Source: Clostridiaceae bacterium
GTDB lineage: Bacteria; Bacillota; Clostridia; Acetivibrionales; DUMB01
NCBI GenBank assembly: GCA_012840085.1
Contig: DUMB01000040.1
Coordinates: 1-64,000, forward strand
DNA: 64,000 bases
Reading direction: 5' to 3'
The notes below the pieces were generated by a model that saw only the letters and a program-made list of their open reading frames with translations, ran no database searches and was not told where the DNA came from. Both the position numbers and the translations under genes were made by a program. Of this stretch, positions 1 to 64,000 are shown one piece after another (the first letter of the stretch is position 1; the number at the start of each line of letters is the position of its first letter).

Positions 1-590
1 GACGATAGAAATCAGCGACAGTGATGTTGCTTTGAGGTGAGATTACTGTAAAATATTTTCAAATCTGTTATGTAAATTGCTGCATTTTTATATGGCAACT
101 TGCTGTACTTTTATTTTACACTATACAAAAGTTGAATTGATAAGCTACATTAATAAACTGATTAATTATTAGTTAACATTAAATAGATATTAAAAAATAG
201 AAATTAAATTGATAATGATAATAATTTAGCTAATGATGATTTATAAGATGACTAAAAAAATGATAACAATTAAATAATATGACTAAAACTGATTTAAATA
301 AAATAGCTAATTAAATTAAAATATAAAACTGATATAAATAATCTGATAATTGTTAAATTAGAGAGATAATCGTTAAATTTAAAGAATTGACAAAACCTAA
401 TAGATACTGTATAAATAACGACTAAAAACTAAAAAAACTATAAACACCTCCTCCTGATTATACAAAATTTTTATTTTGTATAATCATATATATTTTAAAT
501 ACCCTATTATGTACTTTTACTATTAAATCAAAGCTGAATTGTTGCAGAATTGCTAATAAAAAATTTCTCTTTTTCTTAATATGCAATAAT
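1..590. other. AT-rich gene-free stretch
   Basis: I see no credible gene here. The stretch is extremely AT-rich, with short degenerate repeats such as gataattgttaaatt near 347 and a relative near 367. A strong ribosome-site-like sequence on the minus strand (complement of 445-455) leads only into a 16-codon hydrophobic reading frame, so it is probably the remnant of a lost gene. The stretch lies downstream of a pseudogene, which fits general decay. Confidence 0.5.
455..486. terminator. Perfect 13-bp inverted repeat (hairpin)
   Basis: TGATTATACAAAA and its exact complement flank a 6-base AT loop. It lies about 100 bases beyond the 3' end of the pseudogene at 591-1814 and may be its old terminator. 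The stem is AT-rich and no clear T-run follows on the minus strand, so terminator function is only possible. Confidence 0.35.
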
Positions 591-1814
591 CTAATAAACA
601 CTTAGAACTGTTTTTTCACTTCCGTCAATTTTTATTTTAAACCATTTTTCACTGGAACAACTGTAGTAATATATCCAATCGTTAACAATATTTATGGTAC
701 TGTTTTCTGCGATTGCTCCCATCTGTTTTAATTGTATAGAATTTCCATCTGTCTGAAGGATTATTATAGTAAATTGTATCGCCATATACAACAAAGGTAT
801 ATAAAGAATCGTCTGAAAGCTTTGACTTCGAACTTCCGTCAGTTTTCATTCTGTATAGATTACCGTTGTCACTATAATTAATATAATATATCCACTCATC
901 TATGACATAAAAATCACTTATTTCAGTTGTCGAGCCTAACATCAAATCTTCATATGTATGCACAAATTTGTCATCGCTAATTTTGATTTTAGATGAGCCA
1001 TCAGTTTTTATTCTATACAGTTTATTATTATCACTCCGAGTTTATACTGTTGCACGGTCCGTCACTTATCTTGATTGAATCATTTCCGTTTTTACCGGCT
1101 TTATATAAACCATACCTGTTTAGATCGCTGGTAAAGTTGATATAATATATTCCTTCGTCACTTCCAGCTGCCAATGCTCCATTCATAAAATTGCCGCAGC
1201 TATTTCCTGAGGCGGAAACAATAATGTACTAATAATCCATCGTGTCTCCTATAATTCCATACTCATTTATGGAAGCAGCCTTCAATATGGTTTTTCCTTC
1301 CCTCAACTTAATTGGTTCTGTATATTGTTTTGAATCCTTACTTACCTCAGTACCGTCCAAGGTGTAATATATTACGCTATTCTCATCCCGCCCAGTAAGC
1401 TCAACAGTTTTTATTCCGGTATATTTTCCGCTTTTCAGATTGGCCTTGGGCTTTTTGGGTTTAATGTCTTCCAGCTTCTTACGGAGATTATCACTACCAG
1501 TTTCTTCTATATTATCAGTTTCATTATCAGTTTCTTCTATGCCTTCTTCCAAAATCCTGACAGCTTTTTCTCCTTCACCTATAGATATATAAGTCAAACA
1601 AAGCTACATATATATCTTCTATATCTTCCTTTTTCGGATCGATTTCCAGAGCTTCGTTCAATACCAGCTCTGCTTTGTCTGGCTGGCTTATTGCCTGATA
1701 AGCCTTGCTTAGACCCAATCTTGCTTCTATGCTTTTTGGCTTAATTTGTATAGCCTTCTCAAATGCCAGTATGGCTTCTTCATAATAATTATAGTTTATC
1801 ATTGAAGTTATCAT
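591..1814 (-). pseudogene. Broken TPR / CHB_HEX_C / DUF5050 protein
   Basis: Pieces of one protein lie in order on the minus strand but in different frames. They are a TPR segment (1575-1814; EEAILAFEKAIQIKPKS is typical of TPR), a chitobiase C-terminal-like domain (1229-1597; VIYYTLDGTEVS), and several DUF5050-type repeats of the form WIYYxN..LYRxKTDGS (591 to about 1200). Between about 970 and 1228 the repeat coding continues, but stops and frame changes break it. Clostridia commonly have intact secreted proteins with this architecture. I infer a single gene inactivated by at least three frameshifts or stops and probably missing its 5' end. It is the last gene in the direction of ctsZ and is separated from it by a hairpin. 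Confidence 0.75.
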
Positions 1815-1820
1815 TGTAAT

Positions 1821-1856
1821 AGTAATGGCTGTATCAAGATTGATACAGCCATTACT
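1821..1856 (-). terminator. Strong hairpin after ctsZ-like gene
   Basis: A 16-bp perfect inverted repeat (arm AGTAATGGCTGTATCA, loop AGAT on the plus strand) starts 8 bases beyond the ctsZ-like stop codon. It is most likely the 3' stem-loop of that transcript. The T-run is weak, so it may protect the mRNA end rather than terminate transcription. Confidence 0.6.
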
Positions 1857-1864
1857 CTCACTGT

Positions 1865-4800
1865 TTATTGTTTAGTTAATCGTACATCATCAATATGAAG
1901 AGTAGTACCTCCAGGCGAATCAACATAGAAACCTACGTCAATTTGCCCATTTGTTACATAAATATTGCTAATGCTTATATATTTCCAAACCCCATCGTTA
2001 GTAATATTATAGTATATATCACTTCCTCCGTAATTCGATATTTCAGCTCTGGCAATTGTTGGTGTGGTATTTTTGAGTCTTACCCACGCTTCTAGCTTGT
2101 AATATGCATTATTGACTGGAACTGAAACTACCTGATGTATACTTTGCTTATATGCTGAACTATAGTACATATATACACGATTGCTTCCTGTCCATGGAGA
2201 TTCCGGCGGGTTTATAGTCGAACCGCTATCAATTCCATATGCAAGTGGTTGACCTGCCGGATGCCATTCAGTCCAGTTGCTTGAAAAACCGATGGGTCTT
2301 TCAAAGTCACCATTATCCAGAAGGTTAAGTTCGGACTGAGGAGTAGCAGGAGTTGTCGATGCAACTAAAATACGGTCTATATTGACATTTCCACTATCTG
2401 ACGAATCATATTTATATGCTATTGTGTTTATTCCCGCATTAAGAGTCAGGGTTTGCTCATAATCATTCCAAATATTCCAATTGCTTGATGGACTTGTCAG
2501 GCTGGCCTGCGCTACATCAACACCATTTACATATGTGCTTAATGTTTTTGTACTTCCTGTACCATTTGCATACCTCAATTTAACTTTATATGAGCCTGCT
2601 GAAGGAGCATAAACTTTAAACTTAACCTCTGCTCCTACTTTTGTGATTCCGTCAACAAATGCACTTCCTGAGTAGAACCAATGATCCTTGTTTGTTGACG
2701 CACCACCGGAAAGTTCTGCGCTTTCTGCTTCGTATTTCTGAACGTTTGCATCAAATGGAACTGTTATATAATCTATGTTTACATTTCCAGTATCACCAGC
2801 ATCATTATAGTATTTCAAAGTAATTATATTGTTTCCGGCTGTGAGTGGGATAGTTTCATTCTTTATAGCCCATGTATCCCAGTTTGCCAGGTTCGCAAGT
2901 GATGTTTGCTTCACCCTCTTGCCATTTACAAATATGCTGATGGTTTTTGCTGATCCCGTTGCATTCGCATACCTGATTCCTATATTATAATCTCCACCGG
3001 TTTTAACCTTTGGATAGAATGTTACTGCTGCACCTGCATTATCAAATCCGTCTACAAATCCCGAACCGGAATAACCTGCGTGATTTGTATTTACTTTTGC
3101 CTTAGTTGCTACGGTATTCCCTGAAAGAGATGCTTCTTCAGCTTCATATTTGTAAGAAGTATCCGATACTGTTGCCGTTCCATTTATAACTACGTTCTTT
3201 GCACTTGCACTTGCTGAGCTAATTTTTACATAGGTAACAGGACCATAAATATCTTTTCCTGTAGCCCAACCTTCACCTGAAGCTGATTTAAGAGCATTAA
3301 GGTCTGCATATTTGGTAGCTGCCACCCCATTAATAGTTACACTTGTACCTGCCTTACCGTGAATCTGTGCAATGTAATTTTGAACTTGTGGCACATAGGT
3401 TCCGGATTTTGCTCCTACACTGAAGCTGATACCGTTTGTTCCGTTGTCTTTTACGGTCATTACCTGTTTGAAGTATGCATTTCCTTCATAATTGTATGAA
3501 ATACCGTCATCATCATAATAAGTAAAACTGGATTGTGTGGTATCCGGGAATACATCCACCATAACACTTGTAATACTGCTTTGTCCTATATAATCCAAAA
3601 CCTTCTGTGTCGGAATGATTGCACCTTTTTTTACAAATACGGGAATATCAGTCCAAGTTTCCGAATCAATAGGATATGATATAGTTTGTCCACCTGTATA
3701 AGTATCACCTCTGAAATAGTCAATCCATGTACCCGACGGCAGATATATACTCTTGGAAGCCTGTCCCTGATCAACTACAGGAGCAACAAGCAAATAGTCC
3801 CCGAACATCCATGCATCTGTTCTGTTGCTAACATTTGGATCATTGGGGTAGTCGAAAATCAAAGGCCTTACTAAGCCTATGCCGGTTTCGTATGCACTTC
3901 TTTCATAAGAATACATATATGGTATTAAGCTGTATCTAAGTTGAATCGCATGTTTGGAAACTTCTTCTGCAGTTGTTCCATAAAACCATGGCTGACGCTG
4001 CTGGTGGTTGTTTCCATGAACCCTGAATACGGGAGTAAATGCACCGAACTGAATCCATCTAGTATACAATTCAGGATTTGGGTTTAATATGGTTCCATCA
4101 TTCTGATTGAATCCTCCCCCATCCATTCCCCATTTTGCCTGTCCATTGTTAATGGAAGACAGCATAACTGCTCTTTGTTCCTGCATACCTGCAGCCCAGC
4201 TGATTTTTTCGCCTTTATAGAACTGAGTTCCTATATCTCCTGACCAAAGTGTCGTTGCGTACCTTTGTGCACCGGGATAGTAAGTTCTTGCAGTTTGCCA
4301 AACCCTTTTGGTTCCTGAAGTGTAAGCCCTTTGACCCTCGTAAAGCGCTTGTGACAAGTGGGTTGTAGTAAAGTTTCCGAACCAGTACGTTGTTCCACCG
4401 GATGAAACTTTATCAGTCTCATCATTCCACCAACCAACAATACCTTTATCAAAGGCACTGATAGAGTGGTTCCAAAACCATGATCTACAAGCTGGATTAT
4501 ATGGGTCAATACTTCTAACCAATACAGGAATAAAATAGTCAGTATATTCAGATTGTCCAGGATACCAATAACCACCATTATTTGCATCATAATACTGTAC
4601 GGTTCTTGTACCACCCAAGGTTCTTGTTACTATTCTCGGTTTTGTAATACCAATCATTTTTATGCCTTTTCCATCCATTATTGTTTTCAACAAAGTTGTA
4701 GCAGCACTGGGAAACTTCGTCGTATTCCAGGTAAATTCACCATAATTATCTTCACCATAGTTTTTCCAGTCGTAGTCCAAGCCATATGAATCAATTGGTA

Positions 4801-5719
4801 TATTCTTAGCACGGTATGTGTCTACCATACTAATAACTTCACTTTCAGTAGTGTCCCACTCAAAATTGGAAAATCCTAAAGACCATTTGGGCAACATAGG
4901 TGCTTTTCCAGTTATCTCAGAAAATGATTGCATGATTTCCTTTGGAGTTCCCAGCATGATATAGTATTCAATATCCGATTTTGTATAGCGGCGGCCTTCC
5001 GGTGGTGTTCCACCTACGTAAAATTCGAATTTTCCTGTGGCAGATTCGGTATAAGGATAGCCACCATCTGAATCTACAAGTAGACCATATCCTGCTGTAG
5101 ACCACATGAAAGGTCCACCCGAATCACCTTGCTCACCTGCATGGGCTGGATGATTGTTGTCATTTCTTAAAATTTCTCCGTTTCCTTCAAATGCATTATA
5201 GCTTCTGATGCCATATATATTATGTCCAGTGTTGTGAAGGAATCTTACGCCATCATAAAAGACACCACCGCTTGACGGTTCCCAGAGAAGAGTTGTTCCG
5301 TCAGCTTTTTTTATGGTCATTCTTACCGGAGTCTTAGTAATTTCTATTCTCATTTTTGATGTCACAATTGTCATGGGATTTGTGTTTGTATTTATTGTAG
5401 CCCCTACAGCACTCCAGGTTTTATTGGGGTCTATTATAGGTGTGTCTGGACTTGCAGCAACCCCATTCGGTCTGTAATTTACTTTGAGAATATTATCTTT
5501 ACAAGCCGTTATCTCTAAAATATCATCCCCTGGTTCTGCACCATTGTCTACTGTTATAATAAGTGTATCACCACTGACGCTAGTGCTAATAGCATTTCCT
5601 AACGCGCCGACATATGCTTCAGTCTTTATAGGACTAAGAGTAAGGATGGAAGAAAACAGAATAGCAACTATGACAATAAAGGATAAAATCTTCCGCTTAC
5701 TTATATCCAGTTTAATCAT
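1865..5719 (-). CDS. ctsZ: Secreted GH31 6-alpha-glucosyltransferase (CtsZ-like)
   Basis: 1284 aa, preceded by the ribosome site AAAGGAGAT. A signal peptide ends near KTEA (residue 35). Residues 36-275 are an N-terminal beta domain, about 276-620 a GH31 barrel, and about 620-855 C-terminal beta domains. Two CBM35 modules follow (about 857-987 and 997-1120; both begin YEAE and hold GYSGSGFVDG or YSGSAFVDG), then a CBM4/9-like sandwich (1131-1284; starts NGDFE, ends IDDVRL). The likely nucleophile is Asp433 in WWNDE and the acid/base Asp495 in WSGD. As I remember it, Bacillus globisporus CtsZ has the same length and a signal peptide of about 35 aa. It would transfer glucose to O6 of the non-reducing end of maltodextrins outside the cell, making the substrate for the neighbouring CtsY-like enzyme. 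A plain alpha-glucosidase remains possible. Confidence 0.82.
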   Translation of the reverse strand: MIKLDISKRKILSFIVIVAILFSSILTLSPIKTEAYVGALGNAISTSVSGDTLIITVDNGAEPGDDILEITACKDNILKVNYRPNGVAASPDTPIIDPNKTWSAVGATINTNTNPMTIVTSKMRIEITKTPVRMTIKKADGTTLLWEPSSGGVFYDGVRFLHNTGHNIYGIRSYNAFEGNGEILRNDNNHPAHAGEQGDSGGPFMWSTAGYGLLVDSDGGYPYTESATGKFEFYVGGTPPEGRRYTKSDIEYYIMLGTPKEIMQSFSEITGKAPMLPKWSLGFSNFEWDTTESEVISMVDTYRAKNIPIDSYGLDYDWKNYGEDNYGEFTWNTTKFPSAATTLLKTIMDGKGIKMIGITKPRIVTRTLGGTRTVQYYDANNGGYWYPGQSEYTDYFIPVLVRSIDPYNPACRSWFWNHSISAFDKGIVGWWNDETDKVSSGGTTYWFGNFTTTHLSQALYEGQRAYTSGTKRVWQTARTYYPGAQRYATTLWSGDIGTQFYKGEKISWAAGMQEQRAVMLSSINNGQAKWGMDGGGFNQNDGTILNPNPELYTRWIQFGAFTPVFRVHGNNHQQRQPWFYGTTAEEVSKHAIQLRYSLIPYMYSYERSAYETGIGLVRPLIFDYPNDPNVSNRTDAWMFGDYLLVAPVVDQGQASKSIYLPSGTWIDYFRGDTYTGGQTISYPIDSETWTDIPVFVKKGAIIPTQKVLDYIGQSSITSVMVDVFPDTTQSSFTYYDDDGISYNYEGNAYFKQVMTVKDNGTNGISFSVGAKSGTYVPQVQNYIAQIHGKAGTSVTINGVAATKYADLNALKSASGEGWATGKDIYGPVTYVKISSASASAKNVVINGTATVSDTSYKYEAEEASLSGNTVATKAKVNTNHAGYSGSGFVDGFDNAGAAVTFYPKVKTGGDYNIGIRYANATGSAKTISIFVNGKRVKQTSLANLANWDTWAIKNETIPLTAGNNIITLKYYNDAGDTGNVNIDYITVPFDANVQKYEAESAELSGGASTNKDHWFYSGSAFVDGITKVGAEVKFKVYAPSAGSYKVKLRYANGTGSTKTLSTYVNGVDVAQASLTSPSSNWNIWNDYEQTLTLNAGINTIAYKYDSSDSGNVNIDRILVASTTPATPQSELNLLDNGDFERPIGFSSNWTEWHPAGQPLAYGIDSGSTINPPESPWTGSNRVYMYYSSAYKQSIHQVVSVPVNNAYYKLEAWVRLKNTTPTIARAEISNYGGSDIYYNITNDGVWKYISISNIYVTNGQIDVGFYVDSPGGTTLHIDDVRLTKQ

Positions 5720-5804
5720 ATTTTTATCTCCTTTCTTATATTTTAGAGTAGATTACCATAATTGATGTCCTTCATTAATAATAGTATCTGTGTAATAAAG
5801 TAGA

Positions 5805-5834
5805 CGTTTAAGGAGGGAAAACCCTCCTTAAACG
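5805..5834 (-). terminator. Perfect 13-bp hairpin between ctsY and ctsZ
   Basis: CGTTTAAGGAGGG and its exact complement enclose an AAAA loop. It lies 48 bases after the CtsY-like stop codon and about 85 bases before the CtsZ-like start. Without a T-run on the minus strand it could be a partial terminator or an mRNA-stabilising stem that sets the ratio of the two enzymes. One arm contains AAGGAGGG, but no reading frame uses it. Confidence 0.55.
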
Positions 5835-5882
5835 ATATTAAGATAGTATATATATTACTTTTTATGTCGTAGTTCTTGTAAT

Positions 5883-8800
5883 CTATTGTTCCAGCAGAGC
5901 AATATTATCTAGATTGATTCCCAGAGAATTGGTACTATCATAGCTAACCTTTATGGTATTATGCCCTGCGTTAAGAGGGACTGTAATCGATACGGTATCC
6001 CATGTATCCCAGTTTGCTGTTTTCGGTAGCGTTACGTCCTGGATTTTTACACCATTTACATAGATTGCTCTAGAAGCATTTCCGGCAGCTGATGAATATC
6101 TCAATTTAATAGTGCGGTTGCCTGCTGTTTTTGAGAATATATCAAACTGTGCATAGTCCCCTACTGTTTCAAACCCATCTATAAAGCCAGTACCCATATA
6201 ACCTGCATGATTAGTGTTAGTGGATACAGCATGCATAGTGGCAAATTCAGCTTCATATTCTACTTTATTTACTCCGCTTAGCACAATCGTCCTTGTGCTT
6301 GTACTTGGACCGACTTTGACATATGTGAATTTTTGTGCAGTATCATAATACCAGCCGGTTGATGCACCAATTAGTCCGGACAATGTGCTGTACTGTGTTA
6401 ATGTGGTTCCTCCCACTTTAACTGAAGTCGGCTTTGTTGTGAAGACCTGTAATGTTGTTGTTGAGCCAACTGCCGGAAGTGAAATTGTTTCAGTACCTGC
6501 TCCATATGCTTCTGTTGAAACTATTGTTTTGACACTTCCGCCTATATCATCATACCAGTCATAAGAAGTTGTTCCGTGCGGATATATCCTAAAGGTAAGA
6601 TTAGTATAGCTTGTAAGATTATTTCCGATTGTTCCGCCAAGTTCATATTGTGAATTTAGATTCATAGGAATTATAGATCCGGCTTTTACAAATACGGGTA
6701 TGTCATTTACGGATGCCCAGTAGGTTATGGTTCTTCCACCCGGTCTCTGAGCTCCCCACCAAAAGTCGATCCATTCACCGCTTGGCAAATAAATACTCTT
6801 ATTTGTTTCTCCCTCGTTTACAATTGGAGCAACCAACAGGTTGTCACCAAACATATATTGTGCAGTCAGGTCATAGGTGTTGGTGTCATTAGGATATTCT
6901 ATTGCCATAGCTCTCATGAGCGGGATGCCTGTAGTGCTGGTTTTCTTTGCTTCACTATATATATAAGGTAAAAGATTCATTCTTATATTTGCAAACTTTG
7001 CAAATGTACTAATTATGGACGTATCACCTGTTCTTGCTTGTACATTCCACGGTGATCTTTCTTCGCTTGGGGACGGATTTGCTTTTTCCGAATGGAACTG
7101 CATTATTGGAGAGAATGCAGCCATTGCAGTGCTTCTCTTATATAATTCCGGTGTCGGGAATGGACCTGTAAAACCGGCTAAATCCCAGCCCCAGAAGGGA
7201 ACACCTGAGATGTTTGCTGTCAAGCCCGCCATTACTGCCTGCTGGTAAGAAGTAAAGGTAGACGATTGATCTCCTGCCCAATATCCACCGTACAACTGTG
7301 CGCCTGCTGTTCCTGATCTGCTGAAAGTATAAGCATTTGAATTCTTAGAACGTGCATATTCATAATATGCTTTAATGTATTCATTGGGATAGAAGTTTCT
7401 CATTTCATCGCCTTTTTTACCATTTGAGAATGTTACATTCTTACCCCATACCATTTCTCCACCATCTGTTTTGAAACCGTCAATTCCAACTCCGTCAAAC
7501 AGATAGGCTCTCTTTGACATCCACCAGTTTTTGGCATTAACATTTGTAAAGTCTAAGAGTAAGCTGTTCTCAAACCATTGCCCCCATGGAATCCTGTATT
7601 GTCCGCCTGATCCATCTCCTACAGCATAACCCTGTGAGATCATATATGCTTCATCAATATCCTTTTGTGTGTAAGGATAGCTCATATATTTCTGAATAGG
7701 TACCTGCCATAGTATAACCTTCAAGCCATTATCATGAGCATAATCTACCATAGCTTTAGGATTAGGCCATCGGCCACCGAAAGTAAAATCACTGTAGCTA
7801 AAACTTTGATTTCCGGGTTTTGGTGTATATGTTGCATCATTAAATATATAGAATGTACTTTCATCACTCCATTGTTCCAGAACTATTGCTGTGGCAGGAA
7901 TACCATAAGCTTTAGCATTATCTATAGCTCCTATTACTTCCGACTGTCTATCCCATTCATTGGCAGACATCCACAAGCCGAAAACCCATTTGGGCGGAAG
8001 TGGTGCTTTTCCGGTAATATCGGTATAGTTTGATATTACATCCTTTAAATCACTACCATAAATGAAATAATAATCCAGTATTGAATTTGATGATCCTCCG
8101 GTATCAGCTGTAAAACTGTACATGTCATTTCTTTCTGTTGCCATTCTGAACTTTGAATAGTATGTTGTATTTAAGTATATTCCGTAGCCTTTGGTGCTGA
8201 CAAAAAACGGAATTGCCATGTAAGTTCTTTCATTTTGGTTGAGATATTGGTTATAGACATAAGTATCTATATCATGGCCCCTTTTTCTGAAATTATTGTA
8301 ATGCTCTCCAAATCCATAGAACTCTTCATTTGATGGTGTATAAAAATGATCCTCAACTTTGCTAATAATTGTATTTCCGTTAGTAAGCCAGGCCATATTG
8401 CGATTAATGCTGCTATCATATTGCTGCGATATGACTGTAACCCCATCTGGTTTAAAAACAGTTATTCGGAACGGATTTTTTTGTACCTGTACTTTCAACT
8501 TTGACGTTGACATTGTAATAGTATTGGTAGTACTTGACAATGTATAATTGCTAAGACCTGTGGCAGTAAGGTTGTTTCCTGTCGGTGACATCTGGATGCG
8601 GAAAACGTCATCTGCCGTAAATGCAATATTTATCTTGGGAGTGAATGTCCCTGTATTTGGTACTGCATTCAGAACAACGCGATTGCCATAATTGGTATAT
8701 CCGCTTACGCTTGTAATGTATTCCCACCCTGTTACAGTGAACTGGAAAGGCCCTATTGTCTTTTCATTAGCTCCGTCCTTATTTGCATGAATGGTATAAC

Positions 8801-9158
8801 TGATTACATCTCCTTTGTTGAAACTTCCCATATTAACTTCCCAATATGAGTTATTTCCGCTGTTGTACTTCCACTGTCCACCTATATTAGGTTGTGGAAC
8901 CCCATTTTTAGTCCATGTAATCCATGTAGCTTGTCCGGGTTCTATAGGCCATGTGGTGAGTTTTATATATACATTTTCACCCGCAACCGGATCCCTTGGA
9001 TATCTTTCGGTTTGTTGAATTTCATAAAGGTCATTGATGCCATAGGGAGAATGATATACCCCATCAATTGCAAAAACATTAATTGAATAGAAAAGGAATA
9101 TAATTGTAAATACCAAAGCACCGAATTTGTGTTTTCTAGACATAAAATGCCTAATCAT
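5883..9158 (-). CDS. ctsY: Secreted GH31 3-alpha-isomaltosyltransferase (CtsY-like)
   Basis: 1091 aa, ribosome site AAAGGAGTGA. The signal peptide ends near residue 30 (INVFA). Residues about 31-145 form an N-terminal beta domain marked by ERYPRDPVAGENV. The GH31 barrel spans about 380-740, with nucleophile Asp565 in GFKTDGGE and acid/base Asp630 in WAGD. One CBM35 follows at about 966-1091 (YEAEF..HAGYMGTGFIDG). The known B. globisporus enzyme, of nearly equal length, transfers an isomaltosyl unit to O3 of an acceptor and closes the cyclic tetrasaccharide. Side-by-side orientation with the 1284-aa enzyme strongly supports the pairing. The CBM35 modules probably keep both enzymes on alpha-glucan. 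The paralogue at 11075-14827 shares the N-terminal domain but is cytoplasmic. Confidence 0.82.
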   Translation of the reverse strand: MIRHFMSRKHKFGALVFTIIFLFYSINVFAIDGVYHSPYGINDLYEIQQTERYPRDPVAGENVYIKLTTWPIEPGQATWITWTKNGVPQPNIGGQWKYNSGNNSYWEVNMGSFNKGDVISYTIHANKDGANEKTIGPFQFTVTGWEYITSVSGYTNYGNRVVLNAVPNTGTFTPKINIAFTADDVFRIQMSPTGNNLTATGLSNYTLSSTTNTITMSTSKLKVQVQKNPFRITVFKPDGVTVISQQYDSSINRNMAWLTNGNTIISKVEDHFYTPSNEEFYGFGEHYNNFRKRGHDIDTYVYNQYLNQNERTYMAIPFFVSTKGYGIYLNTTYYSKFRMATERNDMYSFTADTGGSSNSILDYYFIYGSDLKDVISNYTDITGKAPLPPKWVFGLWMSANEWDRQSEVIGAIDNAKAYGIPATAIVLEQWSDESTFYIFNDATYTPKPGNQSFSYSDFTFGGRWPNPKAMVDYAHDNGLKVILWQVPIQKYMSYPYTQKDIDEAYMISQGYAVGDGSGGQYRIPWGQWFENSLLLDFTNVNAKNWWMSKRAYLFDGVGIDGFKTDGGEMVWGKNVTFSNGKKGDEMRNFYPNEYIKAYYEYARSKNSNAYTFSRSGTAGAQLYGGYWAGDQSSTFTSYQQAVMAGLTANISGVPFWGWDLAGFTGPFPTPELYKRSTAMAAFSPIMQFHSEKANPSPSEERSPWNVQARTGDTSIISTFAKFANIRMNLLPYIYSEAKKTSTTGIPLMRAMAIEYPNDTNTYDLTAQYMFGDNLLVAPIVNEGETNKSIYLPSGEWIDFWWGAQRPGGRTITYWASVNDIPVFVKAGSIIPMNLNSQYELGGTIGNNLTSYTNLTFRIYPHGTTSYDWYDDIGGSVKTIVSTEAYGAGTETISLPAVGSTTTLQVFTTKPTSVKVGGTTLTQYSTLSGLIGASTGWYYDTAQKFTYVKVGPSTSTRTIVLSGVNKVEYEAEFATMHAVSTNTNHAGYMGTGFIDGFETVGDYAQFDIFSKTAGNRTIKLRYSSAAGNASRAIYVNGVKIQDVTLPKTANWDTWDTVSITVPLNAGHNTIKVSYDSTNSLGINLDNIALLEQ

Positions 9159-9465
9159 AAAGTCACTCCTTTCTGATAACTGTTAAAAAATTAATTTACA
9201 CATAACAATTAACTAATTAATTTACATAATAGAAATACATACAATCATATATATACATCACCTCTCAGAAAAGATTTAATGATAAGATTGTAAATATTTT
9301 TTTGTATCTTGATATTGATTAATTAAAGAGCCATTTCCAGTATGAATTGAAGCCTCAAACTTTTTCTTATTAGGCATGTGTTATTATCTCAATATTGTAC
9401 TTTGTGAACTTTTTGTATTTTGTAAATTTTCGCTATAACGTTACATTATTTACTATAACGTTACA
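9159..9465 (-). promoter_or_regulatory. Leader region of the ctsYZ pair
   Basis: This 307-base AT-rich spacer lies between the oxidoreductase gene and ctsY. It ends in two tandem copies of a 20-bp sequence (separate entry). No convincing promoter hexamers were found. An 8-codon reading frame (9222-9248, minus) behind GAGAGGTG could be a leader peptide but is too short to claim. The length of the spacer suggests ctsYZ can be transcribed separately. Confidence 0.35.
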
Positions 9466-9472
9466 TTATTTA
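9433..9472. repeat. Two perfect tandem 20-bp repeats with TAACGTTA cores
   Basis: The unit CTATAACGTTACATTATTTA occurs twice without a gap. Each copy holds the palindrome TAACGTTA, whose central CG resembles LacI-family operator centres. The second copy overlaps the stop codon of the oxidoreductase gene. The location upstream of ctsYZ fits a regulator-binding site, but the match to the GTTAAACGNNWAAC sites elsewhere in the locus is weak. Confidence 0.5.
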
Positions 9473-10566
9473 CTGAAATATACCGGTTTTCCCGTTTTTG
9501 AAGACTCATAGATTGCTTCCAGAATCTCACTTACGATAAGTGCTTCTTCCGGTTTTACTACAGGATCCGTATCATTCAATATACATTCAATCCAAAGCCT
9601 TGCTTCCATATCCGATTCACTTTCCTTAACACCATCGTAAAAAACATCCCCTCCAGAGTCCAGATCCGGCTTGAAAATATACATTCTGCCATACTTTTCT
9701 CCGTTTATGCGAAGTCCATCCAGCATATCAGCGCCTGCTTTAGTTCCGCACAGGGTTGTACGTGCTTCACACTGCTGTAGGGTGTTCAAAGCCCAGCTGG
9801 ACTCAAGTATTATGGTAGCCCCGTTCTCCATTGTAATAAAACCAAATGCGGAATCTTCAACTGTGAACTTTTCAGGGTCCCATGGCCCCCAAGCGTTTGC
9901 AGCGTTTTTCATTTTAGCCAGTTTATGATAGACATTGCCTACAACATATTTAACATTGTAATTATCCATCAACCAGAGTGTAAGGTCTAAAGCATGTGTT
10001 CCAATATCTATCAACGGGCCTCCACCCTGCTCTTCTTTGTTTAGGAAAACCCCCCATGTAGGCACCGCACGGCGGCGTATTGCATGTGCCTTAGCAAAGT
10101 AAATTTCTCCAAGCTCCCCATTTTCACAAAGCCGTTTTAAATACTGCGAATCCGGCCTGAAGCGATTTTGGTAAGCTATGGTCAGCTTTTTACCGGTTCT
10201 CTTTGCAGCTTCCAGCATTTTTCTTGCTTCAGAAGCAGTCTTTGCCATAGGCTTTTCACACATTACATGCTTTCCTGCTTCCAGTGCAGCAATTGTTATT
10301 TCAGCATGGGATTTGTTGGGTGTACAAATATGAACTACATCGATGCTCTTATCATCAAGAAGCTTTCTATAATCATCATATACTTTTGCACCTTCAGTAC
10401 CGAATCGTGCGGCAGCCTTTTCAGCCTTTTCGGGATAAATATCATAAAAAGCTGCTATCTCAACACATTTCTGTTTTGCGAGACTTGGCATATGTTTTCC
10501 AAATGCTATTTCCCCACAACCAATAATTCCAATTCTAAGTTCTTTCATACACTTGCATCCTGCCAT
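9466..10566 (-). CDS. Gfo/Idh/MocA-family NAD(P)-dependent oxidoreductase
   Basis: 366 aa, starting at an ATG 8 bases after AGGAGGG. It has an N-terminal Rossmann domain with the dinucleotide motif GIIGCGEIA (about residues 13-21), the family motif CEKPMAK (about 103-109) and the C-terminal substrate-domain signature GTHALDL. Family members oxidise or reduce sugars and cyclitols in the cytoplasm. The substrate cannot be read from sequence. It lies between the cytoplasmic GH31/GH65 genes and the secreted pair, all in one direction, so a role with a sugar derived from the imported glucan is plausible. It has no signal peptide. Cys residues at positions 4 and 6 before the Rossmann fold are unremarkable. 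Confidence 0.85.
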   Translation of the reverse strand: MAGCKCMKELRIGIIGCGEIAFGKHMPSLAKQKCVEIAAFYDIYPEKAEKAAARFGTEGAKVYDDYRKLLDDKSIDVVHICTPNKSHAEITIAALEAGKHVMCEKPMAKTASEARKMLEAAKRTGKKLTIAYQNRFRPDSQYLKRLCENGELGEIYFAKAHAIRRRAVPTWGVFLNKEEQGGGPLIDIGTHALDLTLWLMDNYNVKYVVGNVYHKLAKMKNAANAWGPWDPEKFTVEDSAFGFITMENGATIILESSWALNTLQQCEARTTLCGTKAGADMLDGLRINGEKYGRMYIFKPDLDSGGDVFYDGVKESESDMEARLWIECILNDTDPVVKPEEALIVSEILEAIYESSKTGKPVYFSK

Positions 10567-11074
10567 AACTCAAACCCTCCTGTTAAATCTTGGCCTGATA
10601 ATTTGATAAATAAAATGAATTCTGAGTTATCTCTGGTGTAATGGAGTTGAATGTTAGTCGGAATTTGTTAATTATTTATATATTTGATTATTATTGGTAC
10701 ATTTACTTAAAAAATATTTATGAGATAACTATTATTTGTTAGAGCAATATATTTGGTTGTCATTTCTCATAGCTTAAGGAAAGTTTTATGGCACAATAGA
10801 TGTATAAATAATAACTTAATGAATATGAAAAGGTAGAACCAACATATCTGAGTTTTTATTGAAAGAACTATTATATTAAATACATATTCTATATCTTTGT
10901 ATTTATATTTTACCATAAATTATAATTATTTCAATATATTTTCATATTTTCTATATAGTAAATTAGTCCTAGAGTTTTTATCTTTTATTAATATACCTCA
11001 ATTTGTTAGTATAGCTCAAATGGATGCAAGCCCTCCTAATAAGTGTATTTAAGTAAAAATTTCAACTAAACAAA
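10567..11074. other. 508-base gene-free spacer
   Basis: This AT-rich spacer separates the third GH31 from the oxidoreductase. A sequence on the minus strand near 11023-11038 (an AGGAGGG-like site followed by TTGCATCC) echoes the ribosome site and early codons of the oxidoreductase gene (10549-10580), so it may be a decayed duplicate of that gene start. I found no clear promoter, terminator or RNA. Confidence 0.35.
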
Positions 11075-14000
11075 TTATAAAAAGTTTATATTTATATATT
11101 GTTTACTTTTTTCACAATCCAGTTTTATTATCAAGCTATTATTATCCAAAGTATAAGAATCAGATATAATTTCTTTCACAGAATTAACTTTAATAATATT
11201 CTTTTTATCACTTTGAATTGATATTTTTTCATTAATGCCTCTAAAAATTAAAGTAATAGGACTATAGTTTGATTCAATCTCTGCCAAAATATTCTCATCT
11301 TTTCGCTGAACGTTAATGCTAACTTTATTTCCTAAATCATCAATATAATTACAATCTGCAATACTTGTAACGAATAACATGAAGCATAAATTATTGTAAG
11401 TGTCAAGCTTGTTAGACACATATTCGAACAGGGAGAAATTACTGCCTAAATTTAACGGAATCACGCTGTTTTCTTTTACAAATACCGGAATTTCGTCGAG
11501 ATTGGCTTTTACTCTGGTGTCCAAAGGTCCTTCAAATATTTCTCCGCTAAACAGATTGAGCCATTTTCCTTCAGGCAGATAAACATCTTTAACTGTGCTG
11601 CCTTCCTCAATTACAGGAGCAACCAATAAACTATCACCGAATAAATACTGCTGCCAAAGATCAATACAACTTGGGTCTTCAGGATACTCTAAATGCATAA
11701 GCCTCATCATCGGAATCCCTGTCTTACATGTATTAACAGCCTGCATATAAATATACGGCAAGAGGTTCATTCTCAAATCTGCATATTTCTTATAGATTTG
11801 GATCACACGTTCATCTCCGGTCCTTTCTGCAATATTCCAGGGTGTTCTGTCCTGATTAAACTGTCCTTTTGTCTCAGCATGGTATTGCATTATAGGACAG
11901 AAAGCTGCCATTTGTGCAGACCGGACATATAGTTCTGCAGTGGGTATATCTCCATTGAATCCACCTAAATCCCATCCCCAGAATGGAATACCTGACATGC
12001 TGCAGCTTAACCCTGCTTTTACGGAAGCAGCAAAAGCTTTATAAGTTGACCGTTCATCTCCTGCCCAGTGTAAAGGTATTTTCTGGGCACCCGTATATCC
12101 GGCTCTGCTGAATGTTATTCCATCTTCTCCTTTATATTTTTTTATAAACTCTTGGTAACTGCCTACATACAGATTCGGATACAGGTTTCTCATTTCACTG
12201 CCGGTAGAACCATCATGGAACAAAAGATCACTGCCATATATACATTCTCCACCATCAGTTTTAAAACCGTCTATCTTTAAATCCTCCAGGAGATACTTTC
12301 TCTTATTCAGCCACCATTCTTTTGCAGCCGGATTTGTAAAATCAGGCACCAAACTTCTCTTGAACCATTCAAAACTTGGGATTCTATATGGCTCTCCATC
12401 TTTATGTTTTACACAGAAACCATTTTTAAGCATTACTTTTTCATCTTCATCTCTTTGTGCGTGAGCAATTCCATCCATATACTTCATAACCGGCGCTTGC
12501 CATAACAGTATCTTAAGGCCTTCGTCATGTATGTCCTTAACCATTTTTTTCGGATCAGGCCAACGTCCCCAAGCAGGAAATGTGAAGTCCTCCAATTCAA
12601 AATATGAGTTTCCGTCTTTAACTTCATATTGCGCATCATTAAAAATGTAAAAAGTAGCTTCATCACTCCATTGCTCAAGTACAATAACTGTAGAAGGAAT
12701 TTCATATTTTTTGCCCAGTGCAATTTGCTTCATTACTTCTTCCTGTTTATCCCAGTTATTACTTGATATCCATGGACCAAAAACCCATTTTGGAGGAAGT
12801 TTTGCCTTGCCGATGGTATCTGTATAACTACCCAGAACCTCTTTTGGGTTGCCTGTATACAAATACATATCCAATGTTTGATTTTTACTGCTTAAGTCTA
12901 CTTCAAGCTCCATGAGATCTGATAATCTTGTGCCAAATCTGTAACGGGCATATAATGGGGTATCCAGGTAAATGCCGTAACCTTTTGAACTAAGCAGGAA
13001 CGGTACAGGCATGTAAGTACGCAGTCCCTGGTCCCTATACTGGTTATAGACATAGTTGTCAACTTCAAGGCCCCTGTATTGAATATGTGAGTATCTTTCA
13101 CCAAGACCAAATATTCTCTCATCTGATGCCATATTCAAATTAAAGCGTACTTTAAAAGCCTGTGAACTTCCGTCTGTGAGTATATCTATAAAACCAGGTC
13201 TTTTGTTTTTTCGATAGCTTTTCAGTATAGTATTGTTATTGAGGTCATTGATACTAAATGATATCTTATTATTATTGAAATTAAGCTTATTATTGCCAAA
13301 ATCTATATCCAAAGTATTGTCTATATTCAAAGCATTGGTTGATTGATTTAAGTGATTTAATATGTTTTTCACAGATATCTGATCTTCAAAACAGAAGGAC
13401 CACTTCAGCGTATTATCATTTACCTGCTTTATCTTTAAACAAGGTATATGTTGATTATTATCTATATTTTCAAAATATACTGAAAGTTCATTTTCACCTT
13501 CAACTATTCCTGTTACCTTAGATAAAGTATGCCACTTTCTAACTGTAAAGCCATATTCGTTTGACTTTATCGTTCTTTGTCTGTCAGAAACTTCAAAATA
13601 ATAGGTAATTCTATCACAGTAATTGAAACTGCCAATTTCTGTTTCCCAGTATTTTTCCCCTTCAGATGAAGTTTTGATTCTCATCCGGGATTTTTGTTGA
13701 GTAATGCCGTTTACTGTATATATTGCATTAACAACCTGCTCTTCATCAAATGGTTGTGTAACAGCTTTAAGGATAACATTTTCGCCTTCCTCGGGCTGCC
13801 TTGGAAATCTCTCAATTACCGAGAAAATATACTTGTTCTCTGTTCCCAAAGGATTGTGAATTATTTGTATATCCGTACCGGCATCGACGCCTTGCTGTTC
13901 CTTAAGCTTTATATTTTGCTGAGCTATCGCATAAGCAATATAAGTGAAAGGCTTCTCCAAACATTTATTATCCTGCATTTCGCTCCAATAGCTAAAGTAT

Positions 14001-14827
14001 AATTCTTCTTTATAGCTTCTCAGATCCAGTTCAAATAGTTTTCCATCTCTGTTCCAGACAGCTTCCACTTGTTCCAGCAACCATTTTGCACGTGCAATAT
14101 CTCCTCTTTCCGAGTAATACCAAGATAAAAGGCAAGTCAGGTCATTCCTTATACAGCCTCCATAATATGTATCATTTTTGCTTAGTCTGACGCCTTTTGA
14201 TACCAGTTCCCTTTCAACAACCTTTATAGTTTCAACAAGTATCTGGTTTCCTGCATCCATTAATCCAAAGGGTACGGATATGAGACATATATCGCCCATT
14301 ATTTCTTCTGAACCAAGCTTGCTCAAGACCTTGCCTTCCTTAAGGAATTTTTTAAACATAAAATCTTTAATTTTGAGCATACATTGCTGTGCAGTATCAT
14401 TTTTTAAAAAATTGTTGACAGATTGGAGTGCGCCATAGGCAACGGCCAGATTGGTAAGAAAAATGCCTTCCTGAGTTTCTCCAATCCAGTTTACTGCCGG
14501 TTTTTGCCAGTAAAGTTCAACATTATTGATCACTTTTAGCATAAGATTCTTCGTTTTTTCAGGTATTTCCACGTTATTTGCCTTATTGAAGTATTCTCCT
14601 GATATCCATAACCAAAGTATTTCTTCCATGTATGTTGAACTGGAATTTTGAATACTTCTGGTTATAGAATCTATTAGTCTTGCAGCAAGTTTTAAATCTC
14701 CCTTTTGAACCAGATGATAGCATAGAAATACTGAATCTTTAATGCTTATTTCTTTATGATTAAACTTAATATGTTCGTCTTCAAAATCAAAAATTGAAAT
14801 AGGATTAAATTCTTTATTAGCCTTCAT
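11075..14827 (-). CDS. Cytoplasmic GH31 fused to an (alpha/alpha) helical domain
   Basis: 1250 aa, ribosome site CAGGAGG, no signal peptide and no CBM. Residues about 320-435 repeat the CtsY N-terminal domain (ERFPRQPEEGENV). A GH31 barrel follows with nucleophile Asp858 (GFKTDGGE) and acid/base Asp924 (WAGD), clearly a CtsY paralogue. Residues 1-310 are extra: helix-rich, with segments VNWIGETQEG, ERELVSKGVR and a GDIARAKWLLEQ..LFELD stretch. These resemble the (alpha/alpha)6 fold of GH15 glucoamylases, though the domain is shorter. Being cytoplasmic and next to a sugar importer and a GH65 phosphorylase, it most likely opens the imported cyclic tetrasaccharide, as the GH31 cycloalternan-degrading enzymes do. 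Whether the N-terminal domain is catalytic is unknown; an isomaltosyltransferase activity is the main alternative. Confidence 0.75.
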   Translation of the reverse strand: MKANKEFNPISIFDFEDEHIKFNHKEISIKDSVFLCYHLVQKGDLKLAARLIDSITRSIQNSSSTYMEEILWLWISGEYFNKANNVEIPEKTKNLMLKVINNVELYWQKPAVNWIGETQEGIFLTNLAVAYGALQSVNNFLKNDTAQQCMLKIKDFMFKKFLKEGKVLSKLGSEEIMGDICLISVPFGLMDAGNQILVETIKVVERELVSKGVRLSKNDTYYGGCIRNDLTCLLSWYYSERGDIARAKWLLEQVEAVWNRDGKLFELDLRSYKEELYFSYWSEMQDNKCLEKPFTYIAYAIAQQNIKLKEQQGVDAGTDIQIIHNPLGTENKYIFSVIERFPRQPEEGENVILKAVTQPFDEEQVVNAIYTVNGITQQKSRMRIKTSSEGEKYWETEIGSFNYCDRITYYFEVSDRQRTIKSNEYGFTVRKWHTLSKVTGIVEGENELSVYFENIDNNQHIPCLKIKQVNDNTLKWSFCFEDQISVKNILNHLNQSTNALNIDNTLDIDFGNNKLNFNNNKISFSINDLNNNTILKSYRKNKRPGFIDILTDGSSQAFKVRFNLNMASDERIFGLGERYSHIQYRGLEVDNYVYNQYRDQGLRTYMPVPFLLSSKGYGIYLDTPLYARYRFGTRLSDLMELEVDLSSKNQTLDMYLYTGNPKEVLGSYTDTIGKAKLPPKWVFGPWISSNNWDKQEEVMKQIALGKKYEIPSTVIVLEQWSDEATFYIFNDAQYEVKDGNSYFELEDFTFPAWGRWPDPKKMVKDIHDEGLKILLWQAPVMKYMDGIAHAQRDEDEKVMLKNGFCVKHKDGEPYRIPSFEWFKRSLVPDFTNPAAKEWWLNKRKYLLEDLKIDGFKTDGGECIYGSDLLFHDGSTGSEMRNLYPNLYVGSYQEFIKKYKGEDGITFSRAGYTGAQKIPLHWAGDERSTYKAFAASVKAGLSCSMSGIPFWGWDLGGFNGDIPTAELYVRSAQMAAFCPIMQYHAETKGQFNQDRTPWNIAERTGDERVIQIYKKYADLRMNLLPYIYMQAVNTCKTGIPMMRLMHLEYPEDPSCIDLWQQYLFGDSLLVAPVIEEGSTVKDVYLPEGKWLNLFSGEIFEGPLDTRVKANLDEIPVFVKENSVIPLNLGSNFSLFEYVSNKLDTYNNLCFMLFVTSIADCNYIDDLGNKVSINVQRKDENILAEIESNYSPITLIFRGINEKISIQSDKKNIIKVNSVKEIISDSYTLDNNSLIIKLDCEKSKQYININFL

Positions 14828-14841
14828 AATATTCCTCCTGT

Positions 14842-17133
14842 TTATCTAATTGAAATAATCTCTTCCTTACATTTCAAGAGTAAAACAGGCTGATTTGCTA
14901 CAGTAATTTGCAATTCATCTGGTTCTCCTTCCTCATATGTTACTGAAATAGCTTTGGAGGAAACAGATACTTTTAAAAGACACTGATGATAATACATTCT
15001 AAAGCTAACTTTTTCCCATTGCTTCGGAATATGAGGATTTATTTTTAAATTACCCTGCTCTAACTCTATACCGCAAAAACCGTTGATAACAGCTTGCCAG
15101 CTTGCGCCCAGAGCAGCAAAGTGAATTCCTTCCTCCTGGGTATTTTGCATAATGTTATCCAGGTCAAGACACACACTTTTTATAAAATATTTATAAGCTT
15201 CCTCCATCATATTAAGTCGGGCAGCAAATGCAGAATGCGTGCCATAGCTCAAAGATGAATCATGGGCAGTTATAGGTTCATAATAATTCCATGCTGCCAA
15301 TTTTTCTTTGGTACTAAATTTATCAGAAAGCAGCAACATTAAGAGAATTACATCAGCTTGTTTCAAAACCCTATATCTTTGTAAACGGTCAAAGCATATT
15401 TTTCTGTATAACGGCCGGTCTCCTTCCTTCACACTGCTTAGATCCAATGGCTCCAGATTCAGGATGTTGTCATCCTCCAAGTAAAGTGATTTATCTGCGT
15501 CATAGTTTATAACTACTTTCTCTATAATCTCATCCCACTGTCTAACTTCATCCTCTTTAAAACCAAGCTTTTCGGCCAAAAGCTGATATGCTTCAGAATA
15601 ACATGTTTTTATCTTTTTAATAAATTTCTTAGCAAGCTGCATATTATGAACAGCCATCATTACAGTATAGAGATTGTTGTTCACAACTCCTCCGTATTCA
15701 TTGGGACCTTTGACGAACAACATATTATAACAGTCTTTACGGCTGTCATATGTAAACCTGCTCTTCCAATACCTTGACGTCTGGATAAGTATCTCTAATC
15801 CAAAATCTCTCATAAATTCAATGTCATTGGTTGCCTCATAGTAATGATTTATTGCATAGGCGACATCGGCAGTTATATGGACCTCACTAAGTCCAATATC
15901 CCAGGTATCACACTGGTCTAATCCGTCAACAGCACTCATCCATGGATATCTGGCACCTTCAACATTCTGCCTTCTGGCATTTTCCTCTGCTCCGTTTAAA
16001 GTGTGATATCGGTATAACAGAAGATTTCTGGCTGCCTTTGGATTGGTATAAATATAGAATGGAAGCATGAATATTTCCGTATCCCAAAAATAGCATCCCT
16101 TATATCTCCCATGCATTAATCCCCTTGCACCGATATTTACATAAGGGTCATTTTCAGCATTGGTTTGTATAAGCTGAAATATGTTATATCTTATGGCTTT
16201 CTGGCTTTTGTTGTCACCGACAAACTCAATATCACTTATTCGCCATTTTCGTTCCCAGGCTGCAGCATGATTTTTAATCATCGCAGCCACTCCCAAATCC
16301 TTCGCAGTTTTTACCGACTGAAGTACTTGATCCTCCAGGCTTCCGGCATACTTATCCCTTGATGTCCAGACACTGATGAATTTATTCAAAGTATAGACTT
16401 CACCTTTGGCAACTGGGAAGGTAAACTTATCGGCAACATATTTTTCCCGTTGTACAATATTTTGTTCCAACTTTAGAATACTTCCTCCATGCCTCACTTC
16501 TGATGAAAATCCCTCATATATTTTTAAACCTGTTACAGTTGTTTTCAAACGGATAATATGAATATTATCAATATGAATAGCTTCTCCATCCTCTGCAAAT
16601 AATCTGCAAAAATTAGTACTGGTCTTTACCTGGTCATCATCAATTATATTGTTCCATATATCAGCATCAATTCCGGTTTCTATTACGATCTCTCCGGAAT
16701 AGTTGACAGGAGTAATATTTATACTCAGTACAGCATTGTGTATTGAATCAATGCTTAAAATCCTTGTGGTCTCTATTAAGGTTTCGTTTCCCTGCTCGTT
16801 CTTCCAGATTAATTTTCTTTTTAATATTCCTTCTCTCATATTTAATTCTTTGTTATACTCTAAGATTTCTCCCCGTTCAGGAGCGAACCTTTCACCGTTG
16901 ACAAAAATACTGGTACACCAAAAGTTTGGTGAATTTACCATATCCGTCTTGCCTGGCGCATAATAATCAAAAACTCCGGCTATAAAGGTATTTATTTCAT
17001 GTTTGGCATCCCTAATTTCTTCTTCGTCAAATCCTCTAACACCCATATAACCATTGCCTAATGAAAATATACTTTCATAAAATTTCTTACTTTGTATATC
17101 AAAATCATTTTGATTTATTACCCAGTTATTCAT
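14842..17133 (-). CDS. GH65 alpha-glucoside phosphorylase
   Basis: 763 aa, the usual length for GH65 phosphorylases. It has an N-terminal beta-sandwich (1-270), a helical linker, an (alpha/alpha)6 catalytic barrel and a C-terminal beta domain. The general acid is Glu479 in GPNEYGG. HDSSLS (624-629) is the phosphate-binding motif, and WDTEIFMLP (350-358) is a typical barrel motif. The enzyme cleaves an alpha-linked glucose disaccharide with phosphate, giving beta-glucose 1-phosphate plus glucose. Family members act on maltose, trehalose, kojibiose or nigerose; sequence alone does not settle which. In this locus nigerose (alpha-1,3), left after hydrolysis of alpha-1,6 bonds in the ring, is an attractive substrate. 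The gene lies 14 bases upstream of the cytoplasmic GH31 and is surely cotranscribed with it. Confidence 0.85.
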   Translation of the reverse strand: MNNWVINQNDFDIQSKKFYESIFSLGNGYMGVRGFDEEEIRDAKHEINTFIAGVFDYYAPGKTDMVNSPNFWCTSIFVNGERFAPERGEILEYNKELNMREGILKRKLIWKNEQGNETLIETTRILSIDSIHNAVLSINITPVNYSGEIVIETGIDADIWNNIIDDDQVKTSTNFCRLFAEDGEAIHIDNIHIIRLKTTVTGLKIYEGFSSEVRHGGSILKLEQNIVQREKYVADKFTFPVAKGEVYTLNKFISVWTSRDKYAGSLEDQVLQSVKTAKDLGVAAMIKNHAAAWERKWRISDIEFVGDNKSQKAIRYNIFQLIQTNAENDPYVNIGARGLMHGRYKGCYFWDTEIFMLPFYIYTNPKAARNLLLYRYHTLNGAEENARRQNVEGARYPWMSAVDGLDQCDTWDIGLSEVHITADVAYAINHYYEATNDIEFMRDFGLEILIQTSRYWKSRFTYDSRKDCYNMLFVKGPNEYGGVVNNNLYTVMMAVHNMQLAKKFIKKIKTCYSEAYQLLAEKLGFKEDEVRQWDEIIEKVVINYDADKSLYLEDDNILNLEPLDLSSVKEGDRPLYRKICFDRLQRYRVLKQADVILLMLLLSDKFSTKEKLAAWNYYEPITAHDSSLSYGTHSAFAARLNMMEEAYKYFIKSVCLDLDNIMQNTQEEGIHFAALGASWQAVINGFCGIELEQGNLKINPHIPKQWEKVSFRMYYHQCLLKVSVSSKAISVTYEEGEPDELQITVANQPVLLLKCKEEIISIR

Positions 17134-17220
17134 ATAGTCAACCCCTCGCGCTCATACGTAAAAATCAATATCTACTTTTGCTGTACTTTATTTTGCTGTA
17201 CTTTATTTCCTGTTTCACTT

Positions 17221-19035
17221 TTATTTTTGCTCGAAAAATGCATGATAGATTGCATATGCCAAAAATCCTGCACATGTAGCAAAAGCCTCTCCTGTTGTAC
17301 ACTCACCTGTAGTTTCATCAACGCTCTCACAAGCAATTCCATTATCCATTTTCAATACAGGCAGTATATCAAGGAACTCTCTTTTTCTCCCACATATCAG
17401 ACTATTAGCTATGCTTAAAACCCATGGGTGTGGAGCATGTTCACAGCCAATTTCCGCTATTCTGCAGTTATGAAATGAAAATTTGTATTCTGGTCTGCGT
17501 ATATGCTCAACTGTATTTTGATAAACATGATTATTCTCGTCACAAAATCCGTAAAAAGGCAAAAGCTGCAAACTTCCGGGAGGTTCATCATATATATTCC
17601 ATTGTCCGTTAAGATCAACTGACCAGGCAAACATTTCCTTATCACACAGTTTTACAACACAGTGATCCCAAATAGCCTTTTCAACTTTAGCAGCTTTTTC
17701 AAGTAATTTGTTACTGAACTCAACTCCTTCAATACCTTTTAGCATTTCAGCAAGATATATAAGTGCCTTCCATACTAAAACATTGTTATATGTAAGATAT
17801 GGATAGACAATCATATCATCAGTAGGTTGTAAAAAGGTTTCGTAAAGATCAACCTCTCTGTGTTTTTTCGAATCAAGAATATTTAAAATTTTCCTTAAAC
17901 CTTTTAGAATATAATCTTCACTAAGAATTGTCATGTCCCCGGAATAACTAATATAATTATGCAGGGCAATGACAGGAGCACATAATTCATCCAATTCAAA
18001 ACCCGGCTCCAACATAGTACCGTCAATAAAGCGGCTGTGAATTCCTACATTCCTAATCTGCTTTGTAAAAACATATTCTAACATGTTTCTAGCATAGTCC
18101 ACGTCGGTAATTAAAATCGAAGGGAAGCTCCATAAAAGACTGTCTCTATCCCAATAAGCCGCACTTACGTAATATCTGGGACTTCTGGATGTAACCAAAA
18201 CAAATTCTTCAGTATCCAAAGTTATACCTGATGCATAAAAGTAATTAAAAAACAGGTTTCTATTGAATAAGCTTTCTAATTCCTTATTTGGACAGGTTTT
18301 TTGACGGCTTGACAGCCAGTTGCACGTATCATGCATTACTTTTTCAAAGCCTTTTCTTAACATTTCCTGTGCAGAGGTTGCCGCGCTTACCTCTTCAAGG
18401 CCTAGTCCCCAGTAAAATGTTAGTTCACATGATTCACCGGGACATAGATGAAAACTCTTGGCCAATTCATATCTAATTCCATCATTGTGATGTTCAAAAA
18501 CTTCATTATCCATTTTTTCATTAAATATCGGAGCAATTGAAAATATAGTGACCATGTTTCGGAAATCCATTATGAAACTTCTATTCCAGTTGCTTTTATA
18601 TATATATTGGCTTCCGTTCATAGTTTTACTTTCATTTATTGTATGAAGACAGTTTTTCCAGCATCCCTTCAGGCCTGTTGAAATATCAACATCTTCTTTT
18701 CCATGATTCGTTATACTTAATTTATAAATAAAACCTCTTTCACCCACAGGTGCAAGTATTAAACCTGAAAATATTATACTGCCCCATTCTGTTTTAAATC
18801 TCGGAATCCAGTAATGTACATTGTCCCATACTAAATTTTCCATAGGCATGTCTTTTCCGTCTACTCTGCAAAATGGGCGCATAAACTCATCTCCGTGGTT
18901 GTTCCCTCCACGAATTTCAATAAGCCCCTTAAATCCCATATGTAAAAAATTTATAGAGCAAATTGAAGCATCGGATTCTCTAATTTCTGGTATTGATATC
19001 ATTTCATTGCCTGTAGGGATAAATCTTTTTGTCAT
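17221..19035 (-). CDS. (alpha/alpha)6-barrel glycoside hydrolase-like protein
   Basis: 604 aa from the ATG that follows AAGGAG by 8 bases; an upstream in-frame GTG overlaps the ribosome site. No signal peptide. The N-terminal half looks like a beta-sandwich. The C-terminal half (from about 245) has six-hairpin features: AAYWDRDSLLWSFP, PGFELDELCAPV and ESVDETTGECTTGEAF. These recall GH125 (WLRDS and DSLCYP) and glucan-debranching enzymes, but I cannot place it in a family. Located between the binding-protein gene and GH65, it probably acts in the cytoplasm on an oligosaccharide made or imported by the locus, possibly as an exo-glucosidase. Acid and base residues are not assigned. Confidence 0.6.
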   Translation of the reverse strand: MTKRFIPTGNEMISIPEIRESDASICSINFLHMGFKGLIEIRGGNNHGDEFMRPFCRVDGKDMPMENLVWDNVHYWIPRFKTEWGSIIFSGLILAPVGERGFIYKLSITNHGKEDVDISTGLKGCWKNCLHTINESKTMNGSQYIYKSNWNRSFIMDFRNMVTIFSIAPIFNEKMDNEVFEHHNDGIRYELAKSFHLCPGESCELTFYWGLGLEEVSAATSAQEMLRKGFEKVMHDTCNWLSSRQKTCPNKELESLFNRNLFFNYFYASGITLDTEEFVLVTSRSPRYYVSAAYWDRDSLLWSFPSILITDVDYARNMLEYVFTKQIRNVGIHSRFIDGTMLEPGFELDELCAPVIALHNYISYSGDMTILSEDYILKGLRKILNILDSKKHREVDLYETFLQPTDDMIVYPYLTYNNVLVWKALIYLAEMLKGIEGVEFSNKLLEKAAKVEKAIWDHCVVKLCDKEMFAWSVDLNGQWNIYDEPPGSLQLLPFYGFCDENNHVYQNTVEHIRRPEYKFSFHNCRIAEIGCEHAPHPWVLSIANSLICGRKREFLDILPVLKMDNGIACESVDETTGECTTGEAFATCAGFLAYAIYHAFFEQK

Positions 19036-19130
19036 TAGTTCCACTCCTTAAAGAGATTTATAATTATCCATATATTTTCCTTATCATAGACTTTCATAAC
19101 TTGATAATATATAGTTAATGTAATATAATA

Positions 19131-19154
19131 AAAAGTACGCGTAGAAGTACTATT
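19131..19154. promoter_or_regulatory. Inverted repeat AAAAGTAC..AGTACTATT
   Basis: AAAAGTAC, a 7-base spacer and AGTACTATT lie about 95 bases upstream of the start at 19035. The arms match those of the inverted repeat in front of the AraC-type gene (28154-28183). This may be a second binding site for that regulator, tying it to the GH operon; spacer lengths differ (7 versus 12). Confidence 0.35.
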
Positions 19155-19172
19155 AATAATTAATAAATGGTA

Positions 19173-19211
19173 ATTTATAGATGGCCGTATTTATTACGAC
19201 CATCTATAAAT
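19173..19211 (-). terminator. Stem-loop after the binding-protein gene
   Basis: An inverted repeat with arms ATTTATAGATGG and CCATCTATAAAT, extended by CGTA/TACG after a mismatch, encloses TTTAT. It starts about 90 bases past the solute-binding protein stop codon. Such stems often shield the mRNA of the abundant binding protein and lower expression of downstream genes. It lacks a good T-run. Confidence 0.55.
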
Positions 19212-19243
19212 ACAGCTAATCATTAGACGATTTAATAAATTTA

Positions 19244-19258
19244 GTATAAACGTTAATG
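19244..19258. promoter_or_regulatory. Weak LacI-type operator candidate
   Basis: GTATAAACGTTAATG shares the AAACG core with the three stronger GTTAAACGNNWAAC sites but matches only about 8 of 12 fixed positions. It lies between the binding-protein gene and the GH operon. Confidence 0.25.
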
Positions 19259-19302
19259 TTTTTTATCATTTTAAATGTTTTCTTTATTTTCAGATTGAAA
19301 AA

Positions 19303-20661
19303 TTATTGGAGCAGTTTTTCAATCTTTTCTTTTGCTGCATCAAGCGCTTCCTGTGCAGTAACTTTTCCATACTTTGCTTTTTCCAGCTCTTCACCTAATA
19401 CTTGTTGTAACTCAGCCCACTTTTCAGGTATTGGTCCCAGTGGAGGCAGTACCAGAGAGTCGAGAAGATCTGTTGCAACCTTTTTGGATTCCGGTGGTGT
19501 CTTCTTATAGTATGCACTCATGACATTATCATCGTTAAGTACAGGAATGTTCCAGTTCTCTTCTATCCTTGTGTTAACTACAAACGGATCTATGGCCATA
19601 TATTTCATAAATGTCCATGCTGCATTACCTTTCTCGCTGTTTTTATACATAGCTAACCCGTTGGAGAAGAAGTGATGTGCTTTTTGAGTATTTCCAGGTT
19701 CAAGTACTATATCCCAATTACATTTAGCATTCTTTTCAAATTCTCCAAACTGCCAGGTACCATTTCTGAGCATTGCAATTTTACCCTCTTCAAATGCACG
19801 CCAGTCAGCATCAGGCTGAGTATAAATATCGCTTGTAAAAGGCGGTTGAACTTTATATTTATATGATTTATCAATCATCCATTGAAGAGCTTCTACACAT
19901 TCCTTGCTGTTGACAGTCACAGTCTTTCCGTCAGTACCCCAGACGCTTCCTCCGTTTTGTGCAATAGTTTTGTAAAACTCATATACCTGAAGCGGAGAAA
20001 CAGTTCCCCATATGCCCTTGCTTTCATCTGTAAGCTTCTTAGCTGCCTCGAGCTCATCTTCCCAAGTCCAGTTTTCATTTGGGTATTCCAATCCTTTACT
20101 GTCAAAGAGGTCCTTATTGTAATACATTATACATCCGGTAAAATCTGTGCATATTCCCATCTGTTTTCCATCAAACTTATATGCATCAAATGCAAGCTTT
20201 TTCATGTTTTCCGTTTTGAATTCCGAATCGCTTGCCACTATATCAGTTATATCTTTTAAGAGACCTTTCGAAGCATACTGTGCAAAATTTTCATAACCTA
20301 CCTCAAACACATCGGGTGCTTCAGCCCCGGCACTTAACACTGTATTAAGCTTTGTGTAATAGTCGTTCCATGGTATGATTTCATAATCTACAGTTATGTT
20401 TGAATACTTCGTCTGGAAATTGTCTATCATAGACTTTAATACATCTTCACGTCCGCCATTTGCTGAGTTCTGTATAAATTTAATCGTAACAGGTTCTGCT
20501 TCTTTTTCTTTCGGCTGGGTATCAGGTGTGTCAGATTTGTTTTCTTCTACAACTTTCTCACTATCATTTGTTGCCTTCTCGTTTTTGTCAGACCCACATC
20601 CAACAAAAAGTGCCGTCACCATTAATAAAGCAAGTATCAATGCAAAAATTCTTTTTACCAT
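19303..20661 (-). CDS. Sugar ABC transporter solute-binding lipoprotein
   Basis: 452 aa, ribosome site GAGGAGGGC. It is a type II lipoprotein, with signal sequence and lipobox LFVGC giving Cys22 as the modified residue, followed by an acidic linker. The body (from about 60) is a family 1 extracellular solute-binding protein with typical segments such as VDYEIIPWNDYYTKLNT, APDVFEVGYENFAQYA and the C-terminal NGLAMYKNSEKGNAAW. It would capture an oligosaccharide outside the membrane and hand it to the two permeases encoded just upstream. By context the ligand is the cyclic tetrasaccharide or its linear precursors. No ATPase gene accompanies the system. Confidence 0.9.
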   Translation of the reverse strand: MVKRIFALILALLMVTALFVGCGSDKNEKATNDSEKVVEENKSDTPDTQPKEKEAEPVTIKFIQNSANGGREDVLKSMIDNFQTKYSNITVDYEIIPWNDYYTKLNTVLSAGAEAPDVFEVGYENFAQYASKGLLKDITDIVASDSEFKTENMKKLAFDAYKFDGKQMGICTDFTGCIMYYNKDLFDSKGLEYPNENWTWEDELEAAKKLTDESKGIWGTVSPLQVYEFYKTIAQNGGSVWGTDGKTVTVNSKECVEALQWMIDKSYKYKVQPPFTSDIYTQPDADWRAFEEGKIAMLRNGTWQFGEFEKNAKCNWDIVLEPGNTQKAHHFFSNGLAMYKNSEKGNAAWTFMKYMAIDPFVVNTRIEENWNIPVLNDDNVMSAYYKKTPPESKKVATDLLDSLVLPPLGPIPEKWAELQQVLGEELEKAKYGKVTAQEALDAAKEKIEKLLQ

Positions 20662-20795
20662 AATAAAAGCCCTCCTCTTTTTGATACATAAATTTTCTTT
20701 TTCATAGTAAAAATTACTCCTTTATTAATTTGTAACTGCAAATAGCCAGTTTGCGTTGTCTTAATGTCACCTCCTTTGCATAGAGTAAATCCTGT

Positions 20796-21629
20796 TTAGC
20801 CTTTTATGCCGCTGTGTGCAAGACTTTTTATAAAGTACTTTTGAGCAAACAGGTATACCATAAGTATTGGTATAGTACTGATTACATTGCCTGCCATAAG
20901 GAGATTCCATGCAGTTGTCCATCTCCCTTGCAGTTTAGAAAGTCCAAGTGGTAATGTCGCTAACTCTGTACTGCTTGTGATAATTAATGGCCAAAGGAAA
21001 CTGTTCCATGATTCCATAAACCCCAGTATACCCACTGTTGCGAGTGCTGGTTTACATAATGGTAATATTAATTTAAAAAATATCTTAAAATGGGATGCTC
21101 CATCAACTGTTGCAGCTTCTGCAAATGAATCCGGAATAGTTCTGATGTGCTGTCGCATGAGAAATATTCCCAGTGCATTGTATGTACTTGGCAAAATCAG
21201 ACCCAGGTATGAGTTTTGCAGGTGCAAATTAACAAATATCCTGTAAAGTGTAATCATTGTGAGTTGTCTTGGAACCATCATGGTAATCAGAAATAAGGTA
21301 AATAAAACTTCTCTTCCGGTAAACTTTATTTTTGCAAAAACATATGCCGCCATTGCACAAAATAATAGCTGTAAAATCGTTGATGAAAATGCAACAAATA
21401 CACTGTTAAGTAAAAACCTGCCGACAGGAAACAGCTTGCTTATTGTTCTGAAATTATCAAAACTAAATTTTGAAGGCAATAGCGTCGGAGGCATTTTTAT
21501 TACTTCTACATCATTTTTAAAAGCTCCCATGAACATCCATAAAAACGGAAATATGAATAATACGCTTAACAAAATGAGTAAAATATGCAACAGGATCCTC
21601 TTGGCTCTTTTATTGTTATTTTGACTCAT
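20796..21629 (-). CDS. Sugar ABC transporter permease (MalG type)
   Basis: 277 aa from the ATG after AAGGTGGG; a longer frame to 21677 overlaps the preceding gene too far. Six predicted membrane helices. The family EAA loop EAATVDGASHFKIFFKLILPL is present, which docks the ATPase. The C-terminus is FIKSLAHSGIKG. The gene overlaps the first permease gene by 14 bases, implying translational coupling. Together the two permeases form the membrane channel for the lipoprotein at 19303-20661. Confidence 0.92.
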   Translation of the reverse strand: MSQNNNKRAKRILLHILLILLSVLFIFPFLWMFMGAFKNDVEVIKMPPTLLPSKFSFDNFRTISKLFPVGRFLLNSVFVAFSSTILQLLFCAMAAYVFAKIKFTGREVLFTLFLITMMVPRQLTMITLYRIFVNLHLQNSYLGLILPSTYNALGIFLMRQHIRTIPDSFAEAATVDGASHFKIFFKLILPLCKPALATVGILGFMESWNSFLWPLIITSSTELATLPLGLSKLQGRWTTAWNLLMAGNVISTIPILMVYLFAQKYFIKSLAHSGIKG

Positions 21630-22503
21630 AATGAACCCACCTTTTTTGCAGAATATTCTGAACAAGCGTGACAACAAGTATTATTACAACCAGCAGCCAA
21701 GCCTGTGCACATGCAAATCCGACCTTGCCCATTTGGAAAGCATTTTCATATATTTCCTGTACGATAGTCCTCGTACTGCCGAAGGGCCCTCCCTTTGTCA
21801 TTATAAATACTTGGTCAAAAACCTGAAATGATGTGATAAGTGAAGTAACTATCAAGAAGAAAAGTATTGGGGTCAGACATGGCAGAGTGATATAGAACAG
21901 CTTTTTTATACTATTGGCACCGTCGATTTCTGCGCTTTCATAATACTCATCAGGTATATTCTGCAATCCTGACAGAAGAATTACAGCGGCAAACCCTACA
22001 TCCTTCCATAAACTAGCTATAATCACTGCCGGCATGGCAGTATGTTCATTTTGGAGCCAGGCAGGGCCATTGATACCGATCAAGGATAACAAGTAGTTAA
22101 TAATACCGCTGTCTGGACTATACAGCCAAATCCATATAAGAGATACTACTACCCAAGAAATAACTACAGGCATGAAAAATATTACTCTATATACATCTAA
22201 ACCTGTAATTTTAATATTCAGCAATATGGCAAGCATTAAACCAAAGCAAATAACCAAAGGGGTAAACCCAACTACATATTTAAGAGTATTAACAATGCTT
22301 TTTATAGAATTTTCATTAAAAAAAACGTTATAATAGTTTTGAAACCCAACGAATTTGGGATTTGTGAGCATATCCCAATCTGTAAAACTCATAAACGCTG
22401 AACTTATTATCGGAATTATATTGAATAGTATAAGACCAATGAGACTAGGTAGAAGAAATGTCAAAATTACCAGTCCTTTGCTAAGCCTGCTTTCGCCAAC
22501 CAT
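21616..22503 (-). CDS. Sugar ABC transporter permease (MalF type)
   Basis: 295 aa, ribosome site AGGAGTGAGG. Six hydrophobic helices. The EAA loop ESAEIDGANSIKKLFYITLPCL lies near residues 190-211. TKGGPFGSTRTIVQEIYENAF is the usual conserved segment of CUT1-family permeases. It pairs with the downstream permease. The gene follows the LacI-type repressor gene by 35 bases, so regulator and transporter share a transcript. Confidence 0.92.
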   Translation of the reverse strand: MVGESRLSKGLVILTFLLPSLIGLILFNIIPIISSAFMSFTDWDMLTNPKFVGFQNYYNVFFNENSIKSIVNTLKYVVGFTPLVICFGLMLAILLNIKITGLDVYRVIFFMPVVISWVVVSLIWIWLYSPDSGIINYLLSLIGINGPAWLQNEHTAMPAVIIASLWKDVGFAAVILLSGLQNIPDEYYESAEIDGANSIKKLFYITLPCLTPILFFLIVTSLITSFQVFDQVFIMTKGGPFGSTRTIVQEIYENAFQMGKVGFACAQAWLLVVIILVVTLVQNILQKRWVHYESK

Positions 22504-22538
22504 AACCTCACTCCTTTATGTCTAAAGCCTGCCTTTAG

Positions 22539-23567
22539 CTATTTATCTTTAATCCGTTTTACCGTCTCTCTTTCTATTATTCGAAGAGGAAGTATTTTTT
22601 CTTTAGACTCGTTATCTCCTTTTCCTTCGATTAAATCGATAAGTAATTCAGCAGCTTTTATTCCTTTAGCTGTGATATTTTGGTCTACTGTTGTCAATGG
22701 AAGTGTAAATTGCAGAATAGAGATATTGTCAAATCCTATTACAGATATGTCTTCCGGAATTTTCAAACGGCTTTCTGTCAGTCCTTTGATAACACCTAAC
22801 GCCATCAAATCCGCACTCGCAAATACACCTGTAACTTTTTTGTGATTTTGGGCAATGGCAATTCCAGCTTTATAACCATATTCAAAGCTTACCAAACCAT
22901 CAAATACATAATCCGGGTTATAGAAAATACCTGCTTCACTTAAAGCTCTTTTATAACCTAAAAATCTCTTTTCATTAACTCCATCCCGCTTTATGCTTCC
23001 TGTAACTAATGCAATGTCCCTGTGACCATGTTCAATAAGATATTTTGTGGCAAGATAACCTCCGTATTCATCATCAATTCCTACCCTATAAAAATAGTTG
23101 TCACTTATATAACTGTCAATCAATACAATTGGTATTTGTGCCTGCTTCAGTTCTTCATAAAACTGTTCCTGGTAAATACCCATAATGATTGCTCCGTCCA
23201 GGTTTCTCTGAACTGATGTATCAAGGTAACTTTTGCCTTTATCTACTCCTGACAGGAGCAAATGGTAACCGCATTGTCTTAGTTTTGATTCAATTCCACC
23301 AATAATCTCGCTATAAAAGGGATTCGTAAGTAAAAGCTGCGATGTTTCTTCTGTTTGAGGAATTATTACACCAACTAATTGAGATTTGTTCTTGACCAGA
23401 CTTCTTGCTGTTAGATTAGGAATATAATTTAATTCCTTAATTGCAGCCTTCACTTTTAAAACAGTTTCTTGAGATACTTTGTACTCCTTTCCGTTTAACA
23501 CATAAGAAACTACCGCTGGACTTACTCCGATAGCCTTTGCAATATCCTTTACCGTTACTCTTTTCAT
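22539..23567 (-). CDS. LacI-family transcriptional regulator
   Basis: 342 aa. The N-terminal helix-turn-helix is classic (VTVKDIAKAIGVSPAVVSYVLNG, about residues 4-26) with a hinge helix at PNLTARSLV. The remaining sequence is a periplasmic-binding-protein-like sugar sensor (GVIIPQ; VIGFDNISI; TVDQNITAKG). It is first in the transporter operon. Two copies of GTTAAACGNNWAAC lie in its own upstream region, so autorepression is likely. The inducer is probably the imported saccharide or a breakdown product. Confidence 0.9.
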   Translation of the reverse strand: MKRVTVKDIAKAIGVSPAVVSYVLNGKEYKVSQETVLKVKAAIKELNYIPNLTARSLVKNKSQLVGVIIPQTEETSQLLLTNPFYSEIIGGIESKLRQCGYHLLLSGVDKGKSYLDTSVQRNLDGAIIMGIYQEQFYEELKQAQIPIVLIDSYISDNYFYRVGIDDEYGGYLATKYLIEHGHRDIALVTGSIKRDGVNEKRFLGYKRALSEAGIFYNPDYVFDGLVSFEYGYKAGIAIAQNHKKVTGVFASADLMALGVIKGLTESRLKIPEDISVIGFDNISILQFTLPLTTVDQNITAKGIKAAELLIDLIEGKGDNESKEKILPLRIIERETVKRIKDK

Positions 23568-23595
23568 ATCATATATAACACCTCTTTATCTCTTT

Positions 23596-23611
23596 GGTTA
23601 TTCGTTTAACC
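23596..23611. promoter_or_regulatory. LacI-type operator site 1
   Basis: On the minus strand it reads GGTTAAACGAATAACC, with GGTTA/TAACC arms around a central CG. It is 29 bases upstream of the repressor start codon, between any promoter and the gene, where a repressor would block transcription. Confidence 0.6.
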
Positions 23612-23808
23612 TTATGCGCATTTTTTCTTACAGCTGTAAATAAAATGTAATTATTGTTTAATTCAGTAATTCATTTTTGCAACTTAAAATTGTGAATAAT
23701 AGCAATTTTCTTACATGAAATCAATGCAGCGACAAAAAGCAGAAATAAACACAATTCAAGTCCATACGGTAAATAAATAAGTTGTACAATTTTTGTAAAT
23801 ATTAATAT

Positions 23809-23822
23809 GTTAAACGTGTAAC
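23809..23822. promoter_or_regulatory. LacI-type operator site 2
   Basis: GTTAAACGTGTAAC shares its first eight bases and AAC end with sites 1 and 3. It lies 213 bases from site 1, close to 20 helical turns, a spacing compatible with looping. Confidence 0.55.
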
Positions 23823-23924
23823 TTGTAATTTGATAATAACATATATTATTTAAATATGCAAGCACTTTTTAAAAAAAATTATACGACAACTATCGCTAAA
23901 CTTGTAAAAATAATTTAAGTTAAT

Positions 23925-24911
23925 TTAAAAAATAACAGGTTTTTTATATATTTCCATTATCATGTCCTCAATGTCCGGTTCTTTAACACTTACATCTCTT
24001 ATGGGATATGTTTTGGAAAGATCTGAAATGAGTTCTGTCGCAGCAATACGCGACTTATCAAACTTGAACCATACACGGAGAGTCTCCGTCTTTACCACTT
24101 CAGCAGCAGGATGGAACAGGTTGTGATGTGGGGATGCAAGTTCAACAACAAGGTACCTGTAAGGTGCCATTCTTTCGATAATAGAATTCAAAGGACCGTC
24201 CTCTACAATTTTTCCGTGGTTTATTACAATAAGTCTCTTGCATAGTTCCTCCACATCTCCAAGATCGTGAGTTGTGAGGATTACTGTAGTGCCGCATCTT
24301 TCATTTATCTGTTTAATAAAGTTCCTTATTGAGTGCTTTGCTTCAATATCAAGCCCTATGGTAGGCTCATCAAGAAAAAGCATTGTGGGTGAGTGAAGCA
24401 TTGCAGCTGCAAGGTCACCGCGCATTCTCTGCCCCAGGGAAAGCTGTCTTACAGGAGTATCAATTATTTCGGTTATATTTAAAACTTCATCCAGCATCTT
24501 TATATTATCTTTATACATTTTATCATCAATTTTATAGATTCTCTTCAGCAGTTCAAAGGTCTCTCCAAGCCTTAAGTCCCAATATAATTGTGTCCTTTGC
24601 CCAAAAACAACACCAAGCTTGCCTACAACTGCTTTACGGTTTTTGTGAGGCGAAATGCCGTTAATTTTGACGGACCCCATTGTAGGATGAAGTATCCCGG
24701 TCATCATTTTAACTGCAGTGCTTTTGCCAGCGCCATTTGGACCGATAAAACCTACTATCTCACCCTGCTCAATATTAAAACTAATATTATCCACTGCCCT
24801 TACTTTGTACTTTTCTGGATGGAACAGGCTTGAAACAGCTCCCTTTAAACCTTCCTTCTTTTTTGTTACAGTAAATTCTTTCACTAGATTTTCTACTTCT
24901 AAGAATGCCAT
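23925..24911 (-). CDS. ABC-2 type exporter ATP-binding protein
   Basis: 328 aa, ribosome site GAGGTG. Walker A GPNGAGKST (about 57-65), signature LSLGQRM, Walker B MLFLDEPTIGLD and the switch His in TTHDLGDVEE are all present. The C-terminal extension fits the uncharacterised three-component exporters in which one ATPase serves two unlike ABC-2 permeases (COG4586 with COG3694 and COG4587). The two permease genes lie immediately upstream. The substrate is unknown. It lacks the C-terminal regulatory domain of sugar-import ATPases, so it is unlikely to power the sugar importer. Confidence 0.9.
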   Translation of the reverse strand: MAFLEVENLVKEFTVTKKKEGLKGAVSSLFHPEKYKVRAVDNISFNIEQGEIVGFIGPNGAGKSTAVKMMTGILHPTMGSVKINGISPHKNRKAVVGKLGVVFGQRTQLYWDLRLGETFELLKRIYKIDDKMYKDNIKMLDEVLNITEIIDTPVRQLSLGQRMRGDLAAAMLHSPTMLFLDEPTIGLDIEAKHSIRNFIKQINERCGTTVILTTHDLGDVEELCKRLIVINHGKIVEDGPLNSIIERMAPYRYLVVELASPHHNLFHPAAEVVKTETLRVWFKFDKSRIAATELISDLSKTYPIRDVSVKEPDIEDMIMEIYKKPVIF

Positions 24912-24920
24912 TAAATCACC

Positions 24921-25736
24921 TCATGAACCTGCGCTTTCATATTTTTTTAGTCCAAGATTAAAAAACATATTAGCAAGTATGAACATTACTATACCTATTA
25001 TTGGTGTATACACAGACATTTCGAGCGGAAATACAATCCTGCCGTCTTTACCGAGAATTTCACATGCAGGGTAAAAGCTTATAAATGCTATAGGAACTAT
25101 GAATGTCAACATAAACTGTACAAAGTAAGGATAAATAGTCATTGGATACTGTGTAGTTCGCTCCAACATATCATTAAGCAGTAAAAACAGCGATTCACTT
25201 CTTTTTGTCCAAAATGCGACGGAACAAAATATCGTAAAAATTGACGACCTTATCAGTACTCCTCCGATTATTACAAAAGCAATCGTTATTATATTATGCA
25301 GAGACCATACAAAATTAATCAACTTGCAGCTGTAAAGGAAAATTGTTAATCCTACCAGTACGTCAACCAAGCCTATAAAATTGATGTAGGTAACCGTGAA
25401 TTGAAAAAAAACACTTAAAGGTCTTAAAAGCATGCGGTCAAACTCTCCGCGTAAAACATAGCTTTCTATCCACCAGTTTTGTACAGAAAATACCATCATC
25501 AGCCCATGGCTCAGGTAACCTATTCCGAACAAGAAGGCCAACTGCGGAAATGACCATCCTCCCAGAGGTTGAAAATTGTGAACCATGAAATACAAAAGAA
25601 GAATTCCGGTGCCATACATCATTGGGATCATAAAGACACAACTGATTATCATTGCAGGATATTCGAACTGTTTTTGTAAAGAAAGCTTGAAGTAATATAA
25701 AGCAACCGAAATATAATACTTAACATTCTCTAACAT
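24921..25736 (-). CDS. ABC-2 type permease (COG3694-like)
   Basis: 271 aa with six hydrophobic stretches, ribosome site AAGGAGG. It fits the second permease of the three-gene exporter module, including the conserved LLRPLSVFFQ segment in a cytoplasmic loop. The gene lies 9 bases before the ATPase and 3 bases after the other permease, indicating one operon. Confidence 0.82.
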   Translation of the reverse strand: MLENVKYYISVALYYFKLSLQKQFEYPAMIISCVFMIPMMYGTGILLLYFMVHNFQPLGGWSFPQLAFLFGIGYLSHGLMMVFSVQNWWIESYVLRGEFDRMLLRPLSVFFQFTVTYINFIGLVDVLVGLTIFLYSCKLINFVWSLHNIITIAFVIIGGVLIRSSIFTIFCSVAFWTKRSESLFLLLNDMLERTTQYPMTIYPYFVQFMLTFIVPIAFISFYPACEILGKDGRIVFPLEMSVYTPIIGIVMFILANMFFNLGLKKYESAGS

Positions 25737-25739
25737 CTG

Positions 25740-26531
25740 CTAGCCTCCTTGAACTAAAACTCTTTTCCTTGCCCTGCTCCACCCAAAGCACAGCAGGGAA
25801 GTGAAAAGGAGTATCCATGCAAACTGTATCAGCATTGGAACTATAGCCTGTTCAGGCTGAACTTTTCCTATATATATACTTAAAGGTGTCTGGTATACAT
25901 ACTGGAAAGGTAAAATTTCTATCATTCTTTGAATCTTTTTCGGGAATAGCCATAAGGGTATTATCTTGCCTGAAAGCAAAAGTACAATTCCGTCTTTAAC
26001 TGTTTTCATTTCGCCCAACTGTAAAACCCAAAAACACAACAATGAGATTAGCGCACTTATAAGCCATAATATCAAAAAACTAAATACCGCACTAAGCAGG
26101 AACAACACAAAAGCCATAGGGCTGTCAGGAACAGGAGGCTGTACAAACACTGTCATAATTACAAGCAACGGCATCAGCTTGCTTAATATCGAGCTAATAG
26201 CAATACCGATATCTTCAGCCAGATACTTCAGTAAAATACTAATTGGTCTGAAAAAGTCAATTGCAATATCTCCGTGTGTTATGCGTTCTTGCAGCGCGTG
26301 TTCAATATTCACACTAAAAAATGACGCTAGCAAAGTTGACATTATTGTGTATGTTAACATTTGAGTTTCTTTGACGCCGGCTACACTGTCGATGCCCTTG
26401 TATGCGGCTTTCCATAGGTATATATTCGCCAAAACTACTATGAGATTTGTTCCAAGCGAAGTGAATACTTCAAATCTATATGAAAGAAAAACCAGCAACT
26501 TCATTTTGGCTAAATAAAAATACGCACTCAT
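25740..26531 (-). CDS. ABC-2 type permease (COG4587-like)
   Basis: 263 aa from the ATG that follows GAAGGGAT; a longer frame reaches 26573 without a better ribosome site. Six membrane segments. The loop GDIAIDFFRPIS parallels LLRPLS of its partner, as expected for a heterodimeric ABC-2 channel. It is first in the exporter operon. Substrate unknown. Confidence 0.82.
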   Translation of the reverse strand: MSAYFYLAKMKLLVFLSYRFEVFTSLGTNLIVVLANIYLWKAAYKGIDSVAGVKETQMLTYTIMSTLLASFFSVNIEHALQERITHGDIAIDFFRPISILLKYLAEDIGIAISSILSKLMPLLVIMTVFVQPPVPDSPMAFVLFLLSAVFSFLILWLISALISLLCFWVLQLGEMKTVKDGIVLLLSGKIIPLWLFPKKIQRMIEILPFQYVYQTPLSIYIGKVQPEQAIVPMLIQFAWILLFTSLLCFGWSRARKRVLVQGG

Positions 26532-26671
26532 AATTACATATCCCTTCACTTCATTGTTAAACTCTATCAGCATTATAAGTTACGTCATGTTAACAGTGAA
26601 TGTGAATTTTGTACTTTTTTTGTAAAATAATGATTTTTCGGCTCAATACATTGCATATAATGACGGTTGAT

Positions 26672-27718
26672 TCAATCATATTTATAGACCCTTGCTTCAT
26701 AAGGCCTTAGTTTTAAGCAGTTTAATTGCTCTGTTCTTTCTGTTTCATAATTTGAAATCAGAAGTTCTATATTATTTTGATCAACACTCTCAGGACTGTT
26801 AAACCATGCATACTCATTTGAAAAATTCAATATCACCAGAACCTTGTCATTACCTAGTTTTCTGGTATATGCGAATATTTGTTCATCATCTTCAAGAATC
26901 AGATTAAATTCGCCATATATAAGCACAGGTAGGTTTTTCCTGATCTGTATGAGCTTTTTATAGTAGTTGAGGACTGAATCAGGGTCTGTCGATGATTGAG
27001 CCACATTGATTTCTTTATAGTTAGGATTGACCTTAATCCAAGGTTCACCTTTTGTGAAGCCTGCATTTTTTTCATCATTCAATTGCATCGGCGTACGGAC
27101 ATTATCTCTCCCTTTGCAGTAGATTGCCTCCATTACCTTTTCAACCGGCCAGCCACTATTTACAGCTTCTTTGAAAAAGTTGAGAGTTTCCACATCCCTA
27201 TAGTCTTCGATTGACGAAAATCTTACATTTGTCATTCCAATTTCTTCACCCTGGTATATAAAAGGTGTTCCATGAATGGTAAGAAGCAATGTAGCCAGCA
27301 GCTTCGCTGATTCCTTTCGGTATATTGTGTCATTTCCAAACCGGGATACCATTCTCGGCTGGTCATGGTTTGAAAAGTAAAGGCAACTCCAGCCTTTACC
27401 GAAAAGTCCAACCTGCCATTTTTCAATAATTCTTTTAAAGTCGGTTAGCTTCCATGGTATGACGTCCCATTTCCATTTTGGACCGGCATCTATAAACATC
27501 AGCTCAGAATTGCACACCATATCTATTTCTTTCCTAACTTCATCAGAATATAGCCTGGCAGTCTCAGGATTTACGTTCAAGGTTTCACCAATACATACTA
27601 TGTCGTATTTACTAAGCACCTTTTCATTCATTTCCCTTAGTAATTCATGTATTCCAGGTTGATTTGAATACATGTCTTCATCAAAAACATATCCATCTAA
27701 GGTTGCAGGAGTTATCAA
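26672..27718 (-). pseudogene. 5'-truncated GH13 oligo-1,6-glucosidase
   Basis: About 348 codons align with the C-terminal two thirds of GH13 oligo-1,6-glucosidases, normally about 550 aa. Present are the general acid Glu in IVCIGETLNV, the stabilising Asp in NHDQPRMVSRFGND, EEIGMTNVRFSSIEDYRD and the C-terminal beta domain ending LRPYEARVYKYD. Missing is everything before, including the barrel start and the nucleophile Asp that normally sits in a GFRxDVI motif. The frame opens with TTG and meets a stop only eight codons upstream, with no ribosome site. An apparent promoter and LacI-type operator still lie just upstream, so I infer an internal deletion of about 200 codons. The intact enzyme would split isomaltose. 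Confidence 0.85.
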
Positions 27719-27757
27719 TTTATTGGGGTGCTTCTTTTTTTATTTTGTGGGATGTCG

Positions 27758-27771
27758 GTTTAACGTTTAAC
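27758..27771. promoter_or_regulatory. LacI-type operator site 3
   Basis: On the minus strand it reads GTTAAACGTTAAAC, sharing GTTAAACG and the AAC end with sites 1 and 2. It lies just downstream of a TATAAT promoter (27799-27827) and 40 bases before the truncated GH13 frame, the position of a classic blocking operator. Confidence 0.6.
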
Positions 27772-27795
27772 TTTATGTTTCTTTTTTATCTATAA

Positions 27796-28090
27796 AAAAT
27801 TATACAAGCCCTTGGTTAGCAGTTCCACTGCATAAATGTGTAGCTTATAGAAACGCTACTCAAACAGGCAGTACTTTTAAATACGTTGTATTATCAGATA
27901 TTTAGAAATATTATATAATGATATCGTATACCTACCTATAAGAAAATGACCAGATATAAATTTTTCTATATAAATCACTGTTATGCCATTAGCAAACAAC
28001 TTTTGTTATGTATCTTATTACGTATCTTGTAAAAAACTGTAAATACACTTTTCAAGGCTTTAAAATAAATATTTGTTTTATTTCATGCAA
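27796..28090 (+). repeat. Decayed duplicate of the araC-like gene's 5' region
   Basis: This stretch lines up base by base, with many substitutions and small gaps, with 28102-28385, about 300 bases downstream. Shared blocks include ATTATACAA, CTTCCACT.CA, ATGTGTAGCT, AGTACTTTT, TATAATGAT, TTATGCCATTA and the stretch coding VSYKEPWIHFPR in the live gene. Here the reading frame is broken. It is the promoter and first 40 or so codons of a former second copy of the regulator. Confidence 0.75.
27799..27827 (-). promoter_or_regulatory. Promoter reading into the GH13 remnant
   Basis: Minus strand TGGAAC, 17 bases, TATAAT. The -10 is perfect and the -35 is poor (3 of 6), as expected for a controlled promoter. 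It overlaps the edge of the degenerate duplication (27796-28090). Confidence 0.45.
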
Positions 28091-28153
28091 TCTTTATACT
28101 AAAATTATACAAACCTCTGGATAATACTTCCACTACACAGATGTGTAGCTAAT

Positions 28154-28183
28154 AAAAGTACTGCCTAAATGGGTAGTACTTTT
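28154..28183. promoter_or_regulatory. Inverted repeat over the araC-like promoter
   Basis: AAAAGTACT and its exact complement AGTACTTTT with a 12-base spacer. The right arm overlaps the -35 region of the promoter at 28181-28209, so it probably binds a regulator, perhaps the encoded AraC protein itself. Confidence 0.5.
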
Positions 28184-28209
28184 GTATATATTTAGTAGTG
28201 TGGTATAAT
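28181..28209 (+). promoter_or_regulatory. Promoter of the AraC-type regulator
   Basis: TTTGTA, 17 bases, TATAAT, about 45 bases before the start codon. The weak -35 next to an inverted repeat suits an activator-dependent promoter. Confidence 0.5.
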
Positions 28210-28253
28210 GATGTAAAATTTCATTTTAATCCATAAGGAGATGACTAAAATAA

Positions 28254-29171
28254 ATGCTTCTTTATAATTCAAGCATTATGCCATTAACAACACACTTTGG
28301 TTTTGTATCTTATAAAGAACCGTGGATACACTTTCCAAGGCTTACAGATGAGTATATGCTTTATTTTATAAAAAGCGGCGAATTATATATAGAAGAAGCC
28401 GGTAAACGGTATGTCTTAAAAAAAGGAGATTCTTTTATACTTCAGCCTGGATTTAAACATTCCGGTTTCAAAGCTGCTTGTTGCGACTATTATTATTTTC
28501 ATTTCAAACATTCAGATATAACTACAATTGATAAACCATTAAACGAACTTATACTGGAATTGAATAAAAGTAAAGATTCATCACTAGCACAAAGCTTTAT
28601 GCAAGACGGCAAGACTCATAACACAAGATGTTATTTGCCTAAGCATTATAGTGTATCCAACAATAAGTTATTGACATATCTTCTTTATATGCTTAAAGAA
28701 ACAGCAGATGAATATTCAAGAAAAAATGAATATTATAATTGCCTTACATCATGTAAGCTTTCCGAATTGATTATAAGAATATCAAGCGAATTTGCCGATT
28801 TAAACTTTAGAAAGTCAGTATCTGCTTATCCGAAATCTTTCATGAAATGCCAAGATTTGCTTGATTACCTGAATAATGAGTATCATAAAAAGATAGACAG
28901 TAACGACATACAGCAGAGATTTGAATCGAATTATGCTTATTTAAACAGAGTTTTTAGAAAACTAACAGGTCATACAATCCGCGATTATCTTAACATGGTA
29001 AGGATTAAGAAAGCGATTGAATTTATTGAAAACACTGACATGAACTTTTCTGAAATTGGATACCTGGTAGGTATTGAAGACCCATACTATTTTAGCAAAA
29101 TATTTAAGAAGTATACCGGTGTCTCTCCCAAGCATTTTAAAAGAAATAAGCTGCAAATAACCACAGCATAG
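28254..29171 (+). CDS. AraC-family transcriptional regulator
   Basis: 305 aa, ribosome site AAGGAG 13 bases upstream of the ATG. The N-terminal 100 residues are a cupin sugar-sensing domain (YMLYFIKSGELYIEEAG, KGDSFILQPGFKHSG). The C-terminal 100 residues hold two helix-turn-helix motifs, including NRVFRKLTGHTIRDYLNMVRIKKA and IGYLVGIEDPYYFSKIFKKYTGVSPKHFKR. It is the only plus-strand gene in the first 50 kb and diverges from the GH13 remnant, which suggests it once controlled that gene or the wider glucan locus. Proteins of this type usually activate glycosidase or uptake genes. Confidence 0.9.
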   Translation: MLLYNSSIMPLTTHFGFVSYKEPWIHFPRLTDEYMLYFIKSGELYIEEAGKRYVLKKGDSFILQPGFKHSGFKAACCDYYYFHFKHSDITTIDKPLNELILELNKSKDSSLAQSFMQDGKTHNTRCYLPKHYSVSNNKLLTYLLYMLKETADEYSRKNEYYNCLTSCKLSELIIRISSEFADLNFRKSVSAYPKSFMKCQDLLDYLNNEYHKKIDSNDIQQRFESNYAYLNRVFRKLTGHTIRDYLNMVRIKKAIEFIENTDMNFSEIGYLVGIEDPYYFSKIFKKYTGVSPKHFKRNKLQITTA

Positions 29172-29235
29172 TATGAACCTGTTATGGATCTTTTTATAGG
29201 GCGCTGAAAATTAAATTTCAAACCAGCTTCTAATT

Positions 29236-29436
29236 TTAAACCGGCTTCTGTCTTTTAAAGACAGCTATAACTTTTCTGCTTGCGCCATATGATTGATTTG
29301 TATCAAAACAGCTAACTAACTCCCATCCATCTCTGCCGCAATTATTTAACGCTTCGTTAAAGGCACTTATGTCAAGCAGCCCTCCTACAAATCCTTTAGT
29401 TTTAAATTCAATAGTTTTGTATTCCCATTTATCCAT
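29236..29436 (-). CDS. Small DUF4177-type protein
   Basis: 66 aa from the ATG 10 bases after AAAGGA; an earlier ATG abuts the ribosome site. The sequence opens KWEYKTIEF and contains NNCGRDGWELVSCFD, both marks of DUF4177, a small alpha/beta fold of unknown function. It converges with the AraC gene. Confidence 0.75.
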   Translation of the reverse strand: MDKWEYKTIEFKTKGFVGGLLDISAFNEALNNCGRDGWELVSCFDTNQSYGASRKVIAVFKRQKPV

Positions 29437-29520
29437 TACCAACATATCCTTTCAAATTATAATATTATAATAATTATTTTATAATACTGTTTTTAAAGCT
29501 TTTTTATCTCAAATTTGTGG

Positions 29521-29548
29521 TTTACTTCACTCTCAATTGTGCTATAAT
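29521..29548 (+). promoter_or_regulatory. Promoter for a putative antisense RNA
   Basis: TTTACT, 16 bases, TATAAT on the plus strand. No reading frame follows, and transcription from about 29555 would run into the 3' end of the small membrane-peptide gene at 29597-29770. Confidence 0.5.
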
Positions 29549-29554
29549 ATAGAT

Positions 29555-29640
29555 AAGGAAGGCAACGCTTGTTGCTGTCAGGTTTAATAATGAGCGCTAT
29601 AATTTTAACGGTTTTTTAGATCGTTTTTTTCTTTGTCTTT
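29555..29640 (+). ncRNA. Putative antisense (antitoxin-like) RNA
   Basis: Inferred from the promoter at 29521-29548, a hairpin GCAAC-GCTT-GTTGC at 29572-29585, and T-runs at 29613-29633 that could end the transcript. It overlaps the last 15 or so codons and 3' tail of the convergent small gene. Ends are approximate. Confidence 0.35.
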
Positions 29641-29770
29641 TAGGCTGTGACCGAAGTAACTTTTCCGCAATAATAATTCTTGCAGAAACCGCTACCCCAA
29701 CTGGTATGAATATGGATTCCATGCACCACACAACAGCTAAGCCGATGTTTGTGTAGAAATCGGTATTCAT
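29597..29770 (-). CDS. Small membrane peptide, type I toxin-like
   Basis: 57 aa from the ATG (MNTDFYTNIG); an upstream GTG overlaps the very strong ribosome site AAGGAAGGGGG. One hydrophobic segment (about residues 8-37) is followed by a strongly basic tail (PKRQRKKRSKKPLKL). This shape is common in membrane-acting toxins of type I toxin-antitoxin systems, though I recognise no family. Its mRNA has a clean promoter (29903-29931), a leader of about 120 bases with the ribosome site paired into a stem (29782-29850), and a convergent promoter at its 3' end. A plain regulatory membrane microprotein is the alternative. Confidence 0.5.
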   Translation of the reverse strand: MNTDFYTNIGLAVVWCMESIFIPVGVAVSARIIIAEKLLRSQPKRQRKKRSKKPLKL

Positions 29771-29781
29771 ATCGATCACCC

Positions 29782-29850
29782 CCTTCCTTTGCAGATTCCC
29801 TGCAGCAACTATAACGTCTCCATCCTCATGAGTGGGAATCTTTGGGAAGG
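29782..29850 (-). promoter_or_regulatory. 5' leader stem that hides the ribosome site
   Basis: CCTTCC and AGATTCCC (29782-29800) pair with GGGAATCT and GGAAGG (29834-29850) across a 33-base loop, giving 14 base pairs with one internal loop. The GGAAGG arm on the mRNA is part of the ribosome site of the small peptide gene, so translation should be blocked until the RNA is processed or refolded. It matches no riboswitch class I know. Confidence 0.6.
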
Positions 29851-29902
29851 AACCTTCAGAGACATATTACTCATATTAAACCTGATCACTTATCACTTAT
29901 CC

Positions 29903-29931
29903 ATTATATAACAAATCGTATTAGTTTACAA
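29903..29931 (-). promoter_or_regulatory. Promoter of the small membrane-peptide gene
   Basis: TTGTAA, 17 bases, TATAAT on the minus strand, giving a start near 29896 and a leader of about 125 bases. Confidence 0.6.
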
Positions 29932-30245
29932 TATTTTAGGAACATCTGTTCTGATAGAATTAGAGTTTCTATGTTTCTATAAAATTGTCGATTTATTTCA
30001 TCAACATTACCGTTTAATAAACTAAAATTCAAGAATTGTTTATTCTGACATTTCCTGCATATGCTTTATTGTTTTGAACTAAAGTATTTGAATTCATAAT
30101 GTTTCTGCTAGTACTGCTAAAATAATTCGATTAAATCAATACAATTATTAGCAGTAATACTTTTTATATAATACCGTTATATTACATAAATACCAATCAC
30201 TTGTTTGCTATATAAAATATAAAATCAATTTTTCAATATACAGCT
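29932..30245. other. AT-rich spacer without recognised genes
   Basis: I see no reading frame, promoter or RNA signature between the small peptide promoter and the hairpin that ends the VWA operon. Confidence 0.5.
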
Positions 30246-30282
30246 AACTTGTTGTGCCAGCAAGACGTTAGCACAACAAGTT
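30246..30282 (-). terminator. Stem-loop at the end of the MoxR/VWA operon
   Basis: AACTTGTTGTGC and its exact complement enclose a 13-base loop, 17 bases beyond the last stop codon. The sequence TAACTTGTTGTGCC..GCA and CGTTAGCA recurs at 47346-47376, so it may also belong to a dispersed repeat. Confidence 0.55.
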
Positions 30283-30298
30283 GTATTAACTAATTACA

Positions 30299-33200
30299 TT
30301 ACCTCTTCCACTTTCGCTTCTTATCCAGCAACTGCGAAATGTGAGAAGATGCAGCATTATCTTTTGTGTTTACAGTATCTTTATTAACTTTGATTTCAGT
30401 CCTGTCATTTGCATTAATAGTTCCATTTATATTGCTGCTTTTAGCTTTATTTGTAGTCTGGCGGTTTATGTCTGTAGCTCTGCCTGTAGCTCTATCTAAA
30501 GTCTTTTCCGGAGTTCTTTTTTTGGTTCCATCCGTTGGTCTAACTAAAGTTCTGATAGAATTTCTGTCAGAAGTTATATCTGCAGTGCCAGCTGCGGTTT
30601 TATTTGAAGTTATATCTGAAATTCTATCTGTAGGTCTATTTTCGTTTATATCCAAAGTCGCATCTTTAGTTCTATCCGCAGCTCTATCTATTGTTTCGTT
30701 ACCATCTCTGTTAGTAATCCTTTTAGTAATTCTTCCGATTCCATTAATACTTCCGGCTATCACAGCTTTACCTGAATCAGCAATCGAAACAAGCCTTTTT
30801 GTCCATGTACCGGGATGAAAATTAACACGTCTTATAATGACATCCAGCATGAACAAAACTAATACGACAATAATCAATGCATACGTTGGGTCTATCTTTC
30901 CCGTAACAGGAGGCAATTCGTTTTCAAATACCTGAGCCGGATTACTTAGTATACGTCCCCCGCCTTCATACACTATTTTTTTAAGAAGTGCATCATTGTC
31001 GTTTGATTTTTCATTTGACAACAAATCATATTCAGGTGAATAAGGCATAATCAGCCCTGTACTGATGTGCTCACTCTGTCCTTCACTGCCGGACAGGATA
31101 ATATCCGCAATATAGACACCACTTTCCAGGTCTGTAAATGTACCCGTGTATTCTCCCGGTGCACCCGGCAACAGCTTTATTTCCTGCTTGGTTCCATCAG
31201 GAGCTATGAGAGTCCCCCTTACGTCACTAGCAGTCATAAAGGCATCATCTTCCGCTTTGACGGTTATGGAGCCATTCTGTCCGTCAATATCAGTTTCTAT
31301 TGCATAACCTTTGCTCATATTCTGCTGGACAATCCATGATACAACATTCCTCCAGAACTTCGGAGAGTCTTCCCAATTCATCCAGTCATATGTCCATATG
31401 CCTTGCACATCAGGAGTCCATGCAACAGTTCTTCCCAGTCCGTACTGCCAGCATGCCAGAACAGGGTCATTTTCATCACTCACAAACACAACATTAGCTG
31501 TTTTTTTCGCAGTAGTTGTTACATACCCATCCAGCTGAGGCACTGCTTTGATGCCTTTGAGAATCTCCGATGAACCTGCAAGCCCCGGGGTAAATGTCCT
31601 GTTAGTCAGATATTTTTTACCTGCAAGAAAAACTTCCTTTGCAAATATCTTGGGTATGTCAGTAAATTCATCTGTTTCGTAATATCTGCCATTGCCTCCG
31701 TAGGCAAGTGCCTTCATCAGGAGAAAATCCGCACCACGCCCTACTGCAACAGTTGAAAGGGTAATCTTATTTTCCCTCAATCCTTCTATTAAATGCTCGT
31801 AACCGCTCTTTTCCGCCTGACCGTCTGTCAATAGAATTATATGCTTTAATCCGGCATCAGCATTTTTTATCGCTTCGTAGGCTGCTTCCAAAGGTGGAAG
31901 AATCTGCGTTCCGCCACCCGAACGAATTGTGCCTATTGCATTCTGAATTCGCTGTAAGTTGTCAAGTTTTTGAGGTTCAACAACCCACTTATATGCATCG
32001 TCAAAAGCAATAACCCCAATTGTATCATCCTGATCCAGAACCTCTGTTGCCCGTATTGCTGCTTCCTTTGCCAGTTCCATTTTTGATATTCCAAAATCCC
32101 CTTCGGACATACTTCCGGATTTGTCAATTACCAGCATAAGCGCAAGGTTTGGTTCTTCTTCTTTTGGCTTAATATCCATATTTACAGGCAGAATTTCCTC
32201 CAGAGCAGTTTGATAATATCCTCCCGGACCATAACTATTGTCACCCCCTGTAACAAGGAGCCCTTTGCCCTGGTGGCTTACCGACGTTTTCAGATTTTCA
32301 AGAAATGCATTGCTGAGACTGTCGGCAGAAACGTTAACCAGGATAAATGCGTCATATTTAAGCATTTCTGAAAGATCAGCCGGTACCTGTTTAGGATTGA
32401 CTACAGTTAAATGCATATTTTCTTCAAGAATATCTGCAAGTACTCTACCGGCTTCTTCCGATTCAGAAACCATCAAAATTTCAGGTATATCCTGAACGTA
32501 TGTATAAGAGGAAAGTGCATTGTTCTGTGAAAAGGTATCAGAATCTGCAATTACCTCAACTCTGTATGTAACCATCCCTCCGTTTATGGCAATGTCCAAA
32601 AAAGCAAATCTGTTGTCACCCTTATTCAGTTCAACTTCCTTCTGGGCTGTCAACGTACGGTCACTGTATAACTGAAGAACAGCCCTGGTATTAACGTTAC
32701 TCCTTATATTAACCGAAATTTCGAACTGTTCATTCAAGTTTACCGATTTCGGAATATTTAACTCCTGAAGCTGGACTTCTTCTTTTAAGCTGGAGCTTAT
32801 GGGGTAAACATCTACCGAATAACCCTTTGTCTTCATTTGCTTGACCTGAGCAAGGGCATTGCCGGTATTTTCCCGTCCATCTGTTAAAATTACCACTCTT
32901 TTCATGTGATCCCACGGCATAATGGACTGGGCGGTTATCAATGCATTTTCCACATTGGTGAAAGAAGAGTTGATTCTTGTTTGCACCTTATCAAAAATTG
33001 GATTATTATCCGGCAGCAATTCAATACTGGAGTTTCCTCCAAAATTAATAACCCCTGCTTCGTCATTTCTGCCCATGTTTTTTATTGCTTCCCGGACAAA
33101 GGCTGCAGCCTGCTCTTTATCACTAATGCTGTCAGATGAATCTATCAGAAACAAAGTAGTAGTTGTGTTTGAAACCTGCTGCAGTGTAAAGCCCGAAATA

Positions 33201-33358
33201 AGCAATATGACAATAAGGAATACAAGGCTGCGGAGCAGAACAATAGCAATGCGTCTCCAGCGCACCAGTCGAACCATATTTCTTGTTGTATAATACATAA
33301 ATACCGCTGCAGGCAAAAGCAACAACAGCAGCCACGGATTTTCAAATTTAAATACCAT
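30299..33358 (-). CDS. Large membrane protein with two VWA domains
   Basis: 1019 aa. Two membrane helices (about 7-25, 37-60) are followed by a first VWA-like domain (FLIDSSDSIS), a GATase-like region and a second VWA domain with a full MIDAS motif (VIDKSGSMS, about residue 410, and LLTDGQAE). A sugar- or protein-binding beta region follows, then a membrane helix near residue 835 (ALIIVVLVLFMLDVII). The last 165 residues are a low-complexity, basic and Asp/Thr-rich tail of degenerate units like TDRISDITS. Proteins of this type sit beside MoxR ATPases and are thought to assemble or regulate envelope complexes. It is last in the operon and overlaps the preceding gene by 11 bases. Confidence 0.8.
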   Translation of the reverse strand: MVFKFENPWLLLLLLPAAVFMYYTTRNMVRLVRWRRIAIVLLRSLVFLIVILLISGFTLQQVSNTTTTLFLIDSSDSISDKEQAAAFVREAIKNMGRNDEAGVINFGGNSSIELLPDNNPIFDKVQTRINSSFTNVENALITAQSIMPWDHMKRVVILTDGRENTGNALAQVKQMKTKGYSVDVYPISSSLKEEVQLQELNIPKSVNLNEQFEISVNIRSNVNTRAVLQLYSDRTLTAQKEVELNKGDNRFAFLDIAINGGMVTYRVEVIADSDTFSQNNALSSYTYVQDIPEILMVSESEEAGRVLADILEENMHLTVVNPKQVPADLSEMLKYDAFILVNVSADSLSNAFLENLKTSVSHQGKGLLVTGGDNSYGPGGYYQTALEEILPVNMDIKPKEEEPNLALMLVIDKSGSMSEGDFGISKMELAKEAAIRATEVLDQDDTIGVIAFDDAYKWVVEPQKLDNLQRIQNAIGTIRSGGGTQILPPLEAAYEAIKNADAGLKHIILLTDGQAEKSGYEHLIEGLRENKITLSTVAVGRGADFLLMKALAYGGNGRYYETDEFTDIPKIFAKEVFLAGKKYLTNRTFTPGLAGSSEILKGIKAVPQLDGYVTTTAKKTANVVFVSDENDPVLACWQYGLGRTVAWTPDVQGIWTYDWMNWEDSPKFWRNVVSWIVQQNMSKGYAIETDIDGQNGSITVKAEDDAFMTASDVRGTLIAPDGTKQEIKLLPGAPGEYTGTFTDLESGVYIADIILSGSEGQSEHISTGLIMPYSPEYDLLSNEKSNDNDALLKKIVYEGGGRILSNPAQVFENELPPVTGKIDPTYALIIVVLVLFMLDVIIRRVNFHPGTWTKRLVSIADSGKAVIAGSINGIGRITKRITNRDGNETIDRAADRTKDATLDINENRPTDRISDITSNKTAAGTADITSDRNSIRTLVRPTDGTKKRTPEKTLDRATGRATDINRQTTNKAKSSNINGTINANDRTEIKVNKDTVNTKDNAASSHISQLLDKKRKWKR

Positions 33359-35249
33359 TTGAATAAACCCACCATTCTATCGCAAGGATTGCAAACAAAA
33401 GGCATAATAAGGGGATTTTGATATTCCAAAATCCAAATTGCTTATGTTCCTGAACTTTTTCAACATCCTGCTGAAGGGATTTTGTACCTTCAAGCATTGC
33501 AAATTCTTTCTCCGAGGGCGCATTCACGAAAAAAGCTTGCTGCAAGTTTTCATTTTCAAGCTTTTGTTCAAGTATATACGTACCTATTTGTGTAGCCCCG
33601 TCGAAAACATCCACCGGAAAGGGAGGTGCAATTTGTGTTTTATTGCCGTCAGGTGCAATAACAAACACTTCTCTTGCTTCCGGGTCAATAGATAAATTTA
33701 TTAAATCTCCGGCATTAACTGCAGAAATCTCATTCAGGCCTCCCGGCAGCAGTTCCTGTACAAATCTTGTCATGATAACGGGAAATAGAGGCTGCACCGG
33801 TAAGTTTGTTTCATGCAAATCAAAACCAAAAACCATTAACCGAAACTTATCCAAATAGCCTTCAAAGGCTACAATACCTTCATCATTTTCCATAAGCGGA
33901 TTGCTCCATTGAGGCAGATGATATAAATCTGTTTTCAATGCATCGAAAGAAATATTCTCCTCCAGGTTATTATATATCCTGTGCTTTGTACAACGTATTT
34001 CGGTATATTCAGATTTTCCGGCTAAAGAAAAATATTCGTTCTGTGGAGGATTAAAAAGAATTATATGCCCGTCACCGGGAAGCTGTTCTGGCAAATTTCC
34101 GTCGAAAATGTACAGTTCATAACCCTTCAGCTCCTGTATATCTCCTGCATCCGTGCGGTAAAGCTCCACATCCGGCATAAGGCTCAGGAGCTTTTCCAGA
34201 AAAATATTTCCTGCCGATGAAAGCAATACCTTTCTTACCTTGTTTGTATGTACCATCAATCCTGCACTGTTATCTTTATCCAGTGTATCGTCAGTGTCTA
34301 TCCTGCACTCAAGTCTTGAAGCTGATGCAGGTATCTTCTTCCAGTAAATGTTTTCACTCTTTCCAGCCTCAACCCTCACCCTGCGTGCATCAAACAATTC
34401 ACCGTCTGTATATAAGCTGACATCCAGCTCAGCATCTTCAAGTGAAAAATTGGCAATACGGCTAAGCGCCATTATTTCCTGGCTATTTTGTAGTTTGCGC
34501 TGAGAAAGCAAGGTTACTGCATAGTTTGCTCCATTTCTGTTGTATAAATGATACTGTATATTGTCGCTGGAAATATATTGGTTTGAAATATTGCCTGATG
34601 AATGATTTGAAACATTTTCGGATGATTGTTTCGAAACATTGCCGGATGAACTGTCCGAAACCGGATTGACACCATCTCCGAACCAGTTAACCTGCATTTC
34701 TGAATTTTCACGCAACAGCGAATTTACCAGTTCAATAGTTCCTTCAAGGTCCTGTGCTGTATCACTTACCTTAAGGTTTTGGATTTCCTGTATAACCCTG
34801 TCTTTGTCATTGGTCTGGCTTAACACAATTTGAGGTGTATTTCCGGAAACAATCAATATAAATTTTGTATTGGAACTGCATGATTCCACCAAATTTATAG
34901 CATCTCTTCTGGCTGCTTCAAATCTGTTTGGCTTAATATCAGTTGACTGCATGCTCAGTGAGCAGTCCATTACCAGCATGACCGCATCACTGTTGATACT
35001 ACCAGTTTTAACAGCGGGTTCAGCCAATAATAAGGCTAGAAGTACCACAGCAACTATTTGAAGAAACATCAATATGTTTTTCTTAAGTTTTTGCCAGGGA
35101 GCATTTGCTTCAATATCCTGTAAAGCATTTTGCCACAGAAAAATACTGGAAATTATATAATCTTCATGTTTTTGCTTCAAGAGATATAGTATTATTATCA
35201 CAGGGACAGCCAATAGTGCTGTCAGTCCCCATGGAGAATTCAGTATCAA
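33348..35249 (-). CDS. BatA-like membrane VWA protein
   Basis: 633 aa. The BatA N-terminal segment (SPWGLTALLAVPVIIILYLLK) and a second helix (about 62-80) anchor it. A VWA domain follows (VMDCSLSMQS, MIDAS-like) with an inserted loop of Ser/Asn repeats (about 200-230), encoded by three 24-bp tandem repeats. The rest is a beta-rich extracytoplasmic region and a terminal helix near 613-630. It overlaps the DUF58 gene by 4 bases. Its role is probably as a partner of the MoxR ATPase in a membrane complex; the client is unknown. Confidence 0.8.
   Translation of the reverse strand: MILNSPWGLTALLAVPVIIILYLLKQKHEDYIISSIFLWQNALQDIEANAPWQKLKKNILMFLQIVAVVLLALLLAEPAVKTGSINSDAVMLVMDCSLSMQSTDIKPNRFEAARRDAINLVESCSSNTKFILIVSGNTPQIVLSQTNDKDRVIQEIQNLKVSDTAQDLEGTIELVNSLLRENSEMQVNWFGDGVNPVSDSSSGNVSKQSSENVSNHSSGNISNQYISSDNIQYHLYNRNGANYAVTLLSQRKLQNSQEIMALSRIANFSLEDAELDVSLYTDGELFDARRVRVEAGKSENIYWKKIPASASRLECRIDTDDTLDKDNSAGLMVHTNKVRKVLLSSAGNIFLEKLLSLMPDVELYRTDAGDIQELKGYELYIFDGNLPEQLPGDGHIILFNPPQNEYFSLAGKSEYTEIRCTKHRIYNNLEENISFDALKTDLYHLPQWSNPLMENDEGIVAFEGYLDKFRLMVFGFDLHETNLPVQPLFPVIMTRFVQELLPGGLNEISAVNAGDLINLSIDPEAREVFVIAPDGNKTQIAPPFPVDVFDGATQIGTYILEQKLENENLQQAFFVNAPSEKEFAMLEGTKSLQQDVEKVQEHKQFGFWNIKIPLLCLLFAILAIEWWVYSNGI
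34581..34651. repeat. Three 24-bp tandem repeats inside the BatA-like gene
   Basis: Units of about 24 bp (34581-34603, 34604-34627, 34628-34651) with a partial fourth encode SSGNVSKQ, SSENVSNH and SSGNISNQ. They are in frame, so copy changes would alter only loop length in the VWA domain. Confidence 0.75.
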
Positions 35250-36106
35250 TGCTCAGCCACTTCCTTTACCATTTCTGCCACATCCATATCAGAAGAAAAG
35301 CTTAAGTAATATGCGCCCCATTTCATGCAGGTTCGTTCAATTTGGTTTTTGAAATTCTCAAGCACCTTGCTGTATGAGTTCAGAAGAGAAGGTGTCACCG
35401 TTATTTCCACTGTTTCCATTGTTTCACTGTCAACCAGTCTCACGGATTCATTAATGTTTGGCCTGATCTCCTGCGGGCTAAGAATGTGGCATATGTATAT
35501 TGACTGCTTATTATATGCCAAGTATTTTATTATGTCATTTAAATTTTCCTTAGAAAAGAAATCGGATATTATTACAGTTATCCCGCGATCCATCTGCATA
35601 CGAAAGCTTTCTATGGGTTTTTGAATACTGCTTCTTCCTGTATAACGGACGCTTTCAAGGATATCTGTTATTCTGTGGAATAAGTTTTTTCCCCTCACAT
35701 TTCTGCACATATTTTGAATTCCATCATCTATACACACCAAAGAAAGCCTGTCAAAATTAGCCAGGCTGATGTATGCCAGTGCTGCTGCAAGCCTTCTGGA
35801 TGCAATGCTCTTATTGGGTTCACCCCAGTCCATAGACTTGCTTACATCAAGAAAAATGTTTACAGGCGCTTCTCTTTCCTCCATAAAGAGTTTTACAAAA
35901 AGCTTCTCAAACCGCCCATATGCATTCCAGTCTATTCTCCGGAAATCGTCTCCCGGGATATACTCTCTGTAATCAGAAAACTCCACAGAGCTTCCCTTGC
36001 TTCGAGATTTGCGGTTGCCTGCTGTTGACCCGTCTATTGAAAAATGTGCACTAAGCGTTAGCTGTTGTATTGTCTGGAGAAACTTGCTGTCAAACAATTC
36101 ACTCAT
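35246..36106 (-). CDS. DUF58 protein
   Basis: 286 aa, soluble. The family motif is intact (SDYREYIPGDDFRRIDWNAYGR, about residues 44-65), followed by a degenerate VWA fold (NIFLDVSKSMDWG; TVIISDFF). DUF58 proteins are almost always encoded next to MoxR ATPases and are proposed adaptors between ATPase and membrane VWA proteins. It overlaps the MoxR gene by 8 bases, indicating tight coupling. Confidence 0.9.
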   Translation of the reverse strand: MSELFDSKFLQTIQQLTLSAHFSIDGSTAGNRKSRSKGSSVEFSDYREYIPGDDFRRIDWNAYGRFEKLFVKLFMEEREAPVNIFLDVSKSMDWGEPNKSIASRRLAAALAYISLANFDRLSLVCIDDGIQNMCRNVRGKNLFHRITDILESVRYTGRSSIQKPIESFRMQMDRGITVIISDFFSKENLNDIIKYLAYNKQSIYICHILSPQEIRPNINESVRLVDSETMETVEITVTPSLLNSYSKVLENFKNQIERTCMKWGAYYLSFSSDMDVAEMVKEVAEH

Positions 36107-37088
36107 TATTCTGAATCTCCTTGATTATTTCTGATATAAGCTTGTCCGGGGTGAGGCCTTCGGACATGCCGTCAAAATTTAAAAACAAACGGTGGCGCAA
36201 TGCAGGGTAAGCTGTATAGTAGATATCTTCAAACGCCACATTGTAACGGCCTTCCAGCACAGCTCTTATTTTTGCTGTTGATATTATTGCCTGGGCGCCA
36301 CGTGGGCTTGCCCCAAAACGTATATATTTCTTTGTAATGTCTGGTGCATATTTTGTATCAGGATGACTAGCCAGAACAAGTTTTAGCGCAAATTCCAGCA
36401 CCGGCTGTGCAACCGGTATTTCTTTGACAATTTCCATCATCTCCAGTAGTTCCTCACCGCTTGTAACCGGCTTTAATTCCGGCTGCTTTCTGCCTGTCGT
36501 CAAGGTAACAATATCCGCGAGTTCTTCCAATGAAGGGAATGGCACCTCAAGTTTGAACAGAAATCTGTCCAGCTGTGCTTCAGGTAATGGATAGGTACCT
36601 TCCATTTCTATGGGATTTTGCGTGGCAAGCACAAAAAAGGGCTGCGGTAGTTTATATGTTGTATTGGCAACTGTAACTGTTTTTTCCTGCATAGCTTGCA
36701 GCATAGCGCTCTGGGTTTTGGGTGTGGCACGGTTAATCTCATCTGCAAGCACTATATTGCTGAACACAGGCCCTTTCTGAAATTTGAACATTCCAGCGTC
36801 CGACTGGTCTTTGACAACAATATTGGTTCCGACTACATCAGCCGGCATAAGATCCGGTGTAAATTGAATCCTCGAGAACTGTAGTCCCATAACCTGTCCA
36901 AGGGTATTCACCAGCCGCGTCTTGCCAAGACCGGGTACGCCCTCCAAAAGAACATTTCCCCCGGCAAGCATGCAAATCAGAACCTGCCGGATTATTTCCT
37001 TCTGCCCGACCATGTGCTTTTCTACTTCCTGCTCTATTTTTCGCACTGTCTCTGTTACACGTTGTATATCCTTTTCATTTGCATTCAA
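36099..37088 (-). CDS. MoxR-family AAA+ ATPase
   Basis: 329 aa. Walker A GVPGLGKTRLV (about 54-64), Walker B and sensor VLADEINRATPKTQSAMLQAMQE (about 114-136), sensor 1 VLATQNPIE and the lid domain (SPRGAQAII) are all present. MoxR proteins act as chaperone-like ATPases that activate or insert partners with VWA domains. The four genes from here to 30299 are the core of that system. Confidence 0.93.
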   Translation of the reverse strand: MNANEKDIQRVTETVRKIEQEVEKHMVGQKEIIRQVLICMLAGGNVLLEGVPGLGKTRLVNTLGQVMGLQFSRIQFTPDLMPADVVGTNIVVKDQSDAGMFKFQKGPVFSNIVLADEINRATPKTQSAMLQAMQEKTVTVANTTYKLPQPFFVLATQNPIEMEGTYPLPEAQLDRFLFKLEVPFPSLEELADIVTLTTGRKQPELKPVTSGEELLEMMEIVKEIPVAQPVLEFALKLVLASHPDTKYAPDITKKYIRFGASPRGAQAIISTAKIRAVLEGRYNVAFEDIYYTAYPALRHRLFLNFDGMSEGLTPDKLISEIIKEIQNNE

Positions 37089-37419
37089 ACCAAGCCACTC
37101 CTTTTTTATGCAAGGGTTACATCTTTTTTCTTGAATAATCTTTCTTTAAATTCTGGGGATAAGCAGCATTTCTTTTGTATTTTGTATCAAGAAGAAATGT
37201 ACTGTTTCAAAGAAAAGGTGTCCCCATTTTTCCTTTTTTAGATATATTTTATAATATTCTTCCTGTCAAAAAGGTTTCTTTAAATCCCTTCAAATTAAGT
37301 TTAAGTCTTCAATTCTTTATAACTTAAATTGGATTCTTTAATTCTTCATACCAAAGTTGATTCTGAATATCCTTTTCTTAATATCCTTTCTGTCTAAGAT
37401 AGATCCTCTATATCAAGTT
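37089..37419. other. 331-base spacer in the MoxR operon
   Basis: I find no gene here. AAGAAATGT near 37192 and AAAGAAAAGGTGTCCCC near 37209 look like decayed copies of the REP-like motif of the 45-55 kb region. Several ATTCTT-type short repeats follow. There is no clear terminator or promoter, so the operon may read through. Confidence 0.4.
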
Positions 37420-39198
37420 TCACTCCAGAGATTTAAAGTACTCTCTTACAATCTCTTTCATTGCCGGAGGTATGTTTGTTTCCTCCATGTATGAAACAGC
37501 TTGATCACTATAACGGGTCAGTACTTCATTGTAAGGCAGCATTGCTCCTTTTTGCACAGAAATGTGATCTGCCTGGGAATAGCTGCTGTTACCTCCATCC
37601 TGCTTTTGTCCGCTGACATAGCTGGGATTGGCGTCCCCACCCAGATGGTCAGGGTCATAAAGCTGCTCATATTTTTCTTCATACCCCTTTCCCGGTTTGC
37701 GTACACCTCCTGGGCCTTCACTACCGGTATAGCCTGCATCCTCATTAGTGGATCCTTCTCCTGCACCGCTGCCACCGCCTTGAGATTGACCAGATCCTCC
37801 CTGGCCTGATCCAGGTGTCTGACCTGAATTTCCCTGGCCTGATCCTGATGTCTCATCCGATCCTTGCGGCTGATTAGAACCGGATCCATTGCCACTTTCT
37901 GATGTCTGGCCTGATCCGCCATTCTGCCCGGAACCGGCAGACTGACTTTTTCCTCCGGCCTTACCGGACTGGGCGGAGTTACTGTTTGCCTGCCCGTTTC
38001 CCAGTGCCGCCTTCTGTCCTGATCCATCAGACGAATTTTGTGCCGACCCACCTGTATTGTGCTGATTTCCGGCAGATAAACTGCTGTCCACCTGAGATAT
38101 GCTGCTTTTCGCCTGCTGCATTGCCTGGGCAAGTTGCTCCAAAGCCTGCTCCAACCCGGCACTTCCCTGGGACTGCATCATTTGTTCCAGCATATTAGCC
38201 AGATCATTCAGGGCAACTGACTGAGAATCTTTATTGTCGGAAGTTAAGTTTTCAGCAATTTGCTGCAATTGTTCAGCTGCTTCATTGCCTGATATCTGCT
38301 CAGAAACTTGCTTAAGCATTTCAGCAAGTTCTTCAGGGGATGCTTCTCCCTGATCAAACTGCTGCATTAACTGCTCCAGTGCTTGCTTCATATCAGTAAC
38401 ACTGTCATTTTTCAAGGCTTCTCCAAGACCTCTTGTCATGTCGTTCATACTAAAGGCTTCACTTATTTCATTAAGCTGTTTCTTCATATCCAGTTTTTTA
38501 AGCTCATTCTCAGTGCGCGATACCGCCTTCAGCGCTTCCTCTTCTGTCCTTGCATCTTTTAATTCCTTAGCCAGCCGTCTTGTTTCTTCCAGGATTTTTT
38601 CCAGTTCTGCTTCGTCCAGTTCCTCATTTTTTACGAGTTCTTTCTCAATCTTCTCGATCTTCTTAAGCTGTTCGTTTACTACATTCTGCAGCTGTTCTGT
38701 CTGTCTTGCGATTTCTCTTGCATGGCCTGGTATAATAAACGAAACTGAAGTAAGTATCATGAAAGCTACGAGTGCTGCAACCAGCTTTATTGGAAACCTT
38801 ATAGGATAAAGGCTTTTGAAATTAGTTTCTGAGACTGTTTTAAACGTATCCATTCTCTGAAGCTGTGCAATTATGGAATTATCATCTTGAAGCTGCCACG
38901 CAGTTGTAAGTCTTTCCTTAAGCCCAAGAGCATCTGCTGTCTTAATGAGGTCTTTTGTTCTCGGGACAGCAAATGCTGAGATTAGAATTCCTGCAACCGC
39001 AAAAGCAGCATACACATAAAGAATTAAGCGTACAAGGTGCGGAACAGGAATCCATAATGAAGCAAACGCCAACACTGTAGCAACCGCTCCTGCAGCAGTA
39101 AGGCATGCAAAGAAGAGAAATAAACCTGTATTAAGATGCATTCTGTTTCTAAGGGGCTTTAACAGCCTCAAAATATCTTTAATATTATTAATGTTCAA
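37420..39198 (-). CDS. Membrane protein with coiled coil and Gln/Gly/Ser tail (DUF4175-like)
   Basis: 592 aa. There are membrane helices near 22-45, 55-75 and 132-152. A long charged coiled coil follows (about 160-350; EKELVKNEELDEAELEKILEE), then a tail of about 150 residues made of Gly/Ser/Gln repeats (GSGQTPGSGQGGSGQ), and a short structured C-terminus (YNEVLTRYSDQAVSYMEE, IPPAMKEIVREYFKSLE). Similar proteins accompany MoxR/VWA genes and are called DUF4175-like. The tail DNA is clearly more GC-rich than its surroundings because of its Gly codons. Confidence 0.7.
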   Translation of the reverse strand: MNINNIKDILRLLKPLRNRMHLNTGLFLFFACLTAAGAVATVLAFASLWIPVPHLVRLILYVYAAFAVAGILISAFAVPRTKDLIKTADALGLKERLTTAWQLQDDNSIIAQLQRMDTFKTVSETNFKSLYPIRFPIKLVAALVAFMILTSVSFIIPGHAREIARQTEQLQNVVNEQLKKIEKIEKELVKNEELDEAELEKILEETRRLAKELKDARTEEEALKAVSRTENELKKLDMKKQLNEISEAFSMNDMTRGLGEALKNDSVTDMKQALEQLMQQFDQGEASPEELAEMLKQVSEQISGNEAAEQLQQIAENLTSDNKDSQSVALNDLANMLEQMMQSQGSAGLEQALEQLAQAMQQAKSSISQVDSSLSAGNQHNTGGSAQNSSDGSGQKAALGNGQANSNSAQSGKAGGKSQSAGSGQNGGSGQTSESGNGSGSNQPQGSDETSGSGQGNSGQTPGSGQGGSGQSQGGGSGAGEGSTNEDAGYTGSEGPGGVRKPGKGYEEKYEQLYDPDHLGGDANPSYVSGQKQDGGNSSYSQADHISVQKGAMLPYNEVLTRYSDQAVSYMEETNIPPAMKEIVREYFKSLE

Positions 39199-39266
39199 AC
39201 TTAACCACCTTGTTAGTTCTTTTTCACATTGCTAATTTAATTGCATAGTGGTGCTTCAAGTTAGCA
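39199..39266. other. Short spacer before the tandem repeats
   Basis: Contains the ribosome-site region of the gene at 39198 and AAGTTAGCATAAC, related to the repeats that follow. Confidence 0.3.
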
Positions 39267-39405
39267 TAACTCTTCTCGCTAATTTAACTTTTTACGTTAA
39301 CTTAACTATTTACGCTAACTTAACTCTGCAAACTTAACTCTTTCGTTAGCTTAACTCTTCATGTTAATTATGCCCTTCGCACTAACCTAAGCCTTTACAT
39401 TAACT
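39267..39405. repeat. Eight or nine degenerate 18-bp tandem repeats
   Basis: The unit is close to TAACTNTTTACGCTAACT. Copies begin at 39267, 39285, 39303, 39321 (14 bp), 39335 (17 bp), 39352, 39370 and 39388, with a partial ninth after 39405. It fills the spacer between two genes of the MoxR operon and encodes nothing. Each unit contains TTAACT/AGTTAA-type inverted halves, so the RNA could fold. Confidence 0.8.
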
Positions 39406-39467
39406 TTAACTTTTCAAACAAATTCTTTCGCTGCCCTTTCCCAATAATTTCAAATAAGCTATCAAGC

Positions 39468-40355
39468 TTATGCCTTTCTTTTTCTTTTCTTTACGGGTTG
39501 CAGCTTCCATGCGCTTAAGGATATAAGTATGCCTGAAAAAATTATATTAAACAATCCATTGATCATCCATGGCTTAAGATAGCGCAGAAAATTGGTTTCT
39601 TTTTCAGCTAAATGCTGAATTTCGTTAAATATGGTTCCGAATAAGTTGCTTTGTGTACCTGCAAAAAATGAAGCAAACCCATAACCTGGGGAAGGAAATA
39701 AAAATGCCGTTAATAAACTGTAAGTAATTTCAACGTTATAACTTCTTTGAAAAAATACTCCCCAGATAAAAAAGGCAATAACAGGGCCTAATGCCAAAAT
39801 ACCCAGGCATATATATGTTGCAATAATCGCAGTTACATTTTTGCGAAAAAGTGTAGAGAGAAAAATACCCAAACTTGCCACCATCAAAGCAGTTATTACA
39901 TAAAACAAAAACATGAGTATTATTTCTCCAAAAGTAATACCTCCAAACAGGAAAACTGTTCCCATAACAGGAAGAGATGCTACAACAAGAAGCATTATAT
40001 GAGCTATCGATACTATCAGTTTTCCAATGATTATTGACCAGGTGGAAATATCCGAGCAGAGCATTAAATCAAGCGTCTGCCTTTCCCTCTCACCGCTTAT
40101 AGCCGTAGCTGTAATAGCAGGTACAATCAGCATAAGCAATACAAATTGAAACATAGCAATTACATTATATGCACTGACAGCTACTCTGGGATTAAAAGCA
40201 GTATCAGTGTAATAGACAAATATCTGGTTGTTGGCCAGGAAAAACAGAAAAAGCACGCCACCGAGAAACAATAGGTATATACTCAGCAAAACAGGTGTAC
40301 GCCACCCTCTCATTTTAGTTTTTAAATCCTTTTCAAGAATGGGATTAATCATCAT
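39468..40355 (-). CDS. ABC-2 type permease of the MoxR operon
   Basis: 295 aa from the ATG after GGGAGTGAGGAGT; the longer frame to 40397 lies inside the ATPase gene. Six membrane helices. The conserved ABC-2 segment SGERERQTLDLMLCSDIS (about 95-112) and the N-terminal NPILEKDLKTKMRGWR are typical of permeases related to gliding-motility and NosY families. It overlaps the ATPase gene by 11 bases. Substrate unknown. Confidence 0.85.
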   Translation of the reverse strand: MMINPILEKDLKTKMRGWRTPVLLSIYLLFLGGVLFLFFLANNQIFVYYTDTAFNPRVAVSAYNVIAMFQFVLLMLIVPAITATAISGERERQTLDLMLCSDISTWSIIIGKLIVSIAHIMLLVVASLPVMGTVFLFGGITFGEIILMFLFYVITALMVASLGIFLSTLFRKNVTAIIATYICLGILALGPVIAFFIWGVFFQRSYNVEITYSLLTAFLFPSPGYGFASFFAGTQSNLFGTIFNEIQHLAEKETNFLRYLKPWMINGLFNIIFSGILISLSAWKLQPVKKRKRKA

Positions 40356-41280
40356 ACTCCTCACTCCCTTCAGTAAGATGCATAAAGACAGATTCAAGAC
40401 TTTCTCCTGTTTCTGTAAACGATACTACAGGAATTCCCTGCGTCACAAGCCTTTTGAGAATTTCAGCAAGTACTTGATCATCCCCTTTAAAGCTTGCTTC
40501 AATAGCACTATCTGCAATGTCTATTTTACCTATGGAAGGCTGTTCCTGTAATAGCCTAATCGCGTCCTCCATCCTGTCTCTGACCTTTATTTTTATTCTG
40601 CTGGAATGGGATAGTTTGTCCATAATTTCGTCTACTGTTCCACAAGCTACCATTTTGCCCTGGCTTATGATGCCGATGGACGTACACATCTCTGACAATT
40701 CTGAGAGAATGTGTGAGCTTATCAAAATAGTCTTCTTCATATTTCTCAGTTCTTTTAGTATGCATTTCATTTCAACCCTTGCCCTGGGATCCAGTCCTGA
40801 AGCCGGTTCATCCAGTATAAGCAGGCTGGGGTTATGTATAAGGCTTCTGGCAAGGCATAACCTTTGCTTCATACCGCGGCTGAGACTGTCTACGTAAAAA
40901 TCCCTCTTATGGCTCAGATCCACCAATTCAAGAAGCTGATCGGTTATTGCCCTTCTCTCTCTGTAAGGTATTCCGTAAATTCCCGCATAAAAATCCATGT
41001 ATTCATCTACTTTTAAATCATCATATACCCCGAAAAAGTCCGGCATATATCCGATTTTTCTTTTTACGGTCCTGGGCTCGGATAATATATCTATACCACC
41101 AACCAGAACTTCACCGGAAGTAGGCTGCAGCAAACCGGCAACTATTTTCATTGTTGTTGTTTTTCCAGCTCCGTTTGCGCCGACAAATCCAAAGATATGA
41201 CCTTCATCAATTTCCATACACAAATTATCAACCGCTGTAAACTTTCCGTACCTTTTTACCAGATTTGTAATCTTAAGCAC
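40345..41280 (-). CDS. ABC transporter ATP-binding protein of the MoxR operon
   Basis: 311 aa with a GTG start behind AAAGGGGGTGG; its first base overlaps the upstream stop codon. Walker A GANGAGKTTT, signature LSRGMKQRL, Walker B LLILDEPASGLDPRAR and switch His in SSHILSELSEM are present. The C-terminal domain of about 80 aa resembles GldA/NosF-type ATPases. It pairs with the following permease. Confidence 0.92.
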   Translation of the reverse strand: MLKITNLVKRYGKFTAVDNLCMEIDEGHIFGFVGANGAGKTTTMKIVAGLLQPTSGEVLVGGIDILSEPRTVKRKIGYMPDFFGVYDDLKVDEYMDFYAGIYGIPYRERRAITDQLLELVDLSHKRDFYVDSLSRGMKQRLCLARSLIHNPSLLILDEPASGLDPRARVEMKCILKELRNMKKTILISSHILSELSEMCTSIGIISQGKMVACGTVDEIMDKLSHSSRIKIKVRDRMEDAIRLLQEQPSIGKIDIADSAIEASFKGDDQVLAEILKRLVTQGIPVVSFTETGESLESVFMHLTEGSEEYDD

Positions 41281-44096
41281 TATTGCGCCACCCCCTTTAA
41301 TTGAAGTCCCGGATATGACAGATACTCGAATTCTATATATTCATTTCCTGCAGTTGGGTCAGCATTTGCTATTTCAACAACACTGACACGTACAACAAGT
41401 CTGTTATTTTCATCAATATACCGGTCAATATTTTCAGACTGGATATGATTGTCATTTATTTTCTCCCAACTGTTTGATGCTTTATTATATAGATAATACT
41501 CGTACTTGTTCTGCAGTATCCTTGCTTGTAAATTCTTGTTTCTGGCTTGCATGTCTTCAATATTATACTTTATATAAAGTGGTACATAAGTATCAAATTT
41601 CAGCGAAAATTCCGTTATTTTCATGTTTTCGGGGATGTTATAAATAAAATCTATATCTCCCACATCTCTTATACTGAGGCCATAATCTCCATCAATTCTG
41701 TCTATACTCTTTGTAATTGCTTGCTCTGATATTTCCGGAATTATAATTCCTGCTGGAATATCAAATTTCTGTCCTGCTTCAAAATTCATATCCATACATG
41801 AGAATATCCCATTGGTAAAATATTGTGCAGGATGTTCACCATTAATTTTTACATCATAACCGAGGTTCTGATAATTTAAGGCATACAGGCCTATTTTTGT
41901 CTGTCCTCTTATTCTTTCATACTGAGGTATTAAAAGTCTTTCAATCAAAAGCCTCTTTCTGCGGTTTTCCCGGAAATTAGCCGGCGGTTTCATGTTTTGA
42001 GGATAATAACTTCTTCCGTATTTTGCATTCAAATATTCTTCATAGCTTTTATATATATCTTTGGAATTCAGATCAACTTCAACCGTTTTTTGCTGGCCTG
42101 ACGGAATATCTCCAACACTTATAAAGTTAGAGCCAATAGTTATAAATGCATCCATTAAATCATATTTGGTTGTATTGTCTATAACTGCTTTGATTTTTCC
42201 ATCACTTATCTGCACAGAGTTAATAATTTTCTCCTGAAAAGATTCGCTTTTCTGGGCAGTCAGGTATTTAGGCTCCCACATTGATACATCATAAAGCTCA
42301 TAGTTGACCGGATCCGAAAGTACCAGCCTGCTTATCAACCTGCCATCAGGTTCTTTTCCGTCATCATATACTACATAACCTCGTCTGCCGGACTGGGCAA
42401 CATTAAAATCTATGTTATCTTTTTCAGAATACGAGAGAACCAAATCCCCCCTCTTGTTATTAAAAATGCCCATACCCGTTGTAATATCAGCTTTTTGATT
42501 TCCCATATCCAGGTTAATCAGAGAAACGGTGTTTAAAACAGCAGTCCTGTACCTTGTCTTAAAACCGACAAGGTATATTACCAACAGGAATACAAAAGCT
42601 ACCGCAGGAATTACAAGCCAGTTGTAATCCCTTCTGTCCTTTCTTTTTAAGAATATGTATATGACAGGGCCTACAACTATTATATATACGGCAATGGTTA
42701 CAAACATAAACATAAATGGCGGGGTTTTGTCCTCCGGTACCTGTCCTGCCAGATCATCGAAATAATAGTTGTTGTTATAACTTGACAGGTAATATCCGGG
42801 CATGGACTGATAAACCCTATTTATATTACTGCAGTGAAACAGCAGGTTTTCCCAAAATGATTGTTTGCCATTCCAGTTTGCCACAGGATCCACACCTGGA
42901 TCAAAGGTTAGGAACAAAATGCGTCCGGAACCATGAATGTATTTAACAGCAAATGGTCTTGTGTTGTCACCAATTATTACTTCATCTGTATGGGCGCTAT
43001 AATAGAATTTTTCTTCCTTCATTTCACCGGACTTTGATTCCTGCGTCTTGTCCCATTCTGTATCCTGCTCTTTATTTTGCTCAGTATCCTGGCCTTCTGT
43101 CAAAGTATCATCATCCAAAGGGACTGCATCTTCTTTTTTATACTCGAATCCTATATCTCCATTAACTGTATTCAGGTTAACATTTCCCGTAAATTCAGTT
43201 CCCGAAAATTCTTCCAGCTCAACTGGCGGCTCCACGGAATCAATGCCTGAAACCGAAAATTTCTTCAATGCATCCGGCAAGGGACTGTAAGTTTTCTTCC
43301 AGCTTGCACCTGTCCCTATAACGAGGGTGCCTCCGTCTTCCACCCATTTTTCAAGAGTATCCAACTGTTCAGTAGTCAGCGTGCCAGTATCAAAATTACT
43401 TATTATCAGTATGTCAAAACCAACCATTGCTTTGATGTCTTGGGGCAGGTCTTCCGCAGTCAGTGGAATAAGTGTGCTTTCTACTTTTATTGTATCTGCG
43501 CCAACTTCTTTAGTAATAACTCTGGTAGCAGTCGGATAAAGCCCGGCTGCCTGCATTACTCTTATCTTTTCTTCATACATGATATCGTTCATCTGTGGCA
43601 GCTTTGCACCGTTTAAAAAACTATAGGCTGCATTGTCTGAACTTAATACTCCAATAGTTTTTATATCCGGGGGAATAAGTTTTGTAAAAGTATATTCCAT
43701 TTCTTTGATTGTTTTTTTGCCCTCAAGAAACTTAACCTGTACACCACGCCTTGCCGTAAAGACTGGCGCATTGATTTCCAACTCCTTTACAGCCCCCTGG
43801 GGAAGAGATACAGGCTTTGAAAAAGCTACTTTGCTCTCGCTGTCAACCTTAACTTCAATTTGCACTTCACCTTCAACAGCTCTGCCTTTATTGATTAGCA
43901 GAATTTTGTATGGAACATAAGCACCCAGCCTGGCAATTCCATCATAACCTGCTTTTACTTCCATCTCAATGTCTGCATTTGATTTTGCCGAATATGCTTC
44001 TGAAGGCAAAAAGTATGTAATTATCAATGCACATGAAATTACAAGAATAAGTATTCTGAAAGCAAATATTTTAGGTATTTTTTTGTTATGTTTCAA
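41280..44096 (-). CDS. Large envelope protein with GATase-like domain
   Basis: 938 aa from a TTG (read as Met) 6 bases after AGAGG; the frame extends to 44144 but lacks a ribosome site there. A signal anchor at about 12-30 ends LPSEAYSA. A beta-rich N-terminal region is followed by a glutamine-amidotransferase-like fold (DILIISNFDTGTLTTEQLDTLEKWVEDGGTLVIGTG), with an acidic Glu/Asp/Gln insertion near 350. Two membrane helices follow (about 485-505, 515-535; FMFVTIAVYIIVVGPVIYIFLKRKDRRDYNW), then a beta-rich C-terminal half. Such proteins precede ABC-2 transporters in MoxR operons; I infer an extracytoplasmic subunit of that transporter. Confidence 0.7.
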   Translation of the reverse strand: MKHNKKIPKIFAFRILILVISCALIITYFLPSEAYSAKSNADIEMEVKAGYDGIARLGAYVPYKILLINKGRAVEGEVQIEVKVDSESKVAFSKPVSLPQGAVKELEINAPVFTARRGVQVKFLEGKKTIKEMEYTFTKLIPPDIKTIGVLSSDNAAYSFLNGAKLPQMNDIMYEEKIRVMQAAGLYPTATRVITKEVGADTIKVESTLIPLTAEDLPQDIKAMVGFDILIISNFDTGTLTTEQLDTLEKWVEDGGTLVIGTGASWKKTYSPLPDALKKFSVSGIDSVEPPVELEEFSGTEFTGNVNLNTVNGDIGFEYKKEDAVPLDDDTLTEGQDTEQNKEQDTEWDKTQESKSGEMKEEKFYYSAHTDEVIIGDNTRPFAVKYIHGSGRILFLTFDPGVDPVANWNGKQSFWENLLFHCSNINRVYQSMPGYYLSSYNNNYYFDDLAGQVPEDKTPPFMFMFVTIAVYIIVVGPVIYIFLKRKDRRDYNWLVIPAVAFVFLLVIYLVGFKTRYRTAVLNTVSLINLDMGNQKADITTGMGIFNNKRGDLVLSYSEKDNIDFNVAQSGRRGYVVYDDGKEPDGRLISRLVLSDPVNYELYDVSMWEPKYLTAQKSESFQEKIINSVQISDGKIKAVIDNTTKYDLMDAFITIGSNFISVGDIPSGQQKTVEVDLNSKDIYKSYEEYLNAKYGRSYYPQNMKPPANFRENRRKRLLIERLLIPQYERIRGQTKIGLYALNYQNLGYDVKINGEHPAQYFTNGIFSCMDMNFEAGQKFDIPAGIIIPEISEQAITKSIDRIDGDYGLSIRDVGDIDFIYNIPENMKITEFSLKFDTYVPLYIKYNIEDMQARNKNLQARILQNKYEYYLYNKASNSWEKINDNHIQSENIDRYIDENNRLVVRVSVVEIANADPTAGNEYIEFEYLSYPGLQLKGVAQ

Positions 44097-44588
44097 AGAA
44101 TCACCTCTTTTAAGTTTTTTATCAATCTTGGCTCCTATAAACATTTTTCAACCTTGATATATTATTCTGTACTTTATGCAGCCAGGCATTATGTAAATAT
44201 ACTTTCAAACTCATTTGCAATGTAACTTTATATTAAGACGAAACAAATTGGAAAAAGTTTCACAAATAATTGATTACAATTCTTATTCCTTGTCCACTAC
44301 CAGAACATAATACCTCTTCATAATACTTTTTCATACTTTTTTGGAATTGTTTCAATTATACCATATAAAAAGCAAAATTCAAAAATGTCGGTAAATTTCC
44401 GGCCACATTTATGTGTCTTGCAGTCATATTTTCCCAATGTTTGTTCTATCCAGTAAATGATGAAATATATTTACTGCATGATATTTTTGTAATTAATATT
44501 TTAACTATTTTAATATATTTGCTGCTTAATATATTGCTGCTTAATAAAGTTGTTGCTTAATATAGTTGCAGTTTGGTCTGTCCTTCCG
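44097..44588. other. Leader of the MoxR operon and spacer
   Basis: Holds the operon promoter (44355-44382) and a leader of about 250 bases with no recognised RNA element. On the far side, near 44520-44570, short TTGCTGCTTAATA-like repeats precede the 3' end of the lipoprotein gene. Confidence 0.45.
44355..44382 (-). promoter_or_regulatory. Promoter of the eight-gene MoxR operon
   Basis: TTGAAT, 16 bases, TATAAT (minus strand), about 250 bases before the first start codon. It is the best promoter match in the spacer. Confidence 0.5.
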
Positions 44589-45593
44589 TTAATTCATATT
44601 CTCAATTATTCCATCCCTAAATTTGCTGACTTCATCTGTCAGCTTATAATCGTTTTTCTCAAGCAAATCTACAAAATCACTGATAATTTTTATATATCCG
44701 CTTTCTTCGCCGCTCTCCAATATGCTCAAATATGCCTCTTTCGCTTTCGGGTCAATGACTTTTGTTTCATAGCTGAAAAGTGGAGTGTTGTTCAGCCCGA
44801 ATAAGGTAAATATTACATATTTCTTATATAATTCTTTTACATCAGCGATTTTTATCGAGTCGCTATACTTGGAAATAAGCTTCTCCTGATTAATTGCCCT
44901 CTTCAATACTTCATTCCAGCCAATCACCAGCGCTGCATCTTTGGCAGGTACATTATTGGATTCAACAGCCATAATGTCAATATACTCCTTCATATCCGGA
45001 GTAACATATGAACTGTACTTTTTGTAAAACTCGTAGTCAATAACAGGGAAAAACATTCCTTCCGCAGTCTCCACCTTATATCCGCTGTCTTTTGTTTCTG
45101 ATAAAAGCTGTTTCAATTCAGTATCTTCAACATCGTAAATCTTACTGATATCAAAGTCCTCCATGAATGCTTCACTCATTTTTCCCTGTAAGTCTTCATC
45201 TTTGTAAAATTTCTTATCCATCCCGGGCAGAAATTTTTTCTGCATTTCTTCAAGCTTGTCAACCATCAATGTGGCATTCTCTTTTGAAACCGCAGAAATA
45301 TTATTATCTATAAACCTGATAAGTTCAGGCAAAGAAGCATTGTTTGCCAACAGAGCCTGAAAATCTTCCATAACCTTGCTATCGTTTGCTGCAGGGTCAT
45401 TAACTGTCTTCTCGCTCTCCGACTTATTTATTTCTTCGGAATTGTCAGATGTTTGAGCATTTACTACATTTGAATTGCCCTGGTTTTTATTGGCCTCACA
45501 TCCTGTCAACAGTCCTGCCGCAAATATTGAAATAATTAAAACACCCGCTGATGCCGCCCTTATATAGTTTTTCTTATTAAACATTAAGCTCAT
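44589..45593 (-). CDS. Lipoprotein of unknown function
   Basis: 334 aa, ribosome site AAAGGAGG. It has a signal peptide and lipobox LLTGC (Cys near residue 32), followed by an Asn/Ser/Glu-rich linker (about 35-70) and a mostly helical, charged domain. I recognise no family. It lies upstream of the MoxR operon in the same direction but is separated by a promoter, so it is probably an independent unit. Confidence 0.75.
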   Translation of the reverse strand: MSLMFNKKNYIRAASAGVLIISIFAAGLLTGCEANKNQGNSNVVNAQTSDNSEEINKSESEKTVNDPAANDSKVMEDFQALLANNASLPELIRFIDNNISAVSKENATLMVDKLEEMQKKFLPGMDKKFYKDEDLQGKMSEAFMEDFDISKIYDVEDTELKQLLSETKDSGYKVETAEGMFFPVIDYEFYKKYSSYVTPDMKEYIDIMAVESNNVPAKDAALVIGWNEVLKRAINQEKLISKYSDSIKIADVKELYKKYVIFTLFGLNNTPLFSYETKVIDPKAKEAYLSILESGEESGYIKIISDFVDLLEKNDYKLTDEVSKFRDGIIENMN

Positions 45594-45783
45594 ATGAGTC
45601 CTCCTTTACTTTTTGCCATTGTGTATGCTTTCTATAATAGTGACGTTTGAGAAGCATCAAATGTTACATGAATTAAGTTAATATTTCTTTACAAAAACTA
45701 AAACTAAATATAATGCCCCTTATGCCCTTTTCCTTGTTTTATTAGATGTGAAAATTAAAAATAAGTTCCAATGTTAATGTTAA
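45594..45783. other. Spacer upstream of the lipoprotein gene
   Basis: I see only the ribosome site of the lipoprotein gene and AT-rich DNA; no convincing promoter. Confidence 0.3.
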
Positions 45784-45894
45784 GGGGACACTTCTCTCCA
45801 ATTGTCAATAATGCCATTTTTCGGGGGTTGGTTTATTTTCGGATAATTATTTAGATTAAGAAACATTTCTTTTGATTAAGGGACATTTCTCTCC
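45784..45894. repeat. REP-like motifs at the MATE gene 3' end
   Basis: GGGGACACTTCTCTCC at 45784-45799 and GGGACATTTCTCTCC at 45880-45894, with a decayed copy (AAACATTTCTTTT) at 45861-45873. The last copy runs up to the stop codon of the MATE gene. They belong to the family found around the RAYT gene at 52394-53317. Confidence 0.7.
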
Positions 45895-47261
45895 TATTTA
45901 TCTTGTTGATTCTCTTCCTTTAATTCTTTCCGCACAGTCATAATCATAGTTGTATAACAGGCAATGCCGCCAATAAATTCGGAAATTGGCTCAGATAAGA
46001 ATACACCATTGCTTCCCAGTCCTAAAAATCTTGGCAGTAAAATCACAAGTGGTATGACAAGAATGACTTTTCTGAACATTGAGAAAAACACAGCATTTTT
46101 TGATTTGCCCAATGCTATAAATGTTGTTTGCCCGGCATATTGCAAGGCCATAATAAAGAAACATGAATAAAAAATACGTGTTACAGGAATACCTGCTCTT
46201 AATACATCAGGATCACTGTTGAAAACACGAATAAAGAATCCCGGAAAACTTTGAAGCAGCACCCACATAACAGTGTTAAAAGTAACTGATGCAATTGTAA
46301 TAAACTTAATACTGCTTATTACTCTTTTATATTTTCGTGCCCCGTAATTGAATCCAATAACAGGTTGCGCTCCGTTGCTCAGCCCTGAAACAGGCAATGA
46401 AAGGATTTCACGAATTGAATTTATTACAGTCATAATGCCAACATACAAGTCTCCCCCAAATACTTGAAGGGTGGAATTACATAAAATTTGAACCAAAGAA
46501 TTGGTAAACTGCATAGCAAATCCAGAGGTCCCTAACATAATAATTCTTATTGCTCTGTCTTTCTTTAATATGAAACTATTCTTATTTAATTTTAAAATAG
46601 CTTCTTTACTTATCAAAAATTTTACAACCCATAGTGAAGAAAGAAACTGAGAAATGATTGTTGCCAGGGCTGCTCCCCGTACTCCCATATTAAATATAAA
46701 AATAAAGATTGGATCAAGGATTATATTTGCTGCTGCACCTAAAACTACCGTACTCATCGCGATACGCCCAAACCCCTGGGCATTAATAAATTGGTTCATC
46801 CCCAAGCTAATCATAACAAAAACATTGCCAAGTAAGTAAATGGTAATATACTGATTTGCAAAAACAAATGTCGCATCACTGGCGCCAAATAAATATAGCA
46901 TGGGCTTTCTTATTATTAACCCCAGAATAGTTAACAGAACACCGCTTGTTACAAGCATAATAAAAGAATTGCCCATAATGTTTTCTGCTTCTTCATTGTT
47001 TCCGCGGCCCCGCTCAATTGAGCACAGTGGAGCCCCACCCATACCAAACAAGTTGGCAAATGCCGTTACCATTGAAATAATGGGCAAACAAACTCCTATG
47101 CCTGTCAGTGCCTGAAATGAATTTTCTGGTATTTTTCCGATATATATGCGGTCTACAACGCTGTAAAGCACATTGACCAATTGGGCTAATATCATTGGAA
47201 TAGCCATATTCATAATATTTTTTACAACACTGCCCTTTGAGAAATCATTTTTAACTATCAT
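45894..47261 (-). CDS. MATE-family multidrug efflux protein
   Basis: 455 aa, ribosome site GAGGAG. Twelve hydrophobic segments arranged in two halves. Typical family stretches are MAIPMILAQLVNVLYSVVDRIYIG (about 17-40) and SGLSNGAQPVIGFNYGARKYKRV (about 283-305). Such proteins export cationic compounds in exchange for sodium or protons. No regulator lies beside it, and the flanks carry REP-like repeats. Confidence 0.92.
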   Translation of the reverse strand: MIVKNDFSKGSVVKNIMNMAIPMILAQLVNVLYSVVDRIYIGKIPENSFQALTGIGVCLPIISMVTAFANLFGMGGAPLCSIERGRGNNEEAENIMGNSFIMLVTSGVLLTILGLIIRKPMLYLFGASDATFVFANQYITIYLLGNVFVMISLGMNQFINAQGFGRIAMSTVVLGAAANIILDPIFIFIFNMGVRGAALATIISQFLSSLWVVKFLISKEAILKLNKNSFILKKDRAIRIIMLGTSGFAMQFTNSLVQILCNSTLQVFGGDLYVGIMTVINSIREILSLPVSGLSNGAQPVIGFNYGARKYKRVISSIKFITIASVTFNTVMWVLLQSFPGFFIRVFNSDPDVLRAGIPVTRIFYSCFFIMALQYAGQTTFIALGKSKNAVFFSMFRKVILVIPLVILLPRFLGLGSNGVFLSEPISEFIGGIACYTTMIMTVRKELKEENQQDK

Positions 47262-47740
47262 TAATATCTCCTCACAAATATTGCTTCACATGCTGCCATT
47301 TATGAAATTGAAACAGCTCTCATCAGTTTTATCTATGCATTGGTTTAACTTGTTGTGCCTGCATTTCGTTAGCATAGGTTCCGCGCTTAAGTGCTGATAA
47401 GCTCTTTACGTGGAATATAAATTTTTATGTTAATAATGCATTTTTTTCATTGTTGTTATTCTATATTTGAATTTGGCTAATTTTCAACGCTAAAATGGTT
47501 ATTACAACACTTAACTGTTTCAACGTTTGAATATACCGCTTATCTGTAATTATGTCAAGTTTTATAATTTGCTCTGAAAAATTTAGGGTATTAATTCTGA
47601 AAATTTGTAGTCATAATTTATTATTTAATGAAATTAATTTATGGCGTGTGAAGTAAAGGAACAAAAAAAGGTACTATGTGTTCGCAAAATAAATTTAAAG
47701 AAATATTTATCCATTTTCTGCGAGAATGTAAAAAGAGAAA
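47262..47740. other. 479-base spacer between MATE and GH3 genes
   Basis: AT-rich and without a gene. It contains the TTGTTGTGCC element at 47346-47376 (separate entry). I found no terminator for GH3 other than the REP-like motif that follows. Confidence 0.4.
47346..47376. repeat. Second copy of the TTGTTGTGCC element
   Basis: TAACTTGTTGTGCC, then GCA, then CGTTAGCA, in the same order and spacing as the element at 30245-30272, but the closing arm of the hairpin is degraded here. It lies 85 bases upstream of the MATE start. Confidence 0.5.
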
Positions 47741-47763
47741 AAGGAGAGAAATGTCCCTCCTTT
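47741..47763. repeat. REP-like motif at the GH3 stop codon
   Basis: AAGGAGAGAAATGTCCCTCC followed by TTTTATTTTTT. AAGGAG and CTCCTT form short arms, so it can fold, and the motif abuts the GH3 stop codon. It could double as a terminator on the plus strand. Confidence 0.65.
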
Positions 47764-50150
47764 TATTTTTTCAACATTACTTTTAGACCTTTTATAAAGT
47801 GTCCGTTTGCCATGTGAACCAGACCTTCTATTGTGTACCGTTTCATATCTCCGCCGCTCATTGTGCACAAATTCTTTATTGGTACTTCTGTTGAGCATTT
47901 CATGACCATCTTAAATGCAGGATTTGTATAATCAACGCCACCATACATTTTTGCGTACTTTCTCTCAATAACTTTATACATAATACGCATGACAAAGGAG
48001 TCCTGCATATCAATTATACAATCATTCATGGTATATTCTTTTCTTTTTTTTGGCTTGTGTGGCTCAATTATCCGGCTTAAAATCTTTTCGAAATCCGACT
48101 TACTTGGCTTGCCTTTAGGGTGCTCATACCATGTATCTTTTATATCTTTCTGTGTACCTGGTGATATTGTCCCTTCCAGTTCAACGACCTGATTCAGCCT
48201 GATATCCCTGCTGGATGCTCCAATTTGAACATTATACTTGCCCTTTTGAACCTGCCAGTCCTTTGATTTTACATCGTAATATGCAAATGCACGTTTATCT
48301 AAGACAAAGCTAATCCTTTTGCTTTCTCCACTGTCAAGAAATACCTTTTCAAAACCTTTCAGTTCTTTTACAGGTCGATGAACTCCTTTCTGCATACAGC
48401 TGACATATAGCTGTACAACTTCGGCACCTGCCATCTTGCCTGTGTTTTTTATTGACACATTGACTACTATATTTTCATTCTTTTTCTCTACTTGAAGATC
48501 ATAATACTCAAAAGTAGTGTAGCTTAAGCCAAATCCAAAGGGGAAACAAACATCTTTATCAGATTTATCAAAGTATCTGTAACCGACATAAATGCCTTCT
48601 CTGTACTGTGCCTGATCACCGCCATTTTCATATATTCCCGAACTTGGAACGTCTTCATATTTCAGAGGATATGTTTCCTGTAATTTCCCACTGGGGTTAA
48701 CATCTCCGAACAACAGATCAGCAGCAGCCTCTCCGCCTGCCTGTCCCGGTAAATGCATATGTAATACTGCCTTGACATCGTTAAGCCATGGCATAAGGAC
48801 GACAGAACCTGCAAACAGCACAACCACTGTATTTGGATTAGCCTTTGCTACTTCTTTAATCATACGGTTATGGCCTTCAGGCATGTCTAACGTTTCCCTG
48901 TCAAAGCCTTCAGATTCATATATTTCTGTCAGGCCAGCAAAAACAACAGCCACATCACTATTCTTCGCACCCTGTACAGCCTCTGCGATTAATTTATCTG
49001 TAGTCGTGCCATCTGGTTTGCAACCTTCATAAAAAGAATATTTAACTTTTCTGTTATCAAATGCTTCAAGTACATTTGTTATTTTCGTAGGATTTATTAG
49101 TGAACTGCCGGCACCCTGATAACGTATCTTTTTCGCCATGTGGCCAATGACAGCTAGCTTTTGTGAATAGTTCAGCGGTAAAATTTCACCTTCATTTTTT
49201 AATAAAACTGCAGAATTTGATGCTGCTTTTCTTGCTATCTGGTGATGTTCATCCGGGTTGTATGAGCATTTTTTATCCTTCACGCTTGCGAACTTAAATA
49301 TAAGCGACAGCAGCCGATCAACCGACTCATTAATTCTTTCTTCCGACAACTTTCCGGATTTAACGGCTTCAATAATCTCCTTATCAAAATAACCGGCACT
49401 GCCTGGCATTTCCAGATCAGTTCCTGCTTCAAAAGCATCTATTCTGTCATTCATTGCTCCCCAATCAGTGATTACTACACCGTCAAATCCCCACTCGTTA
49501 CGTAATATTTCTCGAATCAGATATTTATTGTCACTGCAATAAACACCGTTTATTTTGTTATATGCACACATAACAGTTGAAGGTTTTCCCTTTTTTACAG
49601 CCATTTCAAAACCTGTCAGGTAAATCTCTCGAAGGGTCCTTTCATCCACTATGCTGTCGGAAGAAAAACGCCTGTTTTCCTGGTTATTTGCAGCAAAGTG
49701 TTTTAGTGAAGTGCCTACTCCCTGTTCCTCAACCCCCTGTATAAAAGCAGTACCTAATTCTCCTGCTGCATAAGGGTCTTCAGAAAAGTACTCAAAATTC
49801 CTGCCGCACAGAGGGTTTCTTTTAATGTTTATACCAGGACCTAAAACAATAGAAATCCCTTCGCGCAAAGCTTCCTCAGCAATTGCTTTACCTATTTCCT
49901 TTAATAGTTCCCTGTCCCACGAGCTTCCGGTAGCACAAGCACATGGAAAACATGTAGCCTTCTTGCTTTTATGTATACCCATATGGTCACAATCTTTGTC
50001 CTGCTTTCTTAAGCCGTGTGGCCCATCGCTCATTGTGATTGAAGGAATGCCGTACTTTTCAAAGGATTTTGTATTCCAAAAATCAGCCCCAGAACAAAGA
50101 GCAACTTTTTCAGCTAAAGACATCTTTCTTATTAATTTCTCGTATTTCAT
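47763..50150 (-). CDS. Cytoplasmic GH3 beta-glucosidase
   Basis: 795 aa from the ATG 8 bases after AAAGG. No signal peptide. A GH3 barrel comes first (LGPGINIKRNPLCGRNFEYFSEDP), with nucleophile Asp229 in VVITDWGAMND. The alpha/beta sandwich domain (AGLTEIYESEGFDRETL) and a fibronectin type III-like domain (PFGFGLSYTTFEY, GAEVVQLYVS) follow. About 130 extra C-terminal residues are predicted mostly helical. The enzyme would remove glucose or xylose from beta-linked oligosaccharides in the cytoplasm. No transporter lies next to it, so its substrate is open. Confidence 0.9.
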   Translation of the reverse strand: MKYEKLIRKMSLAEKVALCSGADFWNTKSFEKYGIPSITMSDGPHGLRKQDKDCDHMGIHKSKKATCFPCACATGSSWDRELLKEIGKAIAEEALREGISIVLGPGINIKRNPLCGRNFEYFSEDPYAAGELGTAFIQGVEEQGVGTSLKHFAANNQENRRFSSDSIVDERTLREIYLTGFEMAVKKGKPSTVMCAYNKINGVYCSDNKYLIREILRNEWGFDGVVITDWGAMNDRIDAFEAGTDLEMPGSAGYFDKEIIEAVKSGKLSEERINESVDRLLSLIFKFASVKDKKCSYNPDEHHQIARKAASNSAVLLKNEGEILPLNYSQKLAVIGHMAKKIRYQGAGSSLINPTKITNVLEAFDNRKVKYSFYEGCKPDGTTTDKLIAEAVQGAKNSDVAVVFAGLTEIYESEGFDRETLDMPEGHNRMIKEVAKANPNTVVVLFAGSVVLMPWLNDVKAVLHMHLPGQAGGEAAADLLFGDVNPSGKLQETYPLKYEDVPSSGIYENGGDQAQYREGIYVGYRYFDKSDKDVCFPFGFGLSYTTFEYYDLQVEKKNENIVVNVSIKNTGKMAGAEVVQLYVSCMQKGVHRPVKELKGFEKVFLDSGESKRISFVLDKRAFAYYDVKSKDWQVQKGKYNVQIGASSRDIRLNQVVELEGTISPGTQKDIKDTWYEHPKGKPSKSDFEKILSRIIEPHKPKKRKEYTMNDCIIDMQDSFVMRIMYKVIERKYAKMYGGVDYTNPAFKMVMKCSTEVPIKNLCTMSGGDMKRYTIEGLVHMANGHFIKGLKVMLKK

Positions 50151-50324
50151 AACTGACACCTTTAAGATTTATATTTAAAATTCGCGAATACATTGAGTTT
50201 TCTCTTATAATTGACAGGAACTTATTTTATATCTGAATCATATTATACCCTTTTATTATAAGGCTGGCAATATCTACCTCACTCAAAAAAGCTATGTACA
50301 AATCATCTAATGTAAATATTTGGT

Positions 50325-50353
50325 TTTACTCGTAACTAAGTAAATGGTAAAAT
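50325..50353 (+). promoter_or_regulatory. Promoter of azlCD
   Basis: TTTACT, 17 bases, TAAAAT, 37 bases before the azlC start codon. Confidence 0.4.
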
Positions 50354-50390
50354 TGGTATTGGTTCATCAAATAAAGAAAGGATTCTGAAA

Positions 50391-51107
50391 ATGAGAAATA
50401 ACATAAGCTATTGGAAAAAAGGTTTTCGGGACGGAATTCCGATTGCTCTTGGATATATTGCAGTTTCATTTACTTTTGGTATTGTAGCAAAAAATGCGGG
50501 GCTTAGTGTATTTCAAGCTGTGTTAATGTCCGCAGTCAACGTAACATCGGCAGGACAATTTGCAGGTCTGGGATTGATCGCGGCATCTGCCAGCTATCTT
50601 GAGGTAGCATTCACTCAATTAATCATCAATCTAAGGTATTGCCTTATGTCCTGTTCTCTGTCGCAAAAAATAAGTAATGATACATCATTTATACATCGTA
50701 TTTTTATTGCATCAGGTGTTACTGATGAAATATTTGGAGTTTCAGTAAGTACTGAAGGGAAGTTAAATCCGTTTTATTCCTATGGCGTAATTAGCATTGC
50801 TGTACCGGGCTGGGTGCTTGGAACGTTCCTGGGTGTAGTATCAGGAAATATATTACCTGAAAGAGTGCTCAGTGCCTTAAGCGTAGCACTTTATGGTATG
50901 TTTATCGCTATAATTGTTCCTCCTGCAAAGCAAAATAAAATAATTGCCGGGATAATTATGCTTTCTATGCTTTTAAGCCTGGCGTTTGCGAAGTTTCCCT
51001 TACTTGAACAAATATCATCGGGATTTAGGATAATTATTCTTACAGTTGTAATTGCAGGAGCTGCTGCAGTACTTTTTCCGATAAAGGAGGATACCAATGA
51101 AAAATAA
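50391..51107 (+). CDS. azlC: AzlC-type branched-chain amino acid exporter subunit
   Basis: 238 aa, ribosome site AAAGGATT. Several membrane segments. The family stretch GIPIALGYIAVSFTFGIVAKNAGLS (about 15-39) and LRYCLMSCSLS are present. AzlC and AzlD together export branched-chain amino acids or their analogues. It overlaps azlD by 11 bases. Confidence 0.9.
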   Translation: MRNNISYWKKGFRDGIPIALGYIAVSFTFGIVAKNAGLSVFQAVLMSAVNVTSAGQFAGLGLIAASASYLEVAFTQLIINLRYCLMSCSLSQKISNDTSFIHRIFIASGVTDEIFGVSVSTEGKLNPFYSYGVISIAVPGWVLGTFLGVVSGNILPERVLSALSVALYGMFIAIIVPPAKQNKIIAGIIMLSMLLSLAFAKFPLLEQISSGFRIIILTVVIAGAAAVLFPIKEDTNEK

Positions 51108-51405
51108 TGTTTATATTTATATTTTAGTTATGGCAGTAGTAACTTATTTAATCAGATTACTTCCCCTAACCCTGATAAGAAAGGAAATTAAGAATAATAC
51201 TATACGCTCTTTCTTATATTACGTGCCTTATGTCACCCTGGCAGTTATGACTTTTCCGGCAATTCTTTATGCAACATCAAGTATATGGTCCGCATTAGGA
51301 GGTTTTATTATAGCAATTGTCCTCGCATACCGGGGCAAGAGTTTGTTTAAAGTGTCCTTGTCAGCATGCCTCGTTGTTTTTTTAGTAGAGCTGCTTATTT
51401 GCTGA
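51097..51405 (+). CDS. azlD: AzlD-type small exporter subunit
   Basis: 102 aa with three or four membrane helices. VMAVVTYLIRLLPLTLIRKEI and SFLYYVPYVTLAVMTFPAIL are typical of AzlD. Ribosome site AAAGGAGG lies inside the end of azlC. It works as the small partner of AzlC. Confidence 0.9.
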   Translation: MKNNVYIYILVMAVVTYLIRLLPLTLIRKEIKNNTIRSFLYYVPYVTLAVMTFPAILYATSSIWSALGGFIIAIVLAYRGKSLFKVSLSACLVVFLVELLIC

Positions 51406-51442
51406 TAATAACAAATACCCAGCTTTCAATGTTCAGAAATTT

Positions 51443-52018
51443 CTATAGCTTTATATAATTTTTAAGCAGTTCTATTGCTTTGTCGTATTCATTATTCTCA
51501 AAACCAGCCAGCCCTCTTTCGTCCGTAATCTTAAAACCTGATTTTATGTAAATATTAATTGCTTTATAGCTCCATGTTTGCGTGGCTAAATACACATCTC
51601 TATCTCCTTCAATCTCAATAAGCCTTCTCAACCCTTCAAATACTAGAGCTTTTCCCAATCCTAACCCTTGATACTCAGGCCGAACCGCTACCCAATGTAT
51701 CCACGGATCTCTCCTTACTCCGGTATAGTTCCACCAAATAGTTAGTGTTCCTATTTTCTTTCCTTTATCATCTTCTATAAAAATACACCTGCGTTCTAAT
51801 TCACTTAAATAGGGCAAATAGTTTTTTTGAAAATAAACCAGGGCATCCACTGCTCTATCAAACTCTCCAACAGAAGTTTCTATTTCTGCCCAATCCTTTT
51901 CATCACCTGACTTAAATAAGCTAAATGCAAAACTGTCTGGTAATCTGCTTTCTACTAGAGGAGTTCCTTTATCCCTTTTCATCAAGACACGGTAGAATTG
52001 GATTGATTTATCTAACAT
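51443..52018 (-). CDS. GNAT-family N-acetyltransferase
   Basis: 191 aa, ribosome site AAAGGTGGG. The acetyl-CoA binding motif is VRPEYQGLGLGKALVFEGLRR (about 111-131), followed by YLATQTWSYKAINIYIKSGF (motif B). The N-terminal 70 residues are variable. Substrate unknown. It converges with azlCD, leaving 37 bases between stops. Confidence 0.85.
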   Translation of the reverse strand: MLDKSIQFYRVLMKRDKGTPLVESRLPDSFAFSLFKSGDEKDWAEIETSVGEFDRAVDALVYFQKNYLPYLSELERRCIFIEDDKGKKIGTLTIWWNYTGVRRDPWIHWVAVRPEYQGLGLGKALVFEGLRRLIEIEGDRDVYLATQTWSYKAINIYIKSGFKITDERGLAGFENNEYDKAIELLKNYIKL

Positions 52019-52090
52019 TAATTAACCCACCTTTACAAGTTTTCAGAGATTAATAATATTTTATCATATTCTAAGGGTCAAAGGGGAGGT

Positions 52091-52170
52091 CAAAGGGGAC
52101 ATTTCTCTTAAATCAATAAAAATATCGAAAGAGACATTTCTTTCAAGTTGAAGGGGACATTTCTTTCCAA
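52091..52170. repeat. Three REP-like motifs left of the RAYT gene
   Basis: GGGGACATTTCTCTTAA (52095), GAGACATTTCTTTCAA (52131) and GGGGACATTTCTTTCCAA (52153), all in the same direction and about 20-40 bases apart. They oppose the copies on the right side of the transposase gene (53391-53435). Confidence 0.75.
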
Positions 52171-52308
52171 TCGATAATAACAATATCTTTAAGATTATAT
52201 TTGTCAGTTATAAAATTACGAAATATAGAATGCAATACAGATAAATATTAAAACTAACAGAATCTTATCAGTTAGGCTATATTTTTAGTGAAAAAAGAAT
52301 CTTTTCAG

Positions 52309-52342
52309 CAAAAATAAAAAGGCTTTGAGGCCTCACTCAAAC
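52309..52342 (-). terminator. Terminator of the RAYT gene
   Basis: On the minus strand GGTTTGAG, TGAGGC loop, CTCAAAGCC with a one-base bulge, then TTTTTATTTTT. A good intrinsic terminator about 50 bases after the stop codon. Confidence 0.65.
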
Positions 52343-52393
52343 CATACTAATATTCATAGTACACACAACATTAATTATATTCTTCATCTGTTA

Positions 52394-53317
52394 TTAAACT
52401 AGCTGCAGAAGTGATTTCATTGCTTTTTGACAACGCTCATCATGAACAGTCAAATAAAAGCCTTTCATTGATAGCTTGGTAACTCCCGACATTGTTATGT
52501 TTCCGATATATTCACAAATTTCGCGAAATTTATATCCGCAAAGAATTCGCATTGCATACACAATAAACGCCCTGATATGGCTATCTTTTCTGCTGTATTT
52601 ATTTTTTAATACTGCAGGAGACTGAATACCCATAATTCTCAATACTTTTTTAACAAGTGTATCAGGATCTACGTCTCTTGTGATTATTTTTTTCTCACTT
52701 CTGTATTCATTTGCAATATACGAAGTAACTATGTCTTCATCTATAACATTGCTTATTCCTGATTCTTTCATGTCAGTTACAAATCGTTGGTACAGTTTTA
52801 CAGCTTTTTCAGGCACTTTTGAGAATTGATCAAGTATAAATTTTTTATCAATAAGGTCGTATCTGTCATTTTGTATGCCAAGGTAAATTCCATATGACGA
52901 ATATGCATATAAATGCTCCATGCCATTATATCCGTCTATATCTTTGCTGTTGTTATGTATATATGCGCTTAGTGAAATAGCATAAGCGTTGCTATCTACT
53001 ATAGTGCTTGCAAATCGTCCCTGGAACAAATGGCCGTGGCGATTATATTTCCTGTTAAAATATGAAACATAAGCGCTGTTCAAGCAATGCATAAACGTGG
53101 AAATATCAAAGCCATTCGGGTTTATAAACAAATGCATATGATTATCCATTATGCAATAAGCATATATGCTACATTTATACTTTTCTTTATATCTCTTCAA
53201 TAGAGCCAAATAATAGTTTTTATCTTCGTCACATTGAAACAAGTTTATTTCACTTATACTTCTTGACATTATATGGTATATGCATTCTGATGATTTCACT
53301 CTTGCTGTCCTTGGCAT
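52394..53317 (-). CDS. REP-associated tyrosine transposase (RAYT)
   Basis: 307 aa, ribosome site GAGGTGAG. The Y1/HUH nuclease domain occupies residues 1-150, with the metal-binding HMH in DNHMHLF (about 58-64), RHGHLFQGRF and the candidate catalytic Tyr in SAYIHNNS. A C-terminal helical DNA-binding-like domain (about 215-300) is typical of the larger bacterial RAYT/IS200-like proteins. RAYTs recognise and probably mobilise short palindromic REP sequences rather than their own gene. The motifs GGGACATTTCTCTCC on one side and their complements on the other side support that role here. It appears intact. Confidence 0.88.
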   Translation of the reverse strand: MPRTARVKSSECIYHIMSRSISEINLFQCDEDKNYYLALLKRYKEKYKCSIYAYCIMDNHMHLFINPNGFDISTFMHCLNSAYVSYFNRKYNRHGHLFQGRFASTIVDSNAYAISLSAYIHNNSKDIDGYNGMEHLYAYSSYGIYLGIQNDRYDLIDKKFILDQFSKVPEKAVKLYQRFVTDMKESGISNVIDEDIVTSYIANEYRSEKKIITRDVDPDTLVKKVLRIMGIQSPAVLKNKYSRKDSHIRAFIVYAMRILCGYKFREICEYIGNITMSGVTKLSMKGFYLTVHDERCQKAMKSLLQLV

Positions 53318-53386
53318 TTTTTCTCACCTCAGTATAAATATACCATATAGAACATGTGTTTGTCAAATAAATATTTTTATGTTTTA

Positions 53387-53435
53387 AGGTGAGAAGTGTC
53401 CCTCTGCTGGTCTTTAAGGAGAGAAGCGTCCCTCC
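53387..53435. repeat. Two REP-like motifs right of the RAYT gene
   Basis: GGTGAGAAGTGTCCCT (53389) and GGAGAGAAGCGTCCCTCC (53418), in inverse orientation to the copies left of the transposase gene. CCCCCTCC near 53451 may be a further half. Confidence 0.75.
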
Positions 53436-53486
53436 AGTATCCCTTTGGTGCCCCCTCCTTTTTATTGAGAATTTCTGTAATTAAGA

Positions 53487-54593
53487 TTATTTATAAAGAA
53501 AGCTGAATTCAGGTTTCAACATATTACTAAATTCAGTATAGTCAACTACAAACTCCTGAATACCGGCAGCATAGGGGAAATATTCGTATTGCTGGAAATA
53601 TACTACCACTCCATTATTGGACAAGTAAAAATCCTGATCATCTCTAATAGCAGTAAATGGCGTAAGCAAATAATTCGGTAGCAATCCAATTTTTATTCTT
53701 TCATCGATTTTTTGTTTAACAACATTACTGATAAATGTAACATAATCTGCATCAGCTTTCATCAAATCCTTAAACTTATATTCCTCGCCTGTTTTCAAAT
53801 CAAATGTATATGAACTTTGTACAGTTATTCCATGTGCGCCTCCTGTGTACTGATAATTAAATAAAACCACGCTCAGCAACCCATTTTGATTATATTTCAT
53901 CCTGTAATCAAAATACACTTCATGTTTATTTGGGCTTGTGGCAGATAAATCTGTACCTTCTTCAAAATATTCGGCATTCTTTTGGCCCTCATCTCTGGCA
54001 GCCTCAGCAGCGCCTCTTAAGATTGAGTTTATTCTGTCCTCAGCACTCTTGTCGCTTAACCCCTCAATTTGCGGAAACTTCAATGTAATTTTTATTCTAT
54101 CTGTTTCATTTGTTTCCTTAACTGTCCTAATAAAAATTGGATTCTCTTTTATGCTTTTAACAATGACTTTTGCACTCTTTTTATCTAATGAAATTTTAAG
54201 ACCTAGATTGTCGGAAAAGAAATCGTCCTTCATATATGTGCTGTTTTCAATATCTTCACTTTCATCAAATACAATATCTGCATACTCTTCAGTAATGTAA
54301 TATTCGTGATCATTAACTGTTATTTTATAATTTTTCAAATCAATCAAAATACTTTTGCCTGGCTTGGTAACAGAAACCACTTCATCATTTTGGGACTTAT
54401 CGACATTATAACCAAGAGCTTTGCAAACATCTTCCAGGGGCAGGTAGATGCTATCTCCTTCAATACTGGCATATGCTCGAATCTTTTTGCCGTCTATTTC
54501 AATTCCCGGACGATTAATTGTGTTGTCATAGTTTAATCCGTATGTAGATAAAATAAATAGAACAAGGGTTCCGACAATAACACTTTTTATCAT
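53487..54593 (-). CDS. Secreted stalk-domain plus DUF3298-type protein
   Basis: 368 aa, ribosome site AAGGAG. It has a signal peptide or anchor at about 1-20. Residues 30-75 resemble a copper-amine-oxidase N-terminal stalk (IEIDGKKIRAYASIEGDSIYLPLEDVCKALGY), and 160-360 a DUF4163/DUF3298 pair with the conserved FNYQYTGGAHG and YFQQYEYFPYAAGIQEFVVDY. DUF3298 occurs in anti-sigma factor RsiV, which binds lysozyme, and in PdaC. No sigma factor gene is adjacent, so a cell-wall role is only a guess. Confidence 0.8.
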   Translation of the reverse strand: MIKSVIVGTLVLFILSTYGLNYDNTINRPGIEIDGKKIRAYASIEGDSIYLPLEDVCKALGYNVDKSQNDEVVSVTKPGKSILIDLKNYKITVNDHEYYITEEYADIVFDESEDIENSTYMKDDFFSDNLGLKISLDKKSAKVIVKSIKENPIFIRTVKETNETDRIKITLKFPQIEGLSDKSAEDRINSILRGAAEAARDEGQKNAEYFEEGTDLSATSPNKHEVYFDYRMKYNQNGLLSVVLFNYQYTGGAHGITVQSSYTFDLKTGEEYKFKDLMKADADYVTFISNVVKQKIDERIKIGLLPNYLLTPFTAIRDDQDFYLSNNGVVVYFQQYEYFPYAAGIQEFVVDYTEFSNMLKPEFSFLYK

Positions 54594-54884
54594 GGTCTTA
54601 ACACTCCTTAAAATAAAATAATAATTTTACATTACAAGCCATACTTCAAATAAAAGAGTTAGTCATATTTTATATTTACTACACAATTATATGTACTATT
54701 AAAATGTTTTGACGAATTAATTTATAATAAGTTCCTTAACTTCACTGATTCTGCTGACATTTATTGAATTTATAATTAGATTATTTTATTGTTACTTAAA
54801 TAAACGATAAAGGAGTATTCTTGGCACTATTTCTTGTTTCAACTCAAATACACTTCATGTTTTTTTGAATAAGAAATTTACTTT
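54594..54884. other. AT-rich spacer upstream of the DUF3298 gene
   Basis: No gene or convincing RNA. A near copy of codons from the neighbouring gene (AATACACTTCATGTTT near 54846, also at 53912) suggests a small local duplication. Confidence 0.4.
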
Positions 54885-54953
54885 AACGAAAGAAATGTCC
54901 CTATTACGCAAAAGTTAAAAAGGAGTAAAGGAGAGAAGTGTCCCTCCTTTGTC
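54885..54953. repeat. Two REP-like motifs near the tRNA
   Basis: AAAGAAATGTCCCT at 54889-54902 and AAAGGAGAGAAGTGTCCCTCCTTT at 54928-54951. The second has complementary AAAGGAG/CTCCTTT ends and could fold into a hairpin, the most complete copy in the window. Confidence 0.75.
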
Positions 54954-54970
54954 ACCTCCTTTGTCAAAGC

Positions 54971-55002
54971 AAAATAAAAGACTTCCGAGAAATTCCCGGA
55001 AG
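54971..55002 (-). terminator. Terminator after the tRNA gene
   Basis: On the minus strand CTTCCG..CGGAAG with GAA/TTC inner pairs, followed by TCTTTTATTTT. It begins just 4 bases after the tRNA CCA end. Confidence 0.7.
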
Positions 55003-55005
55003 CCT

Positions 55006-55093
55006 TGGTGCCGAAGGTCGGATTCGAACCGACATGGTATTGCTACCGCTGGATTTTGAGTCCAGTGCGTCTGCCAATTTCACCACTTCGGCA
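55006..55093 (-). tRNA. tRNA-Leu (anticodon CAA)
   Basis: A full cloverleaf on the minus strand. The acceptor stem TGCCGAAG pairs with CTTCGGCA, and CCA is encoded at 55006-55008. The D-loop has TTGGCAGA. The anticodon arm is CTGGA-CTCAAAA-TCCAG, giving anticodon CAA (codon UUG). A long variable arm (CGGTAGCAATACCAT) and the T-arm GTCGG-TTCGAAT-CCGAC complete it. The long variable arm confirms the leucine class. Confidence 0.95.
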
Positions 55094-55202
55094 AGTGTTA
55101 TTTGCTTTTCAACAACCGCTTTAATATATTAACATAAATGCTTTTACAAATCAAGACTATTTTTTTAATTCTATTAAAACTTATAGTGTATTTGCCAATC
55201 CA

Positions 55203-55985
55203 TTATTTGTTCGTCGTAATCATTTTAATTATGTCGTCGACGGATGTTCCGGCCTTTATTGTATATGTGTCCGCGATAATGTTCCTGGTAAGACTTAATT
55301 CTCGTATCTTCATATTGAACTGTTCTACATCATCTATAAGCCCTTTATTATACAACTTTCTCCCTATTTCTTTCGCCACATCGCCTCGATTTATCGTTAT
55401 TACAACTTTCGTACCGGGCTCCAACACAGCAGGCCTTGTCTCATTATTGGTATTCTCCACATTACTGTTCCTTTCAGTATTGCCTTTCACACCAGAATTA
55501 TTTTCACTGTTTCTGCTTTCATTTCCGTTGCTTTCATTGCCGGTTACCGCATTACCGCCGCTTTTTTCTGCGTAGCTTTCATCAACATTATTCTGATCTT
55601 TTCCGTCTTCTACGTTAAGATCATCACTGGAAAGATTTCCGCCGGAATCTTCATTTTCTTTATCCACATTGCTGCTGTCAGTCTCTGTAACTTCAGCATC
55701 TTTGCTGCCATTATCCATATCATCATTGACATTTTCAGCAACATTGCTACTTTTACCAGTCTCATCTTTATTATTTTCTTCTAAGTTAAATATACCGTTA
55801 TTTTTTTCCTCAATAACGTCTGATTTCCTGACAAGATCATACGTTGAACAAAGCTTGTCAATGTCCTTATCATCAAGCTTGTCCAAAGGGTTAAAACCCA
55901 TAGTAAATATTATGCCTGCAAGTGATGTAATTACAATACCTATTCCAATTCCCAAAATAATACTTTTTATATGAAAATTTCTCAT
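55203..55985 (-). CDS. Membrane protein with MltG/YceG-like C-terminal domain
   Basis: 260 aa from the ATG after AGGTAGGTGC. One N-terminal helix (about 5-30). A long linker of Asn/Asp/Glu/Ser residues follows (about 60-185; SNGNESRNSENNSG). The compact C-terminal domain (about 190-260; VVITINRGDVAKEIGRKLYNKGLIDDVEQFN, then IADTYTIKAGTSVDDIIKMI) looks like the LysM-like part of endolytic transglycosylase MltG without its catalytic domain. Located at the end of a chemotaxis operon, its role is unknown; a wall-binding function is plausible. Confidence 0.7.
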   Translation of the reverse strand: MRNFHIKSIILGIGIGIVITSLAGIIFTMGFNPLDKLDDKDIDKLCSTYDLVRKSDVIEEKNNGIFNLEENNKDETGKSSNVAENVNDDMDNGSKDAEVTETDSSNVDKENEDSGGNLSSDDLNVEDGKDQNNVDESYAEKSGGNAVTGNESNGNESRNSENNSGVKGNTERNSNVENTNNETRPAVLEPGTKVVITINRGDVAKEIGRKLYNKGLIDDVEQFNMKIRELSLTRNIIADTYTIKAGTSVDDIIKMITTNK

Positions 55986-55991
55986 ATGCAC

Positions 55992-57104
55992 CTACCTGTT
56001 CAATCCCAGTATAAGTTGGACTTCGCCTTTACCAATATTCATTCTCTTTGCTATTTCAGTATCGCTCAAACCTTCAGTGGCAAGCCTCAAAACCTCTCTG
56101 TGCTTGAAGCTTAAAGGCCTAGCACTTTGTTCAGCATTTTGTGCTACATTTGGTACCGCATTTTGTGCTGCATTTTGTGCTGCATTTTGTGCCTCATTTA
56201 GTGCCGCATTCTCTGTTGCACTTTGTGCTGTATGCTTTTTTGAATTCTTTATTATATCCCTGATCGTATAAATATTTTTTTCCTTATTATTTTTGTCCTG
56301 ATAGTTTTTATTATTTAAATCTAACCAGACAGCATCAAAACTGCTTTCATCGTTTTCGTTCTTTTTTATCTCCTCAAATTTTGCATTGTCTTTAGTTTTA
56401 TACGTCATACCTGCGTTGTTTATTAATTCTTTATACGTCATACCTGCTCTATTTACTAATTCATATTTTTTTTTATCTTTGCTATTGATCGTTTTATCTT
56501 CGGCTTTATAATCTACATAATGCTCTGCTTTAGCAACTACTTTTTTTTCTTCTTTTACACCGGGTTTGGTTTCTTTTTTATTTTCTAATTCATCTCTTAC
56601 ACCCGGCTTAATTTCTTTTATATTTCCTAATTCATCTCTTACACCAAGTTTGATTTCTTGTATATATCCTAATTCTTCATTTACACCAGTTTTAATTTCT
56701 CTTACGCTTTCCGATTCATCCTCTACTCTAATTTTTGCCTTATATTCTGTATTTTCACCGGCTTTTTCTTCTCTATTTGTTATTTTATTCTCTGCAATAT
56801 TTTCTTCGGCATTATTGTTTATATTTTTAGTGCTTGTGTCCTTGTTAACCTCACTCAGTTTACTTTTTATATACTTATTATTAGAATTAATCTGATTAAC
56901 TAAGTAATCAGAAAATCTATTCATTTCCAATATCATTTCTTCAGCTTCTTCAATTGTGTTCTTCAATTCTACATTTTTTTCTTCCATTTTGTTCATGTAG
57001 TTTTCTGATCTTCTCTTGTCATACAATATCCATATTAACGAAATAATAATAAGTGACAGCCCAATAAAAATGATGCTCAAAAAAAACTGGCTCAATGTTT
57101 TCAC
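55992..57104 (-). CDS. Repeat-rich membrane protein with C-terminal HTH (DUF6115-like)
   Basis: 370 aa. A membrane helix (about 7-28) is followed by a coiled coil (about 35-90), then a long, highly charged region and a C-terminal segment like response-regulator DNA-binding helices (SFKHREVLRLATEGLSDTEIAKRMNIGKGEVQLILGL). The middle has three sets of tandem repeats: 14-aa units (GVRDELGNIKEIKP), an 11-aa unit (AGMTYKELINN) and 4-aa NAAQ units. Clostridial relatives in this operon position are known as DUF6115. It takes the place of swrB downstream of the sigma-D gene in Bacillus; the relation is only by position. Confidence 0.7.
   Translation of the reverse strand: MKTLSQFFLSIIFIGLSLIIISLIWILYDKRRSENYMNKMEEKNVELKNTIEEAEEMILEMNRFSDYLVNQINSNNKYIKSKLSEVNKDTSTKNINNNAEENIAENKITNREEKAGENTEYKAKIRVEDESESVREIKTGVNEELGYIQEIKLGVRDELGNIKEIKPGVRDELENKKETKPGVKEEKKVVAKAEHYVDYKAEDKTINSKDKKKYELVNRAGMTYKELINNAGMTYKTKDNAKFEEIKKNENDESSFDAVWLDLNNKNYQDKNNKEKNIYTIRDIIKNSKKHTAQSATENAALNEAQNAAQNAAQNAVPNVAQNAEQSARPLSFKHREVLRLATEGLSDTEIAKRMNIGKGEVQLILGLNR
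56134..56235. repeat. 12-bp tandem repeats (NAAQ units)
   Basis: About eight in-frame 12-bp units close to GCATTTTGTGCT. The central three are nearly identical, which implies recent expansion or ongoing slippage. Confidence 0.8.
56402..56467. repeat. Two 33-bp tandem repeats
   Basis: Each encodes an 11-aa unit containing AGMTYKELI(N/V)N. In frame. Confidence 0.7.
56557..56705. repeat. Three and a half 42-bp tandem repeats
   Basis: Units begin exactly at 56557, 56599, 56641 and 56683 (partial), each opening with ACACC, and encode 14-aa segments like GVRDELGNIKEIKP. The frame is preserved. Confidence 0.85.
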
Positions 57105-57109
57105 CCTCT

Positions 57110-57445
57110 CTACAGCTTAATATCAATAGTTGATATTTGGCTGCTTTGCAAACTTCTTCTCATATATTGTCCATTATCGTTTTCATTGTTTTCTTTTTTG
57201 CTTTTTTCACCTTTTTGACGTCCATCATCCCGTCTTTTACCGTCTGATTGTTTTTCTCTTATCGCTATATTTTCTGCCTTATCTCTGGCATATACCTGCT
57301 TTAATACTTTCTCGGTATTATGCTGTGTCTGAATCGTTTGCTGCTGCTGTATTGCTGCATTCTTTTGCATTTCGGCTGAAGAAGTTTTTGATATTTCCAA
57401 AGTTCTAGGAACAGAAATTTGAAAGTCAATAGGTTTTATTGACAT
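57110..57445 (-). CDS. Small hydrophilic protein of the flagellar operon
   Basis: 111 aa from the ATG after AGAGAGG; a longer frame to 57484 has no good ribosome site. It opens SIKPIDFQISVPRTLEISK, then a Gln-rich helix (KNAAIQQQQTIQTQHNTEKVLKQV) and a basic, Lys/Glu-rich tail. No recognised domain. It lies between fapA and the HTH protein with gaps of 44 and 5 bases, so it is part of the operon. Confidence 0.65.
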   Translation of the reverse strand: MSIKPIDFQISVPRTLEISKTSSAEMQKNAAIQQQQTIQTQHNTEKVLKQVYARDKAENIAIREKQSDGKRRDDGRQKGEKSKKENNENDNGQYMRRSLQSSQISTIDIKL

Positions 57446-57489
57446 GTATATCACTACCTCTCTAAGGAATATTCCCTCTACCACTGCAA

Positions 57490-59115
57490 TTAATCTATAG
57501 GGCCTACTCTGATATCTGCTCCGTCTCTATAAAGTGTACAATATTGGAGATTTTCTCTGATACGCATTGAACTTGTGCCGATTGTAACTTTAACACCCGG
57601 ATAAATGTAATTGTACACTTTAATTTTCCCAAAGGAATCCTGCTGTAAAGCAACTTCAATTTCAGATAACTCTTCCTTTAAATCTACCAGCTTATTGGTG
57701 AGAAATATTTTCGTTCTTAGTGCTTTGTTCAACATATTTTCTTTATCTTCTGTCAGCATACCGGCAATTTGGAGCTTTTTCAACAGGTTTATTGCCTGGT
57801 CGGATTTTTTTAAATCATTCTCAACAGCTGAAATTTCATCTTTAACTTGCTTGTATTTTTCACGCAGTCTTGGATCTACACCCACTTCAATATCAGTGCT
57901 GGTAGCCATATAAGAACCTATAACCTTTGCCTCAATTTCCTTGCCAACCTTGCAGGTACCCCCGACCAAAAGACCCTTTCTTCCTGACAGCTCCAGTTTA
58001 TTTCCACATTTTACATTGCTGTGCATAATAGCTTCAGCTTTAATATCATTCCCAGCTTCAATATTACTGTTTTCAATGTATCTTGCAATTATATCGCCGC
58101 CGCATACGAGTATACCTTTTCCAAGTCCCTGCATACCTCTTCTCAAAACTATATCGCCACCGGCTTTTATTACAGCACCTTCTACAACACCCCACACTTC
58201 AACATTACCGCCGGCTTCTACAGTAAAACCTGAAAGCACATTCCCTTTGATAATTATATTTCCGATAAAAGTTATGTTACCGGTTGAATTGTCAACATCA
58301 GCATGAACTTCGTATGTTGCATATACATTAACTTTTTCATCGCTATATTCAACTTGTCCATCTATTGAAGCAATAAGTGATTGCCCGTCTTCATCAGGTT
58401 CCACATTTTTACCTCTTGGCAAAGAAGCCGGTTTGCCTGGCTTAGCAGGTATATCAGTTCCCAAAACCGTTTTTCCGGGTGTTCCGTTCTCAGGCGGGAT
58501 AAGTGTGCAGAGTTTCTGTCCTTTTCTTACATTCTCAACAATATTTAACTCTCTGAAATCGACACTTCCATCCGCAAGAATTCTAGGTTTAGCTTCCTTC
58601 TTTATATTAAAGTAAAACTCTACACTTCCGTTTTTTCCATCTACAGGAGGCACACCTTCAGCAACACATATCATCTTTCCATATACTGGATTAATCACAA
58701 TACTTTCGAGTACTAAATCGTTTATACCAAATATTACTCCGTTTTCTTTCAGAATATTTAATAGCTCATCCTTGGTAAGCATTCTACCGCCTTCAGGAGG
58801 TAGCAGTGCCAGAAATGCCTTCATTCTATCAGGTGCTATAAAGACCGAGGCCTGAGCATCTAATATCTCTTCCTGCTGAGGTTCTGCTATCTTGGCAGGT
58901 ACTTTGTTTGCCTTGGCAACACATTCGTTTACAATTTTTCTATCGTAGTTTTTTACTTTTTTCCTTTGCAGCTTGTTTAAAACTTCATCAACATCTACAG
59001 CTTTACCTTTCCCTTCAGGAGGATAAACTGTCAAATAAACACCATCATCAAAAAATCTGATCTCGAAAAAGCCATCGTTAACATTTCTTTCGCCTCTTAT
59101 GCCACCAGTAAACAT
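57490..59115 (-). CDS. FapA / DUF342 polymer-forming protein
   Basis: 541 aa from the ATG after GGAAAGGAGG; a frame up to 59169 is less likely. Residues 1-150 are an N-terminal domain with GGRMLTKDELLNIL. The FapA core has PPVDGKNGSVEFYF, PPENGTPGKTVLGTDIPAKPGK and DGQSLIASIDGQVEY. A right-handed beta-helix follows, built of repeats such as GNIIIKGNVLSGFTVEAGGNVEVWGVVEGAVIKAGGDI. A coiled coil (about 420-490) and a small C-terminal beta domain end it. Such proteins follow the sigma-28 gene in many Clostridia; a scaffolding role is presumed. Confidence 0.88.
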   Translation of the reverse strand: MFTGGIRGERNVNDGFFEIRFFDDGVYLTVYPPEGKGKAVDVDEVLNKLQRKKVKNYDRKIVNECVAKANKVPAKIAEPQQEEILDAQASVFIAPDRMKAFLALLPPEGGRMLTKDELLNILKENGVIFGINDLVLESIVINPVYGKMICVAEGVPPVDGKNGSVEFYFNIKKEAKPRILADGSVDFRELNIVENVRKGQKLCTLIPPENGTPGKTVLGTDIPAKPGKPASLPRGKNVEPDEDGQSLIASIDGQVEYSDEKVNVYATYEVHADVDNSTGNITFIGNIIIKGNVLSGFTVEAGGNVEVWGVVEGAVIKAGGDIVLRRGMQGLGKGILVCGGDIIARYIENSNIEAGNDIKAEAIMHSNVKCGNKLELSGRKGLLVGGTCKVGKEIEAKVIGSYMATSTDIEVGVDPRLREKYKQVKDEISAVENDLKKSDQAINLLKKLQIAGMLTEDKENMLNKALRTKIFLTNKLVDLKEELSEIEVALQQDSFGKIKVYNYIYPGVKVTIGTSSMRIRENLQYCTLYRDGADIRVGPID

Positions 59116-59165
59116 TTTGACCTCCTTTCCCAGCATAATATCAATCTGATAATCCCAGCATAGTA

Positions 59166-59939
59166 TCAATCTGACAAAAGTGTTTTGTGACGAGCCAGTT
59201 TTCCCCTTAAGCGAAGTATGGCTTTTGTATGAAGCTGAGAAATCCTTGATTCAGATACTGACATTATTGCACTTATTTCTTTCAGTGTTAACTCATTAAA
59301 ATAGTATAAAGAAATAACCATTTTTTCTTTCTCAGGAAGTTTATCAATTGCGTCAGCAAGTATTTCTTTTATCTCTTCCACTTCAATGTGCATTTCAGGA
59401 TCGTCATCTTTGCTTCCGTTTGTTACAGTGATGCCGGTTTCATTATTTTGCTCAAAAATTTCTTCAAGGGATGTCATGGAACCAATACTTACATCATTAA
59501 GAAGTTTGTGAAATTCCCTTATAGAAATCCCAAGTCTTTCGGCTACTTCATCATCATTTGCCGACCGGCCCAATTCATTCTCAAGTTCATTATATACCTT
59601 CTCAAGTTCCTTGTGCTTTTGCCTTAATGACCTTGGAATCCAATCCATTTCTCTTATGCTATCTATAATAGCTCCCCTTATCCTGAGAGAAGCATAAGTT
59701 TCAAATTTTACGCCTTTTCTTATATCAAATTTGTCAATTGCATCAATAAGTCCGAACACGCCAAATCCAACTAAATCATCATACTCAACATTAGTTCCGA
59801 AATATATATTAAGTCTCCCTGCAACATACTTAACCAGATGAACATATTGTAGTATCAATTTTTCTCTTAAAGCAGGATTTTTTGTTTCACTATATTGCTT
59901 CCAAATATCCCTCTGCTTATCATTAGATGACATTTGCAT
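59166..59939 (-). CDS. fliA: Flagellar/motility sigma factor (sigma-28, FliA/WhiG/SigD)
   Basis: 257 aa. Sigma-70 region 2 (YVAGRLNIYFGTNVEYDDLVGFGVFGLIDAIDKFD), region 3 (LRGAIIDSIREMDWIPRSLRQKHKE) and region 4 (LPEKEKMVISLYYFNELTLKEISAIMSVSESRISQLHTKAI) are all present. This spacing is typical of the FliA/WhiG group. It directs late flagellar and chemotaxis gene transcription. The GGGGG ribosome site is very close to the first ATG, so translation may start at the ATG two codons later (59933). Confidence 0.95.
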   Translation of the reverse strand: MQMSSNDKQRDIWKQYSETKNPALREKLILQYVHLVKYVAGRLNIYFGTNVEYDDLVGFGVFGLIDAIDKFDIRKGVKFETYASLRIRGAIIDSIREMDWIPRSLRQKHKELEKVYNELENELGRSANDDEVAERLGISIREFHKLLNDVSIGSMTSLEEIFEQNNETGITVTNGSKDDDPEMHIEVEEIKEILADAIDKLPEKEKMVISLYYFNELTLKEISAIMSVSESRISQLHTKAILRLRGKLARHKTLLSD

Positions 59940-60063
59940 CCCCCATCATCTAAATTTATCTTATGTTACTAATATGATTTTCCAATTATTTTAACTTTTA
60001 TATTCTTACCTTACTTTTATACTTCTGCTAATATACTTTTTACTCTTATACTTTTTATACTTA

Positions 60064-60447
60064 TTACTCAGTTTTTAAATATGCATTTTTGATAACCTTA
60101 CTCGCATTAAGAGGCGTAAATTCGTCAGCATCATTCGCCTTTTTATTGAACTTAGAATCTGTCAACTTATCTGTCTCATTATCTGTAGTGCTTTCACTTT
60201 TTCCTAATTCTTCTTCAGCTTTCTTTTGGCTTTCCAATTTTTCTTGTTCTATTTTCTCATCAACTTGCTTTTTAATTTCAAGAATTAAATTTCTTACAAT
60301 TAGTCCTATTATATAAAAAACCGTCAAACTTATTATCATTTTTATAAATGTGTCCCTGGTACTTGCACCTGAGACATAACAAACCAGTCCTATTATAATT
60401 GTAACAGAAGAAGTTAAAATAAACGGTAACCTCTGGATGTAACCCAT
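60064..60447 (-). CDS. Small two-helix membrane protein between cheD and fliA
   Basis: 127 aa, ribosome site AGAGGTG. Two membrane helices (about 10-28 and 35-54) are followed by a charged coiled coil and a polar tail. I do not recognise a family. The position between cheD and the sigma-28 gene suggests a flagellar or envelope role. Confidence 0.7.
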   Translation of the reverse strand: MGYIQRLPFILTSSVTIIIGLVCYVSGASTRDTFIKMIISLTVFYIIGLIVRNLILEIKKQVDEKIEQEKLESQKKAEEELGKSESTTDNETDKLTDSKFNKKANDADEFTPLNASKVIKNAYLKTE

Positions 60448-60461
60448 AATGCACCTCTAAG

Positions 60462-60947
60462 CTATATTATTTTTACTCCATGGCCAATCGTCTTTACAAG
60501 CAGACTTCCATCACTGGAGTAAAGTTCTATAGTTCTTCCATAATTGCCGCCGGTATCCTCAGCAATAATAGGTATCTTTAGTTCTTCCAGCTTTTCTTTT
60601 GTAGAAATTACATTTCTTGTACCTATCCTCATCATTTCAGATGAATCTTCAAATGAAAACATCTGAGCTCCTCCGGCGATTTTCGCAATCAAATGTCTTC
60701 TGTTTGCTCCCAGCGCTACCATATCCTCTACCAATTTTTCTATTGCTGTATCCGCAAACTTTGCAACATTTGATTTATTCCTTGATTGAGCACTTGATGG
60801 AAGCATAATATGCGCTAACCCAACTACCTTGCTATATGTATCATAAAGTGCTATTCCGACACACGAACCCAATCCTAGAGTTGTCAGTATGCACGGATGT
60901 CTGGAGCTTCTCAAATCTGCCATACCAACTCGAATTATATTGTCCAT
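60462..60947 (-). CDS. cheD: Chemoreceptor glutamine deamidase CheD
   Basis: 161 aa. The catalytic Cys29 is in LGLGSCVGIALYD and His46 in GLAHIMLP. The middle has KIAGGAQMF. CheD converts specific Gln residues of methyl-accepting receptors to Glu and also stimulates CheC. Its ATG overlaps the cheC stop codon, so the partner proteins are translationally coupled. Confidence 0.95.
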   Translation of the reverse strand: MDNIIRVGMADLRSSRHPCILTTLGLGSCVGIALYDTYSKVVGLAHIMLPSSAQSRNKSNVAKFADTAIEKLVEDMVALGANRRHLIAKIAGGAQMFSFEDSSEMMRIGTRNVISTKEKLEELKIPIIAEDTGGNYGRTIELYSSDGSLLVKTIGHGVKII

Positions 60948-61567
60948 TAACCCAGTACCCCTAATGCTCTTAACATAATTTCATAGGACTCGATATCCGG
61001 AATGAGAAAAAAATCTCCTATAACCCTGTTAGAACCTTCTTTAAATTCAGTTTCAATATAAAGCACATTATCTCCAATCTTTCCAAATTCAATAGCAGGT
61101 ACGCTTATAATTGCCCCTGCCATATCAATTGCCAAATTAGGTACAGAAGGTTTAATATCAAGTCCTGTTAATCCAGATAATGCGGATATGTATGATCCTG
61201 TAAGTATATTACCGATTTCTTTTAAAGCAGATATCTCTATTTCGTTAAAATCATCCTTACTCTCCAACGGCTTTCCAAGGAGCATATTAACCAGAATATG
61301 GGCAGCATCAATTTGTAGAATGAAGAGTATGTTCCCCTTAATATTGCCATAAACCTTTAATAGAATTCCGACAACAATCATTTCTGCTCCACCAAGAATA
61401 TCACTTACATCCTTGAATTCAACAATTCTTACTTTGGGAACTTCCATATCAACTTTTCTGCCCAACATTTTCGCCAATGCCGTTGCCGCATTTCCCGCAC
61501 CTATATTTCCGATTTCCTTAAGCACGTCAATGTGCATATTATTTAAATCATTAATATCAAAAAACAT
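60947..61567 (-). CDS. cheC: CheY-P phosphatase CheC
   Basis: 206 aa. Two copies of the phosphatase motif are present: LKEIGNIGAGNAATAL (about 15-30) and LKEIGNILTGSYISAL (about 113-128). In the second the usual Asn is replaced by Ser or lies offset, so the first site may do most of the work. CheC removes phosphate from CheY-P during adaptation and binds CheD. Confidence 0.95.
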   Translation of the reverse strand: MFFDINDLNNMHIDVLKEIGNIGAGNAATALAKMLGRKVDMEVPKVRIVEFKDVSDILGGAEMIVVGILLKVYGNIKGNILFILQIDAAHILVNMLLGKPLESKDDFNEIEISALKEIGNILTGSYISALSGLTGLDIKPSVPNLAIDMAGAIISVPAIEFGKIGDNVLYIETEFKEGSNRVIGDFFLIPDIESYEIMLRALGVLG

Positions 61568-61584
61568 ATCTATGCTCCTAATTC

Positions 61585-62037
61585 CTACGCTACATTAATA
61601 TCAATTAATTTTTCAATGTTAAGAATTGTAACTATTTTGTCGTTCATTTTTCCTACACCGTATATGTAGTCCATCATAACGTCATTGGTATAGTTTGTAA
61701 TATTTTCTATAGCATCGTTGGTAAGTCTTACAACTTCTGCGACTGCATCGACAATAATTCCAATAACTATTTCATCTGTTTTTAAAACTATTATTCTTGT
61801 TTCTTCAGTATCTTCAATCTCCGGAAGCCTGAATCTTTTTCTTATATTCATTACGGGAATAATTTCGCCCCTTAAATTTATCACGCCTTTGATGAAATCA
61901 GGAGTCTTGGGTATCCTTGCTATGTTCATATTCTTCTCAATAATTGTAACTACCCTTTGTATATCAACACCATATTCCTGATCACCAATTTTGAAAACCA
62001 AAAATTGTCTTACATCCGTACTTTTTTCTGCAGCCAT
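61585..62037 (-). CDS. cheW: Chemotaxis coupling protein CheW
   Basis: 150 aa, a single CheW domain (FKIGDQEYGVDIQRVVTIIEK; INLRGEIIPVMNIRKRF; IIVDAVAEVVRL). It bridges receptors and the kinase CheA. Ribosome site AGGGAGG. Confidence 0.95.
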   Translation of the reverse strand: MAAEKSTDVRQFLVFKIGDQEYGVDIQRVVTIIEKNMNIARIPKTPDFIKGVINLRGEIIPVMNIRKRFRLPEIEDTEETRIIVLKTDEIVIGIIVDAVAEVVRLTNDAIENITNYTNDVMMDYIYGVGKMNDKIVTILNIEKLIDINVA

Positions 62038-62054
62038 ATCTTCTATCCTCCCTT

Positions 62055-64000
62055 CTAAACAATGGAATTAACATCAAGTATTAATGCAACATTTCCATCT
62101 CCAAGTATAGTTGCACTGGTAATAATCTTGATACCTGAAAGAAGTTTTCCAAGTGGCTTTTGAACGATCTCCTGCTGTCCGATAATTCCGTCAACCAAAA
62201 GTCCTGACAGCTTATCGCCTTTCTTCACTATAACAATTGTAAGCTTCTTTTCAACCTTTTCTTCCTTCGGTACATCCAGTACCTTATCCAGCCTTATGAT
62301 TGGTATAACGTTATTTCTTAATAATATCACTTCCTGATTTTGAACCTTTTTGATTTCATCAGGAGAAATTTTAATAATCTGATTAATCGAACTGAGCTGT
62401 ATTGCATATTTCTCTTCTCCCACCACAACAAGCAATGCTTGTATTATGGCAAGGGTAAGAGGAAGTCTGATAATGAACTTGCTTCCTTTGCCCTCTTCTG
62501 TTTCTACGTCCACAATGCCGCCCAAAGATTCTATTTTATGCTTTACAACATCAAGCCCGACTCCCCTGCCGGATATATCAGTAATTTTGTCAGCAGTACT
62601 GAAGCTTGGTCTGAAAAGATAATCAATAACATCTTTTTTCGAAAGATTGCCTACAAGTTCCTTGCTAACAAGGCCTTTTTCAATAATCTTGCTCTTAACT
62701 TTATTAATATTTATACCTTGACCGTCATCATCACATTCAATAACAACGTCACTGCCATCCTGATAAGCACGCAGGAATATTTGTCCTGCATCGGGCTTGC
62801 CCAGTCTTCGTCTTTCCTCAACCGGTTCAATGCCATGATCAATTGAATTTCTCAACAGGTGTATCAAGGGCTCACCTATTTCATCAATGACTGTTCTGTC
62901 CAGCTCCGTTTCTTCTCCTGACATAACAAGGTTTACTTCTTTCCCCAGCTCTTTTGATATGTCCCTTACCATTCTGGGGAATCTGTTAAATACCGTTTCA
63001 ATAGGTACCATTCTTACCTTCATCACAGCATCGTGAAGGCTGGTTGTAATTCTTTCAAGATACTCTATGGTTTCAGTAAAAGCCTGTGATTTTTCCCCTA
63101 CAGCTAACCCTTCAAGTCTTGTTTTTTGGATAATCAGTTCGCTAACCAGATTAAGCAATACATCAAGTCTGTTTATGTCAACTCTGACTGTCTTCCCTGT
63201 TTTTGCTTTCTTGTTTGTTATGGCATGCTCATCAGAAACATTTGCAATTTCGCTTTCAAATTCACTGGCAGTATCAGTGTTTTGCTGGGAAGACAAACCA
63301 ACAGTATTATCTGATCTTACATGCAGGGGTGTAGATTCCATTTCCTTTATGATAACATTCCTTACCTCAGAAATAGAATTAATCTCATTAATGAATAACT
63401 GTTTGTCTTCTTTGCTCACAACAACAACGGTAAAATTAAAATCAAAATTCTCATCCTCTATATCTTCAACTTTGGGAACAGATTTTATTATATCTCCATA
63501 TCTTTCTAATAACTGGAATATAATAAATGCTCTTGCAGACTTAAGTACACATCCGCTGTCAAGAACGACAGTGATTTGATATACATTTAATCCCATCTCA
63601 TAAGCTTTATTAATTGCGTTTCTATCATATTGATTGAGTTCTATGGTTGGTGAAACAATCTCCTCTGCTTGTCCGCCTTCAGAAGATGTTTCTTCATGTC
63701 TACCAGCATTATTACGCATTTTATTATTTATTTCACCAAGTAAATCTATTAAATGACTATAATCGTTGTTTCCTTCGTTCCCGGTATCTGCAATACTGTT
63801 AACATAACTCTCCAAGGCGTCAAGGCAATTAAAAAGTATATCCATTAATTCAGAATTCACAGTAAATTCTTTATTTCTGAGTGATTGAAGAACATTTTCC
63901 ATATCATGTGTAAGTGTAGACATTTTATTGAATCCCATTGTAGCAGACATACCTTTTAAAGTGTGTGCTACTCTGAATATTTCATTTATTACGTCCAGAT
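62055..64000 (-). CDS. cheA: Chemotaxis histidine kinase CheA (5' end outside window)
   Basis: At least 648 codons; the frame stays open to the window edge, and codons up to position 63999 read LDVINEIFRVAHTLKG, so the phosphorylated His of the Hpt domain is inside (about 63963-63965). After Hpt come a P2 CheY-binding domain with YQITVVLDSGCVLKSARA, the dimerisation helices, the ATPase domain (N box RNSIDHGIE, G1 CDDDGQGI, G2 DISGRGVGLDVV) and the CheW-like C-terminus. CheA phosphorylates CheY and CheB in response to receptors. Confidence 0.97.
   Translation of the reverse strand, partial: LDVINEIFRVAHTLKGMSATMGFNKMSTLTHDMENVLQSLRNKEFTVNSELMDILFNCLDALESYVNSIADTGNEGNNDYSHLIDLLGEINNKMRNNAGRHEETSSEGGQAEEIVSPTIELNQYDRNAINKAYEMGLNVYQITVVLDSGCVLKSARAFIIFQLLERYGDIIKSVPKVEDIEDENFDFNFTVVVVSKEDKQLFINEINSISEVRNVIIKEMESTPLHVRSDNTVGLSSQQNTDTASEFESEIANVSDEHAITNKKAKTGKTVRVDINRLDVLLNLVSELIIQKTRLEGLAVGEKSQAFTETIEYLERITTSLHDAVMKVRMVPIETVFNRFPRMVRDISKELGKEVNLVMSGEETELDRTVIDEIGEPLIHLLRNSIDHGIEPVEERRRLGKPDAGQIFLRAYQDGSDVVIECDDDGQGININKVKSKIIEKGLVSKELVGNLSKKDVIDYLFRPSFSTADKITDISGRGVGLDVVKHKIESLGGIVDVETEEGKGSKFIIRLPLTLAIIQALLVVVGEEKYAIQLSSINQIIKISPDEIKKVQNQEVILLRNNVIPIIRLDKVLDVPKEEKVEKKLTIVIVKKGDKLSGLLVDGIIGQQEIVQKPLGKLLSGIKIITSATILGDGNVALILDVNSIV

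Follow-up and report, generated by a model that had tools for sequence, protein, structure and literature searches.

A GH31 protein with a predicted non-catalytic GH15-like front domain in a clostridial locus resembling the cycloalternan pathway

Whether a single polypeptide can both open a cyclic glucan and release glucose from the product is the question raised by one gene of a Clostridiaceae bacterium, which encodes a helical domain followed by a GH31 enzyme. The original prediction, made on the first 64,000 bases of a 205,650-base contig (the whole stretch analysed, here called the window), described a cytoplasmic CtsY paralogue fused to a glucoamylase-like unit, proposed that both activities reside in one chain, and knew of no described example of this fusion. 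The reading that appears fairly probable here is instead that of a cytoplasmic, cycloalternan-opening GH31 hydrolase carrying a conserved, non-catalytic pseudo-GH15 domain. The gene, its domains and the residues discussed below are the following:

11075-14827, minus strand: whole fusion gene, 1250 amino acids, a single open reading frame with its ATG at 14827 and its stop at 11075-11077; no signal peptide visible
14834-14839, minus strand: Shine-Dalgarno sequence AGGAGG, 6 nt before the fusion ATG, seen in the sequence upstream of the start
13883-14827, minus strand: GH15-like (alpha/alpha)6 domain at the N-terminus, residues 1 to about 315, predicted to be non-catalytic (sequence matches and AlphaFold model)
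13646-13861, minus strand: Lmo2446-like N-terminal domain, residues 323-394 (Pfam PF22681, E 4.5e-20)
12956-13288, minus strand: GH31 galactose-mutarotase-like domain, residues 514-624 (Pfam)
11744-12802, minus strand: GH31 TIM-barrel catalytic domain, residues 676-1028 (Pfam PF01055, E 2.8e-69)
11459-11719, minus strand: GH31 C-terminal beta domain, residues 1037-1123 (Pfam)
14480-14482, minus strand: Gly116, which takes the position of the GH15 general acid (KfIG Glu178) in the alignment; the E178A mutant chain 5z3c fixes that position
14030-14032, minus strand: Glu266, which takes the position of the GH15 general base (KfIG Glu335) in the alignment; kept in four clostridial fusions
12254-12256, minus strand: Asp858, GH31 nucleophile (FKTDGGE), corresponding by alignment to the position occupied by Asn in the Lmo2446 chain 5f7u
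12056-12058, minus strand: Asp924, GH31 acid/base (WAGDER), corresponding by alignment to the position occupied by Ala in the TpCADE chain 5i0g; the next residue is Glu, as it is in the CADE structures

The GH65 gene upstream ends 14 nt ahead of the fusion ATG which, together with the position of the Shine-Dalgarno sequence, indicates that translation of the fusion begins at the helical domain. A complete GH31 is recognised by Pfam from residue 323 onward, as had been predicted, while the same scan assigns no significant family to residues 1-317. No secretion signal is visible when the sequence is inspected by eye. Wherever it was sampled (both ends and the centre), the contig reads as its own exact reverse complement, so that the duplicate of each gene towards the far end is probably an assembly artefact; the identical second copy of the fusion at position 190824 was rejected as a real duplicate for this reason. 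The fusion itself is not an assembly artefact, since the same architecture recurs in other genera.

The proposal that the first 310 residues adopt a glucoamylase-like (alpha/alpha)6 fold was borne out, and the motifs quoted for it are found at residues 114-121 (WIGETQEG), about 205-212 (ERELVSKG) and 264-268 (LFELD). The best solved relative by sequence is PDB 5hop, deposited as residues 1-245 of Listeria Lmo0182 (E 6.6e-13), and the region also matches KfIG, the GH15 isomaltose glucohydrolase of Kribbella flavida (5z3a, E 6.5e-9); both matches lie far beyond chance. An AlphaFold model built from seven aligned fusions (pLDDT 72.9, pTM 0.77) contains about eleven helices. Foldseek searches with this model return 5hop at the top (2.6e-8), followed by the KfIG structures (about 1e-7). 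Structural alignment with VIA-align gives Z values of 23.6 for KfIG (rmsd 4.1, 277 aligned), 21.5 for 5hop (rmsd 2.8, 231 aligned) and 21-23 for fungal and bacterial glucoamylases, all well over the warning level of the tool for helical models. GH125 and other (alpha/alpha)6 families score somewhat lower, at Z about 20-21, and because they follow so closely the assignment to GH15 draws on the sequence matches too. Taken with the model, these matches show residues 1 to about 315 as a predicted (alpha/alpha)6 domain of GH15 type and ancestry. At about 315 residues it falls short of a complete GH15 catalytic domain (371 residues in the KfIG structure), and its size varies across fusions, from about 315 residues in clostridial proteins to about 230-275 in most Bacilli. 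No description of this domain was found in the open literature searched.

GH15 enzymes use two catalytic glutamates, the acid in the alpha5-alpha6 loop and the base in the alpha11-alpha12 loop (PMC12446779). In KfIG these residues are Glu178, the first Glu of the WWEE motif as fixed by the E178A chain, and Glu335. The window protein lacks this pair: Glu178 aligns with Gly116, while Glu266 fills the base position, with Asp31 close to the site of KfIG Asp56. Thus, of the carboxylates expected in the barrel cleft the base-position one remains, but the standard acid-base pair is broken. The substrate loop of the stand-alone relatives (NFQLDGYGT) is absent, as is the WSHA motif (PLLWSHA in the same relatives). 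Among 40 aligned fusions, none holds both glutamates; the base position is Glu in four and the acid position in six, the latter all from Bacilli and without the base region. Both glutamates are present in all 12 stand-alone relatives picked without a motif filter; the remaining seven of the 19 were selected by a PEQ motif or, in one case (L068), by eye, and only the other 12 are therefore independent for the base glutamate. In the window protein alone, a shifted acid might conceivably be provided by Glu117, one residue off the acid position. Judged from these residues, the N-terminal domain is very probably not catalytic, and the fusion protein probably has one active site rather than the two originally envisaged.

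The GH31 part of the window protein retains both its nucleophile and its acid/base aspartates. In a correlation that covers few sequences, the residue directly after the acid/base is Glu in 10 of 10 fusions, in TpCADE and KfCADE and in a Thermotogaceae enzyme, and Gln in all four secreted enzymes of CtsY type, one of which the window encodes. Similarly, an SRxG[Y/F] motif is common to the GH31 part of the fusion and both CADE enzymes, where the four CtsY-type enzymes have SRxGT. In a phylogenetic tree whose fusion rows were chosen as such, ten fusions, those of Listeria among them, group as one clade by their GH31 parts (support 96/96), and both the CADE pair and the secreted enzymes of CtsY type fall outside it; the deeper order lacks resolution and the branches are long. 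With the fusions separate from the CADE pair in such a tree, the case for a CADE-like function is built on genomic context and a small number of residues. By these signs the GH31 part resembles a hydrolase, and the label of CtsY paralogue needs correction: a relationship to Lmo2446/CtsY GH31 enzymes stands, but the active-site neighbours match those of cycloalternan-degrading enzymes, although the fusions make up a separate clade.

Genomic context is provided by the genes on either side of the fusion:

14842-17133, minus strand: GH65 enzyme, nearest solved relative the kojibiose phosphorylase 3wiq (sequence match)
17221-19044, minus strand: GH125-related protein, 607 amino acids (Pfam and sequence comparison)
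19303-20661, minus strand: ABC solute-binding protein, best match Lmo0181 (5f7v, E 4.9e-90, next match far behind)
20796-22503, minus strand: two ABC permeases (domain scan)
22539-23567, minus strand: LacI-family regulator (domain scan)
5883-9158, minus strand: secreted GH31 of CtsY (3-alpha-isomaltosyltransferase) type (Pfam, motifs and tree)
1865-5719, minus strand: secreted GH31 of CtsZ type, nearest solved relative 5x7o (sequence match)

The label given to the last of these genes follows from the activity of the relatives of 5x7o, which we take to be that of CtsZ, a 6-alpha-glucosyltransferase. The CtsY-type enzyme is 61% identical to the one found beside the fusion of Gracilibacillus. The permeases and the regulator belong to the same gene run as the binding protein, whose relative Lmo0181 has been crystallised with cycloalternan (PMC7676653), and the ABC importer and the fusion also occur together in other genomes. 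The combination of an Lmo0181-like binding protein with secreted enzymes of CtsY and CtsZ types points to a cycloalternan pathway. Imported cycloalternan would then be opened in the cytoplasm by the GH31 part, acting as a retaining hydrolase on alpha-1,3 bonds, while the front domain would descend from a GH15 isomaltose glucohydrolase that lost catalysis and yet was conserved. From residues and locus together we infer that the substrate is cycloalternan and that the reaction is hydrolysis, not transfer. The release of glucose would be left to neighbouring enzymes, namely the GH65 and GH125-related proteins in this locus and a GH13 enzyme in most others. Genes for the GH65 and GH125-related proteins precede the fusion in the window, in a second genome of the same order and in locus L060, and at several other loci a GH13 enzyme adjoins the fusion or lies near it.

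Several features of these neighborhoods deserve mention in their own right. The GH125-related protein of 607 amino acids is kept beside the GH65 gene and the fusion in three genomes (the window, L060 and L054), a setting in which mannosidase activity seems unlikely. A HAD-family gene, beta-phosphoglucomutase-like by eye, accompanies the GH65 gene and the fusion at L060:9705-10409 and L064:12023-12703, the family assignment coming from a scan of the L060 gene only; its presence beside the GH65 gene suggests that the latter acts as a phosphorylase. The window also holds a truncated gene of the GH13 alpha-amylase family (26672-27718, minus strand), which covers just the C-terminal half of the catalytic domain and has stops in all three frames upstream, whereas in sister loci an intact GH13 gene adjoins the fusion.

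The architecture is already known. Contrary to the belief that no example had been described, Listeria Lmo0182 has the same arrangement of a GH15-like N-terminal domain and an Lmo2446-like GH31, the structure of its N-terminal domain (5hop) was released in 2017, and the window protein is a further member. Loci L113 and L114 match the 5hop fragment without a difference over 179 residues, and their reading frame continues into GH31. As in the window, Lmo0182 is encoded after the genes of the cycloalternan ABC importer, and its acid position is also Gly. It differs in the length of its N-terminal domain (246 residues against about 315), in lacking a Glu at the base position, and in its neighbours, which are GH31 and GH13 enzymes rather than GH65 and GH125-related proteins. 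The regulator also differs, being ROK-like by eye at Lmo0182 and at some other Bacilli loci, and LacI in the window.

The fusion occurs in Listeria and in other lineages of Clostridia and Bacilli. A second genome of the order to which the window belongs carries it with an N-terminal domain 46% identical, and further fusions occur in Mageeibacillus, another Clostridiales genome, Alkaliphilus, Gracilibacillus and Lactobacillus. Matches to a profile of the N-terminal domain were obtained in 16 of 395 genomes of the Lactobacillus order and 19 of 348 of the Gracilibacillus order, counts that include the two centre genomes; the matching frames are 845-1176 residues long, and in each one inspected the GH31 motif is present too. 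Among 391 genomes sampled from the class of the window, the fusion was found only in the window's own genome. In a Thermotogaceae contig (L068:4830-8196), an unfused Lmo2446-like GH31 gene lies beside an intact GH15 gene, after ABC importer genes, suggesting that the fusion partner was at hand, with the gene order opposite to that of the fusion.

Other known relatives each share part of this arrangement. KfIG has the fold and sequence of the front domain, but it is a stand-alone active enzyme with Glu178 and Glu335, where the fusion has neither the acid nor the substrate loop. The cycloalternan-degrading GH31 enzymes TpCADE (5f7s) and its Kribbella counterpart (5x3i) have the catalytic aspartates and the following Glu of the fusion, but their chains of 733-743 residues are without a GH15-like domain and fall outside the fusion clade. 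Lmo2446/CtsY, finally, is closest in overall GH31 similarity and shares the Lmo2446-like N-terminal domain; it is, however, a transferase that is secreted, has Gln following the acid/base and carries no GH15-like domain.

Against this background, an enzyme in which an active GH15 domain frees glucose from the isomaltose made by the GH31 domain is highly improbable. The confirmed fold, the retention of Glu266 and Asp31, and the unfused pair of Thermotogaceae are in its favour, but Gly116, the deleted loop, the missing WSHA and the lack of any fusion with both glutamates argue against it, and the same loci encode other candidate enzymes for the second step. That the GH31 part is a cytoplasmic CtsY-like 3-alpha-isomaltosyltransferase is unlikely: its score is higher to Lmo2446 than to CADE (679 against 491 bits, over different lengths), but the residues beside the acid/base and in the SRxG motif side with both CADE structures against all four CtsY-type enzymes, the tree separates the fusions from CtsY with high support, and a protein with no visible signal peptide is encoded among importer genes.

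As for the identity of the sugar, it is rather doubtful that the substrate is another alpha-1,3/1,6-glucan fragment, such as linear isomaltosyl-nigerose oligosaccharides or panose-type products, instead of the closed ring. The GH65 gene related to kojibiose phosphorylases and the exchange of LacI for ROK-like regulators in Listeria and some other Bacilli suggest variation in the sugars handled, but the binding protein is by far closest to cycloalternan-bound Lmo0181 and both types of ring-forming enzyme are encoded nearby. In the front domain, the loss of catalytic residues and the shorter form of most Bacilli would fit a passive evolutionary remnant without function. This view is very unlikely in light of its selection in Listeria and of its presence throughout the sampled clade, whose rows were chosen as fusions.

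The N-terminal domain is under strong purifying selection in Listeria, and is not decaying. Its pairwise dN/dS is about 0.03-0.09, close to or below that of the next 200 codons, the single values being rough because dS approaches or exceeds 1 in many pairs. The domain would have a structural or binding role, either in holding the fold or an oligomer, or in keeping sugar near the GH31 site. A model of the full-length protein from seven rows (pLDDT 59.5, pTM 0.48) was too poor to guide the packing of the domain and was set aside. A more specific, tentative possibility is that evolution turned the pseudo-GH15 domain into a sugar-binding or regulatory module, one that might hold isomaltosyl ends or sense product, and that it thereby controls ring opening by the GH31 part. 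If so, it would be a pseudoglucosidase regulating its own fused partner.

The Lmo0182 architecture extends to several clostridial and Bacilli lineages, and the front domain of such proteins would be a dead relative of glucoamylases kept by selection, which cautions against annotating Lmo0182-type fusions as bifunctional glucoamylase/GH31 enzymes. A structure deposited as a domain fragment (5hop) may thus provide an example, open to testing, of a pseudoenzyme domain within glycan metabolism.
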